The translations under genes and the position numbers were made by a program. A stretch of 64,000 nt of DNA from Tessaracoccus caeni (lineage in GTDB: Bacteria > Actinomycetota > Actinomycetes > Propionibacteriales > Propionibacteriaceae): the NCBI RefSeq assembly GCF_029211185.1, contig NZ_JARGDO010000011.1:62001-126000 (forward strand), read 5' to 3'. How positions within the stretch are numbered: the stretch's first letter is position 1; each line of letters begins with the position of its first letter. The notes below the pieces were generated by a model. It made no database searches and had not been told where the DNA came from. It saw nothing but the letters and a program-made list of their open reading frames with translations. This document shows, one piece after another, positions 1 to 64,000 of the stretch.

Positions 1-1503
1 CGCCACCTTGCTCGCCGCAGGGCGAGTGGCGGCGAAGCTGCCGGGCAGTTTGACCTCGACGCGTTTGCCGTTGACCTCGACGACGATGACCTCCGGCTCG
101 TCCTCGTCTTCGGCTTCTCCCAGCAAGCCGGTGTAGGCGGGGATCGTGCCGGTGAACTCGGTCTCGATCCAGCGCGTGTGCACAGCGAAATCGCCGTCAT
201 CGGCGGTGTAGGCGGGGTCGTTCAGCACCGCCTGATGGAACGGCACCACCGTCGGCATGCCCTCGATCACCAACTCGTCGAGCGCGCGTCGCGAACGGGC
301 CAGCGCCTGTTCTCGGTTCGCGCCGGTGACGATGATCTTGGCCACCAGCGAATCGAAGGCGCCGGGCACGGTCATGCCGACGTGGTAGCCCTCGTCGACG
401 CGGACGCCAGGGCCGGATGGGGCGTGCCACTTCACCAGGGTGCCGGGGGCCGGCATGAAGTTGCGGCCCGCGTCCTCGGCGTTGATCCGGTACTCGATCG
501 CGTGGCCGCGCACGTCCGGATCGCCGTAGCCGAGTTCCTCACCCTGGGCGATGCGGAACATCTCGCGCACCAGATCGATGCCGGTGACCTCCTCGGAGAC
601 GGGGTGCTCCACCTGGAGGCGGGTGTTCACCTCGAGGAAGGAGATGCGGCCGTCGGTGGCCACCAGGAACTCGCAGGTGCCCGCGCCCACGTAGCCGGCT
701 TCACGAAGAATGGCCTTGGACGAGGTGTAGAGGGTTTCGATCTGCTCCTCGGTGAGGAATGGGGCAGGTGCCTCTTCCACCAGCTTCTGGTGACGGCGCT
801 GGAGCGAGCAGTCGCGCGTCGAGACCACCACGACGTTGCCGTGCGCGTCGGCGAGGCATTGGGTCTCCACATGGCGCGGCTTGTCCAGATACTGCTCGAC
901 GAAGCACTCGCCCCGGCCGAAGGCTGTCACGGCTTCGCGTGTCGCCGATTCGAAAAGCTCGGCCACCTCGCCCAGCTCACGGGCCACCTTGAGACCGCGC
1001 CCACCGCCGCCGTAGGCCGCCTTGATCGCGATCGGCAGACCGTACTGCTCGGCGAACGCGATCACCTCGTCGGTGCCCGCGACGGGATCCGCCGTGCCGT
1101 GCACCAGGGGAGCGCCCACCTTCTGCGCGATGTGACGCGCCTTCACCTTGTCGCCGAGATTGTCGATGGCCGAGGGAGGAGGGCCGATCCAGATCAGTCC
1201 GGCGTCGATGACGGCCTGGGCGAAGTCGGCGTTCTCCGCGAGGAAGCCGTAGCCGGGATGCACCGCCTCCGCGCCGGAGCGCTCGGCGATGTCGAGCAGC
1301 TTGGCGACGTTCAGATAGGTGTCGGCGGGCGTCGCACCGTTCAGGGCGAATGCCTCGTCGGCGAGCGTGACGAACAGCGAATCTGAATCGGAGTCGGCGT
1401 AGGCGGCCACCGAGGCGATGCCCGCGTCGCGTGCGGCACGAATGACCCGAACGGCGATCTCTCCCCGGTTAGCGATCAGGACTTTGGTTATGGCGTTGGC
1501 CAC
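1..1503 (-). CDS. accA: Acyl-CoA (acetyl/propionyl-CoA) carboxylase alpha subunit, biotin carboxylase; 3' end outside window
   Basis: ATP-dependent carboxylation of biotin on the BCCP domain, supplying the carboxyl group to the beta subunit for malonyl- or methylmalonyl-CoA. The visible 501 codons begin [20 protein letters not shown], the classic biotin carboxylase N-terminus. They include the ATP-grasp glycine loop [12 protein letters not shown] and the active-site stretch [15 protein letters not shown]. After about residue 450 an acidic linker ([19 protein letters not shown]) leads towards the BCCP domain, so the biotinyl-lysine lies beyond base 1. The GTG start at 1503 is preceded by a strong GAGGAGG ribosome site. 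It is divergent from the NUDIX gene. The matching beta and epsilon subunits lie at 6089-7875. The family is certain; acetyl versus propionyl specificity cannot be read here. Confidence 0.93.
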
Positions 1504-1589
1504 GATGCCTCCTCAATAACGCTTCATCGGGGAGTGTATAGCCATCCTCTCGGGGCTGTCCGACGAAACACTCGTCCTGGGGAAGTGCC

Positions 1590-2096
1590 ATGATGGACCC
1601 CATGCCGGTTCCACAGTTCATCCTGGATCTTCGCCGCCACATAGGCACCATGCCGCTCTGGCTGATGGGCACGTCGGTGGTGGTGCTGCGCGAAGGAGCG
1701 GGGGGTGCCGAGGTGCTCCTCGTCAAGCGCTCTGACAACGGCCTCTGGGCGCTGATCAGCGGCATCGTCGATCCGGGAGAGCATCCCAAGGTCACCGCCG
1801 TGCGCGAGGCCAAGGAAGAGGCATGCGTCGACATCAGCATCGAGCGGATGCTGTGGCTGGGTGTCACCGAGCCCAGCACCTACGACAACGGCGACGTGTG
1901 TCAGTACCTCGATCACGGCTTCAGGGCGCGCTACCTGGGTGGTGAGCCTGCCGTGGGTGACGAGGAGTCGCTGGAAGTGGCATGGTTCCCCGTCGACGAT
2001 CTGCCGACGCCCCGTGCGCCCCGGGTGGACTACGGCGTGGGCTTGGCGCTGGAGGATCCGCGCGACGTGGCTCTCGACGACCTCGTCGGGACGTGA
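1590..2096 (+). CDS. NUDIX hydrolase
   Basis: A 168-aa hydrolase of nucleoside diphosphate-linked substrates; the substrate is unknown. The NUDIX box spans roughly residues 57-79 (GIVDPGEH, then REAKEEACVD). It keeps the metal-binding REXXEE glutamates, but the usual glycine after EEX is a cysteine. Start choices are ATG 1590, 1593 or 1602, with GGGGAAG at 1579-1585 as the ribosome site. The stop codon overlaps a GTG that could start the next lipoprotein gene, so the two are probably co-transcribed. Confidence 0.85.
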   Translation: MMDPMPVPQFILDLRRHIGTMPLWLMGTSVVVLREGAGGAEVLLVKRSDNGLWALISGIVDPGEHPKVTAVREAKEEACVDISIERMLWLGVTEPSTYDNGDVCQYLDHGFRARYLGGEPAVGDEESLEVAWFPVDDLPTPRAPRVDYGVGLALEDPRDVALDDLVGT

Positions 2097-2098
2097 GA

Positions 2099-2533
2099 AT
2101 GGGACGCCTCGCCAGACTCATTGCCGCCGCCGCGATCGGCGTCGGTCTCTCGGGATGCGCGGCGGCGGCCGAACCGACGCCGACGGCGCCTCCGAGCGTC
2201 GCGGCCCCCACCGTCGCGCCGGAAGGCGGGCTGCTGCTCACCGAGATGGGATTCCAGCACGCGCCGAAGGGTTTCTCGGTGCCGGCGTCCGTCGGGCAGG
2301 TGGAACGCGTCGACCAGGTCAACAACATCACCCTCGTCGCCAGCGCGCCGAGCGGGGAGGTCTTCGCCCAGTATCTGCGCGACCACCTGGAGGAGATGGG
2401 CTACGAGATCGTCGCCGACAAGGACGACTCGCTGCTGTTCGAGAACGAGGCCTGGGTAGGCGGCTTCACCGTCACCGACGGCCTGAGCGCTGTGACGCTA
2501 CGCACCGACGCAGAGTCCTATCGGACCTCCTGA
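2099..2533 (+). CDS. Small putative lipoprotein
   Basis: A 144-aa protein with an N-terminal signal peptide and a lipobox LSGC about 20 residues in, followed by a low-complexity Ala/Pro/Thr linker. This predicts a protein lipidated and anchored outside the membrane. The remainder (GFSVPASVGQVERVDQVNNI onward) has no motif I recognise. The start is ATG 2099 with GGGA at 2088-2091; GTG 2093, overlapping the NUDIX stop codon, is an in-frame alternative. Likely the second gene of the NUDIX unit. Function unknown. Confidence 0.75.
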   Translation: MGRLARLIAAAAIGVGLSGCAAAAEPTPTAPPSVAAPTVAPEGGLLLTEMGFQHAPKGFSVPASVGQVERVDQVNNITLVASAPSGEVFAQYLRDHLEEMGYEIVADKDDSLLFENEAWVGGFTVTDGLSAVTLRTDAESYRTS

Positions 2534-2580
2534 CCAGCCTTTAGTACGGCTGCTTCCGTCGCTGTGGAGCGCGGTCTTGC

Positions 2581-2652
<72 letters not shown>

Positions 2653-2714
2653 CCAGGATCGCCGCCTGACTGGACGAAATCAGCCTCGTTGTGGGGCTGT
2701 GGGGCGGACTCGCG

Positions 2715-2720
2715 TAGCGT
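2715..2720 (+). promoter_or_regulatory. -10 box TAGCGT, leaderless start of the PEP-binding protein
   Basis: TAGCGT lies 6 nt before ATG 2727 and there is no ribosome site. This fits leaderless transcription beginning at the start codon, as at other genes here. Confidence 0.6.
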
Positions 2721-2726
2721 GGGCAT

Positions 2727-5264
2727 ATGAACGCGCAGCGCCAGCCGAGCACCGGGATCGCGGGCCTGGATCAGACCATCGAGGAACTGCGGCTGGGCGA
2801 CAACGTGGTGTGGCAGGTGGATCTGGCCAGTGACTTCGCTACCGTCGTCGAGCCCTTCATCGCGCAGGCCAAGCAGGACGGGCGGCGCATCGTGCACGTC
2901 CGGTTCGGGATCCGCGAGCCGTGGCTGGAACATCACGATGATATCGAGACGCGGATCATCGACCCGACCGTCGGCTTCGAGAGCTTCTCCGTCGAGGTGC
3001 TGAGCCTGCTCACCGAAGTGGGGCGTTTCTCCTACTACGTCTTCGACCCGCTCACCGACCTGCACGAGGCCTGGAACTCCGACCTCATGGTGATGAACTT
3101 CTTCCAGATCACCTGCCCGCCGCTGTTCGAGCTGGACACCATCGCCTACTTCGCGCTGCTGCGCCACGAGCACACCTTCGCCACCATCGCGGGCATCCGT
3201 CAGACCACGCAGCTGCTGCTCGACCTGCACCGGATCGACGACGAGCTGTACGTGCAGCCGCTGAAGGTGTGGCGCCGGCACTCGCCGACGATGTTCTTTC
3301 CTCACCTGCTGACCGGCGGCGACGCGATCTCCATCACCTCGTCCGCCCTCACCGCGAGGCTGTTCACATCGGTGACCCGCAGGGTGGACAACCCTGATCG
3401 CTGGGAGCGGCAGGTCGACGAGGCGTGGGCGGCCGTAGCCGGGAGCCAAGCCGAGCAGGAACGCGCCCGCGACGACCTGCTGGGCATGCTCGTCGGCCAT
3501 CAGGGACGGATGACCGAGCTCTGCCGCACGTACATGAACCTGACCGACCTGCTCGTGGTGGCGTCGCGGATGATCGGCACGGGACGTATCGGAGGCAAGG
3601 CCGTGGGCATGCTGCTGGCCCGCTCGATGCTCGAGCACGACGAGCACAACCGGTTCTCTGGGCGCCTCGAGCCGCACGACTCCTTCTTCGTCGGATCGGA
3701 TGTGTTCGTCAGCTTCCTGATCGGCAACGGCTGGTGGAACCTGTGGACCGCCCACAAGCAGGAGGGCTACTTCGCCGCCGCCTCCGAGCTGCACGAGAAG
3801 ATCCCGCAGGGCCGCTTCCCGCAGCGGATCCGCGAGGAGTTCCTGCAGCTGATGGAGTACTTCGGATCGTCGCCCATCATCGTGCGCTCCAGCTCCCTGC
3901 TGGAGGACGACTACGGCAACGCGTTCGCCGGCAAGTACGAGAGCGTCTTCCTCGCCAACCAAGGCGATCCGGACACCCGGCTGCAGGCCTTCGAGGACGC
4001 GGTGCGCACCGTCTATGCGTCGGCCGTCGGCGTGGATGCGCTGCGCTACCGGGCCGATCGCGGGCTCGGGGAGCACGACGAGCAGATGGCCGTGCTGGTG
4101 CAGCGCGTCTCGGGCGACTTGTTCGGCGAACTGTTCTTCCCGTCCGTGGCGGGTGTGGCGAACAGCTCCAGCCTCTACGTCTGGGACTCGACGCTGCCCG
4201 ACCGGGGAATGGCGCGGCTGGTAGTGGGTCTCGGCACCCGCGCCGTCGACCGGAAGGGCGGCGACTTCGCCCGCATCGTCGCGCTGGCCGAGCCGTCGGC
4301 GTCCCCCGGAGGCCAGGACGACGCGGGCAAGTACTCGCAGCGCCGCGTCGACGTGCTCGACCTGGCCGGCGACACGATCGAGACGGTGCCCATGGCCGTT
4401 GTGCGGCAGGCTGCCGCCAGGCTGGATTGGTCGCTGCTGGCCAGCCGCGATGTCGCGGCGGAACGCCGCCTGCGCGAGCGCGGACGGCCCGCCCCGAAGC
4501 AGCCCATGGAGGTGATCGACTTCGCCGGGCTGCTGAGCGGGGATCTGCCGCAGCTGATGGCCGACATGCTGGAGTGCCTGGCCGAGGCCTACGCGCACCC
4601 CGTCGACACCGAGTTCACCATCAACTTCGACCGTTACGGACAGCCGACGCTCAACCTGGTGCAGTGCCGTCCGCTGCAGACGCGTGGCGTGGGGCGCTCG
4701 GTGGAGCTGCCGGTCTTCGACGCGCAACGTTGCCTGATCAAGACGACCGGATCCTTCATGGGCGGCAATGCGCAGCTGCCGCTCGACCTGGTGGTCGCTG
4801 TGCGCCCCGACGCCTACCTCGCGCTCGGCGAGTGGGCGCGTTACGAGGTGGCGCGGATGATCGGCAAGGTGAACCGGCGCCTGGCCGGACGCTCAGCGCT
4901 GCTGATGGGGCCGGGTCGATGGGGTACCACGACGGCGTCGCTGGGCGTGCCCGCTCACTTCGTCGACATCAACAAGTTCGCCGTGCTGTGCGAGCACACC
5001 TACGCCGCCGGAAGCTTCCGGCCCGAGCTCAGCTACGGCAGCCACTTCTTCCAGGAGTTGGTCGAGGCTGACACCTTCTATCTGGCGGTCTTCGACGGTC
5101 GCGAGGGCACCCACTTCAACCCGGATCGGGTACTGGATCAGCCCAACCTGCTCGCCGAGATCGTGCCCGAGGCGGAGTCACTGGCCGGCGTGCTGCACGT
5201 CGCCGACGCAAACGGCCTGACCCTCTACGCCGATATCGTCAACCAGCAGCTGCTGATCCAATAG
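2727..5264 (+). CDS. PEP/pyruvate-binding domain protein (PPDK N-terminal-like, ATP-grasp)
   Basis: An 845-aa protein related to the nucleotide-binding N-terminal half of PEP synthase and pyruvate phosphate dikinase. Visible signatures are RIGGKAVGMLLARSML (about residues 286-300) and VRSSSLLEDDYGNAFAGKY (about 388-406). I see no phosphohistidine swivelling domain and no PEP-binding barrel, so a normal dikinase reaction is unlikely. The C-terminal third contains a conserved-looking block GPGRWGTTTASLGVPAHFVD (about 727-746) and ends in LLIQ. The role may be an ATP-dependent phosphotransfer, but this is inference. It stands alone, between the homopolymer hairpin and a repeat cluster. Confidence 0.72.
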   Translation: MNAQRQPSTGIAGLDQTIEELRLGDNVVWQVDLASDFATVVEPFIAQAKQDGRRIVHVRFGIREPWLEHHDDIETRIIDPTVGFESFSVEVLSLLTEVGRFSYYVFDPLTDLHEAWNSDLMVMNFFQITCPPLFELDTIAYFALLRHEHTFATIAGIRQTTQLLLDLHRIDDELYVQPLKVWRRHSPTMFFPHLLTGGDAISITSSALTARLFTSVTRRVDNPDRWERQVDEAWAAVAGSQAEQERARDDLLGMLVGHQGRMTELCRTYMNLTDLLVVASRMIGTGRIGGKAVGMLLARSMLEHDEHNRFSGRLEPHDSFFVGSDVFVSFLIGNGWWNLWTAHKQEGYFAAASELHEKIPQGRFPQRIREEFLQLMEYFGSSPIIVRSSSLLEDDYGNAFAGKYESVFLANQGDPDTRLQAFEDAVRTVYASAVGVDALRYRADRGLGEHDEQMAVLVQRVSGDLFGELFFPSVAGVANSSSLYVWDSTLPDRGMARLVVGLGTRAVDRKGGDFARIVALAEPSASPGGQDDAGKYSQRRVDVLDLAGDTIETVPMAVVRQAAARLDWSLLASRDVAAERRLRERGRPAPKQPMEVIDFAGLLSGDLPQLMADMLECLAEAYAHPVDTEFTINFDRYGQPTLNLVQCRPLQTRGVGRSVELPVFDAQRCLIKTTGSFMGGNAQLPLDLVVAVRPDAYLALGEWARYEVARMIGKVNRRLAGRSALLMGPGRWGTTTASLGVPAHFVDINKFAVLCEHTYAAGSFRPELSYGSHFFQELVEADTFYLAVFDGREGTHFNPDRVLDQPNLLAEIVPEAESLAGVLHVADANGLTLYADIVNQQLLIQ

Positions 5265-5275
5265 TGCCCTGACTA

Positions 5276-5308
5276 CGCTCTTTGAGGTGCGAGCGAAGCG
5301 AGCCTCGA
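5276..5308 (+). repeat. 33-bp palindromic repeat, copy 1
   Basis: Begins CGCTCTTTGAGGTGCGAGCG and ends GCGAGCCTCGA. Identical to the unit at 5338-5370 and to the reverse complements at 37838, 37987 and 38050. Confidence 0.9.
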
Positions 5309-5337
5309 CAATCGAGACCAGTGCGAAGCACCATCCA

Positions 5338-5370
5338 CGCTCTTTGAGGTGCGAGCGAAGCGAGCCTCGA
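5338..5370 (+). repeat. 33-bp palindromic repeat, copy 2
   Basis: Identical to 5276-5308. Its last bases begin a 23-bp direct repeat found at 5368-5390 and 5395-5417 (CGAAAAGAGCCGACGCGACC, then TCC). Confidence 0.9.
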
Positions 5371-5417
5371 AAAGAGCCGACGCGACCTCCCGATCGAAAA
5401 GAGCCGACGCGACCTCC
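5368..5417. repeat. Tandem 23-bp direct repeat
   Basis: The two exact copies at 5368-5390 and 5395-5417 are separated by 4 bp, next to the palindromic repeats. Confidence 0.85.
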
Positions 5418-5453
5418 GGCTGGGTCTGTCGTTCAGCCGTCGGCTGAGCCCTT

Positions 5454-5493
5454 TCGAGGCTCGGCCGCGGGCGGCCTCGCACCTCAAGGAGCG
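5454..5493 (-). repeat. Diverged reverse copy of the palindromic repeat
   Basis: Begins TCGAGGCTCGGCCGCGGGCG and ends CACCTCAAGGAGCG. The core is altered, but both ends match the family in reverse orientation. It covers the last three codons and the stop of maf. Confidence 0.7.
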
Positions 5494-6092
5494 TGGGGGG
5501 TCCACAAACTCGGCCAGTCGACGCCGAGATCGATCACCATCTGGCGGAACAGCGGCAGGCTGAGCCCAGAGACGTTGAAATGGTCGCCGTCGATGGCCGT
5601 GATGTAGGCGCCGCCTCGGCCGTCGACGGTGAATCCGCCGGCGACTCGTTCCGGCTCTCCGGTTGCGACATAGGCGTCGATCTCCCGATCGTCGAGGTCG
5701 GCGAAGTGCACCACCGTGCTGCGCAACTGGCAGGCCTCGCGGGCCTCGCCGTCGGTGCGCGCCCAGACATAGTGCCCGGTGTGGATCACGCCCTGGTTAC
5801 GGCGCATCCGGCGCCAGAGCATCCGGGCGGCATCCGCGGTGCCGGGTTTGCCGTGAATGCGCCCCTCGAACTCCAGGAGAGTGTCGCACGCCACCAGCAC
5901 CGCGTCGCCGGTGACCTTCTCTGCGACATCGCGGCCCTTGGCGCGTGCGAGCAGCAGGGGCAGCACACCGGGGCGGGGGTCGGTGACGAGCGACTCGTCG
6001 ACGCCCGAAACGATCACCTCGGGACTGAGCCCCGCGTGCCGCAGCAGGTCTAGACGCGCCGGAGACTTCGACGCCAGGATCAGGCGCGTCAT
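5484..6092 (-). CDS. maf: Maf-family nucleoside triphosphate pyrophosphatase
   Basis: A 202-aa house-cleaning enzyme that hydrolyses non-canonical or modified nucleoside triphosphates to monophosphates. The N-terminus [20 protein letters not shown] has the diagnostic SxSPxR motif. The ACDTLLEFEGRIHGKP block carries the catalytic aspartate. The ATG at 6092 overlaps the accE stop codon by four bases (ATGA), so it is translationally coupled as the third gene of accD-accE-maf. Its extreme 3' end runs into a diverged copy of the palindromic repeat. Confidence 0.9.
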   Translation of the reverse strand: MTRLILASKSPARLDLLRHAGLSPEVIVSGVDESLVTDPRPGVLPLLLARAKGRDVAEKVTGDAVLVACDTLLEFEGRIHGKPGTADAARMLWRRMRRNQGVIHTGHYVWARTDGEAREACQLRSTVVHFADLDDREIDAYVATGEPERVAGGFTVDGRGGAYITAIDGDHFNVSGLSLPLFRQMVIDLGVDWPSLWTPHAP

Positions 6093-6304
6093 CGCTGGTG
6101 GTAGGTGCGCCAGGCGTCGCGGCCGTAGACCAGCTGCGAGCGCACCCCGCGGTAGTAGGACGACCATCCGCCGGCGCGCGGCCGGTCGTCGGCCGAGTGC
6201 AAGGGCTCCTGCCTGCTGACTGCCCGCAACACGGCCAACACCGCTGCGGTCTCCTCCTCGGAGAGGTTGGCCTTGGCGAGGCCGATGGGCTGCTGCTCAT
6301 TCAT
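6089..6304 (-). CDS. accE: Acyl-CoA carboxylase epsilon subunit
   Basis: A 71-aa protein whose C-terminus ([20 protein letters not shown]) is typical of the small actinobacterial AccE subunit that binds and stimulates the AccA-AccD complex. It begins [20 protein letters not shown], and the rest is short and variable, as expected. Its ATG overlaps the accD stop as ATGA, and its own stop overlaps the maf start in the same way. This tight coupling fits stoichiometric production with the beta subunit. Confidence 0.85.
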
Positions 6305-7875
6305 AGGGGAATGTTCCCATGCTTCTTGGGTGGCAGCGCTTCGCGTTTCGTGCGCAGCAGGCGCAGCGCCCGGATCACCTGGGCGCGGGTCTCGTGCGGG
6401 TAGATCACCTGATCGACGTAGCCGCGGTCGGCGGCGACGTAGGGGTTGGTGAGCTCGTCGTCGTACTCCTGGATGAGCCGGGCGCGCATGGCCTCGGGGT
6501 CGTCGGCGACGGCCAGTTGCTTGCGGTACAGGATGTTCACGGCGCCCTGTGCGCCCATCACCGCGATCTGGGCCGTCGGCCAGGCCAGGTTGATGTCGGT
6601 GCCCAGATGCTTGGAGCCCATCACGACGTAGGCGCCGCCGTAGGCCTTGCGGGTGATCACCGTCAGCAGCGGCACCGTCGCCTCGCTGTAGGCGTACAGC
6701 AGCTTGGCGCCGCGACGGATGATGCCGTTGTGCTCCTGCGCGACGCCGGGCAGGAAGCCGGGGGTGTCGACGAAGGTGAGCACCGGGATGTTGAACGCGT
6801 CGCAGGTGCGCACGAAACGCGCGGCCTTCTCCGACGAGTCGATGTCGAGGCAGCCGGCGAAGGTGGTGGGCTGGTTGGCCACGACGCCGATCGAGCGGCC
6901 CTCGATGCGGCCGAAGCCCACGATGATCGACGGCGCGAACAGCTCCATCACCTCGAGGAACTCGTCGTCGTCGAGCACGTTGTGGATGATCTCGCGCATG
7001 TCGTAGGGCTGGTTGGCCGAGTCGGGGATGAGCCGGTCCAGCTCGCGATCATGGTCGGTGATCGTCAGGTCCACCTCGTCGTCGTCATAGATCGGCGGGT
7101 CTTCCAGGTTGTTCTGCGGCAGATAGCTCAGCAGGTCGCGCGCGTACTCGATGGCGTCGGTCTCGTTGGCGGCCAGGTAGTGCGAGTTACCGGACTTGCT
7201 GGAATGGGTTCGTCCGCCGCCCAGGTCTTCCATCGAGACCTCTTCGCCGGTGACCGTCTTGATCACCTCCGGGCCGGTGATGAACATCTGCGAGGTCTGG
7301 TCGACCATGATGACGAAGTCGGTCAGCGCCGGGCCGTAGACGTGGCCGCCGGCCGCCGCGCCCATCACCAGCGAGATCTGCGGGATCACGCCGGAGGCCA
7401 GGGTGTGGCGTCGGAACAGCTCGCCATAGAGCGCCAGCGAGACGACGCCCTCCTGGATGCGGGCGCCGCCGCCCTCGATGATGCCCACCAGCGGCACGCC
7501 GGTCTTCAGCGCGAAGTCCTGGATCTTGACGATCTTCTCGCCGTAGACCTGACCCAGCGCCCCGCCGAAGACGGTGACGTCCTGACTGAACACGCAGACA
7601 GGTCGGCCGTGGATGGAGCCGGTGCCGGTGATCACGCCGTCGCCGAAGGGCCGGTTGTTCTCCATCCCGAACACGGAGAAGCGATGGCGGGAGAACTGGT
7701 CGAACTCGGCGAAGCTGCCCTCGTCGAGCAGCGCGAGCACCCGCTCGCGCGCGGTCATCTTGCCTTTGGCCTTGTGCCGCTCGATCGCAGCGGGAGAGCC
7801 GGCGTGCACGGCTTCGTCGATGCGCACGCCGAGATTCGCGATCCGACCAGCAGTGGTGTGGATGTCTATCTCCAT
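6301..7875 (-). CDS. accD: Acyl-CoA carboxylase beta (carboxyltransferase) subunit
   Basis: A 524-aa biotin-dependent carboxyltransferase that moves the carboxyl group from carboxybiotin to acyl-CoA. It has the two crotonase-like halves of the family. Motifs include [11 protein letters not shown] and [18 protein letters not shown] in the N-terminal half, and [20 protein letters not shown] and [17 protein letters not shown] in the C-terminal half. The length matches propionyl-CoA carboxylase beta chains (about 520). ATG 7875 is preferred because TATTGT lies 7 nt upstream on this strand, a leaderless arrangement. It is divergent from birA, which biotinylates the partner subunit, and first in accD-accE-maf. 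Propionyl-CoA is the likeliest substrate, but this is unproven. Confidence 0.93.
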
Positions 7876-7882
7876 GGTGGAC

Positions 7883-7888
7883 ACAATA
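7883..7888 (-). promoter_or_regulatory. -10 box TATTGT, leaderless start of accD
   Basis: TATTGT on the minus strand is 7 nt from ATG 7875. Confidence 0.55.
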
Positions 7889-7944
7889 GGGCGACGCATC
7901 TGGCTGTTGGGCCGATCCGGAAAATCCCTCCGGGCGCGGCTCGG

Positions 7945-7950
7945 TAGGCT
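7945..7950 (+). promoter_or_regulatory. -10 box TAGGCT, leaderless start of birA
   Basis: TAGGCT is 6 nt before GTG 7957, divergent from the accD promoter about 60 bp away. Confidence 0.6.
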
Positions 7951-7956
7951 GGCGCC

Positions 7957-8748
7957 GTGCCGAATGACGCCACGCGCCTCGATGAACTGACCAGCCTGTT
8001 GGGCCCGCGGACCATGTGGCGTCCCGTCGAGTGGGTGCCGACGACCGGCTCCACCAACGCCGATCTCAGCGCTCGTGCGCGCCTGGGTGAGACGGAGGGC
8101 GCGGTGCGGATCGCCGACGAGCAGACCAGCGGACGAGGGCGGCTGGCCCGGACCTGGGTCTCGCCGGCGCGGTCGTCGGTGGCGATCTCGGTGCTGCTGA
8201 AACCTGAGCATGGCCCGACCGCATGGGGGTGGCTGTCGTTGTTGGCGGGAATGGCGATCACCGAGGCGCTGGAGGAGCTGTCTCCGGCTGGGGTCTCGGT
8301 GGAACTGAAATGGCCCAACGACGTGCTGATCGACGGCAAGAAGGTGTGCGGCATCCTCTCCGAGCGGATCGAGCACGCCGACGGCGCCCGCGCGGTGGTG
8401 GGCATGGGCATCAACATCGCGCTCACCGAGGACGAGCTGCCGGTGCCGAACGCCACGTCGCTGGCGCTGGCCGGCTTCGAGGTGAACACCCTCGACGTGG
8501 TGGCCGGCGTGCTGCGCCACTTCGAGAACCTCTACCGCGGGTGGCGAGAGGATCCCGATCTTCGCGTCGCCTACCAGCGACGCTGCGCCTCCGTGGGAGC
8601 CGAGCTGCGGATCGTCGTCTCAGACACCGAAACCGTCACCGGCAGGGGAGTGGGCGTCGACGAGTTCGGCCGCCTGCTCGTCGAGACCGCCCGCGGGGTA
8701 CGCGCCTTCGCCGTCGGCGACGTCATCCATGCCCGTCTTCCCCGCTGA
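7957..8748 (+). CDS. birA: Biotin--[acetyl-CoA-carboxylase] ligase
   Basis: A 263-aa enzyme that activates biotin as biotinyl-AMP and attaches it to the carrier lysine of the acyl-CoA carboxylase alpha subunit. Motifs are [11 protein letters not shown] near the start, the biotinyl-AMP loop [12 protein letters not shown] (about residue 60) and [17 protein letters not shown] (about 117), with a short C-terminal SH3-like domain. There is no N-terminal DNA-binding domain, so it is a monofunctional ligase and not a repressor. GTG start with TAGGCT 6 nt upstream. Divergent from accD, placing modifier and target enzyme genes together. Confidence 0.93.
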
Positions 8749-8802
8749 ACCGTCGGCGGGGCGGGCGATCGAGGTTGATTTCGTCCTGGGTCCGAGAGGA
8801 TC

Positions 8803-8921
8803 GGGGCTGAATCCGTCAGTGCTCGGGCTCATCCGGGGTTATCGGGGTTGTGGATGACAGCATGCCGACATCCAGAGCCCCGATACCGCGGTATCGAGAG
8901 AAAACTGACGGAATCAACCCC
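8803..8921. repeat. 119-bp MITE-like element with 18-bp terminal inverted repeats
   Basis: The left end GGGGCTGAATCCGTCAGT (8803-8820) pairs with the right end ACTGACGGAATCAACCCC (8904-8921) at 16 of 18 positions. A perfect 16-bp palindrome CGATACCGCGGTATCG lies at 8881-8896. No open frame belongs to it. It fills most of the 260-bp gap between birA and the PH-domain gene. Confidence 0.55.
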
Positions 8922-9008
8922 GGTAGGCCTTCGGCAGGCCTCGCGACGGCGGTGCCAGTTCTCGCGGGGTCCCTCGGAGCTGTCGGTGCGGCGTGTCATG
9001 CTTGGGGC

Positions 9009-9521
9009 ATGGCTATCAGCAAGGATCTCCTCGGGGCCGACGAAAACGTCGTGTTGCACCTGCGCACCCACGCGAAGCGACTGCTCGGGCCTGTCGCGGC
9101 CCTCATCGTTCTGGGCGCGGCAACCGGGGTGGCGACGGCGCTGTTCCCGCCGGAGTGGACGCCGCTGGCCTATTACATCGAGGCCGGCATCGTGGCCATC
9201 CTGCTGATCTGGCTGGTGATCGTGCCCTTCCTCAACTGGTACACCTCCACCTACACCATCACCGACCGGCGCATCATCACCCGCACGGGCATCCTCAACA
9301 AGCGTGGCCACGACCTACCGCTGCGCCGGATCAACAACGTGAACTACGAGCACAGCCTGGTCGACCGGATCCTCGGGTGCGGCACCCTGGTGTTCGAGAC
9401 AGCCGCCGGCAACCCGCTGATCCTCGACGACGTGCCACGCGTCGAGCGGGTGCACGTCGCCATCACCGAGCTGCTCTTCGACGACGGGCCAGATCCCGAT
9501 CGTCGCGAACTGGGGGAGTGA
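9009..9521 (+). CDS. PH-domain (DUF304/bPH2) membrane protein
   Basis: A 170-aa protein with two membrane segments (about residues 27-45 and 53-75) followed by a bacterial PH domain: TSTYTITDRRIITRTGILNK, then a LPLRRINNVNYEHSLVDRIL core. Such proteins are common in actinobacteria beside birA and purK; the function is not established. ATG 9009 has the weak -10-like CATGCT 6 nt upstream, fitting the leaderless pattern. The C-terminus is acidic (DDGPDPDRRELGE). Confidence 0.82.
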   Translation: MAISKDLLGADENVVLHLRTHAKRLLGPVAALIVLGAATGVATALFPPEWTPLAYYIEAGIVAILLIWLVIVPFLNWYTSTYTITDRRIITRTGILNKRGHDLPLRRINNVNYEHSLVDRILGCGTLVFETAAGNPLILDDVPRVERVHVAITELLFDDGPDPDRRELGE

Positions 9522-9540
9522 GCCTGTCCTTCGGAGCCAT

Positions 9541-9546
9541 TAGGCT
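9541..9546 (+). promoter_or_regulatory. -10 box TAGGCT, leaderless start of purK
   Basis: TAGGCT is 6 nt before GTG 9553. This spacing favours 9553 over the GTG at 9547. Confidence 0.6.
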
Positions 9547-9552
9547 GTGCCC

Positions 9553-10713
9553 GTGACGAGGCGCTACCGAGTGGGCATTGCCGGAGGCGGGCAGTTGGCC
9601 CGCATGATGCATCAGGCGGCGATCCCGCTGGGGATCGACGTGCGGCTGCTGGCCGAAGGGCCCGACGTATCCGCTGCCCAAGTGGTTGCTGACACCATCG
9701 TCGGCGACTACCGCGAACTCGACGTGCTGCGTCGCTTCGCCGAAGGTTGCGACGCCATCACGTTCGACCATGAGCACGTGCCCACAAAGTACCTCGAGGA
9801 ACTCGGCGAGTTCGCCGCGGTGCGGCCCGGGCCGAAGGCCTTGGTCTATGCGCAGGACAAGGCCGAGATGCGCGAGTACCTGAGCGATTTCGGCATCCCG
9901 TGCCCCGCCTTCGCCATCTGTGATGACGCGGCCCAGGCGATCGCGTTCGGCGATGCCCAGGGCTGGCCGATCATCCTGAAGACGTCGCGCGGCGGCTACG
10001 ACGGCAAGGGCGTCTGGAAGGTCGGCTCTCGCGACGAGGTCTTCGAGATCTTCGCGAACAAGCCCGCCATGTCCGCAGGGGAACGGGTGCGCATCGTCGC
10101 CGAGGAGTACATCGACTTCGTGCGGGAACTCTCCGCACTGGTGGTGCGGGCGCCGTCGGGGCAGGTCGTCGCCTATCCCATCAGCCAGACCACCCAGACC
10201 GACGGCATCTGCGTCGAGACCATCACCCCCGCGCCCGGCTTGGACGACGAGCGCGCCGCCGAGCTTCAGGTGATGGCCATCAACATCGCCACCGAACTGG
10301 GCGTCGTCGGCGTGCTGGCCGTGGAGTTGATGGAAGCCCCGGACGGCCGCATCGTCGTCAACGAGCTGGCCATGCGCCCGCACAACACGGGCCATTGGAG
10401 CATCGATGGAGCGCTGACCAGCCAGTTCGAGAACCACATCCGCGCGGTGCTGGACCTGCCGCTCGGATCCCCGGAACTGCGCGCGGAGCACGTCGTGATG
10501 ACCAACGTGCTGGGCGGCACCGAGCCAGATCTCACCGGTGCCCTGTTGCACGTCTTCGCCCGCGATCGTGCCATTCGCGTCCACCTCTACGGCAAGGAGG
10601 TGACGCCGGGCCGCAAGGTGGGCCACGTCACCGCCTTCGGCCCCGACCTCGACGACGTGCTGCGCCGCGCCCGCCATGCCGCCGGCTACCTGATGGGAGA
10701 CCCCAATGCCTGA
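9553..10713 (+). CDS. purK: N5-carboxyaminoimidazole ribonucleotide synthase
   Basis: A 386-aa ATP-grasp enzyme of purine synthesis that converts AIR, ATP and bicarbonate to N5-CAIR. The N-terminal Rossmann motif is [13 protein letters not shown]. The ATP loop [17 protein letters not shown] lies at about residues 140-156. The substrate-binding block [20 protein letters not shown] and a C-terminal [20 protein letters not shown] are typical of PurK. GTG 9553 is chosen for its 6-nt spacing to TAGGCT. The 3' end overlaps purE by 8 bp, so the two steps are coupled. Confidence 0.95.
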
Positions 10714-11209
10714 TACCTCCACCCCGCCGCTCGTCTCGATCGTGATGGGCTCCGACTCCGACTGGCCCACGATGAAGGCCGCGGCCGACGCGCTGACCGA
10801 GTTCGGCGTCGCGTACGAGGCCGACGTGGTCTCGGCGCACCGGATGCCCGAGGACATGGTGGCCTTCGGCCGCGAGGCACACCAGCGCGGCATCAAGGTG
10901 ATCATCGCCGGTGCCGGCGGTGCGGCCCACCTGCCCGGCATGCTCGCTGCCCTCACCCCCTTGCCCGTGATCGGGGTGCCGGTACCTTTGAAGTATCTCG
11001 ACGGAATGGACTCCCTCCTCTCCATCGTGCAGATGCCGGCCGGGGTGCCGGTCGCCACGGTGGCCATCGGCAACGCGCGTAACGCGGGCCTGCTGGCGGT
11101 GCGGATGCTGGGAATCCAGGACGACGACGTGCTGCAGCAGATGGTCGACTTCCAGGCCGAGCTGCGGGACATGGCCCGTGCGAAGGGCGCGAACATACGA
11201 AAGGGATGA
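10706..11209 (+). CDS. purE: N5-carboxyaminoimidazole ribonucleotide mutase
   Basis: A 167-aa class I PurE that converts N5-CAIR to CAIR. It has the [16 protein letters not shown] phosphate-binding loop, SAHRMPEDM with the catalytic histidine, and [20 protein letters not shown]. It begins inside the purK 3' end and is followed 6 bp later by the ATPase gene. Length and motifs are standard. Confidence 0.95.
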
Positions 11210-11215
11210 TGCGCG

Positions 11216-14038
11216 GTGACCGCTCAGGTCGGCATCAGAGAACAGGATCCGTCTCTTCTACCGGCTGAGCAGGTGTCACGCACGCGTGATGTCGACGTCG
11301 AAGTCGGACTGAGCACGGCAGAGGCCGCCGCCCGGCTGGAGCGCTACGGGCCCAACGAGCTTCGTGCCAAGGAGGGCGAGCCCGCGTGGCGGCGCTTCTT
11401 GAGGCAGTTCGCTGATCCGCTGGTCTATCTGCTGCTGGTGGCCATCGTCATCTCGGTGGTCGCCTGGATTCTGGAGGGCGCCACCGGCGTTCCGATCGAC
11501 GCCGTCGTGATCCTCGCGATCGTGCTGGCCAACGCCATCATCGGCTTCGTCCAGGAGAACAAGGCCGCGGACGCGGTGGCCGCGCTGGCCGACATGACCG
11601 CGTCCCACGCCACCGTGCTGCGCGACGGTCGGCTGACCGACGTGGCGTCGGCCGACATCGTTCCCGGTGACGTGTTGGTGCTGTCGGAGGGCGACGCGGT
11701 GGGCGCCGATGCGCGCCTGATCAGCGTCTCCTCGCTGCGGGTGCAGGAGGCGTCGCTGACCGGTGAGTCGGAGGCCGTCGCCAAGGACGCGGGCACGCTG
11801 AACGCGCCCGCCCAGCTGGGCGATCGGCGCAACATGGTGTTCAAGGGCACGGCGGTGGCGCGCGGTGTCGGCCGGGCGGTGGTCACCGGCACGGGCATGA
11901 ACACCGAGGTGGGTAAGATCGCCACCCTGCTCGACGAGACTGAAGACGAGCCGTCGCCGCTGCAAGTGGAGATCGCGAAGATCTCCAAGGCACTGGGGCT
12001 GCTGGTGATCCTGATCGCGATCGGCGTGATGGCCGTCGTCGCGCTGGTCAACGGCGTCGACTCCGCCGAGGAAGCCGTCGAGATCCTGCTGATGGGCGTC
12101 TCGCTCGCGGTGGCGGCGGTGCCCGAAGGGTTGCCCGCGATCCTGTCTCTGGTGCTGGCCATCGGCGTGCAGGCCATGGCCCGGCGCAACGCAGTGATGA
12201 AGAACCTGGAGTCGGTGGAGACCCTCGGCTCGGTTTCGGTGATCTGCTCCGACAAGACGGGCACCCTCACCAAGAACGAGATGACGCTGCGCGAGATCGT
12301 CACCGCGTCGGGTCGCGTGGAGCTGTCCGGCACCGGCTACGAGCCGGTGGGGGAGGCCACCGTCGTCGACGGCGATCGCGACGCCGTCATGGACGAGGCG
12401 CGGATCGTGTTGGCGGCGGGCTCGGTGGCGAGCAATGCCCAGCTCGATCAGGTGAATGGCTACTGGCAGATCCAGGGCGATCCCACCGAGGCGGCCTTCC
12501 TGGTTGCGGCGCCCAAGCTCGACGGGGTGACCGAGCGCGCCGACGCCCACGAGCGTCACGCCGAGGCTCCGTTCGACTCGGAGCGCAAGATGATGTCGGT
12601 GCTCGGTGCCGCCGATGACAAGGTGCGGGTGCTCGCCAAGGGTGCTCCCGACGTGCTGCTGGGTCGCTGCGTCGCCGAGCAGGTGGGCCAGGTCGCCCGG
12701 CCCCTGACCGATGAGCGTCGCGCCGAACTGGAACGCGTCGTCGTGAGTCTCAGCGAGCAGGGCTACCGCACGCTGGGGGTCGCATGGAGAGATGCGGATG
12801 ACACCGATCGGGAGGAGTTCGGCGAGGACTCCGAGCGAGACCTCGTCTTCGCGGGCGTCGTCGGCATCATCGACCCGCCTCGCCAGGAGGCCGCCGACGC
12901 CATCGCCGACGCTCACCGCGCCGGTATCAAGACCGTGATGATCACCGGCGACCACCCCGTCACCGCCGCTCGGATCGCGTCCGATCTCGGCATCGTCGAG
13001 GACGGCCACGAGATCGTGGCGGTGACCGGCCGTGAACTGGAGGAGATGGACGATGCCCGTCTCTCCGAGGTGGTGAAGGAAGCCCGCGTCTATGCGCGCG
13101 TCTCGCCCGAGCATAAGCTCCGCATCGTCGACGCGCTCCAGGCCAACCGGCAGATCGTCGCTATGACCGGTGACGGCGTCAACGACGCCCCCGCGCTGAA
13201 GTCGGCCGACATCGGCATCGCCATGGGCATCACCGGCACCGAGGTGACCAAGGAGGCCGGGGAGATGATCCTCGGCGACGACAACTACTCGACGATCGTC
13301 GCCGCGGTGCGGCGAGGCCGCGTGATCTTCGACAACATCAAGAAGTTCATCCGCTACCTGCTGAGCTCCAACATGGGAGAGGTGGCCACCGTCTTCTTCG
13401 GCGTGGTTCTGAGTGGCGTGATCGGCCTAGCCGATCCTGCCAACCCCGGCGCCGCCGTCGTGCCGCTGCTGGCCACCCAGATCCTCTGGATCAACCTGGT
13501 CACCGACTCCGGCCCGGCGCTGGCCATGGGCGTCGATCCCGAGATCGACGACGTGATGGCCCGCACGCCCCGGAGCATGGACGAGCGCATCATCGACGGG
13601 CACATGTGGAGCCGGATCATCGGCATCGGCCTGGTGATGGGCCTGCTCGGCCTGGTGGTGCTCGACCTCACGCTGCCCGGTGGCCTGCTGAGCGGCATGG
13701 AGCATCTGGCCCCCGTGGAGCAGCAGCTCGACGTGGCCCGCACCACGATGTTCACCGCGCTGGTGTTCATGCAGCTGTTCAACGCGCTGAACAGCCGATC
13801 CGACCTGGCCAGCGCCTTCGACCACCTGTTCACCAACCGCTGGCTGTGGATCTCGCTGGCCGGGGCGACGGTGGCCCAGGTGCTCGTCGTCGAGGTGCCG
13901 TTCCTGCAGCACGCCTTCGGGACGACGTCGATCAGCGCGGCGCACTGGGCGCTCGCCGTCGGCGCGGGCGTCGCGGTGCTGGTCTTCGAGGAGGCCGTGA
14001 AGCTCATCCGTCGACGCCGTGCGCTACGGAAGCACTGA
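11216..14038 (+). CDS. P-type cation-transporting ATPase (P2-type, probably Ca2+)
   Basis: A 940-aa membrane pump. It has an N-terminal cation ATPase domain, the actuator LTGESEAVAKDAG, the phosphorylation site CSDKTGTLTKNEMT (Asp346) and the hinge TGDGVNDAPALKSADIGIAMG. Membrane-segment motifs AAVPEGLPAILSLVLAIG (M4) and ILWINLVTDSGPALAMGVDP (M6) match P2A/PMR1-like Ca2+ or Mn2+ pumps rather than heavy-metal P1B pumps; there are no CPC or HMA motifs. GTG start 11216, 6 bp after purE. A strong bidirectional terminator follows. The ion is inferred from M4 and M6 only. Confidence 0.9.
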   Translation: MTAQVGIREQDPSLLPAEQVSRTRDVDVEVGLSTAEAAARLERYGPNELRAKEGEPAWRRFLRQFADPLVYLLLVAIVISVVAWILEGATGVPIDAVVILAIVLANAIIGFVQENKAADAVAALADMTASHATVLRDGRLTDVASADIVPGDVLVLSEGDAVGADARLISVSSLRVQEASLTGESEAVAKDAGTLNAPAQLGDRRNMVFKGTAVARGVGRAVVTGTGMNTEVGKIATLLDETEDEPSPLQVEIAKISKALGLLVILIAIGVMAVVALVNGVDSAEEAVEILLMGVSLAVAAVPEGLPAILSLVLAIGVQAMARRNAVMKNLESVETLGSVSVICSDKTGTLTKNEMTLREIVTASGRVELSGTGYEPVGEATVVDGDRDAVMDEARIVLAAGSVASNAQLDQVNGYWQIQGDPTEAAFLVAAPKLDGVTERADAHERHAEAPFDSERKMMSVLGAADDKVRVLAKGAPDVLLGRCVAEQVGQVARPLTDERRAELERVVVSLSEQGYRTLGVAWRDADDTDREEFGEDSERDLVFAGVVGIIDPPRQEAADAIADAHRAGIKTVMITGDHPVTAARIASDLGIVEDGHEIVAVTGRELEEMDDARLSEVVKEARVYARVSPEHKLRIVDALQANRQIVAMTGDGVNDAPALKSADIGIAMGITGTEVTKEAGEMILGDDNYSTIVAAVRRGRVIFDNIKKFIRYLLSSNMGEVATVFFGVVLSGVIGLADPANPGAAVVPLLATQILWINLVTDSGPALAMGVDPEIDDVMARTPRSMDERIIDGHMWSRIIGIGLVMGLLGLVVLDLTLPGGLLSGMEHLAPVEQQLDVARTTMFTALVFMQLFNALNSRSDLASAFDHLFTNRWLWISLAGATVAQVLVVEVPFLQHAFGTTSISAAHWALAVGAGVAVLVFEEAVKLIRRRRALRKH

Positions 14039-14045
14039 TCAAGAA

Positions 14046-14079
14046 AAGAAGGGGTTCCACCGCGGTGGAACCCCTTCTT
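14046..14079. terminator. Bidirectional terminator between convergent genes
   Basis: A perfect palindrome at 14048-14077 (left arm GAAGGGGTTCCACCG), extended by A/T pairs, lies 7 bp after the ATPase stop. A-rich and T-rich flanks suit termination from both sides. Confidence 0.85.
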
Positions 14080-14091
14080 CGATAGCTGCGA

Positions 14092-15600
14092 TCAGTTGAA
14101 AGCGACCCGCAGCTGCACCTCGGAGGTGTGGTCGTCGAGCCTGCTGCCGACGATGCCGACGCCGGCCAGGGCCTCGAAGTTGGACGGGTCGGTGCCGAGA
14201 GCACCGGCCATGTCGCGGATCGGGTCGACGTTGACGAACATCACCACGTTCACCGAGCCGGAGAGCTCCGTCAGCTTGGTGTAGGAGGCGTTGTCCTTCA
14301 GCGCGGTGGCCGGCGCCAGGGCCGACTCGAGGCCCGCGGGAGAGATGCTGATACCGGAGTAGCCATCGCGCACCTCGCGGCTGAGCGGCATGCCCAGCTG
14401 GAGCTCCAGATTCTCCAGCAGCGCGGTGTGACGATCGACATCGGCGGGCTTCACCTTGATGCCGATGACGGGCTCAGGGGCGTCCAGGCTCTTGAGCGAC
14501 AGGCCGAGCTGCTCGCCGAAGAGGGCGCTGAAGTCGGCGGCCGACTGAATGCCGAGAAGAGGCAGGATCTCTGCCATCTCGGGCGTGGCGGTCATCACGT
14601 CCCAGTTCTTCTCGATGGCCTCGGCCGGAAGGCTCGCGGCAAGGGCGAACACCGATTCGCCGTCCAGTGCGCCGGCGAAGTCGCGGACGTCGACCATCTC
14701 GGGCATCGCCTCGGGCGACGTGGAGATGATCTTCGCGCTCAGCATGTTGTCGGTCACCTGGAGGGCGACGCCGCTCGCGCCGATCTCCTGCTGAAGCGCC
14801 GCCGGAAGCTCCGGGATCTCGGGGTCGTCCATCGACTCGAGAATCATCGGGATCGCCTGCGGGCTGACGTACGCGGTGACCAGGCCGCCGCCCAGCTTCT
14901 CCTTCATGGACGTGTATTCCTGGGACGCGCTCAACGGCGCGGCCTTGATGGCGTCGGCGCTGAGGTCGAGCGCGACCGGGTGGATCACCAGCAGGTCATC
15001 GACGAAGAAATGCTTCATATCGGCGTCGTCGTTTTTCTTGGTGAAGAACTCCTCGGCTTTGGAAGCGTCGGTGGTGTCGACGACGAAGACGATCGAATCG
15101 TCCGGGTCATAAGGGCTGAAGTCGGTGCTGTTCACGACACCGATGGCGGCGGAGTCGCCGAGCCAGGGCTTCACGTCGGTGGCGTAGTCGACGTCCTCGG
15201 TGTCGCCGGCGACCAGGCTGAAGAGGGCCTCCTTGTAGTCGGTCGTCTCGGTGTTCATCTCGAGGTTGGGGAACTTCTTGGCGATGTCGCGCAGCGCCAG
15301 CTGGTCGCCCGCCGGGGGATTGAGGTTGACCTCCGCGGCAAAGACCGCGTCGGAGGGAAGGCCGTCGGCGGCGTTCATGTCGCCGCCCTTCGCGAGGTTG
15401 AGAGCCAGCGCGATGCCGCCTCCGATCACCGCGACGCCCACGACGGCCGCGGTGGCGATCACCCCGGTGCGGCGCTTCTTCGGCGGCGTCGGCTGGGCGC
15501 CCGGAGCGGCCGTCTGCGGTTGCGCGGGCTGCCCCGGCGGTGCGAACTGCGGGCCCGGCTGATCGGGCGTCGGCTGCTGGGGAGGATGATTCTCGCTCAC
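14092..15600 (-). CDS. DUF3352-family membrane-anchored protein
   Basis: A 502-aa protein with a Pro/Gln-rich cytoplasmic N-terminus (about residues 1-40), a KKRR basic patch, one membrane segment (about 46-68) and a large extracytoplasmic domain. This layout and the repeated ALA..LP..A-type helical pattern match DUF3352 proteins of actinobacteria, whose role is unknown. GTG 15600 (VSENHPPQQ) has a GAAAGG ribosome site 7 nt upstream, so the in-frame ATG 11 codons earlier is rejected. It converges on the P-type ATPase and shares its terminator. Confidence 0.75.
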   Translation of the reverse strand: MSENHPPQQPTPDQPGPQFAPPGQPAQPQTAAPGAQPTPPKKRRTGVIATAAVVGVAVIGGGIALALNLAKGGDMNAADGLPSDAVFAAEVNLNPPAGDQLALRDIAKKFPNLEMNTETTDYKEALFSLVAGDTEDVDYATDVKPWLGDSAAIGVVNSTDFSPYDPDDSIVFVVDTTDASKAEEFFTKKNDDADMKHFFVDDLLVIHPVALDLSADAIKAAPLSASQEYTSMKEKLGGGLVTAYVSPQAIPMILESMDDPEIPELPAALQQEIGASGVALQVTDNMLSAKIISTSPEAMPEMVDVRDFAGALDGESVFALAASLPAEAIEKNWDVMTATPEMAEILPLLGIQSAADFSALFGEQLGLSLKSLDAPEPVIGIKVKPADVDRHTALLENLELQLGMPLSREVRDGYSGISISPAGLESALAPATALKDNASYTKLTELSGSVNVVMFVNVDPIRDMAGALGTDPSNFEALAGVGIVGSRLDDHTSEVQLRVAFN

Positions 15601-15714
15601 TCTGATGCCTTTCGTGGGGGGAGAGATCACCATAGCAAGGGCGAATGACAGCCCGATGACCGCGGCAGGCTCCGAGGATCTTCAGCGCCAGGCGCGAGGT
15701 GCGCCGGGAACCTC

Positions 15715-16989
15715 CTACTCCAGGCCGGTGGTGTCGCCGCTAGCGATGGCGTCGAAGATCTTCTGAGCCGCCGCCTCGTCCCAGAGGATGGTGGAGCCCA
15801 CGCCCGCGGCGTTGTGATTGGCGTCGGCGACGGGCACCGTCATGGACAACCCGGCGCCTCGCGTCACGGCGACGAAGCCGAGGCCCATGTTTCCGAGTTC
15901 CAGCACGCTGGTGTCCTCACCGCGACGCAGCGTGTGGGCCGCCGCCATGTTGAGCCGCCAGTAGGAGACGGGGTTCAGCAGGGTCAGCGGGCTGACGGCG
16001 CGTTTGGTGATCTGACCGATCACCTCGCGCTGGCGTTCCACGCGTCCCAGGTCGCCGCGGGCGTCGGCCTTGCGCATCCGGACGTAGCCGAGCCCGGTGA
16101 CGCCGTCGAGCGTCTGGCAACCCGCGGGGATGTCGAGGTGCGAGTCCTTGTCCTTGATCGCCTTCTCGGGGCACACCTCGACGCCGCCGACGGCGTCGAT
16201 CAGGTCGACGACGCCCGCGAAGCCGATCTCCAGGTAGCCGTCGATCTGGATGCCGGTATTGGCCTCCACCGTCTCGACGAGCAGCGGGGCGCCGCCGAAG
16301 GCGAAGGACGCGTTCAGGCGGTTCTGATTGTGTCCGGGGATGTCCACCAGCGAGTCGCGGGGCAGCGACAGCAGCACGGGCTGGCCCTGCTTGGGCTGGT
16401 GCAGCAGCATCATGGTGTCGGTGCGCTGGCCCTCGATGTGGCCCGTGCCGAGGCGCTTGCGCTCCTCCAAGCTCAGGTCGTCGCGCGAGTCGGAGCCCAC
16501 CAGCAGCACGGTGGTGCCGGGCTGGTTCGCGAGCGGGCTGGCCGACGTCGAGTCCACCCGGCCGATGCTGAACAGTGCATAGACGGGCGTGCCGATCATG
16601 AACAGCAGCCAGGCCGCCAGGATGAGGCCGACGGTGCGCAGCACGGGGCGGCGGGGCTTCGTCGTGGGCGCCTTCGTCCGGGTCGCCGGCTTGGCGGCCG
16701 GCGACGGCGTCTGCTGTGCGCCCGGATGATCAGGCCTGGGCTGCGAAGGACGCCCGGCGCCGTGCGCCCGCGGATCGGGATAGCCGGACGTCGGCTTGGG
16801 GTAGCCGGACGATTGTTCGGCGTAGCCGGAAGCAGGCGACTCGGCGTAGATCGGGCCCGTCGAGCGCGGTGCCGACCCGCCCCCGGGCGCAGCTGGGGGC
16901 GACGGATCCGGGGGCGTCACCGAGGTGCGCTCGTCCTCGTCTCGGCGGTACAGCCAATCCAGATTGGGATCGTCACGGTTGTCGCTCAT
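15715..16989 (-). CDS. LytR-CpsA-Psr (LCP) family protein
   Basis: A 424-aa protein predicted to transfer lipid-linked glycopolymers onto peptidoglycan. It has a long Pro/Ser/Gly-rich cytoplasmic tail, one membrane helix (about residues 118-140) and the LCP domain. The domain includes TTVLLVGSDSRDDLS, the arginine-rich RTDTMMLLH, LSLPRDSLVDIPGHNQNRLN and YVRMRKADARGDLGRVERQR. These arginines and aspartates bind the pyrophosphate lipid head. ATG 16989 has TAGGCT 8 nt upstream on this strand. Neighbouring glycosyltransferase and mannose-nucleotide genes fit a wall-polymer role. Confidence 0.9.
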   Translation of the reverse strand: MSDNRDDPNLDWLYRRDEDERTSVTPPDPSPPAAPGGGSAPRSTGPIYAESPASGYAEQSSGYPKPTSGYPDPRAHGAGRPSQPRPDHPGAQQTPSPAAKPATRTKAPTTKPRRPVLRTVGLILAAWLLFMIGTPVYALFSIGRVDSTSASPLANQPGTTVLLVGSDSRDDLSLEERKRLGTGHIEGQRTDTMMLLHQPKQGQPVLLSLPRDSLVDIPGHNQNRLNASFAFGGAPLLVETVEANTGIQIDGYLEIGFAGVVDLIDAVGGVEVCPEKAIKDKDSHLDIPAGCQTLDGVTGLGYVRMRKADARGDLGRVERQREVIGQITKRAVSPLTLLNPVSYWRLNMAAAHTLRRGEDTSVLELGNMGLGFVAVTRGAGLSMTVPVADANHNAAGVGSTILWDEAAAQKIFDAIASGDTTGLE

Positions 16990-16997
16990 GATCGCCA

Positions 16998-17003
16998 AGC
17001 CTA
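16998..17003 (-). promoter_or_regulatory. -10 box TAGGCT of the LCP gene
   Basis: TAGGCT on the minus strand is 8 nt from ATG 16989. Confidence 0.5.
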
Positions 17004-17098
17004 CGTGCGCGCCGCAGCTAGGACATCCGCCCTAGGTATAGGTCGCGGAGGTAGTAGCGTTGAGTCCACCTTCCCCATCAGAGACTGAGGAGCCCTCC

Positions 17099-18091
17099 AT
17101 GGCGACGCCGGAGATCAGCGTGATCATGCCCGTGCTCAACGAGGAGCGACACCTCGCCGCTGCCGTGGCGAGGGTGCTTGAGCAGGACTACGACGGCGGC
17201 ATCGAGGTGCTGCTGGCGGTGGGGCCGTCCAAGGATCGCACCCGCGAGATCGCCGACGATCTGGCCGCGGCAGACCCCCGCGTCAAGGTGCTGGACAATC
17301 CGACGGGACGCACTCCCGCCGGACTCAACATCGCCATTCGTGCGGCGCGCAACGAGACCATCGTGCGGGTGGACGGTCACGGCGAGTTGAGCCCCGGCTA
17401 CCTGACGACGGTCGCCCGGCTGCTCGAGGAGACGGGGGCCGCCAACGTCGGCGGGCTGATGGACGCGCGCGGTGAGACGCCGTTCCAGCAGGCGGTGGCC
17501 GCCGCCTACAACTCGCCGTTCGGGCTCGGCGGCGGGGGATTCCACCTTGAGGACACTCCGGCCGGGCCCGCGGACACCGTCTACCTTGGCGCGTTCCGAC
17601 GCTCGGCCTTGATGGAGGTGGGCGGCTACGACGAGACCATGCATCGCGCGCAGGACTGGGAACTCAACCACCGGTTGCGCGAGGCCGGCAAACTGATCTA
17701 CTTCACCCCCGACCTGCGCGTTACCTATTGGCCGCGCTCGTCGGCGTCGGCGCTCGCCACCCAGTTCTTCAAGACCGGGCAGTGGCGGCGCGAGGTGATG
17801 CGGCGCTACCCGGAGACGCGCAGCGTGCGGTACCTGATGCCCCCGGTCGCCGTGGCGGGCCTCGGCGTCGGTCTGCTCGGCGGGCTCGTCGGCCTGGTGA
17901 CGCATCGACGACTGCTGAGCCTGATGCTCCTGGCTCCGGCCGCCTACCTGTTGTTCCTGGTGGTGGCCACGCTGACCATGAGCGTGCCGTCGACGGCGGC
18001 CCGGTTGCGGCTGCCCGCGGTGCTCGCGGTCATGCACGTATGCTGGGGCGCCGGCTTTCTCCGGGGAGTCTCCCAGGAGTCCCTCGCATAG
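17099..18091 (+). CDS. Family 2 glycosyltransferase with C-terminal membrane segments
   Basis: A 330-aa protein with a GT-A domain: ISVIMPVLNEERHLAAAVARVL, then VLDNPTGRTPAGLNIAIRAA and an acceptor-side IVRVDGHGELSPGYL metal-site region. QDWELNHRLREAG is the usual catalytic-base region (ED/QD motif). Hydrophobic helices follow from about residue 260. It probably adds a sugar to a lipid-linked envelope polymer; donor and acceptor are unknown. ATG 17099 has a GAGGAG ribosome site, so it is leadered. Divergent from the LCP gene. Confidence 0.85.
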   Translation: MATPEISVIMPVLNEERHLAAAVARVLEQDYDGGIEVLLAVGPSKDRTREIADDLAAADPRVKVLDNPTGRTPAGLNIAIRAARNETIVRVDGHGELSPGYLTTVARLLEETGAANVGGLMDARGETPFQQAVAAAYNSPFGLGGGGFHLEDTPAGPADTVYLGAFRRSALMEVGGYDETMHRAQDWELNHRLREAGKLIYFTPDLRVTYWPRSSASALATQFFKTGQWRREVMRRYPETRSVRYLMPPVAVAGLGVGLLGGLVGLVTHRRLLSLMLLAPAAYLLFLVVATLTMSVPSTAARLRLPAVLAVMHVCWGAGFLRGVSQESLA

Positions 18092-18133
18092 CGCGCTGCC
18101 CACCCAATTGATACCGAAACGAAACGAGGAACC

Positions 18134-19156
18134 ATGACTCAGGCCACCTTCCGTACTGTCCTGCGCGGCTACGAGCCGGCCCAGGTTGATGCGGAGATCT
18201 CTGCCTTGGCGAAGGCGCTGGAGGGGGCACGCACGGAGGTGGGGCGGCTCACCGCCCAGCTGAACGAGACCCGTCAGGGTCAGTCGGCACTGGAGCGCCG
18301 GGTGGTGGCCGCGGAAGCCAGGGTGGCCGACGCCGTCCGGGCGAGCGAGACCGTCGCGGTACCCACCTACGCCGGGCTGGGCGAGCGCATCGGCCGGATC
18401 CTCACCCTCGCCGATGAAGAGGCCGACGAGCTTCGTCGTTCCGCCCATGAAGAGGCCCAGGCGCTCGTCGCGCTTGCCACCGACCGGGCGGATCAGACCG
18501 CCGCGCAGGCCAACCGATACGCGGTGGAGACCCGCACCGCCGTCGACGCGCAGGCCGAAGAGATTCTGACCTCCGCTCAGCGCCAGGCGCAGGAGACGGT
18601 CGAGCTGGCCGACCGCGAAGCGGCCGCGCGCAGAGCTGAGGGCGAGGCCATCTATGAGGCGCAGCGCGCCGCTGCCGCCGAGGCCGCTGCTGATTTCGAC
18701 CGCACCCTTGCCGAGCGTCGCGAGCGCGCCGATGCTGAGTTCGCGCAGCAGCTGGGCGATCGCCAGGAGCAGTTGCGCGTCGCCGACGAGAACGTGCGGG
18801 CTGCGGAGAACGAGGCGTTGCGGATCGTCGCCGACGCTCAGAGCCAGGCCGAAGCGGTGCGCGAGCAGGGATTCCGCGACGCCGAGCAGGTGGTGGCTGC
18901 GGCCCGCGAGGAGGCCGAGCGTGTTCGCCTGGAGGGCGAGCGCGAGCTCGCGGCGATCGTTGAGCGCCGCGACGCCATCACCGCACAACTGGCCAACGTG
19001 CGTCAGGTGCTGTCCACCATCGGCGGCGGATCCCTCGGCGCGTTTGCGGACGAGGAGGAGTCGATCTCCGAGCAGGATGTCGTCGAGACGGCGGTTCAGC
19101 CCGTGGAGGCCGACGACATCGCCGAGACCAAGGTGATGGCCGCCGTCGAGAACTGA
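18134..19156 (+). CDS. DivIVA-like long coiled-coil protein
   Basis: A 340-aa highly charged Ala/Glu/Arg-rich protein. The N-terminus FRTVLRGYEPAQVDAEISAL resembles the DivIVA membrane-targeting start (GYxxxxVD). A short coiled coil (about 25-65), a break around PTYAGLGERIGRIL (about 80-95) and a long coiled coil (about 95-295) follow. The tail is acidic. In actinobacteria such proteins organise polar growth or division scaffolds; this role is inferred from architecture. It is close to the glycosyltransferase (42-bp gap). Confidence 0.72.
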   Translation: MTQATFRTVLRGYEPAQVDAEISALAKALEGARTEVGRLTAQLNETRQGQSALERRVVAAEARVADAVRASETVAVPTYAGLGERIGRILTLADEEADELRRSAHEEAQALVALATDRADQTAAQANRYAVETRTAVDAQAEEILTSAQRQAQETVELADREAAARRAEGEAIYEAQRAAAAEAAADFDRTLAERRERADAEFAQQLGDRQEQLRVADENVRAAENEALRIVADAQSQAEAVREQGFRDAEQVVAAAREEAERVRLEGERELAAIVERRDAITAQLANVRQVLSTIGGGSLGAFADEEESISEQDVVETAVQPVEADDIAETKVMAAVEN

Positions 19157-19161
19157 ATCTC

Positions 19162-19836
19162 CTAGCTCGTCGCCGCCCTGGCCCGCTCCTGTTCTGCGAT
19201 GCGGGCCAGGGCGGCGTCGTCTCCACCCACGACGACAACGCTGGATCCGAGGCTCGACACCGGCGCCACCAGGAGTTCCCGCACGCTCGCCCATCCGGGG
19301 GCCGGGTCGGCGAACAGCAGGCGCTCGTCGCGGCCGGGCGTGGTCGCCACGTCGGCATGGGTGACAGCGTCGTAGGCGGGGGAGGCCGGATCGGCGGCTG
19401 CGCTGTCGAACAGGTCGGGTTGGGAGAACACCTCGGCGTAGTCGATGCAGCCGGCGGGCGGCTGCGAGAACCCGGCCCCCAGGGGATGCAGCGAGCAGGC
19501 GACGGTGTCCGGGCCGCGGCGCTCGTCTGCGGGCCCGACGACGGCCAGGTCGGCGTCACCGGTCACTCCCACCGTGACGCCGCAGCCGCGTTGCCAGGCC
19601 GCGGCGATCCACACCAGCGTCACCCAGTGACCGGGATCGGTCTCAGCCAGGCCCAGGTCGATCGTCGCCCCGGGCTCCAGGCCGAGGTCCTCGATCAGGT
19701 TGGCCGTCTTGCTCACCCAGTTGGCGAAGGTGATCGCCGACAGCTCGATCCGCGACCCGGCGGCCACGTCGTAGTGGGTGATCAGCGGGCCGGCGCCCTG
19801 GGCGCGCACCCGGGCCTGCAAAGCATCGGTGAACAT
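19162..19836 (-). CDS. TIGR03089-family protein (AMP-binding-enzyme-related)
   Basis: A 224-aa protein of an actinobacterial family resembling a reduced adenylate-forming enzyme. The N-terminus (residues about 1-45) reads like an acyl-CoA synthetase entry region, with ITHYDVAAGSRIELSAITFA and WVSKTANLIEDLGLEPGATI. I do not see the P-loop-like nucleotide motif, so catalysis is doubtful. ATG 19836 has TACGCT 7 nt upstream on this strand and is divergent from manC. Its 3' end faces the DivIVA-like gene. Confidence 0.72.
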   Translation of the reverse strand: MFTDALQARVRAQGAGPLITHYDVAAGSRIELSAITFANWVSKTANLIEDLGLEPGATIDLGLAETDPGHWVTLVWIAAAWQRGCGVTVGVTGDADLAVVGPADERRGPDTVACSLHPLGAGFSQPPAGCIDYAEVFSQPDLFDSAAADPASPAYDAVTHADVATTPGRDERLLFADPAPGWASVRELLVAPVSSLGSSVVVVGGDDAALARIAEQERARAATS

Positions 19837-19843
19837 GCTGTGC

Positions 19844-19859
19844 AGCGTAGCGGTAGGCT
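19844..19859. promoter_or_regulatory. Divergent leaderless -10 boxes of TIGR03089 gene and manC
   Basis: TACGCT on the minus strand (19844-19849) is 7 nt from ATG 19836. TAGGCT on the plus strand (19854-19859) is 7 nt from ATG 19867. The whole intergenic gap is 30 bp. Confidence 0.6.
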
Positions 19860-19866
19860 CCGGGCC

Positions 19867-20946
19867 ATGCGTTACGTGGTGATCATGGCCGGGGGATCGG
19901 GCACGCGGTTGTGGCCGTTGTCGCGGAAGGGCAAGCCCAAGCAGCTGTTGGATCTCTTCGAGGGGCGTTCGCTGCTGCGCACCGCCTACGAGCGCGTCGC
20001 CGGGTTGGTCGACGCGGAGCGGGTGCTCGTCGTGTGCGGACGCGCCTATGCCGACGACGTCACCGAGCAACTGCCTGAGCTTCCGGCCGGCAATGTGCTG
20101 GGCGAGCCGGAGGGTCGTGACTCGCTGAATGCCGTCGCCTGGTCGGTGGCGGAGGCCGCGCGTCGCGACCCCGAGGCCGTGGTGGCCGTGGTCACCGCGG
20201 ATCAGGTGATCACGCCGATCGACGAGTTCCAGCACTCGCTGGACCGTGCCTTCGAGGTGGCCGAAGCGCGACCGGAGGCGCTGGTGACGCTGGGCGTCGT
20301 GCCCACCTCGCCGCACACCGGTTACGGCTACCTGCAGCGCGGGGATGCGCTCGACGGCTTCCCCGACGTGTGCCGCGTCGTCGAGTTCAAGGAGAAGCCG
20401 GAGCGTGCCGTCGCGGAGGAGTACCTCGCCAGCGGCCGCTACTGGTGGAACGCCGGCATGTTCGTCTGGCGTGCCGAGACGCTGCTGCGCCAGCTGCGGT
20501 TGCTGCTACCGGAGGAGCACGACAAGATCGTGCGTCTCGTCGCCCACCCGGAGCTGCTGGACCAGATCTTCCCGACGTTGAAGAAGACCTCGATCGACTA
20601 CGCGATCATGGAGCCGGTCTCCCAGGGCAAGGCGGAGGCTGCCGTCTACGCGGTGGGACTGCACGTCGACTGGCGCGACATCGGCGGCTTCGTCTCGCTC
20701 GCCGAGCTCTTCGCCACGGACGCCGCGGGCAACGCCGTTCAGGGCCGCACCGTGACGCTGGATGCGTCGGGCTGCGTGCTCGTCAACGCCTCCGGCCGCG
20801 ACCACGTGATCGCGGCCTTGGGGCTGAAGGACACCCTCGTCGTCGCCACCCCCACCGCGACGCTGGCCTGCGCCTTGAGCGACGGCGAGCGCATCCGTGA
20901 GCTCGTCGAACGAGTGCGCGACGAGGCGGGCGTGGAGTTCTCCTGA
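19867..20946 (+). CDS. manC: Mannose-1-phosphate guanylyltransferase
   Basis: A 359-aa nucleotidyltransferase making GDP-mannose from mannose-1-phosphate and GTP for glycan and lipoglycan synthesis. It has MAGGSGTRLWPLSRKGKPKQ (the pyrophosphorylase loop), VVTADQVITPIDEFQ, the VEFKEKPERAVAEEYLASG block and YWWNAGMFVWRAETLL. It is a short type without the fused isomerase domain. Leaderless start at ATG 19867. The phosphomannomutase-type enzyme at 33238 supplies its substrate. Confidence 0.93.
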   Translation: MRYVVIMAGGSGTRLWPLSRKGKPKQLLDLFEGRSLLRTAYERVAGLVDAERVLVVCGRAYADDVTEQLPELPAGNVLGEPEGRDSLNAVAWSVAEAARRDPEAVVAVVTADQVITPIDEFQHSLDRAFEVAEARPEALVTLGVVPTSPHTGYGYLQRGDALDGFPDVCRVVEFKEKPERAVAEEYLASGRYWWNAGMFVWRAETLLRQLRLLLPEEHDKIVRLVAHPELLDQIFPTLKKTSIDYAIMEPVSQGKAEAAVYAVGLHVDWRDIGGFVSLAELFATDAAGNAVQGRTVTLDASGCVLVNASGRDHVIAALGLKDTLVVATPTATLACALSDGERIRELVERVRDEAGVEFS

Positions 20947-20977
20947 GACATCGCTGAGATTCGCTCTCATGGAACGG

Positions 20978-21008
20978 GTGACAGAGGCCCGTCTCGGGTG
21001 TCTATAAT
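20978..21008 (+). promoter_or_regulatory. whiB promoter
   Basis: A consensus -10 TATAAT at 21003-21008 has a -35-like GTGACA at 20978-20983, with a rather long 19-bp spacer. A 45-nt leader with a GAAGGGG ribosome site precedes ATG 21054. Confidence 0.55.
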
Positions 21009-21053
21009 TACGTCGTTGCAATTCGCGGGGGTAAGCGAGGGAAGGGGGCGATC

Positions 21054-21314
21054 ATGCCCGAGATGTTGTTGGACATCTTCGATGAGCTGGACGGCGCCTT
21101 CGCATGGCAGGCCGAGGCCCTCTGTGCCCAGACCGATCCCGAGGCGTTCTTCCCTGAAAAGGGCGGATCCACGCGTGAGGCCAAGCAGGTGTGCCAGAGC
21201 TGCACCGTGCGCGCCGAGTGCCTTGAGTACGCCCTCGCCCACGACGAGCGGTTCGGCATCTGGGGCGGTCTCTCCGAGCGCGAACGCCGTCGCCTGAGGC
21301 ACGCCGCCAGCTGA
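21054..21314 (+). CDS. whiB2: WhiB-family iron-sulfur transcription factor (WhiB2-like)
   Basis: An 86-aa protein with the four cluster-binding cysteines at 24, 47, 50 and 56 (C, then CxxC and C). The GIWGG turn is at 68-72, followed by the basic DNA-contacting tail SERERRRLRH. WhiB proteins bind a [4Fe-4S] cluster and the primary sigma factor. The position beside manC and envelope genes fits WhiB2, which acts in septation; the assignment to WhiB2 is from context. It has an unusually consensus promoter and a leader, unlike most neighbours. Confidence 0.93.
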   Translation: MPEMLLDIFDELDGAFAWQAEALCAQTDPEAFFPEKGGSTREAKQVCQSCTVRAECLEYALAHDERFGIWGGLSERERRRLRHAAS

Positions 21315-21316
21315 GC

Positions 21317-21322
21317 TAGGCT
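21317..21322 (+). promoter_or_regulatory. -10 box TAGGCT of the large glycosyltransferase gene
   Basis: TAGGCT is followed by a short leader with GGGAGGA at 21340-21346, 4 nt before GTG 21351. Confidence 0.45.
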
Positions 21323-21350
21323 CGACTCCCGTGATCATTGGGAGGATGTC

Positions 21351-24300
21351 GTGAGCGAAGAGCAACCGGGCGACCGGCTGACCGACTTGTGGGCATGGGC
21401 CGACGAGGACGACGACGCTCTCGACCCCGATCCCATCCTTCCTTCCGTCGTCACGGCCGTCATGGTGGTGCGCGACGCTGCCGACTGGTTGCCGGAGCAA
21501 CTGGTCGCGCTCGGTCAGCTCGAATCCAGGCCCGGTCGGGTGATCGCGGTCGACAACGGGTCGACGGACGAGTCGCCCCGGTTGCTGGCCGAGGCCGTCG
21601 AGGACGGCATCCTCGACGAGGTCATCCGCGGCAATCACAGCTGGAGCTTCGGGCGCGCCGTCGCCGAAGCAGTGGGGGAGCAGGCCCCCGAGTGGCTTTG
21701 GCTGCTCCACGACGACTCCGCTCCGCGCCCGCACGCCCTGACCAGGCTGCTCAAGGCGGCCCCCACGGCCGACCTGATCTTCCCCAAGCTGCTCCAGCCG
21801 CCCCGTCGCAACTATCCGGACACGCTGGCCGAGGTGGGCCAGTCCATCACCATGGGCGGTCACCGGGTGCTGACCGTCGAAGAGGGCGACATCGACCAGC
21901 ATCAGGTGGATCCCGCTGCCGTGCTCGGTGGCTCCACCGCCGGTCTGCTGATCCGAGGAACCGCCTGGACCGAACTCGGCGGACTGGCGCCCGAGGTGGC
22001 CCGGCACCGGGACGGCGTCGACCTGGGCTGGCGGGCCAACGCCGCCGGCTGGCGAGTGGTCACGGCGCCGGAGGTCTCGCTGGTGCACCGCGCATCGGGG
22101 CGCATCGGAGAGCGTGAGACCGGCCGTCATCCGCACGAGGACGATCGCCTGGCCGCGCTGACGGTGGTGAGCGCGCGCGGAGCCAACCGCTTCTACCTGG
22201 TCCTGATCAGCTGGATCCGTGCGCTGGGTTTCCTCCTCGCCAAGTCGCCCGGCCATGCCACGGCCGAACTGCGGGCGCTTCGGCGCTGGCGTCGCTCGTC
22301 GGATCAGGTCGAGGCGCTCGCCGCGCGTCTGCCTGCCGTCGAGGACGAAGAGATCGCCGACCTGCTGCCCAACCATTTCTGGCCGTTGCGCAACGCGGTG
22401 GACCGGATGGGCACCTCCCTCTCGGAGCGGTACCGCACCCTGACCAGCCAGGAGGTGGACACCTCCATCGACGAGCTGACCAGCGACGACTACGTGCCGC
22501 CGCGACCTCCCCGTCGCCTGATCAACCCGCTCACCCTGCTCACGCTCGGGCTCCTGATCACCGGCGTGATCGCCGGATGGTCGCTCGTGGGGCGGGGCAC
22601 CGTCGCGGGCGGTGGACTGCTGCCGGCGCCGGCGAGCCTCGCGGAGGCCTGGCGGGCATTCGTCGAACCCATCGCGGCCGGCGGCAATGCACCTTGGCTG
22701 GGCTTCGCCGCCATCGGTTCGCTGCTCTCCTTCGGCCAGGCCAATGCCTTCGTGATCACCATGCTGATGATCGCCCCGCTGCTCGCCGGTCTGTCGGCCT
22801 TCACCGCGTTGCGTGCCTTCGACGTGCGTCCGCCGCTCGCTGGTGCGGCGGCAGGCGCCTGGGCGGCGGCCGTGATCGTGCTGGGCCTGGTGACCGCCGG
22901 CGACCTCACCGGCATGGTGCTCGCCGTCGCCGGACCCCGGCTTGTGGTGTCGTTGTATCGCGTTGCCAGCAATGACGCGGGCGGGGCCGAGCGGCTTCGT
23001 CGGCCCGCGTCCGCCGCGTTGTGGCTGGTCGTCATTGCGTCGGCTTGGCCGGCGGCCCTGGTGCTGGTCACCGTGCTGGCGATCGGGGCGGCCGTGAGTC
23101 GTCGCGTCACCTGGTCCGACGCGCTGGTGACCGTGCTTCCCGTGTGGCTGTTCCTCGGTCCCTGGCTACCCACCCTCGTCAGCTATCCCGGCCGCCTCCT
23201 GACCGGCGTCGATCCGATGGCCTGGCCTGATTTCCCGCCCTCGTCCTACGGCGTGCTCGCCGGGCGACTGATCCCGTCGGGGCTGCCGGTGTGGCTGAAC
23301 CTGGCCTTCTTCGTCGTGCTCGGCATCGTCGCGGCGGTCGGGCTGGTGCGCATCCGGCGAGCCGCCGTGCGGTGGGCCGCGCTCGCCGCGATCGGTGTGC
23401 CCATGCTGCTCGGTGTGGCCGCCTCGCGCATCGCGCTGCCCGTGATGGGGGGCGAGGCCCGGGCCTCTTTGACCGCGTGGGCGCTGCTGGTGGTCGCCGG
23501 TGCGTTGGCGCCGGTCGTCTTGTCGTCCAGGTCGTCTGATGGGAACCATGGCGGTCGACGACGCTCGACGTCTGCGATCGCACTGGGACTCGCCTCCGCC
23601 CTGGTCGCGGTGACCTGGGCGGTGGTGGGCTTCAACGGCGCGGTCCAGCTGACCCGGCCCGTGCTTCCGGGCTACGTGCGCGACGTGATCTCGTCGCCGC
23701 GTGATACCCGCGCCCTGCTCATCCAGCGGCACAGCGACACCCAGCTGAGCTGGAACGTCGTCGACGCACACCAGCCGCAATGGGGAACCGGAGAACGCAA
23801 CCCGGCGGGAGCCGACGAGGCTGACTACGCGACGCTCGTGCAGGCCTTCTCCGGCGCGACGGTGCCGGAGGATCTCGCCGAGCAGCTCACCGCGCTCGGC
23901 ATCTCGCACGTCTGGATGAGCGGCTTTCCCGCCGACCAGCTGGCCGGCGTCAGCAATGCCGCGGGCCTGAGCAGCGCCGCCGCCGACGACGACTCGACGG
24001 TGTGGACCGTCGTCGGCATGGTGAGCCGTGCTGAGGTCGTCGACGGGGAGAGCCGCGAGCCGGTCGTCACCGGCACGATCCCGAAGGGATCCGCGTCACG
24101 GACGCTGGAGCTCGCCGAGTCCGCGGGCTCCATCTGGCATGCTCAGGTCGCCGGCGAGGAGCTGCCCCGCATCGACAGGGGCGAGGACGGATCCCTCGCC
24201 TTCGACCTGGGGGAGCGCTCCGGTGAACTCACCTACGGCGCTCCGGCGGCCTGGTGGGCGGTGGCCTGGCACGGCGTGGTGCTGCTCGGACTGCTGATCC

Positions 24301-24356
24301 TGTTGGCCCCGACCATCGGCTCCGCGCAGGGTGCGCGCCGCGGACAGGAGGACTGA
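21351..24356 (+). CDS. Large family 2 glycosyltransferase with polytopic membrane domain
   Basis: A 1001-aa protein. The N-terminal GT-A domain (about residues 30-290) includes VTAVMVVRDAADWLPEQLVA, VIAVDNGSTDESPRLLAEAV and WLWLLHDDSAPRPHALTRLL with an acidic metal site. From about residue 385 come many membrane helices, then an extracytoplasmic stretch and a final helix before RRGQED. This is typical of actinobacterial envelope glycosyltransferases with a C-terminal multi-spanning domain. Acceptor and donor are unknown. GTG start with a clear ribosome site. Four bases separate it from the DUF5719 gene, suggesting joint function. Confidence 0.85.
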   Translation: MSEEQPGDRLTDLWAWADEDDDALDPDPILPSVVTAVMVVRDAADWLPEQLVALGQLESRPGRVIAVDNGSTDESPRLLAEAVEDGILDEVIRGNHSWSFGRAVAEAVGEQAPEWLWLLHDDSAPRPHALTRLLKAAPTADLIFPKLLQPPRRNYPDTLAEVGQSITMGGHRVLTVEEGDIDQHQVDPAAVLGGSTAGLLIRGTAWTELGGLAPEVARHRDGVDLGWRANAAGWRVVTAPEVSLVHRASGRIGERETGRHPHEDDRLAALTVVSARGANRFYLVLISWIRALGFLLAKSPGHATAELRALRRWRRSSDQVEALAARLPAVEDEEIADLLPNHFWPLRNAVDRMGTSLSERYRTLTSQEVDTSIDELTSDDYVPPRPPRRLINPLTLLTLGLLITGVIAGWSLVGRGTVAGGGLLPAPASLAEAWRAFVEPIAAGGNAPWLGFAAIGSLLSFGQANAFVITMLMIAPLLAGLSAFTALRAFDVRPPLAGAAAGAWAAAVIVLGLVTAGDLTGMVLAVAGPRLVVSLYRVASNDAGGAERLRRPASAALWLVVIASAWPAALVLVTVLAIGAAVSRRVTWSDALVTVLPVWLFLGPWLPTLVSYPGRLLTGVDPMAWPDFPPSSYGVLAGRLIPSGLPVWLNLAFFVVLGIVAAVGLVRIRRAAVRWAALAAIGVPMLLGVAASRIALPVMGGEARASLTAWALLVVAGALAPVVLSSRSSDGNHGGRRRSTSAIALGLASALVAVTWAVVGFNGAVQLTRPVLPGYVRDVISSPRDTRALLIQRHSDTQLSWNVVDAHQPQWGTGERNPAGADEADYATLVQAFSGATVPEDLAEQLTALGISHVWMSGFPADQLAGVSNAAGLSSAAADDDSTVWTVVGMVSRAEVVDGESREPVVTGTIPKGSASRTLELAESAGSIWHAQVAGEELPRIDRGEDGSLAFDLGERSGELTYGAPAAWWAVAWHGVVLLGLLILLAPTIGSAQGARRGQED

Positions 24357-24359
24357 GAC

Positions 24360-25592
24360 ATGCTGCGCAGGATCCTGGAAGTCGCCGGCGGGCTGGTGGG
24401 CATCGTCGCGATCACGGTGGCCGCCACGCAACTCGAGCCCATGCCGCTGCCTCGCCTGACCGACGTCGAACCGCCGCGCGAACAGCGCCTGGTGTGTATG
24501 CCACCGGCCTCCGGCACGCTGTACGCCCAGGCGGAAGAACGCCTGACTCTCGCGACGATGGACGGCGAGGCGGCGGAGCGCGAGGCCACCACCGTCGAGG
24601 ACGTGGGGTCGCAGCCCTTCACCCTGCGCGGCGTCCAGCCGGCAGGAGGAGTGCGCGTCGACGACGCGTTCGTCGGCTGCCAGCTGCCGGCGGCGTCGGG
24701 CATCCTGCAGGTGGCGGACGCCAGCGTCTCCGAGCTGTTGATCATCAATCCCGATGCCACCGATGCTGCCGTCGACCTCAGCCTGTACGGCCCGGACGGC
24801 GAGGTACTCGCCTTGGGCTCCCGCGGCATCGTCGTCAGCCCTCAGCGCAGTCGCACCATCGCCCTCTCTGTGCTCGCCGGCCAGGAGGGCCCGATCGGCG
24901 TCGGGTTCAGCACCTCTCGAGGGCGGGTCGCCGTCGTCGCCGTGACCGAGGACGGCGCGGCGACCACGCCGACGTCGGCGGCGGATCGCCATCTGATTCC
25001 GGGCATCGCCAAGAACGTGCCTGCCCAGCTGATCCTGAGCAACCCCGGCACCGAGCGCGCCACCGCCGAGGTCTACGTGCTGGGAGCCAATGCGCGGTTC
25101 CAGCCTTCGGGAGGCGCGGGCCTGTCGATTCCCGCCGGGGCGAGTCACGCGGTGGATCTGACCCTGGGCCTTGCCGGCGAGCTGGGCGCGATCGAGGTGC
25201 TCTCCGACCGGGAGATCGGCGCCACCGTGATCGGCGGGACGTCCGGGGCGATGAACCCGGCACGGCCCGGCCAGCGACTGCGGGCCTTCGGCCCAGGGGG
25301 CGGTGCCCTCCAGCTGAGCAATCCCTCCGAGGAGTCGGTGAGTCTGGTGGTCTCGGTCGCCACCGACGGCGGCGCGGCCGCTGACACCACGGTGGTGGTG
25401 CCCGCCGGAACCACCGTCGCCGCCACGCTTCCCGATAGCGGCGAGAGCCTGGTGACGGTTGCGTCGCCGGCGCCCGTCTTGGGTGCCCTGGTCTACCCGT
25501 CGAACGGCACCGTCGCGGTCATCCCTCTGAACGCCGACCTCTCTGAGGATGCCGAGCCCATCCGGGCGGAGCTGGCCCCGACTCTGCGCTAG
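24360..25592 (+). CDS. DUF5719-family secreted or anchored protein
   Basis: A 410-aa protein with an N-terminal hydrophobic segment (residues about 5-22), then repeated beta-rich blocks such as ELLIINPDATDAAVDLSLYG and LILSNPGTERATAEVYVLGA. The repeated (I/L)xNP motif suggests tandem immunoglobulin-like or beta-propeller-like folds outside the membrane. It fits DUF5719, found next to the large glycosyltransferase in actinobacteria. The start ATG 24360 lies just after the glycosyltransferase stop. It converges with the response regulator gene, overlapping it by four bases at the 3' ends. Confidence 0.72.
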   Translation: MLRRILEVAGGLVGIVAITVAATQLEPMPLPRLTDVEPPREQRLVCMPPASGTLYAQAEERLTLATMDGEAAEREATTVEDVGSQPFTLRGVQPAGGVRVDDAFVGCQLPAASGILQVADASVSELLIINPDATDAAVDLSLYGPDGEVLALGSRGIVVSPQRSRTIALSVLAGQEGPIGVGFSTSRGRVAVVAVTEDGAATTPTSAADRHLIPGIAKNVPAQLILSNPGTERATAEVYVLGANARFQPSGGAGLSIPAGASHAVDLTLGLAGELGAIEVLSDREIGATVIGGTSGAMNPARPGQRLRAFGPGGGALQLSNPSEESVSLVVSVATDGGAAADTTVVVPAGTTVAATLPDSGESLVTVASPAPVLGALVYPSNGTVAVIPLNADLSEDAEPIRAELAPTLR

Positions 25593-26221
25593 CGCTCTCC
25601 CACCTCGTAGAGCCACGCCGACAACCCCCGCTGGTTCTGGACGCCCGCTCGTCGGAACATCTTTCCGAGCCGCTTGTGGGTGGCGGAGACGCTGATGTGC
25701 GTCGTCTCTGCCATCTCTGCGATGCTGCGGCTGCGCAGCACGAGTTCAAGGAGTTGGCGGTCGGTGTCATCCTTGGCGACACGGTTCGCGCGCGCCGGAT
25801 CGACGATCGCGAGCCGGTCGAGGTGACGTGCGAGGGCAGCGGTGACCACGTCGTTGCCTACCTGATAGCCGGCGTGCACCGCCTTTACCGCAGCCGTGAC
25901 GTTGAGCAGGAAGGCGCCTTTGTGGACGAAGCCGCCGATACCGACCTCCAGGGCATTGAGCACTTCGCCCACGTCGAAGGAGGTCATGATAAGAGCCTTG
26001 GCGGAGTTTCCCGACGCCTTCAACTCGGTGGCAACCTGTATCCCGGACATGCCGGGTAACCGGACATCCATCAGCCACACATCGACGGGAGTGGTGACGG
26101 CCAGCGCGTCCTCTCCCGTCTCGACGACGGCCACCAGCTCGAGATCGGGATCAGCACGTAAGAGGGTCTCCAAGCCGTGCAGAATGGTGCGGTCATCGTC
26201 GCAGATGGCTACCCGGATCAT
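25589..26221 (-). CDS. NarL/LuxR-type response regulator
   Basis: A 210-aa two-component regulator. The receiver has the acidic cluster D8-D10, phospho-acceptor Asp52 (WLMDVRLPG) and Lys101 (FVHKGA). The C-terminal HTH is LuxR-like (LVLRSRSIAEMAETTHISVS, then ATHKRLGKMFRRAGVQNQ). It would bind DNA as a dimer once phosphorylated by the adjacent kinase. Its ATG overlaps the kinase stop (ATGA). Candidate binding sites are the repeated 14-bp motifs at 27390-27423 and 27618-27673. Confidence 0.9.
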   Translation of the reverse strand: MIRVAICDDDRTILHGLETLLRADPDLELVAVVETGEDALAVTTPVDVWLMDVRLPGMSGIQVATELKASGNSAKALIMTSFDVGEVLNALEVGIGGFVHKGAFLLNVTAAVKAVHAGYQVGNDVVTAALARHLDRLAIVDPARANRVAKDDTDRQLLELVLRSRSIAEMAETTHISVSATHKRLGKMFRRAGVQNQRGLSAWLYEVGER

Positions 26222-27315
26222 GCGCTGCTCCTTGTCCTGACGAGGGGGATGCTCGCTCGGCACACCCAGGTGTTGCCTATGGCAGCAGATTCGATGGCGC
26301 CGCCGGCCAGGCCGGCATGCCGGCCCATGCCCACCAGCCCCAGGGGGCGTTTCCTGTCGCGTCGTCCGTGTTTGATGCCATTCTCGACAACCAGCGTGAG
26401 CACGTCGTCCCGGCGCTGGACGGCAACGCGGCACGGCGCAATGGGGTCGCCGTGCTTGACGACGTTGTGCAGCGCCTCCGCGATGATCCGGCTGACAACC
26501 AGATCGACCTCGGGGGAAAGCTGTGCCAGCGTGACGTCCGCGTTCGCCGGGTGTACATCGAAGCCAGCGGCAGTGAGTTCTGCGATGCCGGCTCGCAGGG
26601 CGTCGTCGGCGCCGACCACCTGAAACGGTTTGGTGGGGCCCTCGCGTTGCAGATCGGCGGTCACCTGACGCAGTGTCGCGTCGGCGCTGCGCACTCGCTC
26701 TATCAGTTCGTCGAAGAATGCCGGCGCTGTCCGCTCGTCATCGGATGCCGTCTCGGCGCGCACCAGGATCCCCGTGAGATTCCGTCCGACGAAGTCGTGA
26801 ATGTCGACGGCCATCCGCATCTGTCGCTCGACGTACGCCCGGGACACGCGCTCCGCCTCAGCTCGCATCACCCATCGGAACCCCAGCCCGAGCACCCAAG
26901 GGATGACGAGTACGACCACCGACGCGACGCACATGATCAGCACCTCGGTTGTCGTTCTCGAGCGTCGGACCACGAGCACCGCCATCTCCAGCAACACCAC
27001 GGTCGACAGCAGAACTGCTCCGCGGAACTGTTCTTTGCGAACCGCCAGCGCCACGGCGGTGGCGGCGATATAGGACGACAGTCCAACGCCACTGGGATCG
27101 ACCCATAGGCCGGCGACGAGAAGGCCGCAGATCAGCCCGATCCCAGGCAACAGCCACCTCACCGCGACCAGCACGCCTAGGAACATCGCAAAGTCCCACA
27201 CAAAGATGGGCGCCAGCTGCTCCCCTGAAATGAATCCGATGAAGGACATTCCTACCCAGAGTGCAGCCACGCCGGCCTCAATCCATCCGGATGCCAGTAT
27301 TTGACGTGCGCTCAT
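26218..27315 (-). CDS. Two-component sensor histidine kinase (HisKA_3 type)
   Basis: A 365-aa kinase with five or six membrane helices in residues 1-150 and very short external loops, so the signal is probably sensed in or near the membrane. The dimerisation box VDIHDFVGRNLTGILV has the phospho-accepting His173. The ATPase domain shows EALHNVVKHGD (N box) and GLVGMGRHAGLAGG (G box). ATG 27315 has TACGCT 7 nt upstream on this strand, a leaderless start. It is divergent from the secreted-peptide gene, which could supply its signal; this is inference. Confidence 0.88.
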   Translation of the reverse strand: MSARQILASGWIEAGVAALWVGMSFIGFISGEQLAPIFVWDFAMFLGVLVAVRWLLPGIGLICGLLVAGLWVDPSGVGLSSYIAATAVALAVRKEQFRGAVLLSTVVLLEMAVLVVRRSRTTTEVLIMCVASVVVLVIPWVLGLGFRWVMRAEAERVSRAYVERQMRMAVDIHDFVGRNLTGILVRAETASDDERTAPAFFDELIERVRSADATLRQVTADLQREGPTKPFQVVGADDALRAGIAELTAAGFDVHPANADVTLAQLSPEVDLVVSRIIAEALHNVVKHGDPIAPCRVAVQRRDDVLTLVVENGIKHGRRDRKRPLGLVGMGRHAGLAGGAIESAAIGNTWVCRASIPLVRTRSSA

Positions 27316-27322
27316 GCGCGTA

Positions 27323-27328
27323 AGCGTA
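27323..27328 (-). promoter_or_regulatory. -10 box TACGCT, leaderless start of the kinase
   Basis: TACGCT on the minus strand is 7 nt from ATG 27315. Confidence 0.55.
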
Positions 27329-27389
27329 GCCCGCGCCCGCTCGGCGTCCGACGCCACCGCTTGCGAAGCGGGCGACCTCCCCGGAACAC

Positions 27390-27423
27390 GGCAGTTGACT
27401 GCCTTTTTTGGCAGCTGACGGCC
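27390..27423 (+). promoter_or_regulatory. Paired 14-bp regulator sites upstream of the peptide gene
   Basis: GGCAGTTGACTGCC (27390-27403) and GGCAGCTGACGGCC (27410-27423) differ at two positions and start 20 bp apart, about two helical turns, joined by TTTTTT. They lie between the kinase and the divergent peptide gene. The second ends about 41 bp before a GAGTAT -10-like box at 27464. Confidence 0.55.
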
Positions 27424-27476
27424 CTTTGCCGTGGAGGTGGCCCCTCCCTGCCTGCGGGCGCGAGAGTATGCCCAGC

Positions 27477-27617
27477 ATGACTGCAAAGCTCTTCACGATA
27501 GTCCTGTCCGCCATCCTGTTGGTCGCCCCCGCGTACGCGATCCCGGCCGACGAGCCCGCCTCGCCCGCTGTTCCCGGGATCTGTGACCTTTTTCCGCGCT
27601 TTCCAGGCTGCAAGTAG
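27477..27617 (+). CDS. Secreted 46-aa two-cysteine peptide
   Basis: A short gene with a clear signal peptide (MTAKLFTIVLSAILLVAPAYA, AYA cleavage after residue 21) and a predicted 25-residue mature peptide ending GICDLFPRFPGCK. Cys36 and Cys45 could form a disulfide loop of eight residues. No family is recognised. An in-frame ATG at 27468 would add three residues. It is divergent from the histidine kinase and followed by the second set of 14-bp sites. It could be a pheromone, a bacteriocin-like peptide or a kinase ligand; none is proven. Confidence 0.6.
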   Translation: MTAKLFTIVLSAILLVAPAYAIPADEPASPAVPGICDLFPRFPGCK

Positions 27618-27673
27618 GTCATTCAGCTGCCGGGCCGCGGTAGTCAACTGCCCACCTGCGGCAGTTGACTACC
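27618..27673 (+). promoter_or_regulatory. Triple regulator-site array upstream of the I36-like gene
   Basis: GGTAGTCAACTGCC (27639-27652) and GGCAGTTGACTACC (27660-27673) are exact inverted copies with starts 21 bp apart. A partial third site in the first orientation (27618-27631) is 21 bp further upstream. The last site ends 42 bp before the -10-like TAGCGT at 27715-27720. Confidence 0.55.
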
Positions 27674-27748
27674 CGCCTGCTCGTTTTGGCTGGACGAACC
27701 TGCCTGACGTGTTCTAGCGTCCTAATTATCTTAATGTAGGGAGAAATA

Positions 27749-28156
27749 GTGTCAGCAAAGAAGAACTTCGGTCGGATATGCACCGCTATCGGCGTCTCGG
27801 TGATCATGGCCACCGGTCTCACTGGTGTCGCCAACGCTCGCAACCAGGACAAGGTCCAGGATATCGACGAGTTGATCTACTTCTATAACTCGGACTTCAA
27901 GGGTGCATGGTCGGACTTTGATGTCAGTCGGTCCAACCTGGATGGCTACTCTTACATCGGCGGGGGGACCAGCGCAAATGGCTTTGGTAGCAAGGTCAAA
28001 AACAACGCGGCTTCTGTGAGGAATCGCGACCCCGAGTTTGCGGTGTACATCTACAGTGCGGCCAACATGGGTGGAAACTCCTTCAAGTTGGCAGCGGGAA
28101 CGCAGAAGAACTTGTCCACTGCCCTGAAGAACAAGAACGCATCACACACCTGGTGA
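27749..28156 (+). CDS. Secreted peptidase inhibitor I36 / crystallin-like protein
   Basis: A 135-aa exported protein with a signal peptide (cut near GVANA, about residue 30). A single domain follows: DELIYFYNSDFKGAWSDFDV, then SVRNRDPEFAVYIYSAANMG and GNSFKLAAGTQ. The Y/F-rich N.DFKG and Y..ANMGG.S turns match I36/SMPI-like inhibitors of metalloproteases. It has no cysteines, unlike classical SMPI. GTG start with AGGGAG ribosome site. GC is visibly lower than in the core genes (33 of 60 in 27901-27960 against 43 of 60 in 9781-9840). Possible immunity or wall-stress protein. Confidence 0.65.
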   Translation: MSAKKNFGRICTAIGVSVIMATGLTGVANARNQDKVQDIDELIYFYNSDFKGAWSDFDVSRSNLDGYSYIGGGTSANGFGSKVKNNAASVRNRDPEFAVYIYSAANMGGNSFKLAAGTQKNLSTALKNKNASHTW

Positions 28157-29169
28157 GCTGGGTCGTGATGGTTCGAGGCATGAGGAGCGTCGCGGTGACT
28201 GCTGCGGCGCTCCTGCTGTTTCTCTCAGCATGCAGTCCGCCTGGAGATCCCGGCGTTCACAAGGACGCTGTGCGGCGACTGGAGCCATCGCAGCCGGTCT
28301 CGAAACCACTTTCGCTCGACAGTGAGGTTCCCGGAGAAGATCCCGACTTCCCCACTCCATTCGCGCCCTATATGGCGACGGTGACCGAGTCGGTAACCAT
28401 GGAATACGCGGAGAGCCTGCTTATGAGGGATTGTCTGGCGAACTTCGGATTTACACATGACGTGCAGTCATTCAGCGACAGGATCGCTGCCGCCAGGGAG
28501 CGCGAGCAACTGGGGATTACGCGCCTGTACGGTGCGACGGATCGTGATATGGCGAAGAAGTATGGCTACTATGTTGAGATCAAGCCTCGTCCAGAGAGGG
28601 ACCATGTGGGTCCCGAGTATGAACTCGTCGTCTATGGTGTGCGGTCGCTGGAGGAGTTCGACTCCGAACTCGCCTTCTCGGCAACGGCATCTCCGGCGAG
28701 TGTCGATGGCGTCGAGATTCCACCGGGTGGTTGTCTGGGAGAGACGTGGCGCCGAATGGGGAGCGTGCCTGAAGCCGGCGATTCTCTCGCTCGTATGTTG
28801 TGGTTCGAGACGGCGGATGAATCTCGTCCCGCGTACCGCGAGGTTGTGAACGAGTGGGTTTCATGTATGGCGGCTAGTGGATACAAGGCGACAGGCCCGC
28901 TGGATCTGGAGCCGGGGGACGCAGCGTGGGAGTTCCGGGAACGTGATCCTTTGACGCCGCCGTCTGAGAAGGAGGTGGCGCTGGTCTTGGCGGACATCGA
29001 CTGCAAGGAGCAGACCGATCTCGTGAAGCGGCTGTCAGAAATCTCGTGGGCCGTCGAGCAGGAGAGTGTGGAGAAGAACCTGCTGGCACTTCAGGAGGAT
29101 AGGGTCAAGGTCGAGCAGCGCGTCGCGAGGGCTCTGAAGGAGATCGAGAAGCTCGGCGGCTTTGAGTGA
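28153..29169 (+). CDS. Putative secreted lipoprotein with coiled-coil C-terminus
   Basis: A 338-aa protein with a signal peptide ending in the lipobox LSAC (about residue 27). A Pro-rich linker follows, then a domain with a few conserved cysteines (LLMRDCLANFG, CLGETW, WVSCMAASGY, DIDCKEQ), probably two disulfides. A C-terminal coiled coil begins at about EQESVEKNLLALQEDRVKVE. Its GTG overlaps the I36 stop codon; ATG 28168 or 28180 are alternatives. It sits directly upstream of the exporter adaptor, which starts at its own stop codon. No family recognised. Confidence 0.7.
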   Translation: MSWVVMVRGMRSVAVTAAALLLFLSACSPPGDPGVHKDAVRRLEPSQPVSKPLSLDSEVPGEDPDFPTPFAPYMATVTESVTMEYAESLLMRDCLANFGFTHDVQSFSDRIAAAREREQLGITRLYGATDRDMAKKYGYYVEIKPRPERDHVGPEYELVVYGVRSLEEFDSELAFSATASPASVDGVEIPPGGCLGETWRRMGSVPEAGDSLARMLWFETADESRPAYREVVNEWVSCMAASGYKATGPLDLEPGDAAWEFRERDPLTPPSEKEVALVLADIDCKEQTDLVKRLSEISWAVEQESVEKNLLALQEDRVKVEQRVARALKEIEKLGGFE

Positions 29170-30341
29170 ACAGGTCTGACGATCCTGAGAAGGCAGAAAC
29201 CATCACATCAGGTAGGCGCAGATTTCGGCTGAGTCCCGTTACCGGGCTGGTCGCGGTGATGGTGGTGTTGGCTCTCGGGGCGTGGCTGGGGGCGTCGCTC
29301 ACCACATCGCCGCGTGAGGCGGCGCTTCAGGCAGAAGCGCCGCCTCCGTCCGTCATCGTGGCTCAGGTTGAGCTGCGTCAGGTGACCCAAGAGATCGTCA
29401 CGCGCGGCCAGGTGCAGGCTGACCGTTCCATCGAGGTGATCGGCTCGGAGACCCCCGCCGGTGCCTCGGTGGCTGTGCTGTCCAAGGCGCTGCCGCAACG
29501 TGGCGAGGTGCTGGATGCAGGTGACGTAGCAGCCGAGGTCTCCGGGCGTCCCGTGCTTCTGCTCACCGGCACGGTGCCCATGTACCGGCCGCTCGGGCCG
29601 GGCGACAAGGGGACGGACGTCACTCAGTTGCAGGAGGCCTTGCGTGCAGCGGGACAGAAGGTGGGCGACCCCGAGGGTACCTTCGGTGACAAGACACTCA
29701 AGGCGGTGCAATCCGTCTACTCGGCAGCTGGCTACGAGCTTCCTGAGGACGGCATCCCGATGGGCGAGGTGGTCTTCGTGCCTGGCTTCCCCGCCACGGT
29801 CACCACAGCCACAGGGGACGTGGGTACTTCCGCAGCCGACGCCCAACTCACGTTGGCGTCGGGGCGGCTGTCGGTTACGGCGGCTTTCCCCGCGAAGCAG
29901 CACACCCTGCTCGCGGAGGGCGATGTGGTGGTGATCTCCTCCGAGGTGCTCGGGGAGGAGGCCCCAGCGAAGATCGGGCGCCTGGATGTGCCCACGACCT
30001 CCAAAGAGGGCGAGACACCGGTGGGAACCACCGTCGAGATTCTGCTGGACAAGCCGCTGCCCGCCTCGTGGACCGGCCAGGGTGTACGCGTCCGGGTGGT
30101 CACCGCCGCATCTCAGGGCGAGGTACTGGCGGTGCCGGTCGGGGCTGTGTTCATGAGCGCGCAGGGCACGCCGGAAGTGGCCATCGTGACCGAAGCTTCA
30201 AACGACGTCACCACGCTCCGCGCCACCCGGGTGAGCGTCGAGGTGGGGGCCGTCGGAGGCGGCTACGCAGAGATCTTCGCAGACGACCCGCTACTGGTCA
30301 GCGGCGCCACCGTCCTGCTCTCCAGCCCGCCCGAATCATGA
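29166..30341 (+). CDS. ABC-exporter membrane fusion protein with peptidoglycan-binding domain
   Basis: A 391-aa HlyD/MacA-type adaptor. It has one membrane anchor (residues about 24-44), then a barrel-sandwich-like region (SVIVAQVELRQVTQEIVTRG). A peptidoglycan-binding type 1 insert follows (LGPGDKGTDVTQLQEALRAA, about residues 141-160). The beta-barrel continues to EVLAVPVGAVF. GTG overlaps the lipoprotein stop. It would link the ABC transporter at 30338-32235 to the wall. Such adaptors with an inserted PG-binding domain accompany MacB-type exporters in Gram-positives. Confidence 0.82.
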   Translation: MNRSDDPEKAETITSGRRRFRLSPVTGLVAVMVVLALGAWLGASLTTSPREAALQAEAPPPSVIVAQVELRQVTQEIVTRGQVQADRSIEVIGSETPAGASVAVLSKALPQRGEVLDAGDVAAEVSGRPVLLLTGTVPMYRPLGPGDKGTDVTQLQEALRAAGQKVGDPEGTFGDKTLKAVQSVYSAAGYELPEDGIPMGEVVFVPGFPATVTTATGDVGTSAADAQLTLASGRLSVTAAFPAKQHTLLAEGDVVVISSEVLGEEAPAKIGRLDVPTTSKEGETPVGTTVEILLDKPLPASWTGQGVRVRVVTAASQGEVLAVPVGAVFMSAQGTPEVAIVTEASNDVTTLRATRVSVEVGAVGGGYAEIFADDPLLVSGATVLLSSPPES

Positions 30342-31021
30342 CAGCGCTGATCGAGATCGACGACGTCACCGTCCGGTTCGGGACCGACGTCGTCGCTCTG
30401 AACGGATGCTCGCTCACCGTGGACGAGGGGGAGTTCGTCGCGGTGACGGGGCCGTCTGGGTCGGGCAAATCGACGCTGCTGAACATCATCGGGCTGCTCG
30501 ACCAGCCCACCTCTGGCAGTTACACCCTCGCCGGAGAACTTGCCAGCGGGCTGGATGATCGGGGCCGGGCGGCCAAACGCTCCCGCGACATTGGCTTCGT
30601 TTTCCAGTCGTTCCACCTGATCGGGCACCGGAGCGTCCATGAGAACGTCGCGCTGGGCTCGCTGTATCAGCACCAGCCGATGGCCGAGCGGGCCGCAGAG
30701 GCAGACCGGCACATTCAGCAGGTGGGGCTGGCGCATCGTCGCGACGCGCGGGCCGGCACGCTGTCCGGCGGCGAATGCCAGCGCGTCGCCTTGGCCCGTG
30801 CGCTGATGGGCCGCCCCAAGCTGCTGCTGTGCGATGAGCCCACCGGGAACCTGGACACTGCCAATACCGAGGCCATCCTCGAGCTGCTGGCTCGCCTGAA
30901 TGCCGGTGGCATGACGGTGGTCATCATCACCCATGAAGATGACGTCGCGGCCCGCGCCGGGCGTCGCATCGTGCTGCGCGACGGTGCCGTGGAGGTCTCC
31001 ATCCCGGCGGGTGCAACATGA
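30338..31021 (+). CDS. ABC transporter ATP-binding protein (MacB/LolD type)
   Basis: A 227-aa ATPase with Walker A GPSGSGKSTLLNIIG, the Q-loop FVFQSFHLIGHRS, signature TLSGGECQRVALARAL (LSGGE instead of the common LSGGQ), Walker B LLLCDEPTGNLD and the switch histidine VIITHED. ATG 30338 overlaps the adaptor stop (ATGA), and its own stop overlaps the permease start. It energises the permease at 31018; the substrate is unknown, with the secreted peptide as a candidate. Confidence 0.93.
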   Translation: MTALIEIDDVTVRFGTDVVALNGCSLTVDEGEFVAVTGPSGSGKSTLLNIIGLLDQPTSGSYTLAGELASGLDDRGRAAKRSRDIGFVFQSFHLIGHRSVHENVALGSLYQHQPMAERAAEADRHIQQVGLAHRRDARAGTLSGGECQRVALARALMGRPKLLLCDEPTGNLDTANTEAILELLARLNAGGMTVVIITHEDDVAARAGRRIVLRDGAVEVSIPAGAT

Positions 31022-32235
31022 AGCCCCGGGACGACGGGTTCCGTCCGCTGAGCCTGCGCGAACTGTGGCGTGAGTCCTACAGCTCGCTGGTGGCACGGCC
31101 GCTGCGCTCGGTGCTGACGGCGGCCGGCACCATCATCGGCGTTGCGGCCCTGGTGGCTATCCTCGGGCTCGCGTCGACGGCCAATGGTCAGGTGTCGGCG
31201 TCCTTCGACCAGCTGGCTGCGAACACCGTTACCGCCAAGGACACCCGCCCCGACGACGCGGAGACCCTTCCGTTTCCGTTCTCCGAGGAGAGCATCGCCA
31301 GGGCTCGTGCCCTGAGTGGCGTGACTGGAGCGGGTGCCCTGTACGCGCCCGCCTCCTCCGATCAGGTTCGTGGGTCGAATCCTGCGGTGCCCGGTCCGCA
31401 GACCATTCCCCTCATCGCCGCCTCCGCCACGATCTGGGAGGCCGTCGGTGCCAGTGACATCAGCGGGCGAGGCTTCGACGCGGCGCTATCCGACGTGCCC
31501 GTGGCTGTGCTTGGCCGCAGTGCCGCCACCAACTTAGGCATTGACGGATTTGTTGCGCCGACAGCCGTCGAGATTGGGGGCCGGCCATTCACTGTGGTCG
31601 GCATCCTGGGTGACGTCGAACGTCACCATGAACTGCGCACCGCCGTGATCGTGCCCTTCGGGATAGCCGCGCAGCTCTGGGGCGATCCGACGCCTCGAGA
31701 CGAGGCCGAGCTGGTGGTGGCCACCCGGCAGGGCGCCGCGACGCAGGTGGCGAAGGAACTGGTGTGGGCGGTGTCGCCGGGGGCACCATCGGCGATCGCC
31801 GTGCAGGAACCACCCGATCCGCGCTCGCTGCGAGAGTCGGTGTCGCGCACGCTGCAGGGCCTGCTGATCGGGTTGGGTGCCGTCTCGCTGGTGATCGGCA
31901 CCTTCGGCATCGCCAATTCCACGCTGGTCTCCGTGATGGAACGCCGTACCGAGATCGGCCTGCGCCGGGCGCTGGGAGCATCGAAGGGCGACATCGCGCG
32001 CCAGGTTGCCCTCGAATCTGCCCTGCTCGGTGTTCTTGGTGGCCTGATCGGCGCCACGGTCGGCATGTACGCGGTGATCGTCGTGGCGATGGTGAAGGAC
32101 TGGTCGCCCATCGTCGGCCTGGAACTGCTGCTGATCGCGCCCGCTATCGGTGCCCTCACCGGTCTGGCTGCCGGGGCTTACCCAGCCTTCCGTGCGGCTG
32201 GCATTGAGCCAGCTCAGGCGCTGCGTTCCACCTGA
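31018..32235 (+). CDS. ABC transporter permease (MacB/FtsX type)
   Basis: A 405-aa permease with one N-terminal membrane helix (about residues 28-50), a MacB-like periplasmic-core domain (about 60-270) and three C-terminal helices of the FtsX domain. The family motif GTFGIANSTLVSVMERRTEI leads to GLRRALGASKGDIARQVALE. Typical mechanotransmission permeases of this type move peptides, lipids or toxins outward. It is the last gene of the unit and is closed by a 23-bp hairpin. Confidence 0.9.
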   Translation: MKPRDDGFRPLSLRELWRESYSSLVARPLRSVLTAAGTIIGVAALVAILGLASTANGQVSASFDQLAANTVTAKDTRPDDAETLPFPFSEESIARARALSGVTGAGALYAPASSDQVRGSNPAVPGPQTIPLIAASATIWEAVGASDISGRGFDAALSDVPVAVLGRSAATNLGIDGFVAPTAVEIGGRPFTVVGILGDVERHHELRTAVIVPFGIAAQLWGDPTPRDEAELVVATRQGAATQVAKELVWAVSPGAPSAIAVQEPPDPRSLRESVSRTLQGLLIGLGAVSLVIGTFGIANSTLVSVMERRTEIGLRRALGASKGDIARQVALESALLGVLGGLIGATVGMYAVIVVAMVKDWSPIVGLELLLIAPAIGALTGLAAGAYPAFRAAGIEPAQALRST

Positions 32236-32248
32236 CCAGCATGATTCT

Positions 32249-32300
32249 GCTCCAGTGGGAGATGTTCCCCCGTCTATGGGGGAACATCTCCCACTGGAGC
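32249..32300. terminator. Perfect 23-bp hairpin between convergent genes
   Basis: The arms at 32249-32271 and 32278-32300 are perfectly complementary (starts GCTCCAGTGGGAGATG), with a 6-nt loop. It lies 13 bp after the permease stop and just before the convergent metallopeptidase stop. Confidence 0.75.
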
Positions 32301-32306
32301 GAGTTT

Positions 32307-32732
32307 TCAGTCGAGGTCGAAGCCTTCGCCGGCCAGGTCGGAGACGGGGCGGGCGGTGAGCGTCGAGAGCTGTTCGACGATCGTGCGGTGCACGATCAAG
32401 CGGAGGTCGGAGCGACTGGACGCGCGGTGCTCCAAGGGGCGCTCGAACACGACGATCTGGGCCTTGCTCTCACTGGTCGGTTCGATGGCCGCGGACAGCG
32501 GAACCCTGTCTCCCGACAAGGTGGCGTTCATGGTGGGCACGTCCTCGACGCCGACGATCACGCCGTCGAACGCGTTCGGGCAGTGACTGGTGATCTCCTC
32601 GATGGCGGCCGTGACGCAGTCGTTGAAGAACTCCACCCGTCCCAAGCGATGCGGACGAGAACCCGACGGCGAATGCGGCGGGATCAACGGGCCCCTCATG
32701 CCCCGCCCATGGCGGTCTCGTCGGTTTCGCAT
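32307..32732 (-). CDS. Metallopeptidase-family (zincin-like) protein, metal motif absent
   Basis: A 141-aa protein that begins MRNRRDRHGRGMRGPLIPPH, typical of the actinobacterial metallopeptidase-family (PF06262-like) proteins beside DUF3499 genes. The central VGVEDVP and VVFERPLEHRA blocks fit. Where a zincin would have HExxH there is LIVHRTIVEQLSTL, so the glutamate and second histidine are missing and peptidase activity is doubtful. ATG 32732 has TAGGCT 6 nt upstream on this strand. Divergent from DUF3499. Confidence 0.78.
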   Translation of the reverse strand: MRNRRDRHGRGMRGPLIPPHSPSGSRPHRLGRVEFFNDCVTAAIEEITSHCPNAFDGVIVGVEDVPTMNATLSGDRVPLSAAIEPTSESKAQIVVFERPLEHRASSRSDLRLIVHRTIVEQLSTLTARPVSDLAGEGFDLD

Positions 32733-32738
32733 GAACCC

Positions 32739-32744
32739 AGCCTA
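32739..32744 (-). promoter_or_regulatory. -10 box TAGGCT, leaderless start of the metallopeptidase-like gene
   Basis: TAGGCT on the minus strand is 6 nt from ATG 32732. Confidence 0.55.
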
Positions 32745-32813
32745 GACCCGCCAAGCGCTGGGCGTTGGGGCGAACCGCCCGGCCAAATCCTGGGCACTGT
32801 CGGTGGCCTGGGC

Positions 32814-32819
32814 TAGTCT
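32814..32819 (+). promoter_or_regulatory. -10 box TAGTCT, leaderless start of DUF3499
   Basis: TAGTCT is 6 nt before GTG 32826. Confidence 0.55.
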
Positions 32820-32825
32820 CCTGCC

Positions 32826-33185
32826 GTGCGTAGATGTTGCCGGACGACCTGTCTCGCGCCCGCCGTGGCGACGCTGACCTTCGACTACTCCGAGTCGACG
32901 GCCGTGCTGGGCTCGCTGGCCACGCAGCCGGAGCCCGGAGCCTATGATCTGTGCGCCCGTCATGCGGAATCCACCAGCGTGCCTCGCGGCTGGGAGGTCA
33001 TTCGCCTGCCGCGCGACCAGGTGCGGCGTGACGAAGTGGACGATGACGAGCTGCTCGCGCTGGCCAACGCCGTGCGCGAGATCGGCCTGCGTCACGACGC
33101 GGCCCCGCCGGAACCGGTGCATCCCGAGCCTCCCGTGCAGGACGGGGTACGGGCCGGCCACCTGCGCCTCGTCGTCGACGAGTAG
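32826..33185 (+). CDS. DUF3499 family protein
   Basis: A 119-aa protein with an N-terminal cysteine cluster (RRCCRTTCLAPAVATLTFDY) and a later YDLCARHAES, the pattern of a small zinc-ribbon-like domain. Conserved in actinobacteria next to manB and the metallopeptidase-like gene; function unknown. The C-terminal half is acidic and variable. Leaderless GTG start. 52 bp before manB. Confidence 0.82.
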   Translation: MRRCCRTTCLAPAVATLTFDYSESTAVLGSLATQPEPGAYDLCARHAESTSVPRGWEVIRLPRDQVRRDEVDDDELLALANAVREIGLRHDAAPPEPVHPEPPVQDGVRAGHLRLVVDE

Positions 33186-33224
33186 GGACGAGTAGGGGCG
33201 TCATCGCCCCCGTCTCGCCGGGAC

Positions 33225-33230
33225 TAAGCT
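33225..33230 (+). promoter_or_regulatory. -10 box TAAGCT, leaderless start of manB
   Basis: TAAGCT is 7 nt before ATG 33238. Confidence 0.55.
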
Positions 33231-33237
33231 GTCCCTC

Positions 33238-34581
33238 ATGCTGCAGCCCGTGATCTTCAAGGCCAACGACATCCGGGGCATCGTCGCTGGCCCCGCCCCG
33301 GAATGGGATATCGAGGGGGCGCGCCTGCTCGGAGCGGCCTTCGTCGATCTCACCGGCGCCACCGAACTGGTTCTGGGTCGCGACATGCGGCAGATGGGGC
33401 GCGAGCTGTCCCTCGCGTTCGCCGATGGCGCTCGTCGCGCCGGCTGCTCGGTGATCGATGTCGGCCTGACCAGCACCGATCAGCTGTGGTTCGCATCGGG
33501 CTGGCTGGACCGGCACGGCGTGCAGTTCACCGCCAGCCACAATCCAGCCGACTACAACGGCGCCAAGTTCTGCCTCCCGCAGGCGAAGCCGGTGGACACA
33601 GACTTCACCGCGCGACTGCGCGACCGGGCAGTCACGATCGAGCTCGGCGACGAGGTCGTCGGCGGCTACCGCGAGGCGGACTCGTTGCAGGCCTATGCCG
33701 ACAAGCTGCGAGGACTCACGCCCGTGCGGGGCGACCGCGCGCTGAAGGTCGTCATCGACGCCGGCAACGGCATGGCGGGGCACACCGCCGCCGCGGTGCT
33801 TGAGGGCCGCAAGCTCGAGATCGTTGGCCTCTACATGGACCTGGACGGCACCTTCCCGAACCACCCGGCCAACCCGCTGGAGCCCGAGAACCTGGTGGAC
33901 GCGCAGCGCGCCGTCGTGGAGCACGGCGCCGATCTGGGCCTGGTCTTCGACGGCGACGCCGATCGCTGCTTCATCATCGACGAGCGAGGGGAGTGCGTCG
34001 ACCCATCTGTGGTCACCGCGCTGATCGCCACCCAAGAGCTCGAGCGCGAGCCGGGCGGCACCGTCGTGATCAACACCATCACCTCCTTGTGTGTGGCTGA
34101 GGCGGTGGCGGGTCACGGTGAACTGGTGCGCTCCAAGGTGGGGCACACCTACGTCAAGGGCCTGATGGCCGAGCATGACGGCATCTTCGGCGGCGAGCAC
34201 TCGGCGCACTACTACTTCCGCGACTTCTGGTCGGCAGACACGGGCATGCTCGCCGCGCTGCACGTCATAGAGATGCTGCGGGCCAGCGACGGCCCGTTGT
34301 CGCTGCTGGCCTCCCGCTACGACGGCTACGCGCGCTCCGGTGAGCTGAACTCGACCGTCGACGATGCCCGGGTCTGCCAGGAGAGGGTGGCCGTCGCCTT
34401 CGAGGGACGCGGCGCCGCGGACTGGACCGACGGGCTGACCGTCGCGGCGCGGGACGAGGGCTGGTGGCTGAATCTCCGGCCCAGCAACACCGAGCCGCTG
34501 TTGAGGCTTAACGTAGAGGCACGCACCGCCGACCAGATGGCGGCGTTGCGTGACGAAGTGCTCGCGCTGGTGCGCGGCTAG
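33238..34581 (+). CDS. manB: Phosphomannomutase/phosphoglucomutase
   Basis: A 447-aa alpha-D-phosphohexomutase converting mannose-6-phosphate to mannose-1-phosphate, the substrate of ManC. It has the phosphoserine loop TASHNPADYNG, the Mg2+ loop FDGDADRCF, the sugar-binding GGEHSAHYYFRDFWSADTGM and the phosphate-binding RPSNTEPLLRLNVEA. Length is normal for the family. Leaderless ATG. The Trm112-like and SIS genes follow closely. Confidence 0.93.
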   Translation: MLQPVIFKANDIRGIVAGPAPEWDIEGARLLGAAFVDLTGATELVLGRDMRQMGRELSLAFADGARRAGCSVIDVGLTSTDQLWFASGWLDRHGVQFTASHNPADYNGAKFCLPQAKPVDTDFTARLRDRAVTIELGDEVVGGYREADSLQAYADKLRGLTPVRGDRALKVVIDAGNGMAGHTAAAVLEGRKLEIVGLYMDLDGTFPNHPANPLEPENLVDAQRAVVEHGADLGLVFDGDADRCFIIDERGECVDPSVVTALIATQELEREPGGTVVINTITSLCVAEAVAGHGELVRSKVGHTYVKGLMAEHDGIFGGEHSAHYYFRDFWSADTGMLAALHVIEMLRASDGPLSLLASRYDGYARSGELNSTVDDARVCQERVAVAFEGRGAADWTDGLTVAARDEGWWLNLRPSNTEPLLRLNVEARTADQMAALRDEVLALVRG

Positions 34582-34600
34582 ACCAGGAGGACCCAAGAAG

Positions 34601-34792
34601 ATGGCCGATACCGAGATGGACCTTTCGCCGGAGCTGCTGGCGCTGCTGGCCTGCCCGTCCTGCCACGCGAAGTTCGCGGTGGACTACGACACCTCCGAGC
34701 TGATCTGCACCAGCCAGATCTGCGGCTTGGCCTACCCGGTGCGAGACAACATCCCCGTTCTCCTGATCGACCAGGCACGCAGCACGCTATGA
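34601..34792 (+). CDS. Trm112-family small zinc protein
   Basis: A 63-aa zinc-binding protein: LLACPSCHAKFAVDYD, then CTSQICGLAYPVRDNIPVLL, giving a CxxC and a second Cys pair. Trm112 proteins support methyltransferases in other domains, but the role in bacteria is unclear. ATG 34601 has AGGAGG at 34585-34590. The stop overlaps the SIS gene start (ATGA), so it is coupled to sugar-phosphate metabolism genes. Confidence 0.85.
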   Translation: MADTEMDLSPELLALLACPSCHAKFAVDYDTSELICTSQICGLAYPVRDNIPVLLIDQARSTL

Positions 34793-35817
34793 GCCGCCTC
34801 GTCTGCGACGACTCGCGCCTGGAGGATCCGCGTCTCATCGACAACGAGCGGCTGCGCTGGCTCGCGGGCGCCGGCGCACGCATCCGCCGGGCGATGCTCA
34901 CCGAGCCGGTGGGTGCGCTGTCTCGCGCCGATCGTCCGCGGGGTGTGTTGGTGATCGGCAGCGAGGCCCGGCTGGTCAGAGCGGTGCTGGAACCGTCGTG
35001 TCCGGTGCCGTTCATGGCCTGGCCCGGGCCCGGCCTGCCCGCGTGGGTGGGGCCGCTGGACCTGGTGGTCGTGCTCGGTCACCGGCAGAGCTCGGCCTGG
35101 GTCGTGCAATGCGCGGCGGAGGCGGTTCGTCGTGGTGCGACGATGATCGTCGCGGCGCCCGAGTCGTCCGAGCTGGCGCGCGCCACCTCGTCGTCGACCA
35201 CCACCTTGCTGCCAACCACCGACGGCGACCCCATGGCCGCGGCGATCGCCGTGCTGGCCATGCTCGGGGATCTGGGGCTGGGGCCGGTGGTGCGTCCGGA
35301 GCATGTGGCCGACGCCGCCGACCTCGTCGCCGAGATCTGCTCGCCAACCGCCGACCTGTCGGTCAACCCCGGTAAGGACCTGGCTCTCGGTCTCGCCGAG
35401 CGGTTGCCTCTGATCTGGGGTGGCACCACCCTGGCCGGACGAGCGTCGCGACGGATCGCGGAGGCCATCCGCCGCGCCTCCGGAGTGCCCGCGCTGGCGG
35501 CCGACGACGGCGAACTGGACACCCTGTTGAGGGCCGTCACGCCCAAGGATCTCTTCGCGGATCCCGGCGAGTCCGACCAACTGGAACCGGTGCTCGTCCT
35601 GCTGGACGAAGACAAGCTGCCCGCGCAGCTCGTCGGCACCGCCGACCGCTTGGCCCGCCTCGCGGATGCCGTCGACGTCCGGATCGTGCGGATCTCTTCG
35701 GGTGATCGCGAGTTCGAGAGCAGCGACGTGGAGAGCTACGTCACGCTGCTGCAGCGCGGCCTGTACGCCGCCGCCTACCTGGAGATCGCCCTGACCCCCG
35801 TCGAGGAGGCGCTGTGA
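34789..35817 (+). CDS. SIS-domain protein, phosphoglucose/phosphomannose isomerase-like
   Basis: A 342-aa protein placed after manB and trm112 as in other actinobacteria. The fold of two SIS halves is suggested by [18 protein letters not shown] and [20 protein letters not shown], then [20 protein letters not shown]. It lacks the obvious Ser/Thr substrate-binding loop of active isomerases, so it could be a structural or regulatory relative. Overlaps aroQ by four bases. Confidence 0.72.
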
Positions 35818-36251
35818 GTAACAAGGTCTTGGTCCTGAACGGCCCCAACCTCGGGCGCCTCGGCACCCGCCAGCCCGAGGTGTATGGCGGCACCACCTAC
35901 GCCATGCTCGCCGAGCACCTGGTGGAGACCGGGCGGGGGATGGGCCTCGATGTCGAGGTGCGCCAGACGGAGCACGAGGGCGAGATGATTACCTGGCTGC
36001 ATGAGGCCGCCGACACGGACGCCCGCGTCGTGATCAACGCCGGCGCCTGGACGCACTACTCCTACGCCATCGCCGACGCCGCCGCCCTGGTGAGCGCCTA
36101 CGTCGAGGTGCACATCTCCAACGTGCACGCCCGCGAATCGTTCCGCGCGCACAGCGTGCTGTCGGCCAAGGCCGCCGGCATCATCGTCGGCTGCGGCGTC
36201 GGCGGCTACGACCTGGCGCTCGCCCACCTGGCGTCATACTCGCGCTCCTGA
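35814..36251 (+). CDS. aroQ: 3-dehydroquinate dehydratase, type II
   Basis: A 145-aa enzyme of the shikimate pathway (3-dehydroquinate to 3-dehydroshikimate). It has the flexible-loop [20 protein letters not shown] with the catalytic Arg/Tyr, [16 protein letters not shown] and [15 protein letters not shown] with the catalytic histidine. Length and motifs are standard for the dodecameric enzyme. GTG start overlaps the SIS stop. A long hairpin follows the stop. Confidence 0.93.
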
Positions 36252-36324
36252 GATTTTCGACCGTAACTGCCTCTTATCGGCCGAGCTGTGCCAATAAGAG
36301 GCAGTTACGGTCGAAAAATCTCAG
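36248..36324. terminator. Long near-perfect hairpin after aroQ
   Basis: Left arm 36248-36277 and right arm 36294-36324 pair over about 30 bp with one extra A; loop of 16 nt. It overlaps the aroQ stop codon. It probably ends transcription, but it is longer than a normal terminator. Confidence 0.65.
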
Positions 36325-36358
36325 CGCCCTCGGAATCGGCGGCTCTGGAGGAACGGGC

Positions 36359-36364
36359 TAGAGT
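36359..36364 (+). promoter_or_regulatory. -10 box TAGAGT, leaderless start of ahcY
   Basis: TAGAGT is 6 nt before GTG 36371. Confidence 0.55.
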
Positions 36365-36370
36365 GAGCGG

Positions 36371-37795
<1,425 letters not shown>

Positions 37796-37837
37796 TCCGA
37801 GGGATCAGCCCTTCAGGGAGCCTGACGATGACGCTCT

Positions 37838-37870
37838 TCGAGGCTCGCTTCGCTCGCACCTCAAAGAGCG
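37838..37870 (-). repeat. 33-bp palindromic repeat, reverse copy
   Basis: Exact reverse complement of 5276-5308. It is followed by ATTAGCCTTTCAAGGAGGCC, also present at 38083-38102 where it encodes the DUF3039 C-terminus. Confidence 0.9.
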
Positions 37871-37986
37871 ATTAGCCTTTCAAGGAGGCCCGAGATGTAC
37901 GGTCGTTGAGGTGCGACGGAGTCGCCTCGAAGCGACCTGGCTGGCGGCCGACAAGCAGTCTCTGCCACGGGTCGCGCCGGCTCTTT

Positions 37987-38019
37987 TCGAGGCTCGCTTC
38001 GCTCGCACCTCAAAGAGCG
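37987..38019 (-). repeat. 33-bp palindromic repeat, reverse copy
   Basis: Exact reverse complement of 5276-5308; it is followed by TGG, as the copy at 5493 is. Confidence 0.9.
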
Positions 38020-38049
38020 TGGAAAAGGTGCTCCGCGCTGTCTTGATGG

Positions 38050-38082
38050 TCGAGGCTCGCTTCGCTCGCACCTCAAAGAGCG
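38050..38082 (-). repeat. 33-bp palindromic repeat, reverse copy
   Basis: Exact reverse complement of 5276-5308. It touches the DUF3039 stop codon at 38084. Confidence 0.9.
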
Positions 38083-38083
38083 A

Positions 38084-38320
38084 TTAGCCTTTCAAGGAGG
38101 CCCAGATCTCCTTGCAGGCCGGGCACACGGGGTACTTCTCCGGGTTCTTGGTGGGCACCCACACCTTCCCGCACAACGCCACCACCGGGGTTCCGGTGAC
38201 CTGGGCCTTGGTCAGCTTGGCCTTGGAGACGTAGTGCGAGAAGCGGTCTTGGTCGCCGTCCTCGAAGTCCTGGGTGCGCTCGTCGAGTACGGTCTGCGAT
38301 CCGGGGGCCAGCTCAGTCAT
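38084..38320 (-). CDS. DUF3039 family protein
   Basis: A 78-aa actinobacterial protein of unknown function. The conserved core VVALCGKVWVPTKNPEKYPV and CPACKEIW gives one Cys and a CxxC, a likely metal site. The N-terminus (DFEDGDQDRFSHYV) is acidic. ATG 38320 is chosen because TAAAGT lies 7 nt upstream on this strand; ATG 38341 is possible. Its last codons are duplicated at 37871-37892. Confidence 0.82.
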   Translation of the reverse strand: MTELAPGSQTVLDERTQDFEDGDQDRFSHYVSKAKLTKAQVTGTPVVALCGKVWVPTKNPEKYPVCPACKEIWASLKG

Positions 38321-38327
38321 GGCCACA

Positions 38328-38333
38328 ACTTTA
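38328..38333 (-). promoter_or_regulatory. -10 box TAAAGT, leaderless start of DUF3039
   Basis: TAAAGT on the minus strand is 7 nt from ATG 38320, favouring that start. Confidence 0.5.
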
Positions 38334-38364
38334 CTCATCACCTACTCACTCATCAGGAGAATCC

Positions 38365-39744
38365 ATGACGGTCAAGGAAGGGGCGCCTGCTCCTGGGCGC
38401 CTGGCGCTGGTCGTCGGCATCATGCTGTCGGTCTTCGCGATCGCCTTCCAGACGATCGGGCTGGCCACGGCGCTGCCGACGGTGATGGCGTCGTTCGATG
38501 CTTCCCATCTCTACCCGTGGGCCTTCACGACGATGGTCTCCGGCATGTTGATCTCCACCATCTTCGCCGGGCGGCTGGCCGACCGTAAGGGCCCCGCGCT
38601 GCCGCTGTACTTCGGTTTCGCCGCCTTCGTGCTGGGCTTGGTGCTCGGCTGGATGGCCCCGTCGGTGTGGGTGGTGCTGGCGGCGCGTGCGGTCCAGGGC
38701 ATCGGCGCGGGGGCGCTGAATCTCAGCCTGATGGTCACCGTCGCGCACGGCTTCCCTCCCGCCGATCGGCCGCGCACCATGGCGTTGGTGTCGTTCTGCT
38801 GGCTGCTGCCGGCGTTCGTCGGGCCTCCCTTCGCGGCGTGGCTGACCCACTACGACTGGCGCCTGGTGTTCGCCGCCATGCTGCCTCTCGTGGCCGTGGC
38901 GTTCCTGATCACGCTGCCCGGCCTCCGTCAGGTGCAGGCGAGGTTCACGCCGGACGCCGAGGTGGCGAACGTGAGCCTGTGGCCGACCTTGGCCGTCACC
39001 TTCGCGCCGTCGTTCATCCTGCTGGCCGGTCAGGGGCTCGGTGTGTGGTCGGTGGCCTCCGCGGTGCTCGGCCTCGTGCTGCTGGGGTGGGGACTGCCTC
39101 GCATCCTCGCCCCCGCGACGCGCGGCTTCGGACCGGGGCTGCCGAGCGTGGTGCTCAGCCGTTCCCTGCAGGCAGGCGCCTTCTTCGCGGCCGAGACCAT
39201 CCTGCTGGTCACCCTGCAGGATCTGCGCGGCTACGAGCCGTTCGAGGTGGGACTCGCGCTGACCGTCGGCAGCGTCGGCTGGACGACGGGCTCCTGGCTT
39301 CAGTCGCAGCGCTGGGTGTCTTGGTCGCGCAACACCTTCGTCACCATCGGCTCGGTGCTCTCAGCAACCGGCATCGCCTGGCTGGTGACCTTCGCGTCGT
39401 TCCCGCAGATTCCGCTGGTGCCCGGCCTGCTCGGCTGGATCGTCGCCGGCGTGGGCATGGGGTTAACGATGCCCAGCACCGCGGTCGCCGTGATGAGCTT
39501 GTCCAGCCAGTTCGAGCAGGGACGCAACCAGTCGTCGATGCAGGTGGCCGAGTCGGTGGGCAACTCCGTCATCACGGCCGTCTCGGGCAGCATCTACACC
39601 GCGCTGCTGCTCGCGGAGCCCAAGTCGTTGGCCTACACCGTCTCGCTGGGCTCGATCCTGGTGGTGGGGCTGTGCGCGATCCTGATCAGCCGCCGGATCG
39701 GCTTCATCCCGAACGAGCTGCGGGGAGAGAGCGGGCGCGGGTAG
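38365..39744 (+). CDS. Major facilitator superfamily transporter (drug-efflux type)
   Basis: A 459-aa polytopic protein with about 12-14 membrane helices. It begins with a helix containing FQTIGLATALPTVMASFDAS, like EmrB/QacA drug exporters, and the motif A region GRLADRKGPALPLYFGFAAF follows. The substrate is unknown; drug or metabolite export by proton antiport is the family role. ATG 38365 has AGGAG at 38354-38358. Confidence 0.85.
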   Translation: MTVKEGAPAPGRLALVVGIMLSVFAIAFQTIGLATALPTVMASFDASHLYPWAFTTMVSGMLISTIFAGRLADRKGPALPLYFGFAAFVLGLVLGWMAPSVWVVLAARAVQGIGAGALNLSLMVTVAHGFPPADRPRTMALVSFCWLLPAFVGPPFAAWLTHYDWRLVFAAMLPLVAVAFLITLPGLRQVQARFTPDAEVANVSLWPTLAVTFAPSFILLAGQGLGVWSVASAVLGLVLLGWGLPRILAPATRGFGPGLPSVVLSRSLQAGAFFAAETILLVTLQDLRGYEPFEVGLALTVGSVGWTTGSWLQSQRWVSWSRNTFVTIGSVLSATGIAWLVTFASFPQIPLVPGLLGWIVAGVGMGLTMPSTAVAVMSLSSQFEQGRNQSSMQVAESVGNSVITAVSGSIYTALLLAEPKSLAYTVSLGSILVVGLCAILISRRIGFIPNELRGESGRG

Positions 39745-39779
39745 GCGCGGAACCTCGGAATGGCCACCTTGGTACGTGA

Positions 39780-39797
39780 TATACCATGCGGGGTATA
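39780..39797 (+). promoter_or_regulatory. CstR-like operator before the repressor gene
   Basis: TATACC (39780-39785) and GGTATA (39792-39797) form an inverted repeat around ATGCGG, 23 bp before the repressor GTG. It matches the half-sites at 42476-42495. Confidence 0.6.
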
Positions 39798-39820
39798 CCG
39801 GCTAGGGATCGGAGACCCAG

Positions 39821-40081
39821 GTGCAGTTGGACAGCCAGGAAATGGTGGCGGTGGTCAAGCGGCTCAAGCGCGCCCAGGGTCAACTCGGCGGCATCATCAA
39901 GATGATCGAGGACGGACGCGAGTGCCAGGACATCGTCGCGCAGCTGGCTGCGGTGTCGAAGGCGGTGGACCGGGCGGGCTTCGCCACGATCGCCGTCGGC
40001 CTGCGGCAGTGCGTCGCCAGCGACAATCCCGAAGGCCCCGATATGCAGGCCATGGAGAAGATGTTCCTCTCTCTCGCGTGA
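39821..40081 (+). CDS. CsoR-family repressor, CstR (persulfide-sensor)-like
   Basis: An 86-aa all-helical repressor. LKRAQGQLGGIIKMIEDGRE, C35 and then C64 form the sensing pair. The copper-sensing histidine normally four residues before the second cysteine is Gly60 here, so it looks like a CstR-type dithiol sensor and not a Cu(I)-binding CsoR. GTG 39821 with GGAG ribosome site. It carries an operator-like palindrome upstream, suggesting autoregulation, and the same palindrome fronts the CoA-disulfide reductase/rhodanese at 42468. Confidence 0.82.
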   Translation: MQLDSQEMVAVVKRLKRAQGQLGGIIKMIEDGRECQDIVAQLAAVSKAVDRAGFATIAVGLRQCVASDNPEGPDMQAMEKMFLSLA

Positions 40082-40091
40082 TCTTCCTGCG

Positions 40092-40832
40092 ATGACCTGG
40101 GAACAGCGCACGATCTACGGGTTCGACTGCGAGACGACGGGCACCGACGTCCACAGCGACCGCATCGTCACCGCGACGATGGTCAAGGTGGAGGCCGGGC
40201 GTCACGTCGACTCTCGGTCGTGGCTCATCGACCCCGGAATCGAGATCCCTCCGCGGGCGACGGAGGTGCACGGCATCACGACCGCGTACGCGCGCGAGCA
40301 CGGCACCGAACCGGCCGGCACCCTCCGCGACATCGCACGCGTCGTGTGGAAGGTGCTGTCCTCCGGCTATCCGCTCGTCGTGTTCAACGCGGCCTACGAT
40401 CTCTCGTTGCTCGAAAGCGAACTGGCTCGCCACCGCCTGCCCACCATCTCGTCCCTGTTCCCCGCGCAGGGATGGCACACGCTCATCGACCCCATGGTGC
40501 TGGTCCGGGGACTCGACATGGCGAGCCGTTCCTTCGTGAAGGGACGAAAGTACCGGCTGCCGGACCTCTGCGAGCGATACGGGGTCGACTTCGTCGAGGC
40601 GCACGACGCGACCTCGGACGCCGTCGGCGCCAGCCTGCTCGCACGGGCGATCCTGACCTCGGAGCCGACCCTCTCGGGTCTCGCGCCCGGCGAGCTGTTC
40701 GACCTCCAGCGCTCGTGGCGCGCGGAGGATCAGCGCGGCTTCCGGGAGTGGGTGCAGCGAGAGGGCAAGACGAGCAGCTTCGCCGATATCGACGACGGCT
40801 GGCCGCTGCACTCCTCTTTGTCCTCCTCGTAG
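40092..40832 (+). CDS. DnaQ-like 3'-5' exonuclease
   Basis: A 246-aa DEDDh exonuclease. Motif I is GFDCETTGTD, motif II VVFNAAYDLSLL, motif III EAHDATSDAVG, each with the expected acidic metal ligands and a histidine in the third. It resembles the DNA polymerase III epsilon domain but is free-standing, so it may act in repair or RNA processing. ATG 40092 follows the repressor by 10 bp. It converges with the reductase gene. Confidence 0.85.
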   Translation: MTWEQRTIYGFDCETTGTDVHSDRIVTATMVKVEAGRHVDSRSWLIDPGIEIPPRATEVHGITTAYAREHGTEPAGTLRDIARVVWKVLSSGYPLVVFNAAYDLSLLESELARHRLPTISSLFPAQGWHTLIDPMVLVRGLDMASRSFVKGRKYRLPDLCERYGVDFVEAHDATSDAVGASLLARAILTSEPTLSGLAPGELFDLQRSWRAEDQRGFREWVQREGKTSSFADIDDGWPLHSSLSSS

Positions 40833-40848
40833 CCGACGGCGCCGCTCG

Positions 40849-42468
40849 TCAGCGCGAGGTGCCGGCCTTCCAGGTGGTGTAGCCACCGTCGAGGTTGCGA
40901 GCCGTGTGGCCGTGGCCTGCCAGCAGGCGCAGCGCCGTGTGGCCCCGCACGCCGACCGCGCAGTGCACGATCAGGTCGCCGTCGGGGAGTTCGTCCAGCC
41001 GATCGCGAAGGTCGTCGAGCGGGATGTTGATGGCCCCGTGGATGGCGCCCGCCTCGAACTCCTGCGGGGTGCGCACGTCGATCAGAGCTGCGCCATCGGC
41101 CATCGCGTCGGCCAGCTCATGCCACTGGATCGAGGCGCTCACCCCGGAGCGCAGGTTCTCGGCGACGAAGCCCAGCATGTTCACCGGATCCTTCGCTGAG
41201 CCGAACTGCGGCGCATAGGCGAGTTCCAGTTCCGCCAGCCCGCTGGCCGTGATGCCGCCCGTGATGGCGCTGGCGATCACGTCGATGCGCTTGTCGACGC
41301 CGTTCCCGCCGACGCCTTGGGCGCCGAGGATCCGGTCGGTGTCGGGGTCGACCAGCAGCTTCAGGGACATGCCGGCAGCACCGGGGTAGTAGCCGGCATG
41401 GTTGGCCGGATGGGTGTGGATGGCGCGGTAGGGGCGGCCGGCCGCGCGCAGGCGCTTCTCATTCCATCCCGTGGCGGCCACTTGCAGGCCGAAGACACCG
41501 ACGATCGCCGTTCCCAGCACGGCTCGCCCGGTGCCAACGCCCAGCGCGATGTGATCGGCCGCCCGGCGCCCCTGAAGGTTGGCCGTGTTGGCCAGGGGCA
41601 CCGCCACCTGGCCGCCGTCCAGGGCGTCGCGCTTGATGACGGCGTCGCCGACGGCGTAGATGTGGGGGTCGGAGGTGCGATTGACCTCGTCGACGAGGAT
41701 GCCGCCGCGCTCGTGCACGTCCAGCCCGGCGTCGACCGCCAGAGTGTCCTGGGGACGCACGCCGATGGCGGCGATGACCAGCTCGGCCGGCAACCGCGTG
41801 CCCTCGGCGAGCACGACGGTGTCGTCGCCGATCGCGGTGACGGCGCTGCCGAGATGAAGGTCGACGCCGTGCGCTCGCAACGCGTCGTGCACCGGTTGCA
41901 CCATCTCGGGATCGAGGGGAGCCATCACCTGGTCGAGCGCCTCCACCAGTGACACCGTCATCCCCAGCGAGACGAGGTTCTCGGCCATCTCGATGCCGAT
42001 GAACCCGCCCCCGATCACCACGGCGCTGCGGGCCCCGGCGGCGGCTGCGACGATGCGGTCGGTGTCTTCGACGGTGCGCAGCGAGAGAGCGCGCTCGATG
42101 CCGGGAATCGGCGGACGGACGGGGCGCGCCCCGGGCGAGAGGATGAGGGCGTCGTAGGACAGGGTGCCGGTCTCGCCGGTCAGGGTGTGCCGGACGGAGA
42201 CGGTCTTGGCGTCGCGGTCGATCGTCGTCGCCTCGGTGTTGACGCGCACGTCGATCCGGAAGCGCGATCCCAGCGACTCGGGTGTCTGCAGCAGCAGGGC
42301 GGAGCGCTCTTCGATCACGCCGCCGACGTGGTAAGGCAGCCCGCAGTTGGCGAACGAGACATACCCGCTCTGCTCCAGGACGACGATCTCCGCGTGCTCG
42401 TCCAGCCGTCGCAGCCTCGTGGCCGCGCTCATCCCGCCGGCCACCCCTCCGATAATCACAACTCGCAT
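40849..42468 (-). CDS. CoA-disulfide reductase fused to a rhodanese domain
   Basis: A 539-aa NAD(P)H-dependent flavoenzyme that reduces CoA disulfide or persulfides, with a C-terminal sulfur-transfer domain. The FAD motif IIGGVAGGMSAATRLRRLD is at residues 5-23. The redox cysteine is in SFANCGLPYHVGG (about residue 43). A second Rossmann motif VVIGGGFIGIEMAENLVSLG binds NAD(P)H. The rhodanese domain (from about 450) ends in the active loop IVHCAVGVRGHTALR. The ATG is leaderless, with TATATT 6 nt away inside the operator. Repressor, operator and fusion form a persulfide-response unit. Confidence 0.9.
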   Translation of the reverse strand: MRVVIIGGVAGGMSAATRLRRLDEHAEIVVLEQSGYVSFANCGLPYHVGGVIEERSALLLQTPESLGSRFRIDVRVNTEATTIDRDAKTVSVRHTLTGETGTLSYDALILSPGARPVRPPIPGIERALSLRTVEDTDRIVAAAAGARSAVVIGGGFIGIEMAENLVSLGMTVSLVEALDQVMAPLDPEMVQPVHDALRAHGVDLHLGSAVTAIGDDTVVLAEGTRLPAELVIAAIGVRPQDTLAVDAGLDVHERGGILVDEVNRTSDPHIYAVGDAVIKRDALDGGQVAVPLANTANLQGRRAADHIALGVGTGRAVLGTAIVGVFGLQVAATGWNEKRLRAAGRPYRAIHTHPANHAGYYPGAAGMSLKLLVDPDTDRILGAQGVGGNGVDKRIDVIASAITGGITASGLAELELAYAPQFGSAKDPVNMLGFVAENLRSGVSASIQWHELADAMADGAALIDVRTPQEFEAGAIHGAINIPLDDLRDRLDELPDGDLIVHCAVGVRGHTALRLLAGHGHTARNLDGGYTTWKAGTSR

Positions 42469-42474
42469 GCCCGA

Positions 42475-42495
42475 AATATACCCCCAGGGGTATAT
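42475..42495 (-). promoter_or_regulatory. CstR-like operator overlapping the reductase -10 box
   Basis: ATATACCCCCAGGGGTATAT (42476-42495) is a 9-bp inverted repeat around CA. The minus-strand -10 TATATT (42475-42480) lies inside it, 6 nt before ATG 42468, so repressor binding would block transcription. Confidence 0.7.
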
Positions 42496-42562
42496 AGGTC
42501 TGCAAGTCGGGGTGATCGGGGTGATTTGCAGGACGTTGCCGCGCTCATGGCACGATGTAGGT

Positions 42563-43342
42563 ATGAGCTATAACGCGGCGCAGCCCCCGGCCGGATGGTA
42601 TCCCGACCCTGCAGGATCGGGAGGAGAGCGGTTCTGGGACGGTGCAGCCTGGTCCCAGGCCACTCGGGACGCCCAGCCTGCGCCGGCACCGGCGCCCGCA
42701 CCGCAGGAGGGCGCCTCGCCGTCGTTCATCGCCCAGCAGACGCCGCGGCCCCAGACGCCTCCGGCCTATGGCCCGCAGCACGGCCCGGTCAACCCCCAGT
42801 ACCAGGTGCCTGCCGGTCGGCGTCTCGTTCCCGGGCAAGGCGGTCGTCCGCTGGCCGGCTTCGGCAAGCGGATCGGGGCCTGGGCGCTCGACTACCTGTT
42901 GACGCTGGCGCTGGCGACGGTGCTGACCAGTTCCTTGAGCGCGCGGGTCACCCAAGGACTCGAGATCTACCTGGGACGACTCGTGGCGGCGATGCAGAAT
43001 CCGGCCGCAGAGTTCCCGGCCGCCCCGGAGTCGCTGTGGGCCGACTACTTCCTGATGCTCGGGGCGATCAGCCTGGTTCACGTGGCCTATCGCGTCCTCA
43101 CCAATGGGCTCATCGGCGCCACCTTGGGCGAACGCGTACTGAAACTGAGCGTCGCTAGAGCGGGCGACGAGAGCCTGGCTAAGATCGGCTGGGCGACGGC
43201 CATCGTGCGAGGGCTTTTCTCCGGCTTCTTGGTGGCGCTGGGGTTCTTCCTCGGCATCCTGGACCTGATCTTCGCGGCCTTCACGCAGCGTCGGCAGGCC
43301 TTGCACGACATGGTGGCCAAGGTCGTCGTCTACGAGCGCTAA
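42563..43342 (+). CDS. RDD-family membrane protein with DUF2510 head
   Basis: A 259-aa protein. The N-terminal DUF2510 motif (AGWYPDPAGSGGERFWDGAA, residues about 9-28) is followed by a Pro/Gln-rich linker. An RDD domain (about 105-255) with two or three membrane helices starts FGKRIGAWALDYLLTLALAT and ends TQRRQALHDMVAKVVVYER. RDD proteins may transport sodium or osmolytes; the DUF2510 head is common in actinobacteria. ATG 42563; CACGAT lies 6 nt upstream. It is divergent from the reductase. Confidence 0.85.
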   Translation: MSYNAAQPPAGWYPDPAGSGGERFWDGAAWSQATRDAQPAPAPAPAPQEGASPSFIAQQTPRPQTPPAYGPQHGPVNPQYQVPAGRRLVPGQGGRPLAGFGKRIGAWALDYLLTLALATVLTSSLSARVTQGLEIYLGRLVAAMQNPAAEFPAAPESLWADYFLMLGAISLVHVAYRVLTNGLIGATLGERVLKLSVARAGDESLAKIGWATAIVRGLFSGFLVALGFFLGILDLIFAAFTQRRQALHDMVAKVVVYER

Positions 43343-43391
43343 CAAGAGAGGTGCCGGCTGTCTGCGGGATCTCTGAGAGGAAAGCAGGAGC

Positions 43392-45539
43392 ATGACCGAT
43401 CCGAACCAGGCGTTGTCGGAGCTCGCGGATCGCTACGGCATCGCCCGCGAGTTCTGGGATTGGAAGGGGCGCCACCGCAGGATCTCCGCGGAGACGATCA
43501 TCGCCGTCCTTGCCGCGATGGACATCGACGCCACCTCGGATCAGGCCTGCTGGGACGCCCTGGCCGCGTCGGATCGCAAGCGCTGGCGCCAGACTCTGCC
43601 GCCGTGCACCGTCGCAGAGGAGGGGCAGGGCATCCACGTCGTCGTGCACGTGCCCGCCGGCACCTCGGTCACTGTTCAGGTGCAGTTGGAGAACGGCCAG
43701 TTCCGCCCCGCGTGGCAGTCGGAGAACTGGGAGTCCGATCGTGAGGTCGACGGCGTGTGGCTGGGCGAGGCCACCTTCTGGCTGGGCGAGGATCTGCCGG
43801 TGGGCTACCACCGTCTCATCGCCACCACCGAGCGCGGCACCGAGACGGCGTCGCTGATCGTCACGCCCACCTATGTCGGCTTGCCGCCGCGGCTGCGCGG
43901 AAAGCGGGTGTGGGGTTACAACACCCAGCTGTATTCGGTCACGTCCAAGCACTCCTGGGGCATCGGCGACCTCGGCGATCTCGGCGACCTGATCACCTGG
44001 TCCGGCACCAAGCAGTTTGCTGATTACGTGCTGATCAACCCGCTGCACGCCACCGGGGTGGAGCCGCCGCTGGTGCCGTCCCCGTATCTTCCCGCCAGCC
44101 GCCGGTTCATCAACCCCATCTACATCCGCCCGGAGTCGATCGACGAGTACCGCGACCTGGGCATGAGCGCGCGCCGACGCGTGCACGAACTGCGCAAGCA
44201 AGCGCGCAAGATCGGGCGCGCCGATGCGATCGATCGCGACGCCGTGTGGCCGCTGAAGCTCGAGGCGCTGCGGATCATCTTCGACCAGGGGCTTCGTCCC
44301 GCCCGGCTGCTCGCCTTCTCCGACTTCCAGCGCCGTGAGGGCGACGGCCTGCGCAACTTCGCGATCTGGTCGGTGCTGTCGCTGCACTTCGGGCCCAACT
44401 GGAAGGAGTGGCCGGAGGAGTACCGCCAGCCGGGCGGTCCGGAGGTGGATGTCTTCGCCCAGGAGCACACCGAGGACGTGGCCTTCTACTGCTGGCTGCA
44501 GTGGATCGCGCAGCTCCAGGTGAGCTCCGCGCAGAAGATCTCGGCCGACGTCGGCATGGACATCGGCATCATCACCGACCTCGCCGTCGGCGTCTCCGAG
44601 GTGAGCGCCGAGACCTGGATGATGTCGGACGTCTACGCCAAGGGCATCAACGTCGGCGCCCCGCCGGACGCCTACAACCAGCACGGGCAGGACTGGGGGC
44701 AGCCGCCGTGGCGTCCCGACCGGCTGGAGGCGCTGGCCTACGCGCCGTTCCGGGCCATGGTGTCCGCGGCGCTGCGTCGCTCGGGCGGCGTGCGCATCGA
44801 CCATGTCATCGGGTTGTTCCGCCTGTGGTGGGTGCCGCAGGGCCTCGGCCCGACGCAGGGCACCTATGTGCGCTACAACCACGAGGCCCTCGTCGGCATC
44901 CTCGCTTTGGAGGCCTCGCGCGCCCAGGCGCTGGTGATCGGCGAGGATCTTGGCACCGTCGAGCCGTGGGTGCGCACCTACCTGGCGCGCCGTGGCCTGC
45001 TGGGCACCTCGGTGCTGTGGTTCGAGTCCGGCATGCAGGACGAGCCGCTCGACGCCCGCTGGTGGCGCGAGCTGTGCATGGCCTCGGTGACCACCCACGA
45101 TCTGCCCCCGACGCTGGGCTACCTGGCGGGGGAGCACGTCTACCTTCGCGAGCGACTCGGCCTGCTCACCGAGCCGCTGGAGGAGGAGCTGACGGCGGCG
45201 CGCGCCGAACAGCAGGCGTGGATCGATCAGCTGATCAGCTACGGGGTGCTCAAGCCAGAGCGGGCCGACGACCACATCGAGGTGATGCTGGCGCTGCATC
45301 GCTACCTGCTGGCCACCCCGTCGCGGATCCTGTTGGCCTCGCTGGCGGACGCCGTCGGCGAGAAGGCCACGCAGAACATGCCGGGCACCGACCAGGAGTA
45401 CCCCAACTGGCGCATCCCGCTGCATGACGCGAGCGGTCGCAAGATCTCCTTGGAAGAGGTCTTCTCCGCGGACCTGCCGCGCCGGCTCGCCGCCGTGATG
45501 AACGGCATGCCGCAGCAGCCGGAGTCGCGCTGGGACTGA
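43392..45539 (+). CDS. malQ: 4-alpha-glucanotransferase
   Basis: A 715-aa GH77 enzyme that disproportionates alpha-1,4-glucans (amylomaltase). The family motifs are present: GIGDLGDLGDLITW, VRIDHVIGLFRLWWVPQG (nucleophile Asp), VIGEDLGTVEPWV (acid/base Glu) and TTHDLPPTLGYLAG (transition-state Asp). The long N-terminal region (about 170 residues before LRGKRVWGYNTQLYSV) is usual for the actinobacterial form. ATG 43392 has a GCAGGAG ribosome site. Confidence 0.92.
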   Translation: MTDPNQALSELADRYGIAREFWDWKGRHRRISAETIIAVLAAMDIDATSDQACWDALAASDRKRWRQTLPPCTVAEEGQGIHVVVHVPAGTSVTVQVQLENGQFRPAWQSENWESDREVDGVWLGEATFWLGEDLPVGYHRLIATTERGTETASLIVTPTYVGLPPRLRGKRVWGYNTQLYSVTSKHSWGIGDLGDLGDLITWSGTKQFADYVLINPLHATGVEPPLVPSPYLPASRRFINPIYIRPESIDEYRDLGMSARRRVHELRKQARKIGRADAIDRDAVWPLKLEALRIIFDQGLRPARLLAFSDFQRREGDGLRNFAIWSVLSLHFGPNWKEWPEEYRQPGGPEVDVFAQEHTEDVAFYCWLQWIAQLQVSSAQKISADVGMDIGIITDLAVGVSEVSAETWMMSDVYAKGINVGAPPDAYNQHGQDWGQPPWRPDRLEALAYAPFRAMVSAALRRSGGVRIDHVIGLFRLWWVPQGLGPTQGTYVRYNHEALVGILALEASRAQALVIGEDLGTVEPWVRTYLARRGLLGTSVLWFESGMQDEPLDARWWRELCMASVTTHDLPPTLGYLAGEHVYLRERLGLLTEPLEEELTAARAEQQAWIDQLISYGVLKPERADDHIEVMLALHRYLLATPSRILLASLADAVGEKATQNMPGTDQEYPNWRIPLHDASGRKISLEEVFSADLPRRLAAVMNGMPQQPESRWD

Positions 45540-45629
45540 GCCCGCCTCGCCGTCGCATTCCCTCGACGCCCCGCCTCCTAGCCACTCGACTTCCCGATCT
45601 CTCCAACTTCCCGACCACCTCAATCCCGG

Positions 45630-45704
45630 AAAATCGGCCAATGGCCGATTTTGCGGTGTCTGATGCCGAAAATCGGCCACTGCCTGGGATCTCCCGGGCA
45701 TCAG
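45630..45704 (+). promoter_or_regulatory. Repeated 11-mer hairpin region after malQ
   Basis: AAAATCGGCCA occurs at 45630-45640, inverted at 45642-45652 (a perfect 11-bp stem with one-base loop) and again at 45669-45679. CTGATGCC (45660) and GGCATCAG (45697) form a second potential stem around the third copy. It could be a malQ terminator and an operator for the DUF4132 cluster. Confidence 0.45.
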
Positions 45705-45708
45705 CCGG

Positions 45709-45758
45709 TTGTCGGAGGGCTCCGTTAGTCTCGGTTGACGACGAGAGGAGCGACGTTG
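45709..45758 (+). promoter_or_regulatory. Promoter cassette of DUF4132 copy 1
   Basis: A 25-nt block at 45709-45733 (starts TTGTCGGAGGGCTCC) is identical at 24 of 25 bases to 53066-53090. Both are followed at the same distance (22 nt) by a GAGAGGA ribosome site and a TTG start. TAGTCT (45726-45731) is a possible -10. Confidence 0.7.
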
Positions 45759-48700
45759 CCATTCGAATTGCTGAAGAAGCTGGTGGTGGGCTCTGCCGAG
45801 AAGCCGAGTGGGCCGTTGGTTCGCGCCCTACGTCCGCTAGCAGCGCCGTCGGCGGCCCTGTCGGAGCGCTGCGTCGCTTACGTTCACGATGGCAGTGAGG
45901 CAGCTGTGCTGCTGGAACTGGAGCGGGCCCAAGGCCAGGGGCTGTTCGACCTAATGGGTCATCCGGCGTCGCTCCAGGGCTGGTGGCATCCCCAGGAGGC
46001 GACGGAGAAGGCGCTGCGTTCGGTGGGGCTGACGCCCGAGGCTGTGCCCCGGGGGCGCCATCGGTACTACTTGTCGGCGGCGAAACCGGAGCAACTGGTG
46101 CGCTTCGCCCACGTGCTCACCGCCGTCGCCCATGACGTCGAGCGCCAGGTGCCCGGCGTTCCGGTGTGGCTGACGGCGCTGCTGAACGATCTGATGGGCA
46201 CCCTTCCGCACAGCGTTCACACCGTCAGTCGGCTGGCTAAGACGCTGCCTCGCTGGAATGCCGGGTTCGTCGTGGACCTCCTGATGACGGACGGGCACCC
46301 ACGCGAAGAGGCGGAAGCCCTGGCGTTGGCTGCCATGATCCAAAAGCCGCTCAGGGAGACCTACGACGAGATCGATTCCAGCGATCTTCCCGGGGTGGAT
46401 GTGCTCTTGGCCGATCGTGGCCTCGCGGTGAAGGAGGCTGGCGTGCTCACTGCCAAGGCCAAGACCTGGCTGATGGAGCGCGCAACACGAGACCAGGCAG
46501 TGGCCGTCGCGCTGACCGACGTGGTGGCGGCTTTCACCGTCGAGTCGGCCAAGGGGCCGCGCACGGCGGCCTTGCGCGTGTTGAAGACCCTGCCTGAGGC
46601 CACACGGGCGGCAGCGATCCGCCCGGTGCTCGCGAAGGCGCCTGCCTCCCGCGCGGCGGATCTGGTGGATCTGCTGGGGCAAGACTCTCAGGGCATGAAA
46701 CTGCTGGACGAGGCCGTCAAGAATGGCGCCAAAATCACCTCACTCGTCGCGAAGGTTGGCGGGCGCCAGCATGCCATCGCGGCTGAGCAGCCCGACGAGC
46801 CCCTGGTCGTGCCGCCGTTCACCCCAGTTCCCGAGCTGGAGCTCACCCGGAGCGACGTCGAGCCATTGCGGGCTGTACTGCAGGAGATGGGGCGGGTGCG
46901 GCAGGACCACCTCGACCAGGTGATCGCCGTCGCTAATGGCTCTCATGGCAGGGTGTCTCTGCTCAACACCTACAACCTGTGGTGGCTGAGCCGCAGCATG
47001 CCGTCGCTGAACCTGATCCATCTGCTGCGGTTGTCCAGAGCTGAGCGTCCGTATTATCTGGCCGGGGCGCTCGACTTCCTGGAGGACGACGATGCCCTAG
47101 ACCTGAGAGCAGTGGAGGACGCCGTGCGTCGCGCGGGGGTGCATTCCGAGCAGATCGGCCGCGATGGCATTTCGGACAACGACCTGGCGGGCCTTGGAGT
47201 GCGGATCCCCGGAGACAAAGCCTGGCCATGGTTTGCGGGACGCCCCGATCTGGTGGAGCGATGGCTGGAGGCCGACGCGGAAAAGGCCGGTCAGATGCTG
47301 GAGGTACTCGCCCACTTCCCGCAGCTGCCAGGCCGAGTGCTGCCGAAGGTGGCGAAGCTGGCGCTCAGTGAGTCGCGCACCAACCGCCCGCGCGCCCAAG
47401 CCGCGTTGGCCGGGCATCCCTCGGCGCAAGCGCTGGCCGCGCAAGGGCTGGCCGACGGCAAGGGTGAGATCCGGGCGGCTGCGGCCGGCTGGATCGCGGC
47501 GCAGGAAATGGTCGACGGCGTCGAGTTGCTGCGCGGGGCACTGGGCAAGGAACGGCGCGAGGACGTGCGGGCTGCGATGCTCACGGCGCTCGAGATGCTG
47601 GGCGACGACATCGCGGTGCATCTCGCTCCCGCCGTGCTGGAAGCAGATGCGGCCAAGGCCCTGAAAGTGAAACCGCCGGCGTCGATGGACTGGCTCGATC
47701 TCGATCTGCTGCCCACAGTGCGGTGGGCCGATGGCTCCGTCGCTGCCCCCGCGCTGCTGCGCTGGTGGGTGGTGTTGGCGGTGAAGCTGAAGAACCCCGA
47801 CGGGTCGGGGCTGCTCGACCGCTACCTCTCGCTGCTGCATCCCGACGATGCCGCTGAGGTGGGGCGCTTCGCTCTGCGCTGGTGGATCGCGCAGGACACT
47901 CGGCATCCCGATGAGGCAGACAGCCGCGCGCATGCCGAGGCGACGGGAGAGGGGGAGTGGAATGCAGCGCAGGCTCTGGTGAAGCGGCTGAGGCGGCAAC
48001 GCAAGATCGAAGCCGACTGGCTACGCTACGCCGAGGAGCAGGCGGCACGTCCTGTGGAGGCCTTCATCGCGGACGCCTTCCGGGAGGACCAGGCCATTTA
48101 CATGGGTTCGGCCATCGCTGACAAGGGCTTGCTCGCGCTCACCACACGGATGCCCGGTTTGGGGCTGGCCTCGTCGGTGCAGTCCTACATCCGCCTCCAT
48201 GGTGGGCGGCGCGCCCAGGTGGAGGCACTGGTGCACGCGCTTTTCGCCAACGGCGATCCTGCGGCCATACAGGTACTGCTGTCCATCTCGCGCCGGTTTA
48301 GACAGGCGACGGTGCAAGCCAAGGCCAAGGAGTTGGTGGAGCGGCTTGCTGAGCAGCGGGGCTGGACGTCCGATGAACTGGCCGATCGCACCATTCCGAC
48401 GGCGGCGTTCGACGATGACGGCTTGTTGCGCCTCAGCTATGGGGAGCGGGAGTTCCTTGGGCGGGTGAACACGGCCTTCGGAATCGATGTGGCAGACCCG
48501 GATGGCAAGCCCATCAAGGCGCTGCCAAAGCCTCGGCTCTCCGATGACGAGGAGGCCGCAGCTGAGGCGAAGAAGCAGCTCACCGCCTCCCGTAAGGAGC
48601 TGAAGGTGGTGCTCACGCTGCAGGCCGCGCGGCTGTACGACGCGATGTGCGGCGGCCGCCCGTGGCCGGTGCCGGTGTGGCGGGAGTTCCTGATGTGGCA

Positions 48701-49322
48701 TCCGTTGATGGCGCAGCTGGTCACCCGGCTGATCTGGACCGAAGCGAGCGCCACTGGTGAGCGTCGGTTCCGCCCGACGGAGGACGGCGCGCTGGTCGAT
48801 CTGTCCGACGAGCCGCTGACGCTGGCCGACGACGCGGAGATACGGCTGGCGCACAGGGTGCTGATGGGCGACGATGAGGCGCGCGCCTGGCGCGAACATC
48901 TGGCCGACTACGGCGTCGTCGCGCTGTTCGATCAGCTCAGCGCCACGGTGCCCGCACACGCCGAGGGGGCCGTCGCGTTGGATGATCTGAAGGGGCACAT
49001 GACCGACAGCTTCAGCTTCCGTGGCGTGGTCACCAAGCGTGGTTACGTGCGGGGCGGCGCCCAAGACGCGGGCTGGTTCACCGAATACACCAAGGGCTTC
49101 TCCGGTCTGGGGCTCACCGCCGTGCTGGAGTTCACCGGGTCTTACCTTCCTGAAGACAACATCCCGTGCGCGACGGAGTCGTTGTTCTTCCAGCGAGGGC
49201 ATCGTCAGGTGCCGCTCAAGGACGTGCCGCCGGTGCTGCTGGCCGAGTGCTACGCCGACTATGCGGCCGTCGCCGCACTCGGCGCCTTCCATCGCGACTA
49301 CCACGAGAGGCTGCACCCGTGA
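45756..49322 (+). CDS. DUF4132 giant protein, copy 1
   Basis: A 1188-aa protein with an unusual TTG start, supported by GAGAGGAG upstream and the conserved MPFELLKKL opening shared with copy 3. The N-terminal about 450 residues are helical. A HEAT-like middle contains SRTNRPRAQAALAGHPSAQA, then LGDDIAVHLAPAV and WWVVLAVKLKNPDGSGLLDR. The C-terminal DUF4132 domain includes RFRPTEDGALVDLSDEPLTL, ADYGVVALFDQLSATVP and ECYADYAAVAAL. DUF4132 is a MolR/YehI-type domain of unknown biochemistry. It begins a co-directional array; the stop overlaps copy 2. Confidence 0.85.
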   Translation: MPFELLKKLVVGSAEKPSGPLVRALRPLAAPSAALSERCVAYVHDGSEAAVLLELERAQGQGLFDLMGHPASLQGWWHPQEATEKALRSVGLTPEAVPRGRHRYYLSAAKPEQLVRFAHVLTAVAHDVERQVPGVPVWLTALLNDLMGTLPHSVHTVSRLAKTLPRWNAGFVVDLLMTDGHPREEAEALALAAMIQKPLRETYDEIDSSDLPGVDVLLADRGLAVKEAGVLTAKAKTWLMERATRDQAVAVALTDVVAAFTVESAKGPRTAALRVLKTLPEATRAAAIRPVLAKAPASRAADLVDLLGQDSQGMKLLDEAVKNGAKITSLVAKVGGRQHAIAAEQPDEPLVVPPFTPVPELELTRSDVEPLRAVLQEMGRVRQDHLDQVIAVANGSHGRVSLLNTYNLWWLSRSMPSLNLIHLLRLSRAERPYYLAGALDFLEDDDALDLRAVEDAVRRAGVHSEQIGRDGISDNDLAGLGVRIPGDKAWPWFAGRPDLVERWLEADAEKAGQMLEVLAHFPQLPGRVLPKVAKLALSESRTNRPRAQAALAGHPSAQALAAQGLADGKGEIRAAAAGWIAAQEMVDGVELLRGALGKERREDVRAAMLTALEMLGDDIAVHLAPAVLEADAAKALKVKPPASMDWLDLDLLPTVRWADGSVAAPALLRWWVVLAVKLKNPDGSGLLDRYLSLLHPDDAAEVGRFALRWWIAQDTRHPDEADSRAHAEATGEGEWNAAQALVKRLRRQRKIEADWLRYAEEQAARPVEAFIADAFREDQAIYMGSAIADKGLLALTTRMPGLGLASSVQSYIRLHGGRRAQVEALVHALFANGDPAAIQVLLSISRRFRQATVQAKAKELVERLAEQRGWTSDELADRTIPTAAFDDDGLLRLSYGEREFLGRVNTAFGIDVADPDGKPIKALPKPRLSDDEEAAAEAKKQLTASRKELKVVLTLQAARLYDAMCGGRPWPVPVWREFLMWHPLMAQLVTRLIWTEASATGERRFRPTEDGALVDLSDEPLTLADDAEIRLAHRVLMGDDEARAWREHLADYGVVALFDQLSATVPAHAEGAVALDDLKGHMTDSFSFRGVVTKRGYVRGGAQDAGWFTEYTKGFSGLGLTAVLEFTGSYLPEDNIPCATESLFFQRGHRQVPLKDVPPVLLAECYADYAAVAALGAFHRDYHERLHP

Positions 49323-52300
49323 CGAGCATCGAACAAGAGCTGAGCGAGCTCCTGCTGCGCGCGGTACTCCGCTCGGCGGTCGGGCAGTCGGAGGCGATGG
49401 GGCAAGCGTGTGTCGGCTATGTGCGCGACGGCGAGGCGTCGGCGTTGCGAGACGTGACCGCTCTCTCGGGGCCTCCTCCATCGCGGGCTCGGCAGCGGCG
49501 CTGCGGTGAGGTGGAGGAGTGGTGGCAGCGGTTTGATGCGCTGGATGAGGCATTGCAGCAAGCCGGGGTGATTGTCCGCGAGCCCACCCGGCTGCGGCAC
49601 CGCTACTATGCGTCGCGGCCGTCGCCCGAGGAACTGATGCGGTTCGCCCGGCTGCTCCCTGTCCTGGTCGGCGGCGTCGAGCGTCGGGTTCCTGGGGTGC
49701 CGGCGTGGCTGATGATGCTGCTCGACGACGTGGTAGACACTGCGCTGAATCCCCACCCCGTCGAGGAGCACCTGAAGAACCCACCGTCGGACCCGTCACC
49801 CGATGCTCCGATGTTCTTCGTTAGCGGGGGAGACCCCGATTATGTCTCCGACGCGACGGCCCTCGCGAGCGTCCTTCCCGGGTGGGACGCGTCCTTCGTC
49901 GCGGAACTGCTCGTCGCCGATGGCCACGCGCGCGAGGAGGCAGAGGTGCTCGCGCTGCTCGCGATGGTCCAGAAGCCGGGCGAGCTGCGCTACGGCAGGG
50001 TCGCGGTCAGCGATCTGCCGGGCGTCGTCGAGTTGCTGGCCGCGCGCGGGCTGCCCGCTACCGACGCGGCCAAGCTCGATACGGGGGCCAAGGTGTGGCT
50101 GATGGAGCGCGCGGCAGGTGATCCCGGCCTGGCCGGTGCCCTGGCTGAGACGATCGTCGCGCTCACCGTGGATGGGGTGAGGGAAGCCAGGCTCGCCGCA
50201 ATCCGGGCGTTCGAAACGTTGCCCGATGACGTGCGCTCCCAGCTGGTCGTCCCCGTCCTGGTGGCGGCGCCGTCCAAGCACACCGATGATCTAGTGGAAC
50301 TGCTGACGCGCACCGCTGGCGGGGCGGAGCTACTGTCCGATGCGCTGGCGCGCGGCGCGCAGATCGGCATGATCGTCGAATGGTTCGCGCGGCGGCAGCA
50401 GGCCGTTGATGCCGACGACAGGGAAGAATGGATCTTCCCCTACTACCAGCCCGAGGAAGAGGTCCGGGCCGGAAGCGAAGCCATCGAGGAGCTGCGGCAG
50501 GCGGTTGCAGACAGAGCACACGATGCCCGTCGGCACCGGAAACAGGCGTGGGCGCAGCAGCAACTGGCCCAGATCGAGACGCTCACCCGCGACGACTACG
50601 ACGATGTGGTGCGGGCCGCCAATGGTGAGCCGGTCGTGCCGCAGCTGGTGAAGACCTTCGGCGTCTCCTGGGTGAGTTACGCCGCCTACTCGCTCAGCCT
50701 CGTTCATCTGCTTCGCCTGGCCCGCCACGACCCGGACAACACCGACCTGCTGGATGTCGCAGACCGGCGGTGGCTTCCGCCCGATCCACGCTTGCTGGAG
50801 GACGCCGTCCGGTGCGCGGGCGTGCATGCCGATCAGATCGGCGCGGAGGGTGTCACACAGGATCGTCTGGCGCGGCGCGCGATGGCGAACATCGACGAGC
50901 AAGCTTGGCCTTGGTTTGCCGAGAACCCGCAGGTGCTCGAGCGCTGGCTGGTGGGTGACGCCGCCGAGACGAACGCCGCCCTTCGCGTGCTGACCCGGTT
51001 CCCCAGCCTGCCGCAGACTTTCACGCCTTTGGTGGCGCGCATCGCGGTGAGCGACTCGCGTCTGAACCGACCCCTGGCGCAGCAGCTGCTCGCGCCCCAT
51101 CCCGAGGCCGTCGCGATCGCCGCGTCGGGCTTGGCCGATGCCAGTAGCGACGTGCGCGCGGCTTCTGCCAGCTGGCTCGCCATGCTGGGCGACGCGGCGG
51201 GAATCGAGCCGCTGCGTTCGGCACTGGTCAAAGAGAGACGCCCGAAGACGCAAGCCGCGATGCTCAGCGCGCTAGAGGTGCTGGGTGACGACATTTCCGT
51301 GTACCTCGCTCCAGAGGTGCTTGCGGCTGAGGCCGCGAAGGGCCTGAAGGCCAGGCCGCCCGCGTCCTTGGCCTGGCTGGATCTCGATCTCCTTCCGTCC
51401 GTGCGCTGGGTTAGCGGCGACGCCGTCGACCCGGCGGTGCTTCGCTGGTGGTTCGTGCTGGCTGTGAAGGTCAAGAACCCGGATGGAACCGGGCTGTTCG
51501 ACCGCTACCTCTCTCTTCTCGATGCTCGCGACGCGGAAGAGGTCGGGCGGTTCGCGTTGCGAGCCTGGATTGGCCACGACACCGCTCACCCCGCTGAGGA
51601 AGACAGTCGCGCCCACGCGGCGGTTCTGGGACTTCAGTGGTGGCAGGACGCTCAGGATGACCTGAAGGAGATGCGCAAACTCCGGCGTATCGATCCGGCG
51701 AACCTGCGCCACTGGGAGGAACGAGCCGCCATCCCGAAGGACGAACACATCGCTGGCGTGTTCCGCGAGCATCAGGCCACCTACCTCGGCTCGGCGGTCG
51801 CAGACAAAGGCCTCCTGGCGCTGACCACACGGATGCCGGGGGCGGAACTGGCAGCGGCTGTGCAGTCGTACATCCGCGACCATGGCGGGCGGCGTGCCCA
51901 GGTTGAGGCCCTGGTGACGGCGCTGTACGGCAACGGCGATCTCGCAGCGCTCCAGCTGCTGCTGTCGATCTCGCGGCGGTTCGGGCAGCGGACGGTGCAG
52001 GACAAAGCGAGACAGTTCGTCGAGCGGCTGGCCGAGCAGCGTGGCTGGACACCCGACGAGCTGGCCGATCGTACCGTCCCTGACGCTGGTTTCGGCGACG
52101 ATGCCGTGTTGCGCCTCAGCTATGGGCCGAGGGAGTTCATAGGGCGCGTCAACGCGAGATTCGGCATTGACCTCTCCGACCCGGACGGCACACCGATCAA
52201 GGCCCTATCCGCTCCGCGAGTCTCCGACGACGCGGACGCCGCTGCGGAGGCGAAGAAGCAACTCGTTGCGTCACGCAAGGAGGTGAAGGCTGTGCTGACG

Positions 52301-53005
52301 GCGCAGACTGGGAGGCTCCACGACGCGATGTGTGCCGGCAGGACGTGGTCGGCACAGGTGTGGCGAGAGGTGATGCTGGGGCATCCGTTGATGGCGCAGC
52401 TGGCCAGCCGACTGATCTGGGAGATCCTGGGTGAAACCGGTCGGCGCAGATTCCGGCCCACCGAAGACGGCGAGCTGATCGACGTGTCCGACGAGTCCGT
52501 GACGTTGGCCGACGATGCAGAGGTGCGGTTGGTGCACAGGGTGCTGATGGACGACAACGAGGCGCAGGCTTGGCGCAAGCATCTGGCCGACTATGGCGTC
52601 GTCACGCTGTTCGATCAGCTCAGCGCTACGCCGCCGGTTTTCGACGAAGATGCCGATGCCTTGGACGACCTGCAAGGTCATCTGACCGATACCCGCCGTT
52701 TCCGCAGGGCGGCCACTAAGCGTGGCTACGTCCGGGGCGAGCCGGACGAGTTCTCCTGGTTCACCGAGTACGTCAAGCCCTTCCCGACCACCGGATTTAC
52801 GGCGGTGCTGGGGCTCACCGGTTCCTCCCTGTTCGAGGAGAATGTCGCCTGCGCAACGGAGTCCTTGTCCTTCCGGCGCGGCCGGCGCGATGTGGTTCTG
52901 AGAGAAGTCCCGCCGGTGCTGCTGGCCGAGTGCTACGCCGACTACGCGGCCGTCGCCGCGCTTGGGCCCTTCGACGTCGATTACCACGAGAAGGTGGGAT
53001 CTTGA
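49319..53005 (+). CDS. DUF4132 giant protein, copy 2
   Basis: A 1228-aa paralogue whose GTG overlaps the copy 1 stop, so the two are translated together. The order of domains is the same: helical N-terminus (EQELSELLLRAVLRSAVGQS), HEAT-like middle (SDSRLNRPLAQQLLAPHPEA), then the DUF4132 C-terminus ending AECYADYAAVAALGPFDVDY. Shared blocks with copy 4, such as DLVELL followed by GGAELL, distinguish this pair from copies 1 and 3. The N-terminus lacks the FELLKKL opening of copies 1 and 3. Confidence 0.85.
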   Translation: MTSIEQELSELLLRAVLRSAVGQSEAMGQACVGYVRDGEASALRDVTALSGPPPSRARQRRCGEVEEWWQRFDALDEALQQAGVIVREPTRLRHRYYASRPSPEELMRFARLLPVLVGGVERRVPGVPAWLMMLLDDVVDTALNPHPVEEHLKNPPSDPSPDAPMFFVSGGDPDYVSDATALASVLPGWDASFVAELLVADGHAREEAEVLALLAMVQKPGELRYGRVAVSDLPGVVELLAARGLPATDAAKLDTGAKVWLMERAAGDPGLAGALAETIVALTVDGVREARLAAIRAFETLPDDVRSQLVVPVLVAAPSKHTDDLVELLTRTAGGAELLSDALARGAQIGMIVEWFARRQQAVDADDREEWIFPYYQPEEEVRAGSEAIEELRQAVADRAHDARRHRKQAWAQQQLAQIETLTRDDYDDVVRAANGEPVVPQLVKTFGVSWVSYAAYSLSLVHLLRLARHDPDNTDLLDVADRRWLPPDPRLLEDAVRCAGVHADQIGAEGVTQDRLARRAMANIDEQAWPWFAENPQVLERWLVGDAAETNAALRVLTRFPSLPQTFTPLVARIAVSDSRLNRPLAQQLLAPHPEAVAIAASGLADASSDVRAASASWLAMLGDAAGIEPLRSALVKERRPKTQAAMLSALEVLGDDISVYLAPEVLAAEAAKGLKARPPASLAWLDLDLLPSVRWVSGDAVDPAVLRWWFVLAVKVKNPDGTGLFDRYLSLLDARDAEEVGRFALRAWIGHDTAHPAEEDSRAHAAVLGLQWWQDAQDDLKEMRKLRRIDPANLRHWEERAAIPKDEHIAGVFREHQATYLGSAVADKGLLALTTRMPGAELAAAVQSYIRDHGGRRAQVEALVTALYGNGDLAALQLLLSISRRFGQRTVQDKARQFVERLAEQRGWTPDELADRTVPDAGFGDDAVLRLSYGPREFIGRVNARFGIDLSDPDGTPIKALSAPRVSDDADAAAEAKKQLVASRKEVKAVLTAQTGRLHDAMCAGRTWSAQVWREVMLGHPLMAQLASRLIWEILGETGRRRFRPTEDGELIDVSDESVTLADDAEVRLVHRVLMDDNEAQAWRKHLADYGVVTLFDQLSATPPVFDEDADALDDLQGHLTDTRRFRRAATKRGYVRGEPDEFSWFTEYVKPFPTTGFTAVLGLTGSSLFEENVACATESLSFRRGRRDVVLREVPPVLLAECYADYAAVAALGPFDVDYHEKVGS

Positions 53006-53065
53006 TGTTCCTCCGCGACGGCGTTTCGCTCCGCTGCCACGACCGGTTTTCGGCGTCGATCCTGA

Positions 53066-53115
53066 TTGTCGGAGGGCTCCATTAGTCTCGTCAGGCAACG
53101 AGAGGAATCGCGTTG
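53066..53115 (+). promoter_or_regulatory. Promoter cassette of DUF4132 copy 3 (duplicate of 45709)
   Basis: Same 25-nt block (53066-53090), ribosome site and TTG spacing as before copy 1. It sits in the only real intergenic gap of the array (53006-53112), so copies 3 and 4 can have their own transcript. Confidence 0.7.
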
Positions 53116-56100
53116 GTATTCGACAAGCTGAAGAAGTTGTTCGCGGGGTCACGGCCGTCCGTCGTGGTGGCCGCCCGCACCGATGACGCGGCGGTGCTGC
53201 AGGCGGCTCTGCTTCCCTTGGTCGCGCACTCCCGGGTGCTGGCCGATCGCTGCGTGGCGTTCGTTCGCGACGGCAGTGACCCAGGCGTGCTCTGGGATCT
53301 GGAACATGCGGCAAACCCGGAGCTGGTGCAGTTGCTGCACAATCCTGCGCGGCTCGACCCCTGGTGGTGGGCGGCGGAGTCCACGAGGAAGGCATGGGAG
53401 GGGTTGGGCCTGACGCCCGATCACGTGCTCCAGGGTCGCCACAACTACTATGGCGCCTCGCATCCTCCGGAGGAGTTGGTGCGTCTCGGCCGGTTGCTCG
53501 CGGCGCTCGCCACCGAGGTCAACCGCCAGGCCGACGGCGTGCCGCTGTGGCTCACCGCGCTGCTCAACGACGTGGTGGCCACCATCCCCAACCGTGCCGC
53601 GGGAAGGGAGTCGATCATGCAGGCCCTTCCGCAGTGGCAAGCGGGGTTCGTCGTTCAGCTGCTGTCCGTCGACGGTGAAGCCGGGGGAGATGAGGCAGCG
53701 GTGGCGCTGCGCGCTCTCATTCAAGCGTCCCCGGATTCCGGGTATCGCAGGTTCCAACCCCACGAGCTGCCCGGGGTCCGGGAGCTGATCCTGAGTTGTG
53801 GGCGCCTGTCACCTTCGCAGGTCGCCGGGCTGAACGCCGAGGCGCGCGTCTGGCTCATGCAGAAGGCTGCGGACGAGGTCGGCGTCGGAGAGGCGTTGTC
53901 CGACGTGGTGGCGGCTTACACCGTCGATACCGCAAAGAGCGTTCGGGCCGCGGCGCTGAATGCCCTGAGCAGGCTGTCGCAGCAGTGCCGGGCAGAGGCC
54001 ATCGCTCCGGTGCTGGCCCGGGCATCGGCTAGCCGGGCGGCGGATCTCGTCGAGGCGCTCAGCCGCGATCCGCAGGGGACGCGGCTGCTTGCGGAGGCCG
54101 TCGAAGGCGGGGCGAAGATCGGTGCGCTCGTCGCGCAGAGTACCCAGCGCATGGAGGCCATCGAAGCGAAGGATGACGGGCAGCCCGTGCTGGTGCCGCC
54201 ATTCACCCCGTTGCCGGATACGCCGGCGGGCCCGGAGGTCGTCGATCAGCTGCGAGCAGCGTTGGACGCGGAGATCGCGCGCGCCCAGGGCAAGAACATC
54301 ACCTGGGCTCAGCGCGCCATGGAGAAGGAGCGGGGCATCAATCGCACCCAGCTCGAACAGGTGGTGGCCGCCGCCAATGGGGCGCAGGTCGAGGTGAAGC
54401 TGCTCAAGGAGTACAACCTGTGATGGCTGAGCAATGCCGCCCCGTCGTTAAACCTCATTCATCTGCTGAGACTGGCCCGGCACGAGCGCTTTCGGCGGAT
54501 CAACAACGCGCTCTACGTTCAACGCGCCAAGATCCACGACCTGAGGGTCGCGGACGACGCGGTGCGCCGGGCCGGCGTGCACGCCGACCAGATCGGAGAC
54601 GCTGGCATCTCCGACGACGATCTGGCCGCCTTCGGAATGCGTATCGCCGGCGAGTGCGCCTGGCCATGGTTCGCCGAGCGACCTTGGGTGCTGGAGCGCT
54701 GGCTCGCAGGAGACGCTGAGCGGGTCGGCGATGCGCTGGTGCTGCTCGCCGACTTCCCGCAATTGCCCAGCCAGGTGCTGCCGCTGGTGGCCAAGGTGGC
54801 GCTCAGCGAGTCCCGCACCAATCGTCCGCGGGCCCAGGCAGCGCTTTCGGGCCATCCCGCCGCCCCGGCCCTTGCCGTCCAGGGGCTCGCCGACGGGAAG
54901 GGCGAGGTGCGCGCCGCAGCGGCCGCCTGGATCGCCGCCGATGGCATGACCGACGGCGTTGAGCCGCTACGGCGGGCGCTCGCCAAGGAGAAGCGCGAGG
55001 GGGCCCGGGCTGCCATGCTCACCGCGCTGGAGCAGTTGGGCGATGACATCTCGGCCCATCTCACTCCGGAGAAGCTCTACGCCGAGGTGACCAAGGGGCT
55101 GAAGGCGAAGCCCCCAGCGTCGATGAGCTGGCTGAACCTCGACCAGCTGCCCGCCGTCCGGTGGGCCGATGGCGCACCTGTTGATCCGGCGCTGCTGCGC
55201 TGGTGGTTCGTGCTCGCGGTGAAGCTGAAAAACCCCGATGGCTCCGGTCTGTTCGACCGCTACCTCTCGCTGCTCGACGCCGACGACGCGGCCGAGGTGG
55301 GACGCGTCGCCCTGCGGTCGTGGATCGCGCAGGACACATGTCACCCGGAGGAGGCCGAGAGTCGAGCGCACGCCGAGGCGATGGGGCCGCAGCGTTGGAG
55401 GGATGCTCAGGATCTGGTGCAGCGGTTGAAGGCGAACCCGAAGGTCGATGTCAATTGGCTGCGCTACGCCGAGGAAAGGGCGGCGCTGCCGGTGGAGCAG
55501 TTCGTCGCCGAGGTGTTCCGCCAGGAGCAAGCCGTCTATCTCGGCTCGGCGATCGCGGACAAGGGGATGCTCGCCCTCACCACCCGAATGCCGGGCGTGG
55601 AGCTGGCGGCCGCCGTGCAGTCCTACATCCGAGCCCACGGGGCGCGGCGCGCCCAGGTGGAGGCGCTGGTGCACACGCTGTTCGCCAACGCCGATCCCGC
55701 AGCCATCCAACTGTTGCTGTCGATCGCCCGGAGGTTCAAGCAGGTCACGGTGCAGGCGCGCGCGAGGGAGCTGGTGGAACGGCTTGCCGACGAGCGTGGC
55801 TGGAGCGCTGACGAGCTGGCCGACCGCACCATTCCCACCGCCGGCTTCAGCGACGACAAGATGCTGCATCTCAGCTTTGGCGAGCGGGAGTTCCTCGGCA
55901 GAGTGAACCCCAAGTTCGGCATCGACCTGACAGATCCGGACGGAAAGCCGATCAAGGCGCTGCCCGGTCCTCGGGTCTCCGACGATGCCGAGGCCGCGGC
56001 CGACGCGAAGAAACAGCTGTCCGCGTCGCGCAAGGAGCTGAAGGCGGTGCTGACGCTACAGAGCGCCCGGCTGTACGAGGCGATGTGCGGCGGCCGGTCC

Positions 56101-56760
56101 TGGCCCGTTCCGGTGTGGCAGGAGTACGTGCCGGGACATCCGCTGATGTCCCAGCTGGCTACTCGGCTGATCTGGGCCGAGGCAGGCGCGGCCGGCGAGC
56201 GACGGTTCCGGCCCACAGAAGACGGCGAGTTGATCGATCTGAACGACGAGCCGATTGAGCTCGACGGCGCAGGGGAGGTCCGGCTCGCGCACCGAGTCCA
56301 TATGGGCCCGGAGGAGGCAGGCCTCTGGCGTGCCCACCTCGCCGACTACGGCATGACGGCGCTTTTCGACCAGCTCAGCGCCACCGTGCCCGAACACGAG
56401 GACGGTGCCACGGCGCTGGAGAACCTCAAGGGACACATGACCGATACGTTCAGCTTCCGCAGCGTCGCCACCAAGCGCGGTTACACCCGAGGCATGGCGG
56501 AAGACGCGGGGTGGTTCACCGAGTACACCAAGTCGTTCTCCAGCACGGGGCTGACCGCCGTGCTGGAGTTCACCGGCTCCTATTTGCCGGAAGACAACAT
56601 CCCGTGCGCCACGGAATCGCTCTGCTTCCGACGCGGCTACACGCAGGTGTCCCTCGTGGAGGTACCTCCTGTGCTGTTGGCAGAGTGCTACGCCGACTAC
56701 GCGGCAATGGCGGCCCTCGGCCCGTTCGACCCGGCCTACCGAGACAAGGCGGGCATCTGA
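53113..56760 (+). pseudogene. DUF4132 copy 3, interrupted by one in-frame TGA
   Basis: Reads as 1215 codons apart from TGA at 54421-54423 (codon 437), in a KEYNL-stop-WLSNAAPSLNL context. The aligned position in copy 1 is NLWWLS, so the stop replaces a tryptophan codon (TGG to TGA, one base). The frame is open on both sides: MVFDKLKKLFAGSRPS at the start, DUF4132 motifs such as FRPTEDGELIDLNDEP and CYADYAAMAALG near the end. A GTG at 54562 could start a separate C-terminal fragment. TTG start with GAGAGGA, as in copy 1. Recent loss of function is the simplest reading; sequencing error or readthrough are possible. Confidence 0.82.
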
Positions 56761-59700
56761 TGAGCATGGTGGCCCAACCCAGCCACGAGCTTCGGGAGGC
56801 ACTGCGCCCGCTGGCCGGGCACTCCGACGATCTCTACCAGCGGTGCGTCGCCTTTGTGCACGACGGCACCGATCCGATGGTGCTGCACGAGGTGGGCGTC
56901 GTGACGAAGCCACGGCTGTGGTCCCTGCTGGGTTACCCGGGGTCAATGCAGGGCGGCCGATGGGCGTGGGTGGGCACGAGCACCAGGCGTGCGCTGAAGA
57001 AGGTGGGCGTGAAGCCAAAGGGGCGGAGCAAACGGCGCCGCCGGTACTACGCCACCCGGCCGTCACCGGATGAGCTGGTGCGCTACGCGCGTTTGGTGTG
57101 CGCGATGATGGACGACGTCGAACGGCAGGCACCGGGGGTGCCGCTCTGGCTTACCGTTCTTATCAACGATGTGGTCATCGCCGTCCCGCATCAGGTCAGA
57201 GACACGGAGTCGCTGGCTCAGACACTTCCCGGCTGGGATGCTTCCCTGATGACAGAGTTGCTCGTCGCCGATGGTTGCACCCGCGACGAGGCAGAGCTGC
57301 TGGCGCTGGTCGCGTTGATCCAAAGACCCGCCGATGGCTACGGCTACAGCCACCCCAGTCCCGGCGACCTTCCGGGGGTCTCCAAGCTGCTCACCACTCG
57401 AGGGCTCGCTGCAAAGGAAGTGGCAAGGCTCAGCGCAAGCACGCGTATCTGGGTGCTGGAGCGTGCCGCGAGCGAGCCAGAGGTGGGAAACGCGCTGGCT
57501 GCGACGGTGGCGGAACTCACCGTCGACGCGGCCAAGGGGCCGAGGCGGGCGGCGCTCCAGGCCCTCAGGGTGCTGCCAGCCGACGTTCGGGCCGAGGTGA
57601 TCGCGCCGGTGCTCGGGCGGATCGCTCCCCGGCGTGCGGAGGATCTGGTCGAACTTCTGGCGACGCTGCCCGGTGGCCCGGAGCTGCTGGCAGACGCCGT
57701 TGACGGAGGCGCCAAGATCGGCGTTCTGGTGGACAAGGCCGGTGTACGGCGCGACGCGATCGAGGCCGAGCAAGTGCCCGACCACCTGGTGCTGCCGCCC
57801 TACGACATGCCCACCGAGGTGCCCGCCACGGACGAGGTGATCGCGGAGTTGCGGGCCGCGCTCGCGCAGGAGATCGAGGAATGGGAGGCGCCGCCGGAAC
57901 GCTCTGCGCATGGGTGGCTGATGACGTTCGGAAAGAAGGAATATCAGAAGGACAAGAAGAAGGCCCTGGCTGAGGCCCGGCGTATCACCGAGACCGACCT
58001 CGCGGATGTGGTGCGTGCCGCCAATGGTAAGGGCACGGCGTCGAGGGTGCTCAAAACCTACGGCCTTTCGTGGATCGCCGAGGCCGCGCCGTCGCTCAAC
58101 CTGATCCATCTTCTGCGCCTGGAACTGCTCGACCCGGAGCCCGAGTTGTTGTACGTCTCGGGCGGCTCTGAACCGGAGGATCTGCGCACTCGAGAGCATC
58201 TCATCCGGCTGGTCGGTGGGCATGCTGACCAGATCGGCGCGAAGGGCGTGAGCGTCGACGACTTCGCCGAGCATGCGCTGCGGCGGCCCGAGTTGGTGTC
58301 CTGGCCTTGGTTCGCCGGGCACCTGGAGATACTCGAGCGCTGGCTCATGGGTGACACCAACGACGTGGCGAACGCGCTACGCCTGCTGGAGTGGTTCCCC
58401 AGGCTTCCGCCGTCGCTGGTGCCGCTGGTGGCGCGCGTCGCGGTGAGCGAGTCGCGGCTCAACCATCCGGTGGCGCAGCGGTTGCTCAGTGACCACCCGG
58501 CGGCCCTTGGGCTGGCCGTCCAGGCGCTCGCCGACGGAAAGGGCGAGATTCGCGTCGGCGCTGCGGGATGGATCGCCGCGCAGCACACCTGGGCGGGAAT
58601 CGAGCCACTGCAGGCGGCGCTGGCCAAGGAGAAGCGGCCCCCGGTGCAGGCGGCGTTGCTCAGCGCGCTGGAGATCCTGGGAGACGACATCTCGGTTCAC
58701 CTCGCACCCGACACTCTTCACGGCGAGGCGGTCAGAGGGCTGAAGGCCAAGCTGCCGGCGTCGATGAGCTGGCTGAACCTGGACCTGTTGCCTACCGTGC
58801 GATGGAGCAACGGCACGCCCGCCGATCCCCTGGTGCTGCGGTGGTGGTTCGTGCTTGCGGTGAAAGTGAGGAATCCCGACGGCTCCGGGCTGTTCGACCG
58901 CTATCTCTCGCTCCTGCACCCCGACGACGCGGCGGACGTGGGGCGATTCGCGCTACGAGCGTGGATCGCGCGGGACACCCAGCACCCGGACGAGGCAGAT
59001 AGTCACGCCTACGCCGATGCCGAGGGGACGCTGTGGTGGAAAGGAGTGCAGCAGTACGCCCGAGATCTGCGCAAGGTGTCCGGCATCGACCCAGACGCCC
59101 TGCGTGAGGCCGAGGCCGACGCCGACCGTCCGCTGGAGCAGTTCGTTGCGAGAGCCTTTCGTGAGCATCAGGCAACCTACGTCGGCTCTGCGATCGCCGA
59201 CAAGGGTTTGCTCGCCTTAACCACACGGATGCCGGACGTGGAGCTCGCGGCGGCGGTGCAGTCCTACATCCGGGCCCATGGCGCGCGGCGGGCTCAGGTA
59301 GAGGCGTTGGTGCACGCGCTCTTCGCCAACGGCGACCCCGCGGCGCTCCAGTTGCTGCTGTCCATCGCCCGCCGGTTTGGGCAGGTGACGGTGCAGAAGA
59401 AGGCCAAGGAACTGGTGGAGCGGCTGGCGGATGAACGCGGCTGGACCACGGAGGAACTGGCTGATCGCACCATCCCCGCCGCAGGCTTCGCCGACGACGG
59501 GATGCTGCACCTCAGCTACGGCCCGCGCGAGTTCCTGGGACGAGTGAACACCGGCTTCGGGATCGACCTCTCCCACTCCGACGGCACGCCCCTCAAGGCG
59601 CTGCCTGCGCCGCGGGTCTCGGACGACGCCGAGGCGGCCGCGGAGGCGAAGAAGCAGCTGTCCGCGTCGCGCAAGGAGCTGAAGGCCGTGCTCACGTTGC

Positions 59701-60401
59701 AGGCCGCCCGGCTGCACGACGCCATGTGCGCCGGTCGCGGGTGGCCTACTTCAGACTGGCTAGCGTTCATCGTCGGCCACCCTCTGATGGGGCAGCTGGC
59801 CACTCGGCTGGTCTGGATGGAGGTGGGTGATGGTGCTATTCGCACCTTCCGGCCCACCGAGGACGGCGAACTGATCGACGCGGACGACCAGGTCGTCGTG
59901 TTGGCGGAGTCCGCGGAGGTGCGCCTCGCGCATTGCGTGGTGGTGGGCGACGCCGAGGCGGAGCGGTGGGCTGAGCATCTGCGCGACTATCAGGTGACTC
60001 CACTGTTCGATCAGTTCTCGGCGACGCCGCCGGCCTATCCCGACGATGCTGTCGAGCTGAGCGATCTGCAGGGACACGTCACGGATACGTTCAGCTTCCG
60101 CGCCGTGGCCGCCAAGCGGGGATACCGGCGCGGTGGGGACGAGGGCAGCGGGTGGTTCACCGGCTACACGAAGGGATTCTCGAGTGCCGGGCTGGTCGCC
60201 ATGATCGAGTTCACCGGAGCGAACGTGCCCGAAGAGAACATGCCGTGTGCGACGGAGTCGCTGTACTTCCTGCGCGGTGAGCAGAGTGAGCAGAAGGTGC
60301 CGTTGCGAGAGGTGCCTCCCGTGATGCTCGCCGAGTGTTACGCCGACTACGCTGCGTTTGCGGCGCTCGGCCCCTTCGATCCCGACTACTGGAAGAGATG
60401 A
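56760..60401 (+). CDS. DUF4132 giant protein, copy 4
   Basis: A 1213-aa paralogue whose ATG shares one base with the copy 3 stop (TGATG). It begins MSMVAQPSHELREALRPLAG, without the FDKLKKL leader of copies 1 and 3. The HEAT-like middle (SESRLNHPVAQRLLSDHPAA) and C-terminal DUF4132 blocks (RTFRPTEDGELIDADDQ, ECYADYAAFAALGPFDPDYW) are intact. Its stop overlaps the MoxR start (ATGA), so it is coupled to the ATPase. Closest to copy 2 in several blocks (DLVELL then GGPELL). Confidence 0.85.
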   Translation: MSMVAQPSHELREALRPLAGHSDDLYQRCVAFVHDGTDPMVLHEVGVVTKPRLWSLLGYPGSMQGGRWAWVGTSTRRALKKVGVKPKGRSKRRRRYYATRPSPDELVRYARLVCAMMDDVERQAPGVPLWLTVLINDVVIAVPHQVRDTESLAQTLPGWDASLMTELLVADGCTRDEAELLALVALIQRPADGYGYSHPSPGDLPGVSKLLTTRGLAAKEVARLSASTRIWVLERAASEPEVGNALAATVAELTVDAAKGPRRAALQALRVLPADVRAEVIAPVLGRIAPRRAEDLVELLATLPGGPELLADAVDGGAKIGVLVDKAGVRRDAIEAEQVPDHLVLPPYDMPTEVPATDEVIAELRAALAQEIEEWEAPPERSAHGWLMTFGKKEYQKDKKKALAEARRITETDLADVVRAANGKGTASRVLKTYGLSWIAEAAPSLNLIHLLRLELLDPEPELLYVSGGSEPEDLRTREHLIRLVGGHADQIGAKGVSVDDFAEHALRRPELVSWPWFAGHLEILERWLMGDTNDVANALRLLEWFPRLPPSLVPLVARVAVSESRLNHPVAQRLLSDHPAALGLAVQALADGKGEIRVGAAGWIAAQHTWAGIEPLQAALAKEKRPPVQAALLSALEILGDDISVHLAPDTLHGEAVRGLKAKLPASMSWLNLDLLPTVRWSNGTPADPLVLRWWFVLAVKVRNPDGSGLFDRYLSLLHPDDAADVGRFALRAWIARDTQHPDEADSHAYADAEGTLWWKGVQQYARDLRKVSGIDPDALREAEADADRPLEQFVARAFREHQATYVGSAIADKGLLALTTRMPDVELAAAVQSYIRAHGARRAQVEALVHALFANGDPAALQLLLSIARRFGQVTVQKKAKELVERLADERGWTTEELADRTIPAAGFADDGMLHLSYGPREFLGRVNTGFGIDLSHSDGTPLKALPAPRVSDDAEAAAEAKKQLSASRKELKAVLTLQAARLHDAMCAGRGWPTSDWLAFIVGHPLMGQLATRLVWMEVGDGAIRTFRPTEDGELIDADDQVVVLAESAEVRLAHCVVVGDAEAERWAEHLRDYQVTPLFDQFSATPPAYPDDAVELSDLQGHVTDTFSFRAVAAKRGYRRGGDEGSGWFTGYTKGFSSAGLVAMIEFTGANVPEENMPCATESLYFLRGEQSEQKVPLREVPPVMLAECYADYAAFAALGPFDPDYWKR

Positions 60402-61516
60402 GCGTGCGGATGACGACGGATCAGAGCGCCGAGCTGAGGCCGCCGGCCGAGGTGCGCTACGCCGATGAGCTGGCCCGGCTGGAGACGGCCGACCGAGCCG
60501 CGAACATGGAGCGTCCGCCCGGGTGGGCGCTGTCGCCGCGCTTCGTACGCTCCTTCATCGTGGGCGACGAGGCGCTCGGCGTGAGCCGCAAGTTCTACGG
60601 TGACGATCCCCTGGTGGATCGGGCGATCGTCTCCTTGCTGGGCCGACAAGGCTTGATGCTGGTGGGCGAGCCGGGCACCGCCAAGTCGATGCTGTCGGAG
60701 TTGTTGGCCGCCGCTATCTCCGGTTCGTCGACGCTGACCATCCAAGGATCGGCCGGCACCACGGAAGACCACATCCGCTACTCGTGGAACTATGCGCTGC
60801 TGATCGCCGAGGGCCCCAGCGAGCGTTCGCTGGTGCCGTCGCCGGTGTATCAGGCGATGCAGGCGGGCCGGGTGGTGCGCTTCGAGGAGATCACCCGCTG
60901 CCCGCCGGAGATCCAGGACACCTTGGTGTCCATCCTCAGCGAGAAGCAGCTGATGGTGCCCGAGTTGGGCGGCGAGGCGCGGGTGTCCGCCCGGCCGGGC
61001 TTCACGGTGATCGCCACGGCCAACCTCCGCGACCGGGGCGTGCACGAGATGTCGGCCGCTCTCAAACGTCGCTTCAACTTCGAGACCGTGCGCCCCATCC
61101 GTGATCGGGCCTTCGAGGCGGAACTCATCGGACGCAGCCTCGACGCGGAGCTGGGGGAGCGTCGTCCGCCCGTGCCGCCCGCCGTGCTGGATGTGCTGGT
61201 GACGGCCTTCGCCGACCTGCGCACCGGCACCACCGATGCAGGCACGCCCGTGAAGCGACCCGAGGCGGTGATGTCGACGGCCGAGGCGGTCAACGTCGCC
61301 ATCGCGGCGTCGATGTCGGCCCGCTACCTGGGCTCCGGCACCGTCACCGCGGGGGAGGTCGCCCAGCAGCTGGTCGGCGTCGCGCTCAAGGGATCGGAAG
61401 AGGACGCTCGCATGATGCGTCACTACGTCGACAACGTGGTGCGCGAGCGGGCCCGGCGCAGCCCCGAATGGCGGGCCTTCTTCGATGCGGCGGATGCGCT
61501 GTGGCGGGCGGGATAG
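60398..61516 (+). CDS. MoxR-type AAA+ ATPase (YehL-like)
   Basis: A 372-aa ATPase. Walker A is GEPGTAKS (residues 90-97) and Walker B-like VVRFEEITRCPPEIQDTLVS (residues 160-179) has Phe-Glu-Glu in place of the common DE box. FTVIATANLRDRGVHEMSAA is sensor 1 and ALKRRFNFETV the arginine-finger region. MoxR ATPases work with VWA-domain proteins as assembly or remodelling factors. The ATG overlaps the copy 4 stop, and the DUF5682 start lies 16 bp inside this gene. Confidence 0.88.
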   Translation: MSVRMTTDQSAELRPPAEVRYADELARLETADRAANMERPPGWALSPRFVRSFIVGDEALGVSRKFYGDDPLVDRAIVSLLGRQGLMLVGEPGTAKSMLSELLAAAISGSSTLTIQGSAGTTEDHIRYSWNYALLIAEGPSERSLVPSPVYQAMQAGRVVRFEEITRCPPEIQDTLVSILSEKQLMVPELGGEARVSARPGFTVIATANLRDRGVHEMSAALKRRFNFETVRPIRDRAFEAELIGRSLDAELGERRPPVPPAVLDVLVTAFADLRTGTTDAGTPVKRPEAVMSTAEAVNVAIAASMSARYLGSGTVTAGEVAQQLVGVALKGSEEDARMMRHYVDNVVRERARRSPEWRAFFDAADALWRAG

Positions 61517-63903
61517 CTCCGACGGCGCCGCCGCGGCTGGCGCGGGGCATGGCGTCCCTGCGACGCTGGGGCGAGGCCGGTGTGCATCTGGCGCCCATCC
61601 GGCACCATTCGCCGGGGTGCGCCGCCGCGTTGCGAGCGCTGCTCGACGAGGTGCGCCCGGCGACCGTGTTGATCGAGGGGCCCCGCGAATACGGCGCGCT
61701 GCTGGATGCCCTGACCGACGAGCAGACCCGGCCGCCCGTCGCGGTGCTGTCGCTGGATGGGCCGCACGCGGCCTTCTACCCGCTGGCCGAGTTCTCCCCG
61801 GAATGGGTGGCGCTGCGCTGGGGTGCCGAGAATGACGCGACGGTGGACTTCATCGACCAATCCTGGGCCGATCAAGCCCGAGTGGAGAGCGACGACGATC
61901 CGGGCGCGGTCGTGCGCACCCTGCAAGCCGAGCGGCATCTCGCGCAGAGTCGGGCCATCGCGGCTCTCGCCGCAGACCTTGGCTGCCGCGATCACGACGA
62001 CGTGTGGGAGCACCTCTTCGAGCTGCGCGGCGGCGACGAGCTGCACCGGTGGCGGGAGTACTTCCAGGCGGTGCTCGGGTGGGCGGCGCTCGCCAGGTTG
62101 GAGACGGAGCGCGCGGTGCTCGACGCCGACGGCACCCATGGGCGCGAGGCCGTGATGGCGGCGATGCTGGCCCGCCACCGCGCCGCCGACCGCGGCGCCA
62201 TCGTCGTCGTCACCGGAGCCTTCCACACCCTCGGGCTGCTGGAGGCCCTCGACGATCGCGAGGAGGGGCGCTGGATCACGTCCCATCGTCTAGGAGCCCT
62301 CGATGTCGCGCGGCCGGCCTGGCTGATCCGCTACGACTTCACGCGGCTGGACGGCCTTCGCGGCTACGGGGCGGGTATGCCGGCGCCCGGCTTCTGGCAG
62401 CGGGCCTGGGAGGGGCGAGCCAGCGGAGACGACGGTCGCCGGCTGGCCGTCGAGGTGCTGCTCGACGTGGCGGCGGAGCTGCGTGCCCAGGGCGAGCAGC
62501 TGAGCGTCGCCGACGTGACCGCCGCCGCCGAGCAGGCCCTTCGGCTGGCGGATCTGCGCGGACGCGCCTGGCCCGGCCGCACCGACCTGCTGGACGCCAT
62601 GCTGAGCTGCTTCGTCAAGGACGACGGCGGTCTGGGTGGCCCGTTGGGGCGGGCCATCGACGCGGTGTTCGGCGGCACCGCGCTGGGCGAGCTGCCTCCG
62701 GGCGTCGAGGCGGTCCCGCTGGTGGCCGAGGTGCGTGCGATCGCGTCGAAGCTGCGCTTCGTGATCGACGACGGCGCCACCCGCGCCGTGAGCCTCGACA
62801 CCGCGCGCAAGCCCGCACACGTGCGTCGGCGGGAGTTCCTTGCCACCATGCGCTTCATCGGCTCGCGGTTCACCCGCCAACTCGGCGGCCCGGACCTGGT
62901 CGCGGGCACCGGGCTGGGGGTGCTGCACGAGGAGTGGGAATACGCGTGGACGCCCATGGTGGAGGCCGCGCTGATCGAGGTGAGCCGCGAGGGCGCCACG
63001 CTGGAGGACGTGCGACGGCGCCGGATAGCGCAGCGCCTGGAGGGACGCGAGGCCGACGCCGGTGCGGTGTCGGAGACGCTCTCGGAGCTGGCGGTGATGG
63101 GTGCGGCGGAGGAACTGCCCTCGGTGATGGGGGTGTTGGAGGCCGCCTACGACGCCGACCCCCAGCTGGGGTCGGTGGTGGCGAGCCTGCACCGGGTGAT
63201 GGCGCTGCTCGTCGAGCGCGGGCGGCTGGCGCTGGGCGACCAGGAGAAGGCTTTGCGACGCCCGCTCCGGGTAGGGCTCGCGAGCGCGGCCTATCAGCTC
63301 GCTCAGGTGGACGCCGTCGACGACGCCAACGCCGGGTCCGTCTGCGACGCGGTGCTGAGTCTGCGCGATCTGCTGCGTCGCCTCGACGTCGTCGATCTGG
63401 TTGACGACGCGGCCGGCGTGCGCCGCGAACTCACGCGCCTTCGGCAGCGCGAGACCTCCGCTCGGTTGCACGGCTGCCTCGTCGCGGTGGCCTACGCCGC
63501 CGATGAGATCGACGCCGGCGAACTGCGCTCTGAGGTGGCAGCTCATCTGCATCCCGGCGCCGATCCCGACCGCCTGGCGGCCTTCCTGCTCGGGCTGATG
63601 CAGGCCTCGCCCGATCTGGTGCTGCACTCGCCGGAGCTGCTGGAGGCGCTCAACGACTCCTTGGCAGAGATGGAGGACGGCGCCTTCTTGTCGGTGCTGC
63701 CCGACCTGCGGCAGGCCTTCACCTGGCTGCGGCCCAGCGAGACCAACCGGCTGGCTAGCGCCGTCGCCCAACTCACTTCCGCCGATGTCCGCCAGTTCGA
63801 CGCCGTGCTGCGGATCGACCCGGCCCTTGCGGCTGAGGCCCGGCGAGTGGAGCAGGAGCTGCTGGCCGGCTTCGCCCGCGATCACGTGAGGGTACCGTCG
63901 TGA
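61501..63903 (+). CDS. DUF5682 family protein (YehM-like)
   Basis: An 800-aa protein, partner of MoxR and VWA in this type of cluster. The opening VHLAPIRHHSPGCAAALRAL and VLIEGPREYGALLDAL is diagnostic of DUF5682. Further parts are LARHRAADRGAIVVVTGAFH and EWEYAWTPMVEAALIEVSRE. No catalytic mechanism is known. GTG 61501 overlaps the MoxR end; ATG 61549 (MASLRRWGEAG) is the alternative. Its stop overlaps the next start, so all genes from copy 3 onward are coupled. Confidence 0.82.
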   Translation: MAGGIAPTAPPRLARGMASLRRWGEAGVHLAPIRHHSPGCAAALRALLDEVRPATVLIEGPREYGALLDALTDEQTRPPVAVLSLDGPHAAFYPLAEFSPEWVALRWGAENDATVDFIDQSWADQARVESDDDPGAVVRTLQAERHLAQSRAIAALAADLGCRDHDDVWEHLFELRGGDELHRWREYFQAVLGWAALARLETERAVLDADGTHGREAVMAAMLARHRAADRGAIVVVTGAFHTLGLLEALDDREEGRWITSHRLGALDVARPAWLIRYDFTRLDGLRGYGAGMPAPGFWQRAWEGRASGDDGRRLAVEVLLDVAAELRAQGEQLSVADVTAAAEQALRLADLRGRAWPGRTDLLDAMLSCFVKDDGGLGGPLGRAIDAVFGGTALGELPPGVEAVPLVAEVRAIASKLRFVIDDGATRAVSLDTARKPAHVRRREFLATMRFIGSRFTRQLGGPDLVAGTGLGVLHEEWEYAWTPMVEAALIEVSREGATLEDVRRRRIAQRLEGREADAGAVSETLSELAVMGAAEELPSVMGVLEAAYDADPQLGSVVASLHRVMALLVERGRLALGDQEKALRRPLRVGLASAAYQLAQVDAVDDANAGSVCDAVLSLRDLLRRLDVVDLVDDAAGVRRELTRLRQRETSARLHGCLVAVAYAADEIDAGELRSEVAAHLHPGADPDRLAAFLLGLMQASPDLVLHSPELLEALNDSLAEMEDGAFLSVLPDLRQAFTWLRPSETNRLASAVAQLTSADVRQFDAVLRIDPALAAEARRVEQELLAGFARDHVRVPS

Positions 63904-64000
63904 GCGCGGAACTAGTGCGGCGCTGGAGGCTGGTGCTGGGGCGTTACGCGGATCAGCAGCTCCCGGCCGGCTCGGCAGACGCCGGGCTGGAGTCCACGCT
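63900..64000 (+). CDS. Probable VWA-domain protein (YehP-like), 5' end only
   Basis: GTG 63900 overlaps the DUF5682 stop. The 33 visible codons (SAELVRRWRLVLGRYADQQL onward) match the usual N-terminus (R-R-W-R-L-V-L-G) of the VWA partner in MoxR/DUF5682 clusters. The VWA domain itself is outside the window, so the call rests on position and this short stretch. Confidence 0.6.
   Translation, partial: MSAELVRRWRLVLGRYADQQLPAGSADAGLEST

Follow-up and report, generated by a model that had tools for sequence, protein, structure and literature searches.

What a row of four very large DUF4132 genes does for a bacterium when it is joined to a single MoxR-type ATPase gene is the question raised by the DNA stretch considered here (hereafter "the window"; 64,000 nucleotides, C2:62001-126000 of a Tessaracoccus caeni assembly of 4.16 Mb in 82 contigs). 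The nearest well-known counterpart would be the yeh operon of E. coli K-12, for which we know of no agreed function. A sequence-only reading of the window had made this family assignment and had suggested that the expansion of DUF4132 creates a recogniser of multiple specificities driven by one ATPase module.

Composition and layout of the cluster

The cluster has the gene order A1-A2-A3-A4 (DUF4132), MoxR, DUF5682, VWA_CoxE and a SWIM-motif gene, the last two of which extend beyond the window. Pfam cut-offs are exceeded by DUF4132, AAA_5 and DUF5682, and the genome contains four DUF4132 matches (E ≤ 0.001), every one of them inside the window. A1 (45756–49322, 1188 aa, TTG start) is composed of helical, HEAT-like repeats and a C-terminal DUF4132 domain; A2 (49319–53005, 1228 aa) and A4 (56760–60401, about 1,213 aa) are its paralogues. 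HEAT matches in the window copies fall under the Pfam cut-offs, and structure models of A1 and of the DUF5682 protein display helical repeats plus alpha/beta parts. The third copy, A3, is broken in the assembly by an in-frame TGA (54421–54423), resulting in a first part of 436 codons (53113–54423) and a second part of 778 codons (54424–56760), which continues in the same frame and holds the DUF4132 domain. Four paralogues of about 1,200 aa in head-to-tail arrangement had been claimed initially; four copies are indeed present, with 53–63% identity in the six pairs over 1,167–1,190 aligned columns, which is beyond chance, but one of them is split.

The array is followed by a MoxR AAA+ ATPase close to YehL (60398–61516, P-loop GEPGTAKS), a DUF5682 protein of the YehM type (61501–63903), in which an N-terminal alpha/beta domain with a possible resemblance to ChaN precedes helical repeats, and a VWA_CoxE protein of the YehP type with the MIDAS sequence DQSGS (63900–64000, running to about 65018 outside the window, L005:3900-5018), all of them, like A1 to A4, on the plus strand. 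Both expectations for the region past position 64000 were borne out, namely a probable VWA gene as the next gene and a SWIM gene thereafter; the latter carries the motif CxCx6CxH, and its product is without a Pfam match. Pfam matches and gene order agree with those of E. coli and the agreement extends to the SWIM gene, so that the assignment to yeh-type MoxR-VWA sets was right and can be regarded as near certain.

Most neighbouring genes overlap, by 4 bp (A1/A2, A4/MoxR, DUF5682/VWA, VWA/SWIM) or 1 bp (A3/A4); for MoxR and DUF5682, a start at the GTG of position 61501 gives an overlap of 16 bp, and use of the later ATG leaves a gap. Overlaps of 1–16 bp had been stated for the entire set, which holds except for A2 and A3; these are separated by 107 bp, and the gap contains a promoter-like element that is also present before A1.

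Two further features adjoin the cluster. A HipA-like gene (Couple_hipA + HipA_C) lies on the minus strand at L005:6752-8005 (window about 66752–68005), convergent with the cluster end, and directly upstream of the A1 promoter, at 45650–45687, a 24–38 bp sequence containing AAAATCGGCCA is found, which recurs at 26 further places in the genome as a REP-like dispersed repeat.

Origin and distribution of the DUF4132 copies

The homologue searches listed the best 120 of 7,996 and the best 120 of 7,997 scored candidates, and trees were calculated from 47 of the 120 homologues listed by the first of these searches together with the window copies. A1 to A4 form one group with P0005, P0007 and P0012, with an SH-aLRT value of 99 in the trees of both the N part and the C part. 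Within this group, A2 and A4 (with P0007) belong together (99 and 94 for the N and C part, respectively) and the grouping of A1 with A3 is weak (a value of 23 for the C part). Upstream of A1 lies a 41-bp stretch that is found again upstream of A3 (85%). From these sequence relationships, the four copies probably arose by tandem duplication of a two-gene unit including its promoter (A1-A2 to A3-A4).

Per 100 columns, identity between the copies amounts to 26–55% in the first 500 alignment columns and to 54–81% from column 600 on. The synonymous distance dS is 0.70–1.23 in all parts, that of the C part being slightly below that of the N part in all six pairs, and dN of the N part is 2.0–3.1 times that of the C part. 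Rapid N-terminal change is, however, a trait of the family, because background pairs of homologues, chosen to include neither a window copy nor P0007, have a median N/C distance ratio of 2.07 (5–95% range 1.68–2.53, maximum 3.06), the N part changing about twice as fast as the C part. Among the ratios of the window pairs (1.85, 2.04, 2.06, 2.34, 2.58 and 2.91), four of six are ordinary; those of A1/A3 and A2/A3 exceed by a small margin every background pair matched to them (43 and 236, respectively), which may be due to relaxed constraint on the interrupted copy. A4 and P0007 differ by 35% in the N part and by 7% in the C part, corresponding to a ratio of 6.1, for which just four matched background pairs exist. 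For the multi-specificity recogniser, the far outlying A4/P0007 ratio gives a slight hint, and the ordinary ratios of four window pairs and the interruption of one copy do not favour it.

These data also bear on a simpler explanation, according to which the array is the product of recombination-driven tandem duplication and is decaying, with no gain in specificity. This concerns the copy number only and is compatible with other explanations of the cluster; it is consistent with the interrupted copy 3, with the largely ordinary N/C divergence and with the situation in E. coli K-12, where two neighbouring DUF4132 genes are likewise present, one of which, yehH, is a pseudogene. Three of the window copies have, however, retained uninterrupted frames of about 1,200 codons despite a dS of 0.7–1.2, with dN well below dS, and have therefore been kept under constraint, and relatives of A1 (P0012) and A4 (P0007) are present elsewhere. 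On balance, we regard mere duplication and decay as a possibility of some standing, albeit a somewhat improbable one.

In a survey of 293 genomes of the order, in which up to three DUF5682 candidates were scored per genome and linkage was defined as DUF4132 within 25 kb, DUF5682 matches fell by score into class L (88), class M (5), class S, to which the window belongs (24), and fragments or weak matches (9). Linkage to DUF4132 was found for 20 of 24 in class S, four of five in class M and four of nine among the fragments or weak matches, and for none of the 88 high-scoring members of class L, the largest other subtype. Seen from the DUF4132 side, 38 of 66 matches were linked to DUF5682 and 28 unlinked, some of the unlinked ones lying at contig ends. 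The expectation that DUF4132 and its partner genes would be clustered elsewhere holds, accordingly, for most cases of this DUF5682 subtype and for DUF4132 at large in part. Repeated DUF4132 was found in the clusters of other genomes as well: the 20 linked class S clusters contain one copy (14 clusters), two (3), three (2) or four (the window). The array thus marks the upper end of the range in this sample and is no singular arrangement.

In 15 named loci, the cluster genes that were found keep the order and direction of the window, L018 and L024 being contig fragments; L016 has 2–3 kb of extra sequence on each side of DUF5682, and in L023 DUF4132 is contained in two frames. A different arrangement is seen in eight loci of the genus (L033-L040), in which DUF5682 and VWA precede DUF4132 and MoxR is placed at an end. 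By cluster proteins, the nearest named relatives among the matches listed are mostly Propionibacteriaceae, plus one Promicromonosporaceae MAG, and relatives of the yeh-type cluster are found in several phyla.

Several loci deserve mention in their own right. On the mobilizable plasmid pl1 of Iodobacter fluviatilis (L101), a DUF4132 x2-MoxR-DUF5682-VWA-SWIM cluster is situated among IS elements and adjoins a type I restriction system that includes a PDDEXK nuclease. Split or stop-containing DUF5682 genes occur at G257:C1:470386-472544, G018:C35:4920-7151, G020:C1:905669-906634 and in L102. In a phage collection, the sole MoxR relative at E 1e-5 (44% identity) is from MT835988.1, an unannotated 14-kb record from human faeces named "Bacteriophage sp.", which may be a bacterial contig.

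A candidate DNA-damage promoter

In actinobacteria, a DNA-damage promoter named RecA-NDp has the consensus tTGTCRgtg-8 nt-TannnT (PMC5656591). PafBC is reported to act through this promoter (PMC6789036, PMC8223512), which is said to reach beyond mycobacteria (PMC8223512), and to be activated by ssDNA in mycobacteria (PMC11804915); in S. venezuelae, the mycobacterial PafBC motif is reportedly not conserved (PMC9380542). In the window, RecA-NDp-like elements on the plus strand, both of the form TTGTCGGAG-N8-TAGTCT, precede A1 (45709–45731) and A3 (53066–53088). Each agrees with the consensus at 11 of 12 defined positions with the exact 8-nt spacing and deviates at position 8.

The motif was first seen by eye at A1 and A3, and the W in the search pattern TTGTCRGWG-N8-TANNNT was added to admit both. 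With this pattern, seven sites were found in the genome (reversed control, none), two of which are those before A1 and A3; the published T at position 8 is present in one of the seven, outside the cluster, before a menaquinone-methyltransferase-like gene. The looser pattern TTGTCRG-N10-TANNNT yielded 20 sites versus four for the control. Among the genes that follow motif sites, Pfam identifies DnaB, a DUF1016 gene and one DUF222 gene, and inspection by eye suggests three more DUF222-type genes, a UvrA-like ATPase, PhoH and a RhuM-like gene; some strict matches stand before genes for which a link to repair is not known (SppA-like and MFS, by eye). The site of recA is weaker (9/12). Next to TatC, the genome encodes a PafB-like/PafC-like pair in the form of adjoining WYL genes; WYL was assigned by Pfam, and TatC, PafB and PafC are identifications by eye. 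The RecA-NDp-like promoters of the four DUF222-type genes (L060, L063, L067 and L068; Pfam on one, the rest by eye) resemble one another closely and end in TAGCGT.

A wider basis is provided by 43 related loci (705,409 bp), which are no unbiased sample because they had been fetched for holding DUF4132 or DUF5682. Applying a rule of at least 10/12 with TGTC and TA fixed, 24 RecA-NDp-like sites were found, compared with two each for the reversed consensus and the complemented sequence. Of these 24, 15 precede DUF4132 or cluster genes, four dinB or uvrB, and five other frames. The cluster-associated sites comprise 13 before a DUF4132 gene or before the WGR frame in its place (L037 and L041), those of L042 and L050 lying outside DUF5682 clusters, as well as one before MoxR and one before a 1,535-aa frame beside a class M cluster; for L034 and L079, the WGR assignment is backed by Pfam. 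In three loci (L034:5685, L035:5645, L036:17746), dinB with its own RecA-NDp-like site adjoins the DUF4132 cluster, and one such site is found before uvrB, both genes being identified by eye. At least 17 DUF4132 loci among the 43 are devoid of a 10/12 site before the gene (L016, L017 = L075, L024, L031, L032, L033, L039, L040, L072, L073, L076, L078, L080-L084). Given the elements before A1 and A3, we predict with fair confidence that the cluster is under DNA-damage control in the host lineage.

As a side observation, the genus has a second type of cluster, with class M DUF5682 (L048:3812, 4847, 12909). It contains MoxR, a gene for a short DUF4132 protein and a frame of 1,535 aa that matches nothing in Pfam, and each of these three has its own RecA-NDp-like site.

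Damage-responsive promoters would also suit an anti-phage conflict system, in which they sense infection, the DUF4132 copies recognise different invaders and MoxR-VWA acts as the switch. MoxR-vWA conflict systems have been described (PMC7159879), and in keeping with such a role are the patchy presence in the genus (DUF4132 in 17 of 39 genomes, DUF5682 of all subtypes in 17 of 39), the variation of DUF4132 copy number from one to four, the surroundings of the Iodobacter plasmid cluster, the DUF1016 and RhuM-like genes among the motif-bearing ones, and the unequal divergence of A4 and P0007. Against it, none of the nine cluster protein pieces matches a PADLOC-DB model at E 0.01, the Pfam scan of the cluster recognised no effector domain, nine of ten frames scanned upstream within the window belong to metabolic, transport or other ordinary families (one being without match), and fast N-terminal change is family-wide. 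The described ternary systems (with VMAP, iSTAND, FtsH or beta-propeller components; PMC7159879) have the MoxR and VWA core in common with the cluster, and the P-loop GEPGTAKS fits the GXXXTAKS form given for two of them, but the bpMoxR match of the window protein stays below threshold (24.5 bits, cut-off 27). No Pfam match in the cluster was obtained for a beta-propeller third component, the models of A1 and DUF5682 being built of helical repeats plus alpha/beta parts, nor for VMAP, iSTAND or FtsH, for some of which Pfam may lack models; the main text of PMC7159879 contains no occurrence of YehL, SWIM, DUF4132 or DUF5682. All in all, a function in phage defence appears unlikely to us.

Predicted role and relation to known systems

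The explanation to which we give about even weight is that the cluster is a yeh-type MoxR-VWA remodelling module with HEAT-like arms, which is probably induced by DNA damage. The promoters before A1 and A3 are placed such that they could transcribe the DUF4132 array as well as the downstream MoxR-DUF5682-VWA-SWIM genes. MoxR would form an ATPase ring, the VWA protein would grip a client peptide via its MIDAS site, and the long helical-repeat DUF4132 proteins would dock clients or partners on the ring. Contacts to DNA or DNA-bound proteins may be made by the SWIM protein and, in relatives, by a WGR domain at the N-terminus of DUF4132, and DUF5682 would add a putative ChaN-like domain whose conserved His/Glu may be catalytic. 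The likely job of such a module would be the stripping or rebuilding of protein complexes on damaged DNA.

Remodelling could, alternatively, serve the maturation of a metal enzyme, as with CoxD-CoxE and as the historical name MolR implies. The VWA protein is of the CoxE type, and MoxR-VWA pairs are described to mature or activate protein complexes, a role that extends to the insertion of metals (PMC3893208, PMC7159879). In the annotated stretches, however, no target enzyme gene lies beside the cluster, the other loci having been checked for cluster genes only, and D. radiodurans moeA and moeB are reported as not differentially expressed where DUF4132 genes were (PMC8533742); we consider a metal-enzyme chaperone quite unlikely. 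The proposed remodelling module resembles RavA-ViaA in being a MoxR-VWA pair with proposed chaperone-like roles, but RavA and YehL are listed as separate MoxR subfamilies (PMC3893208).

In E. coli K-12, the gene order is yehF, yehH (a pseudogene with a DUF4132 match), yehI, yehK, yehL, yehM, yehP and yehQ, and the succession of DUF4132, MoxR, DUF5682, VWA and SWIM is the same as in the window. In both, DUF4132 genes are neighbours and one copy is broken; there are, however, two of them in E. coli versus four in the window, and the WGR gene and yehK occur in E. coli only. Tblastn identities to K-12 are 49% for MoxR (364 residues), which shares its P-loop with YehL, 43% for VWA (367), 30% for DUF5682 (546) and about 28–33% over about 235–280 residues for DUF4132; between the SWIM protein and YehQ, tblastn gave no match at E 1e-4, and the motif alone is common to both. 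The gene molR corresponds, as we assume, to the yeh locus. It is listed as LexA-regulated (PMC11039860, PMC3978071), so that the PafBC-type element of the window would contrast with a LexA-type one in E. coli. A LexA-like box (13/20) lies directly upstream of yehF; since scores of 12 and 13 are reached at two further positions within these 24 kb, the box by itself is not significant. No LexA box was accepted at the clusters of Proteus, Xenorhabdus or Iodobacter.

From Deinococcus, the D. deserti operon Deide_18730-18690 (ddrTUVWX; SWIM ... VWA CoxE-like) is described as preceded by an RDRM and as IrrE-dependent, with some of its genes belonging to those most strongly induced by radiation, its function being given as unknown (PMC5552922). 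In D. taeanensis, the order is SWIM-DUF5691-AAA-DUF5682-VWA, from which we infer that ddrU-W encode DUF5691, MoxR and DUF5682; within 25.4 kb of this genome, the top-scoring RDRM-like site (13/15) is situated 20 bp before the SWIM gene, sites of this score numbering 0.28 on average in shuffles. In D. radiodurans, DRA0166 (DUF4132) is reported to rise with mitomycin C in an IrrE-dependent manner, DRA0166 and DR2173 (WGR) to respond to DdrO or IrrE, and DUF4132 genes and MolR are mentioned together (all PMC8533742).

Taken across phyla, yeh-type MoxR-VWA-SWIM clusters might constitute a DNA-damage machine that remodels protein-DNA complexes under three unrelated regulators, LexA in enterobacteria, DdrO in Deinococcus and PafBC in actinobacteria; the DUF4132 arms would set client choice, and the four-copy array would therefore widen the client range. 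We put this forward tentatively, as a rather unlikely generalisation. Parts of it are already known (Deinococcus ddrTUVWX and DRA0166, E. coli molR), and the literature within reach of our search, mostly outside subscription papers, held no report joining yeh-type clusters across phyla or describing the actinobacterial promoter link. With a shared regulatory signature, what is now an "unknown MoxR operon" would give rise to a DNA-damage hypothesis that can be tested directly. The ddrTUVWX-type clusters of Deinococcus are close to the window in their SWIM, MoxR, DUF5682 and VWA CoxE components and in the DNA-damage control that we predict for the window, and differ from it in that DUF5691 is present, DUF4132 is absent and the SWIM gene comes first.
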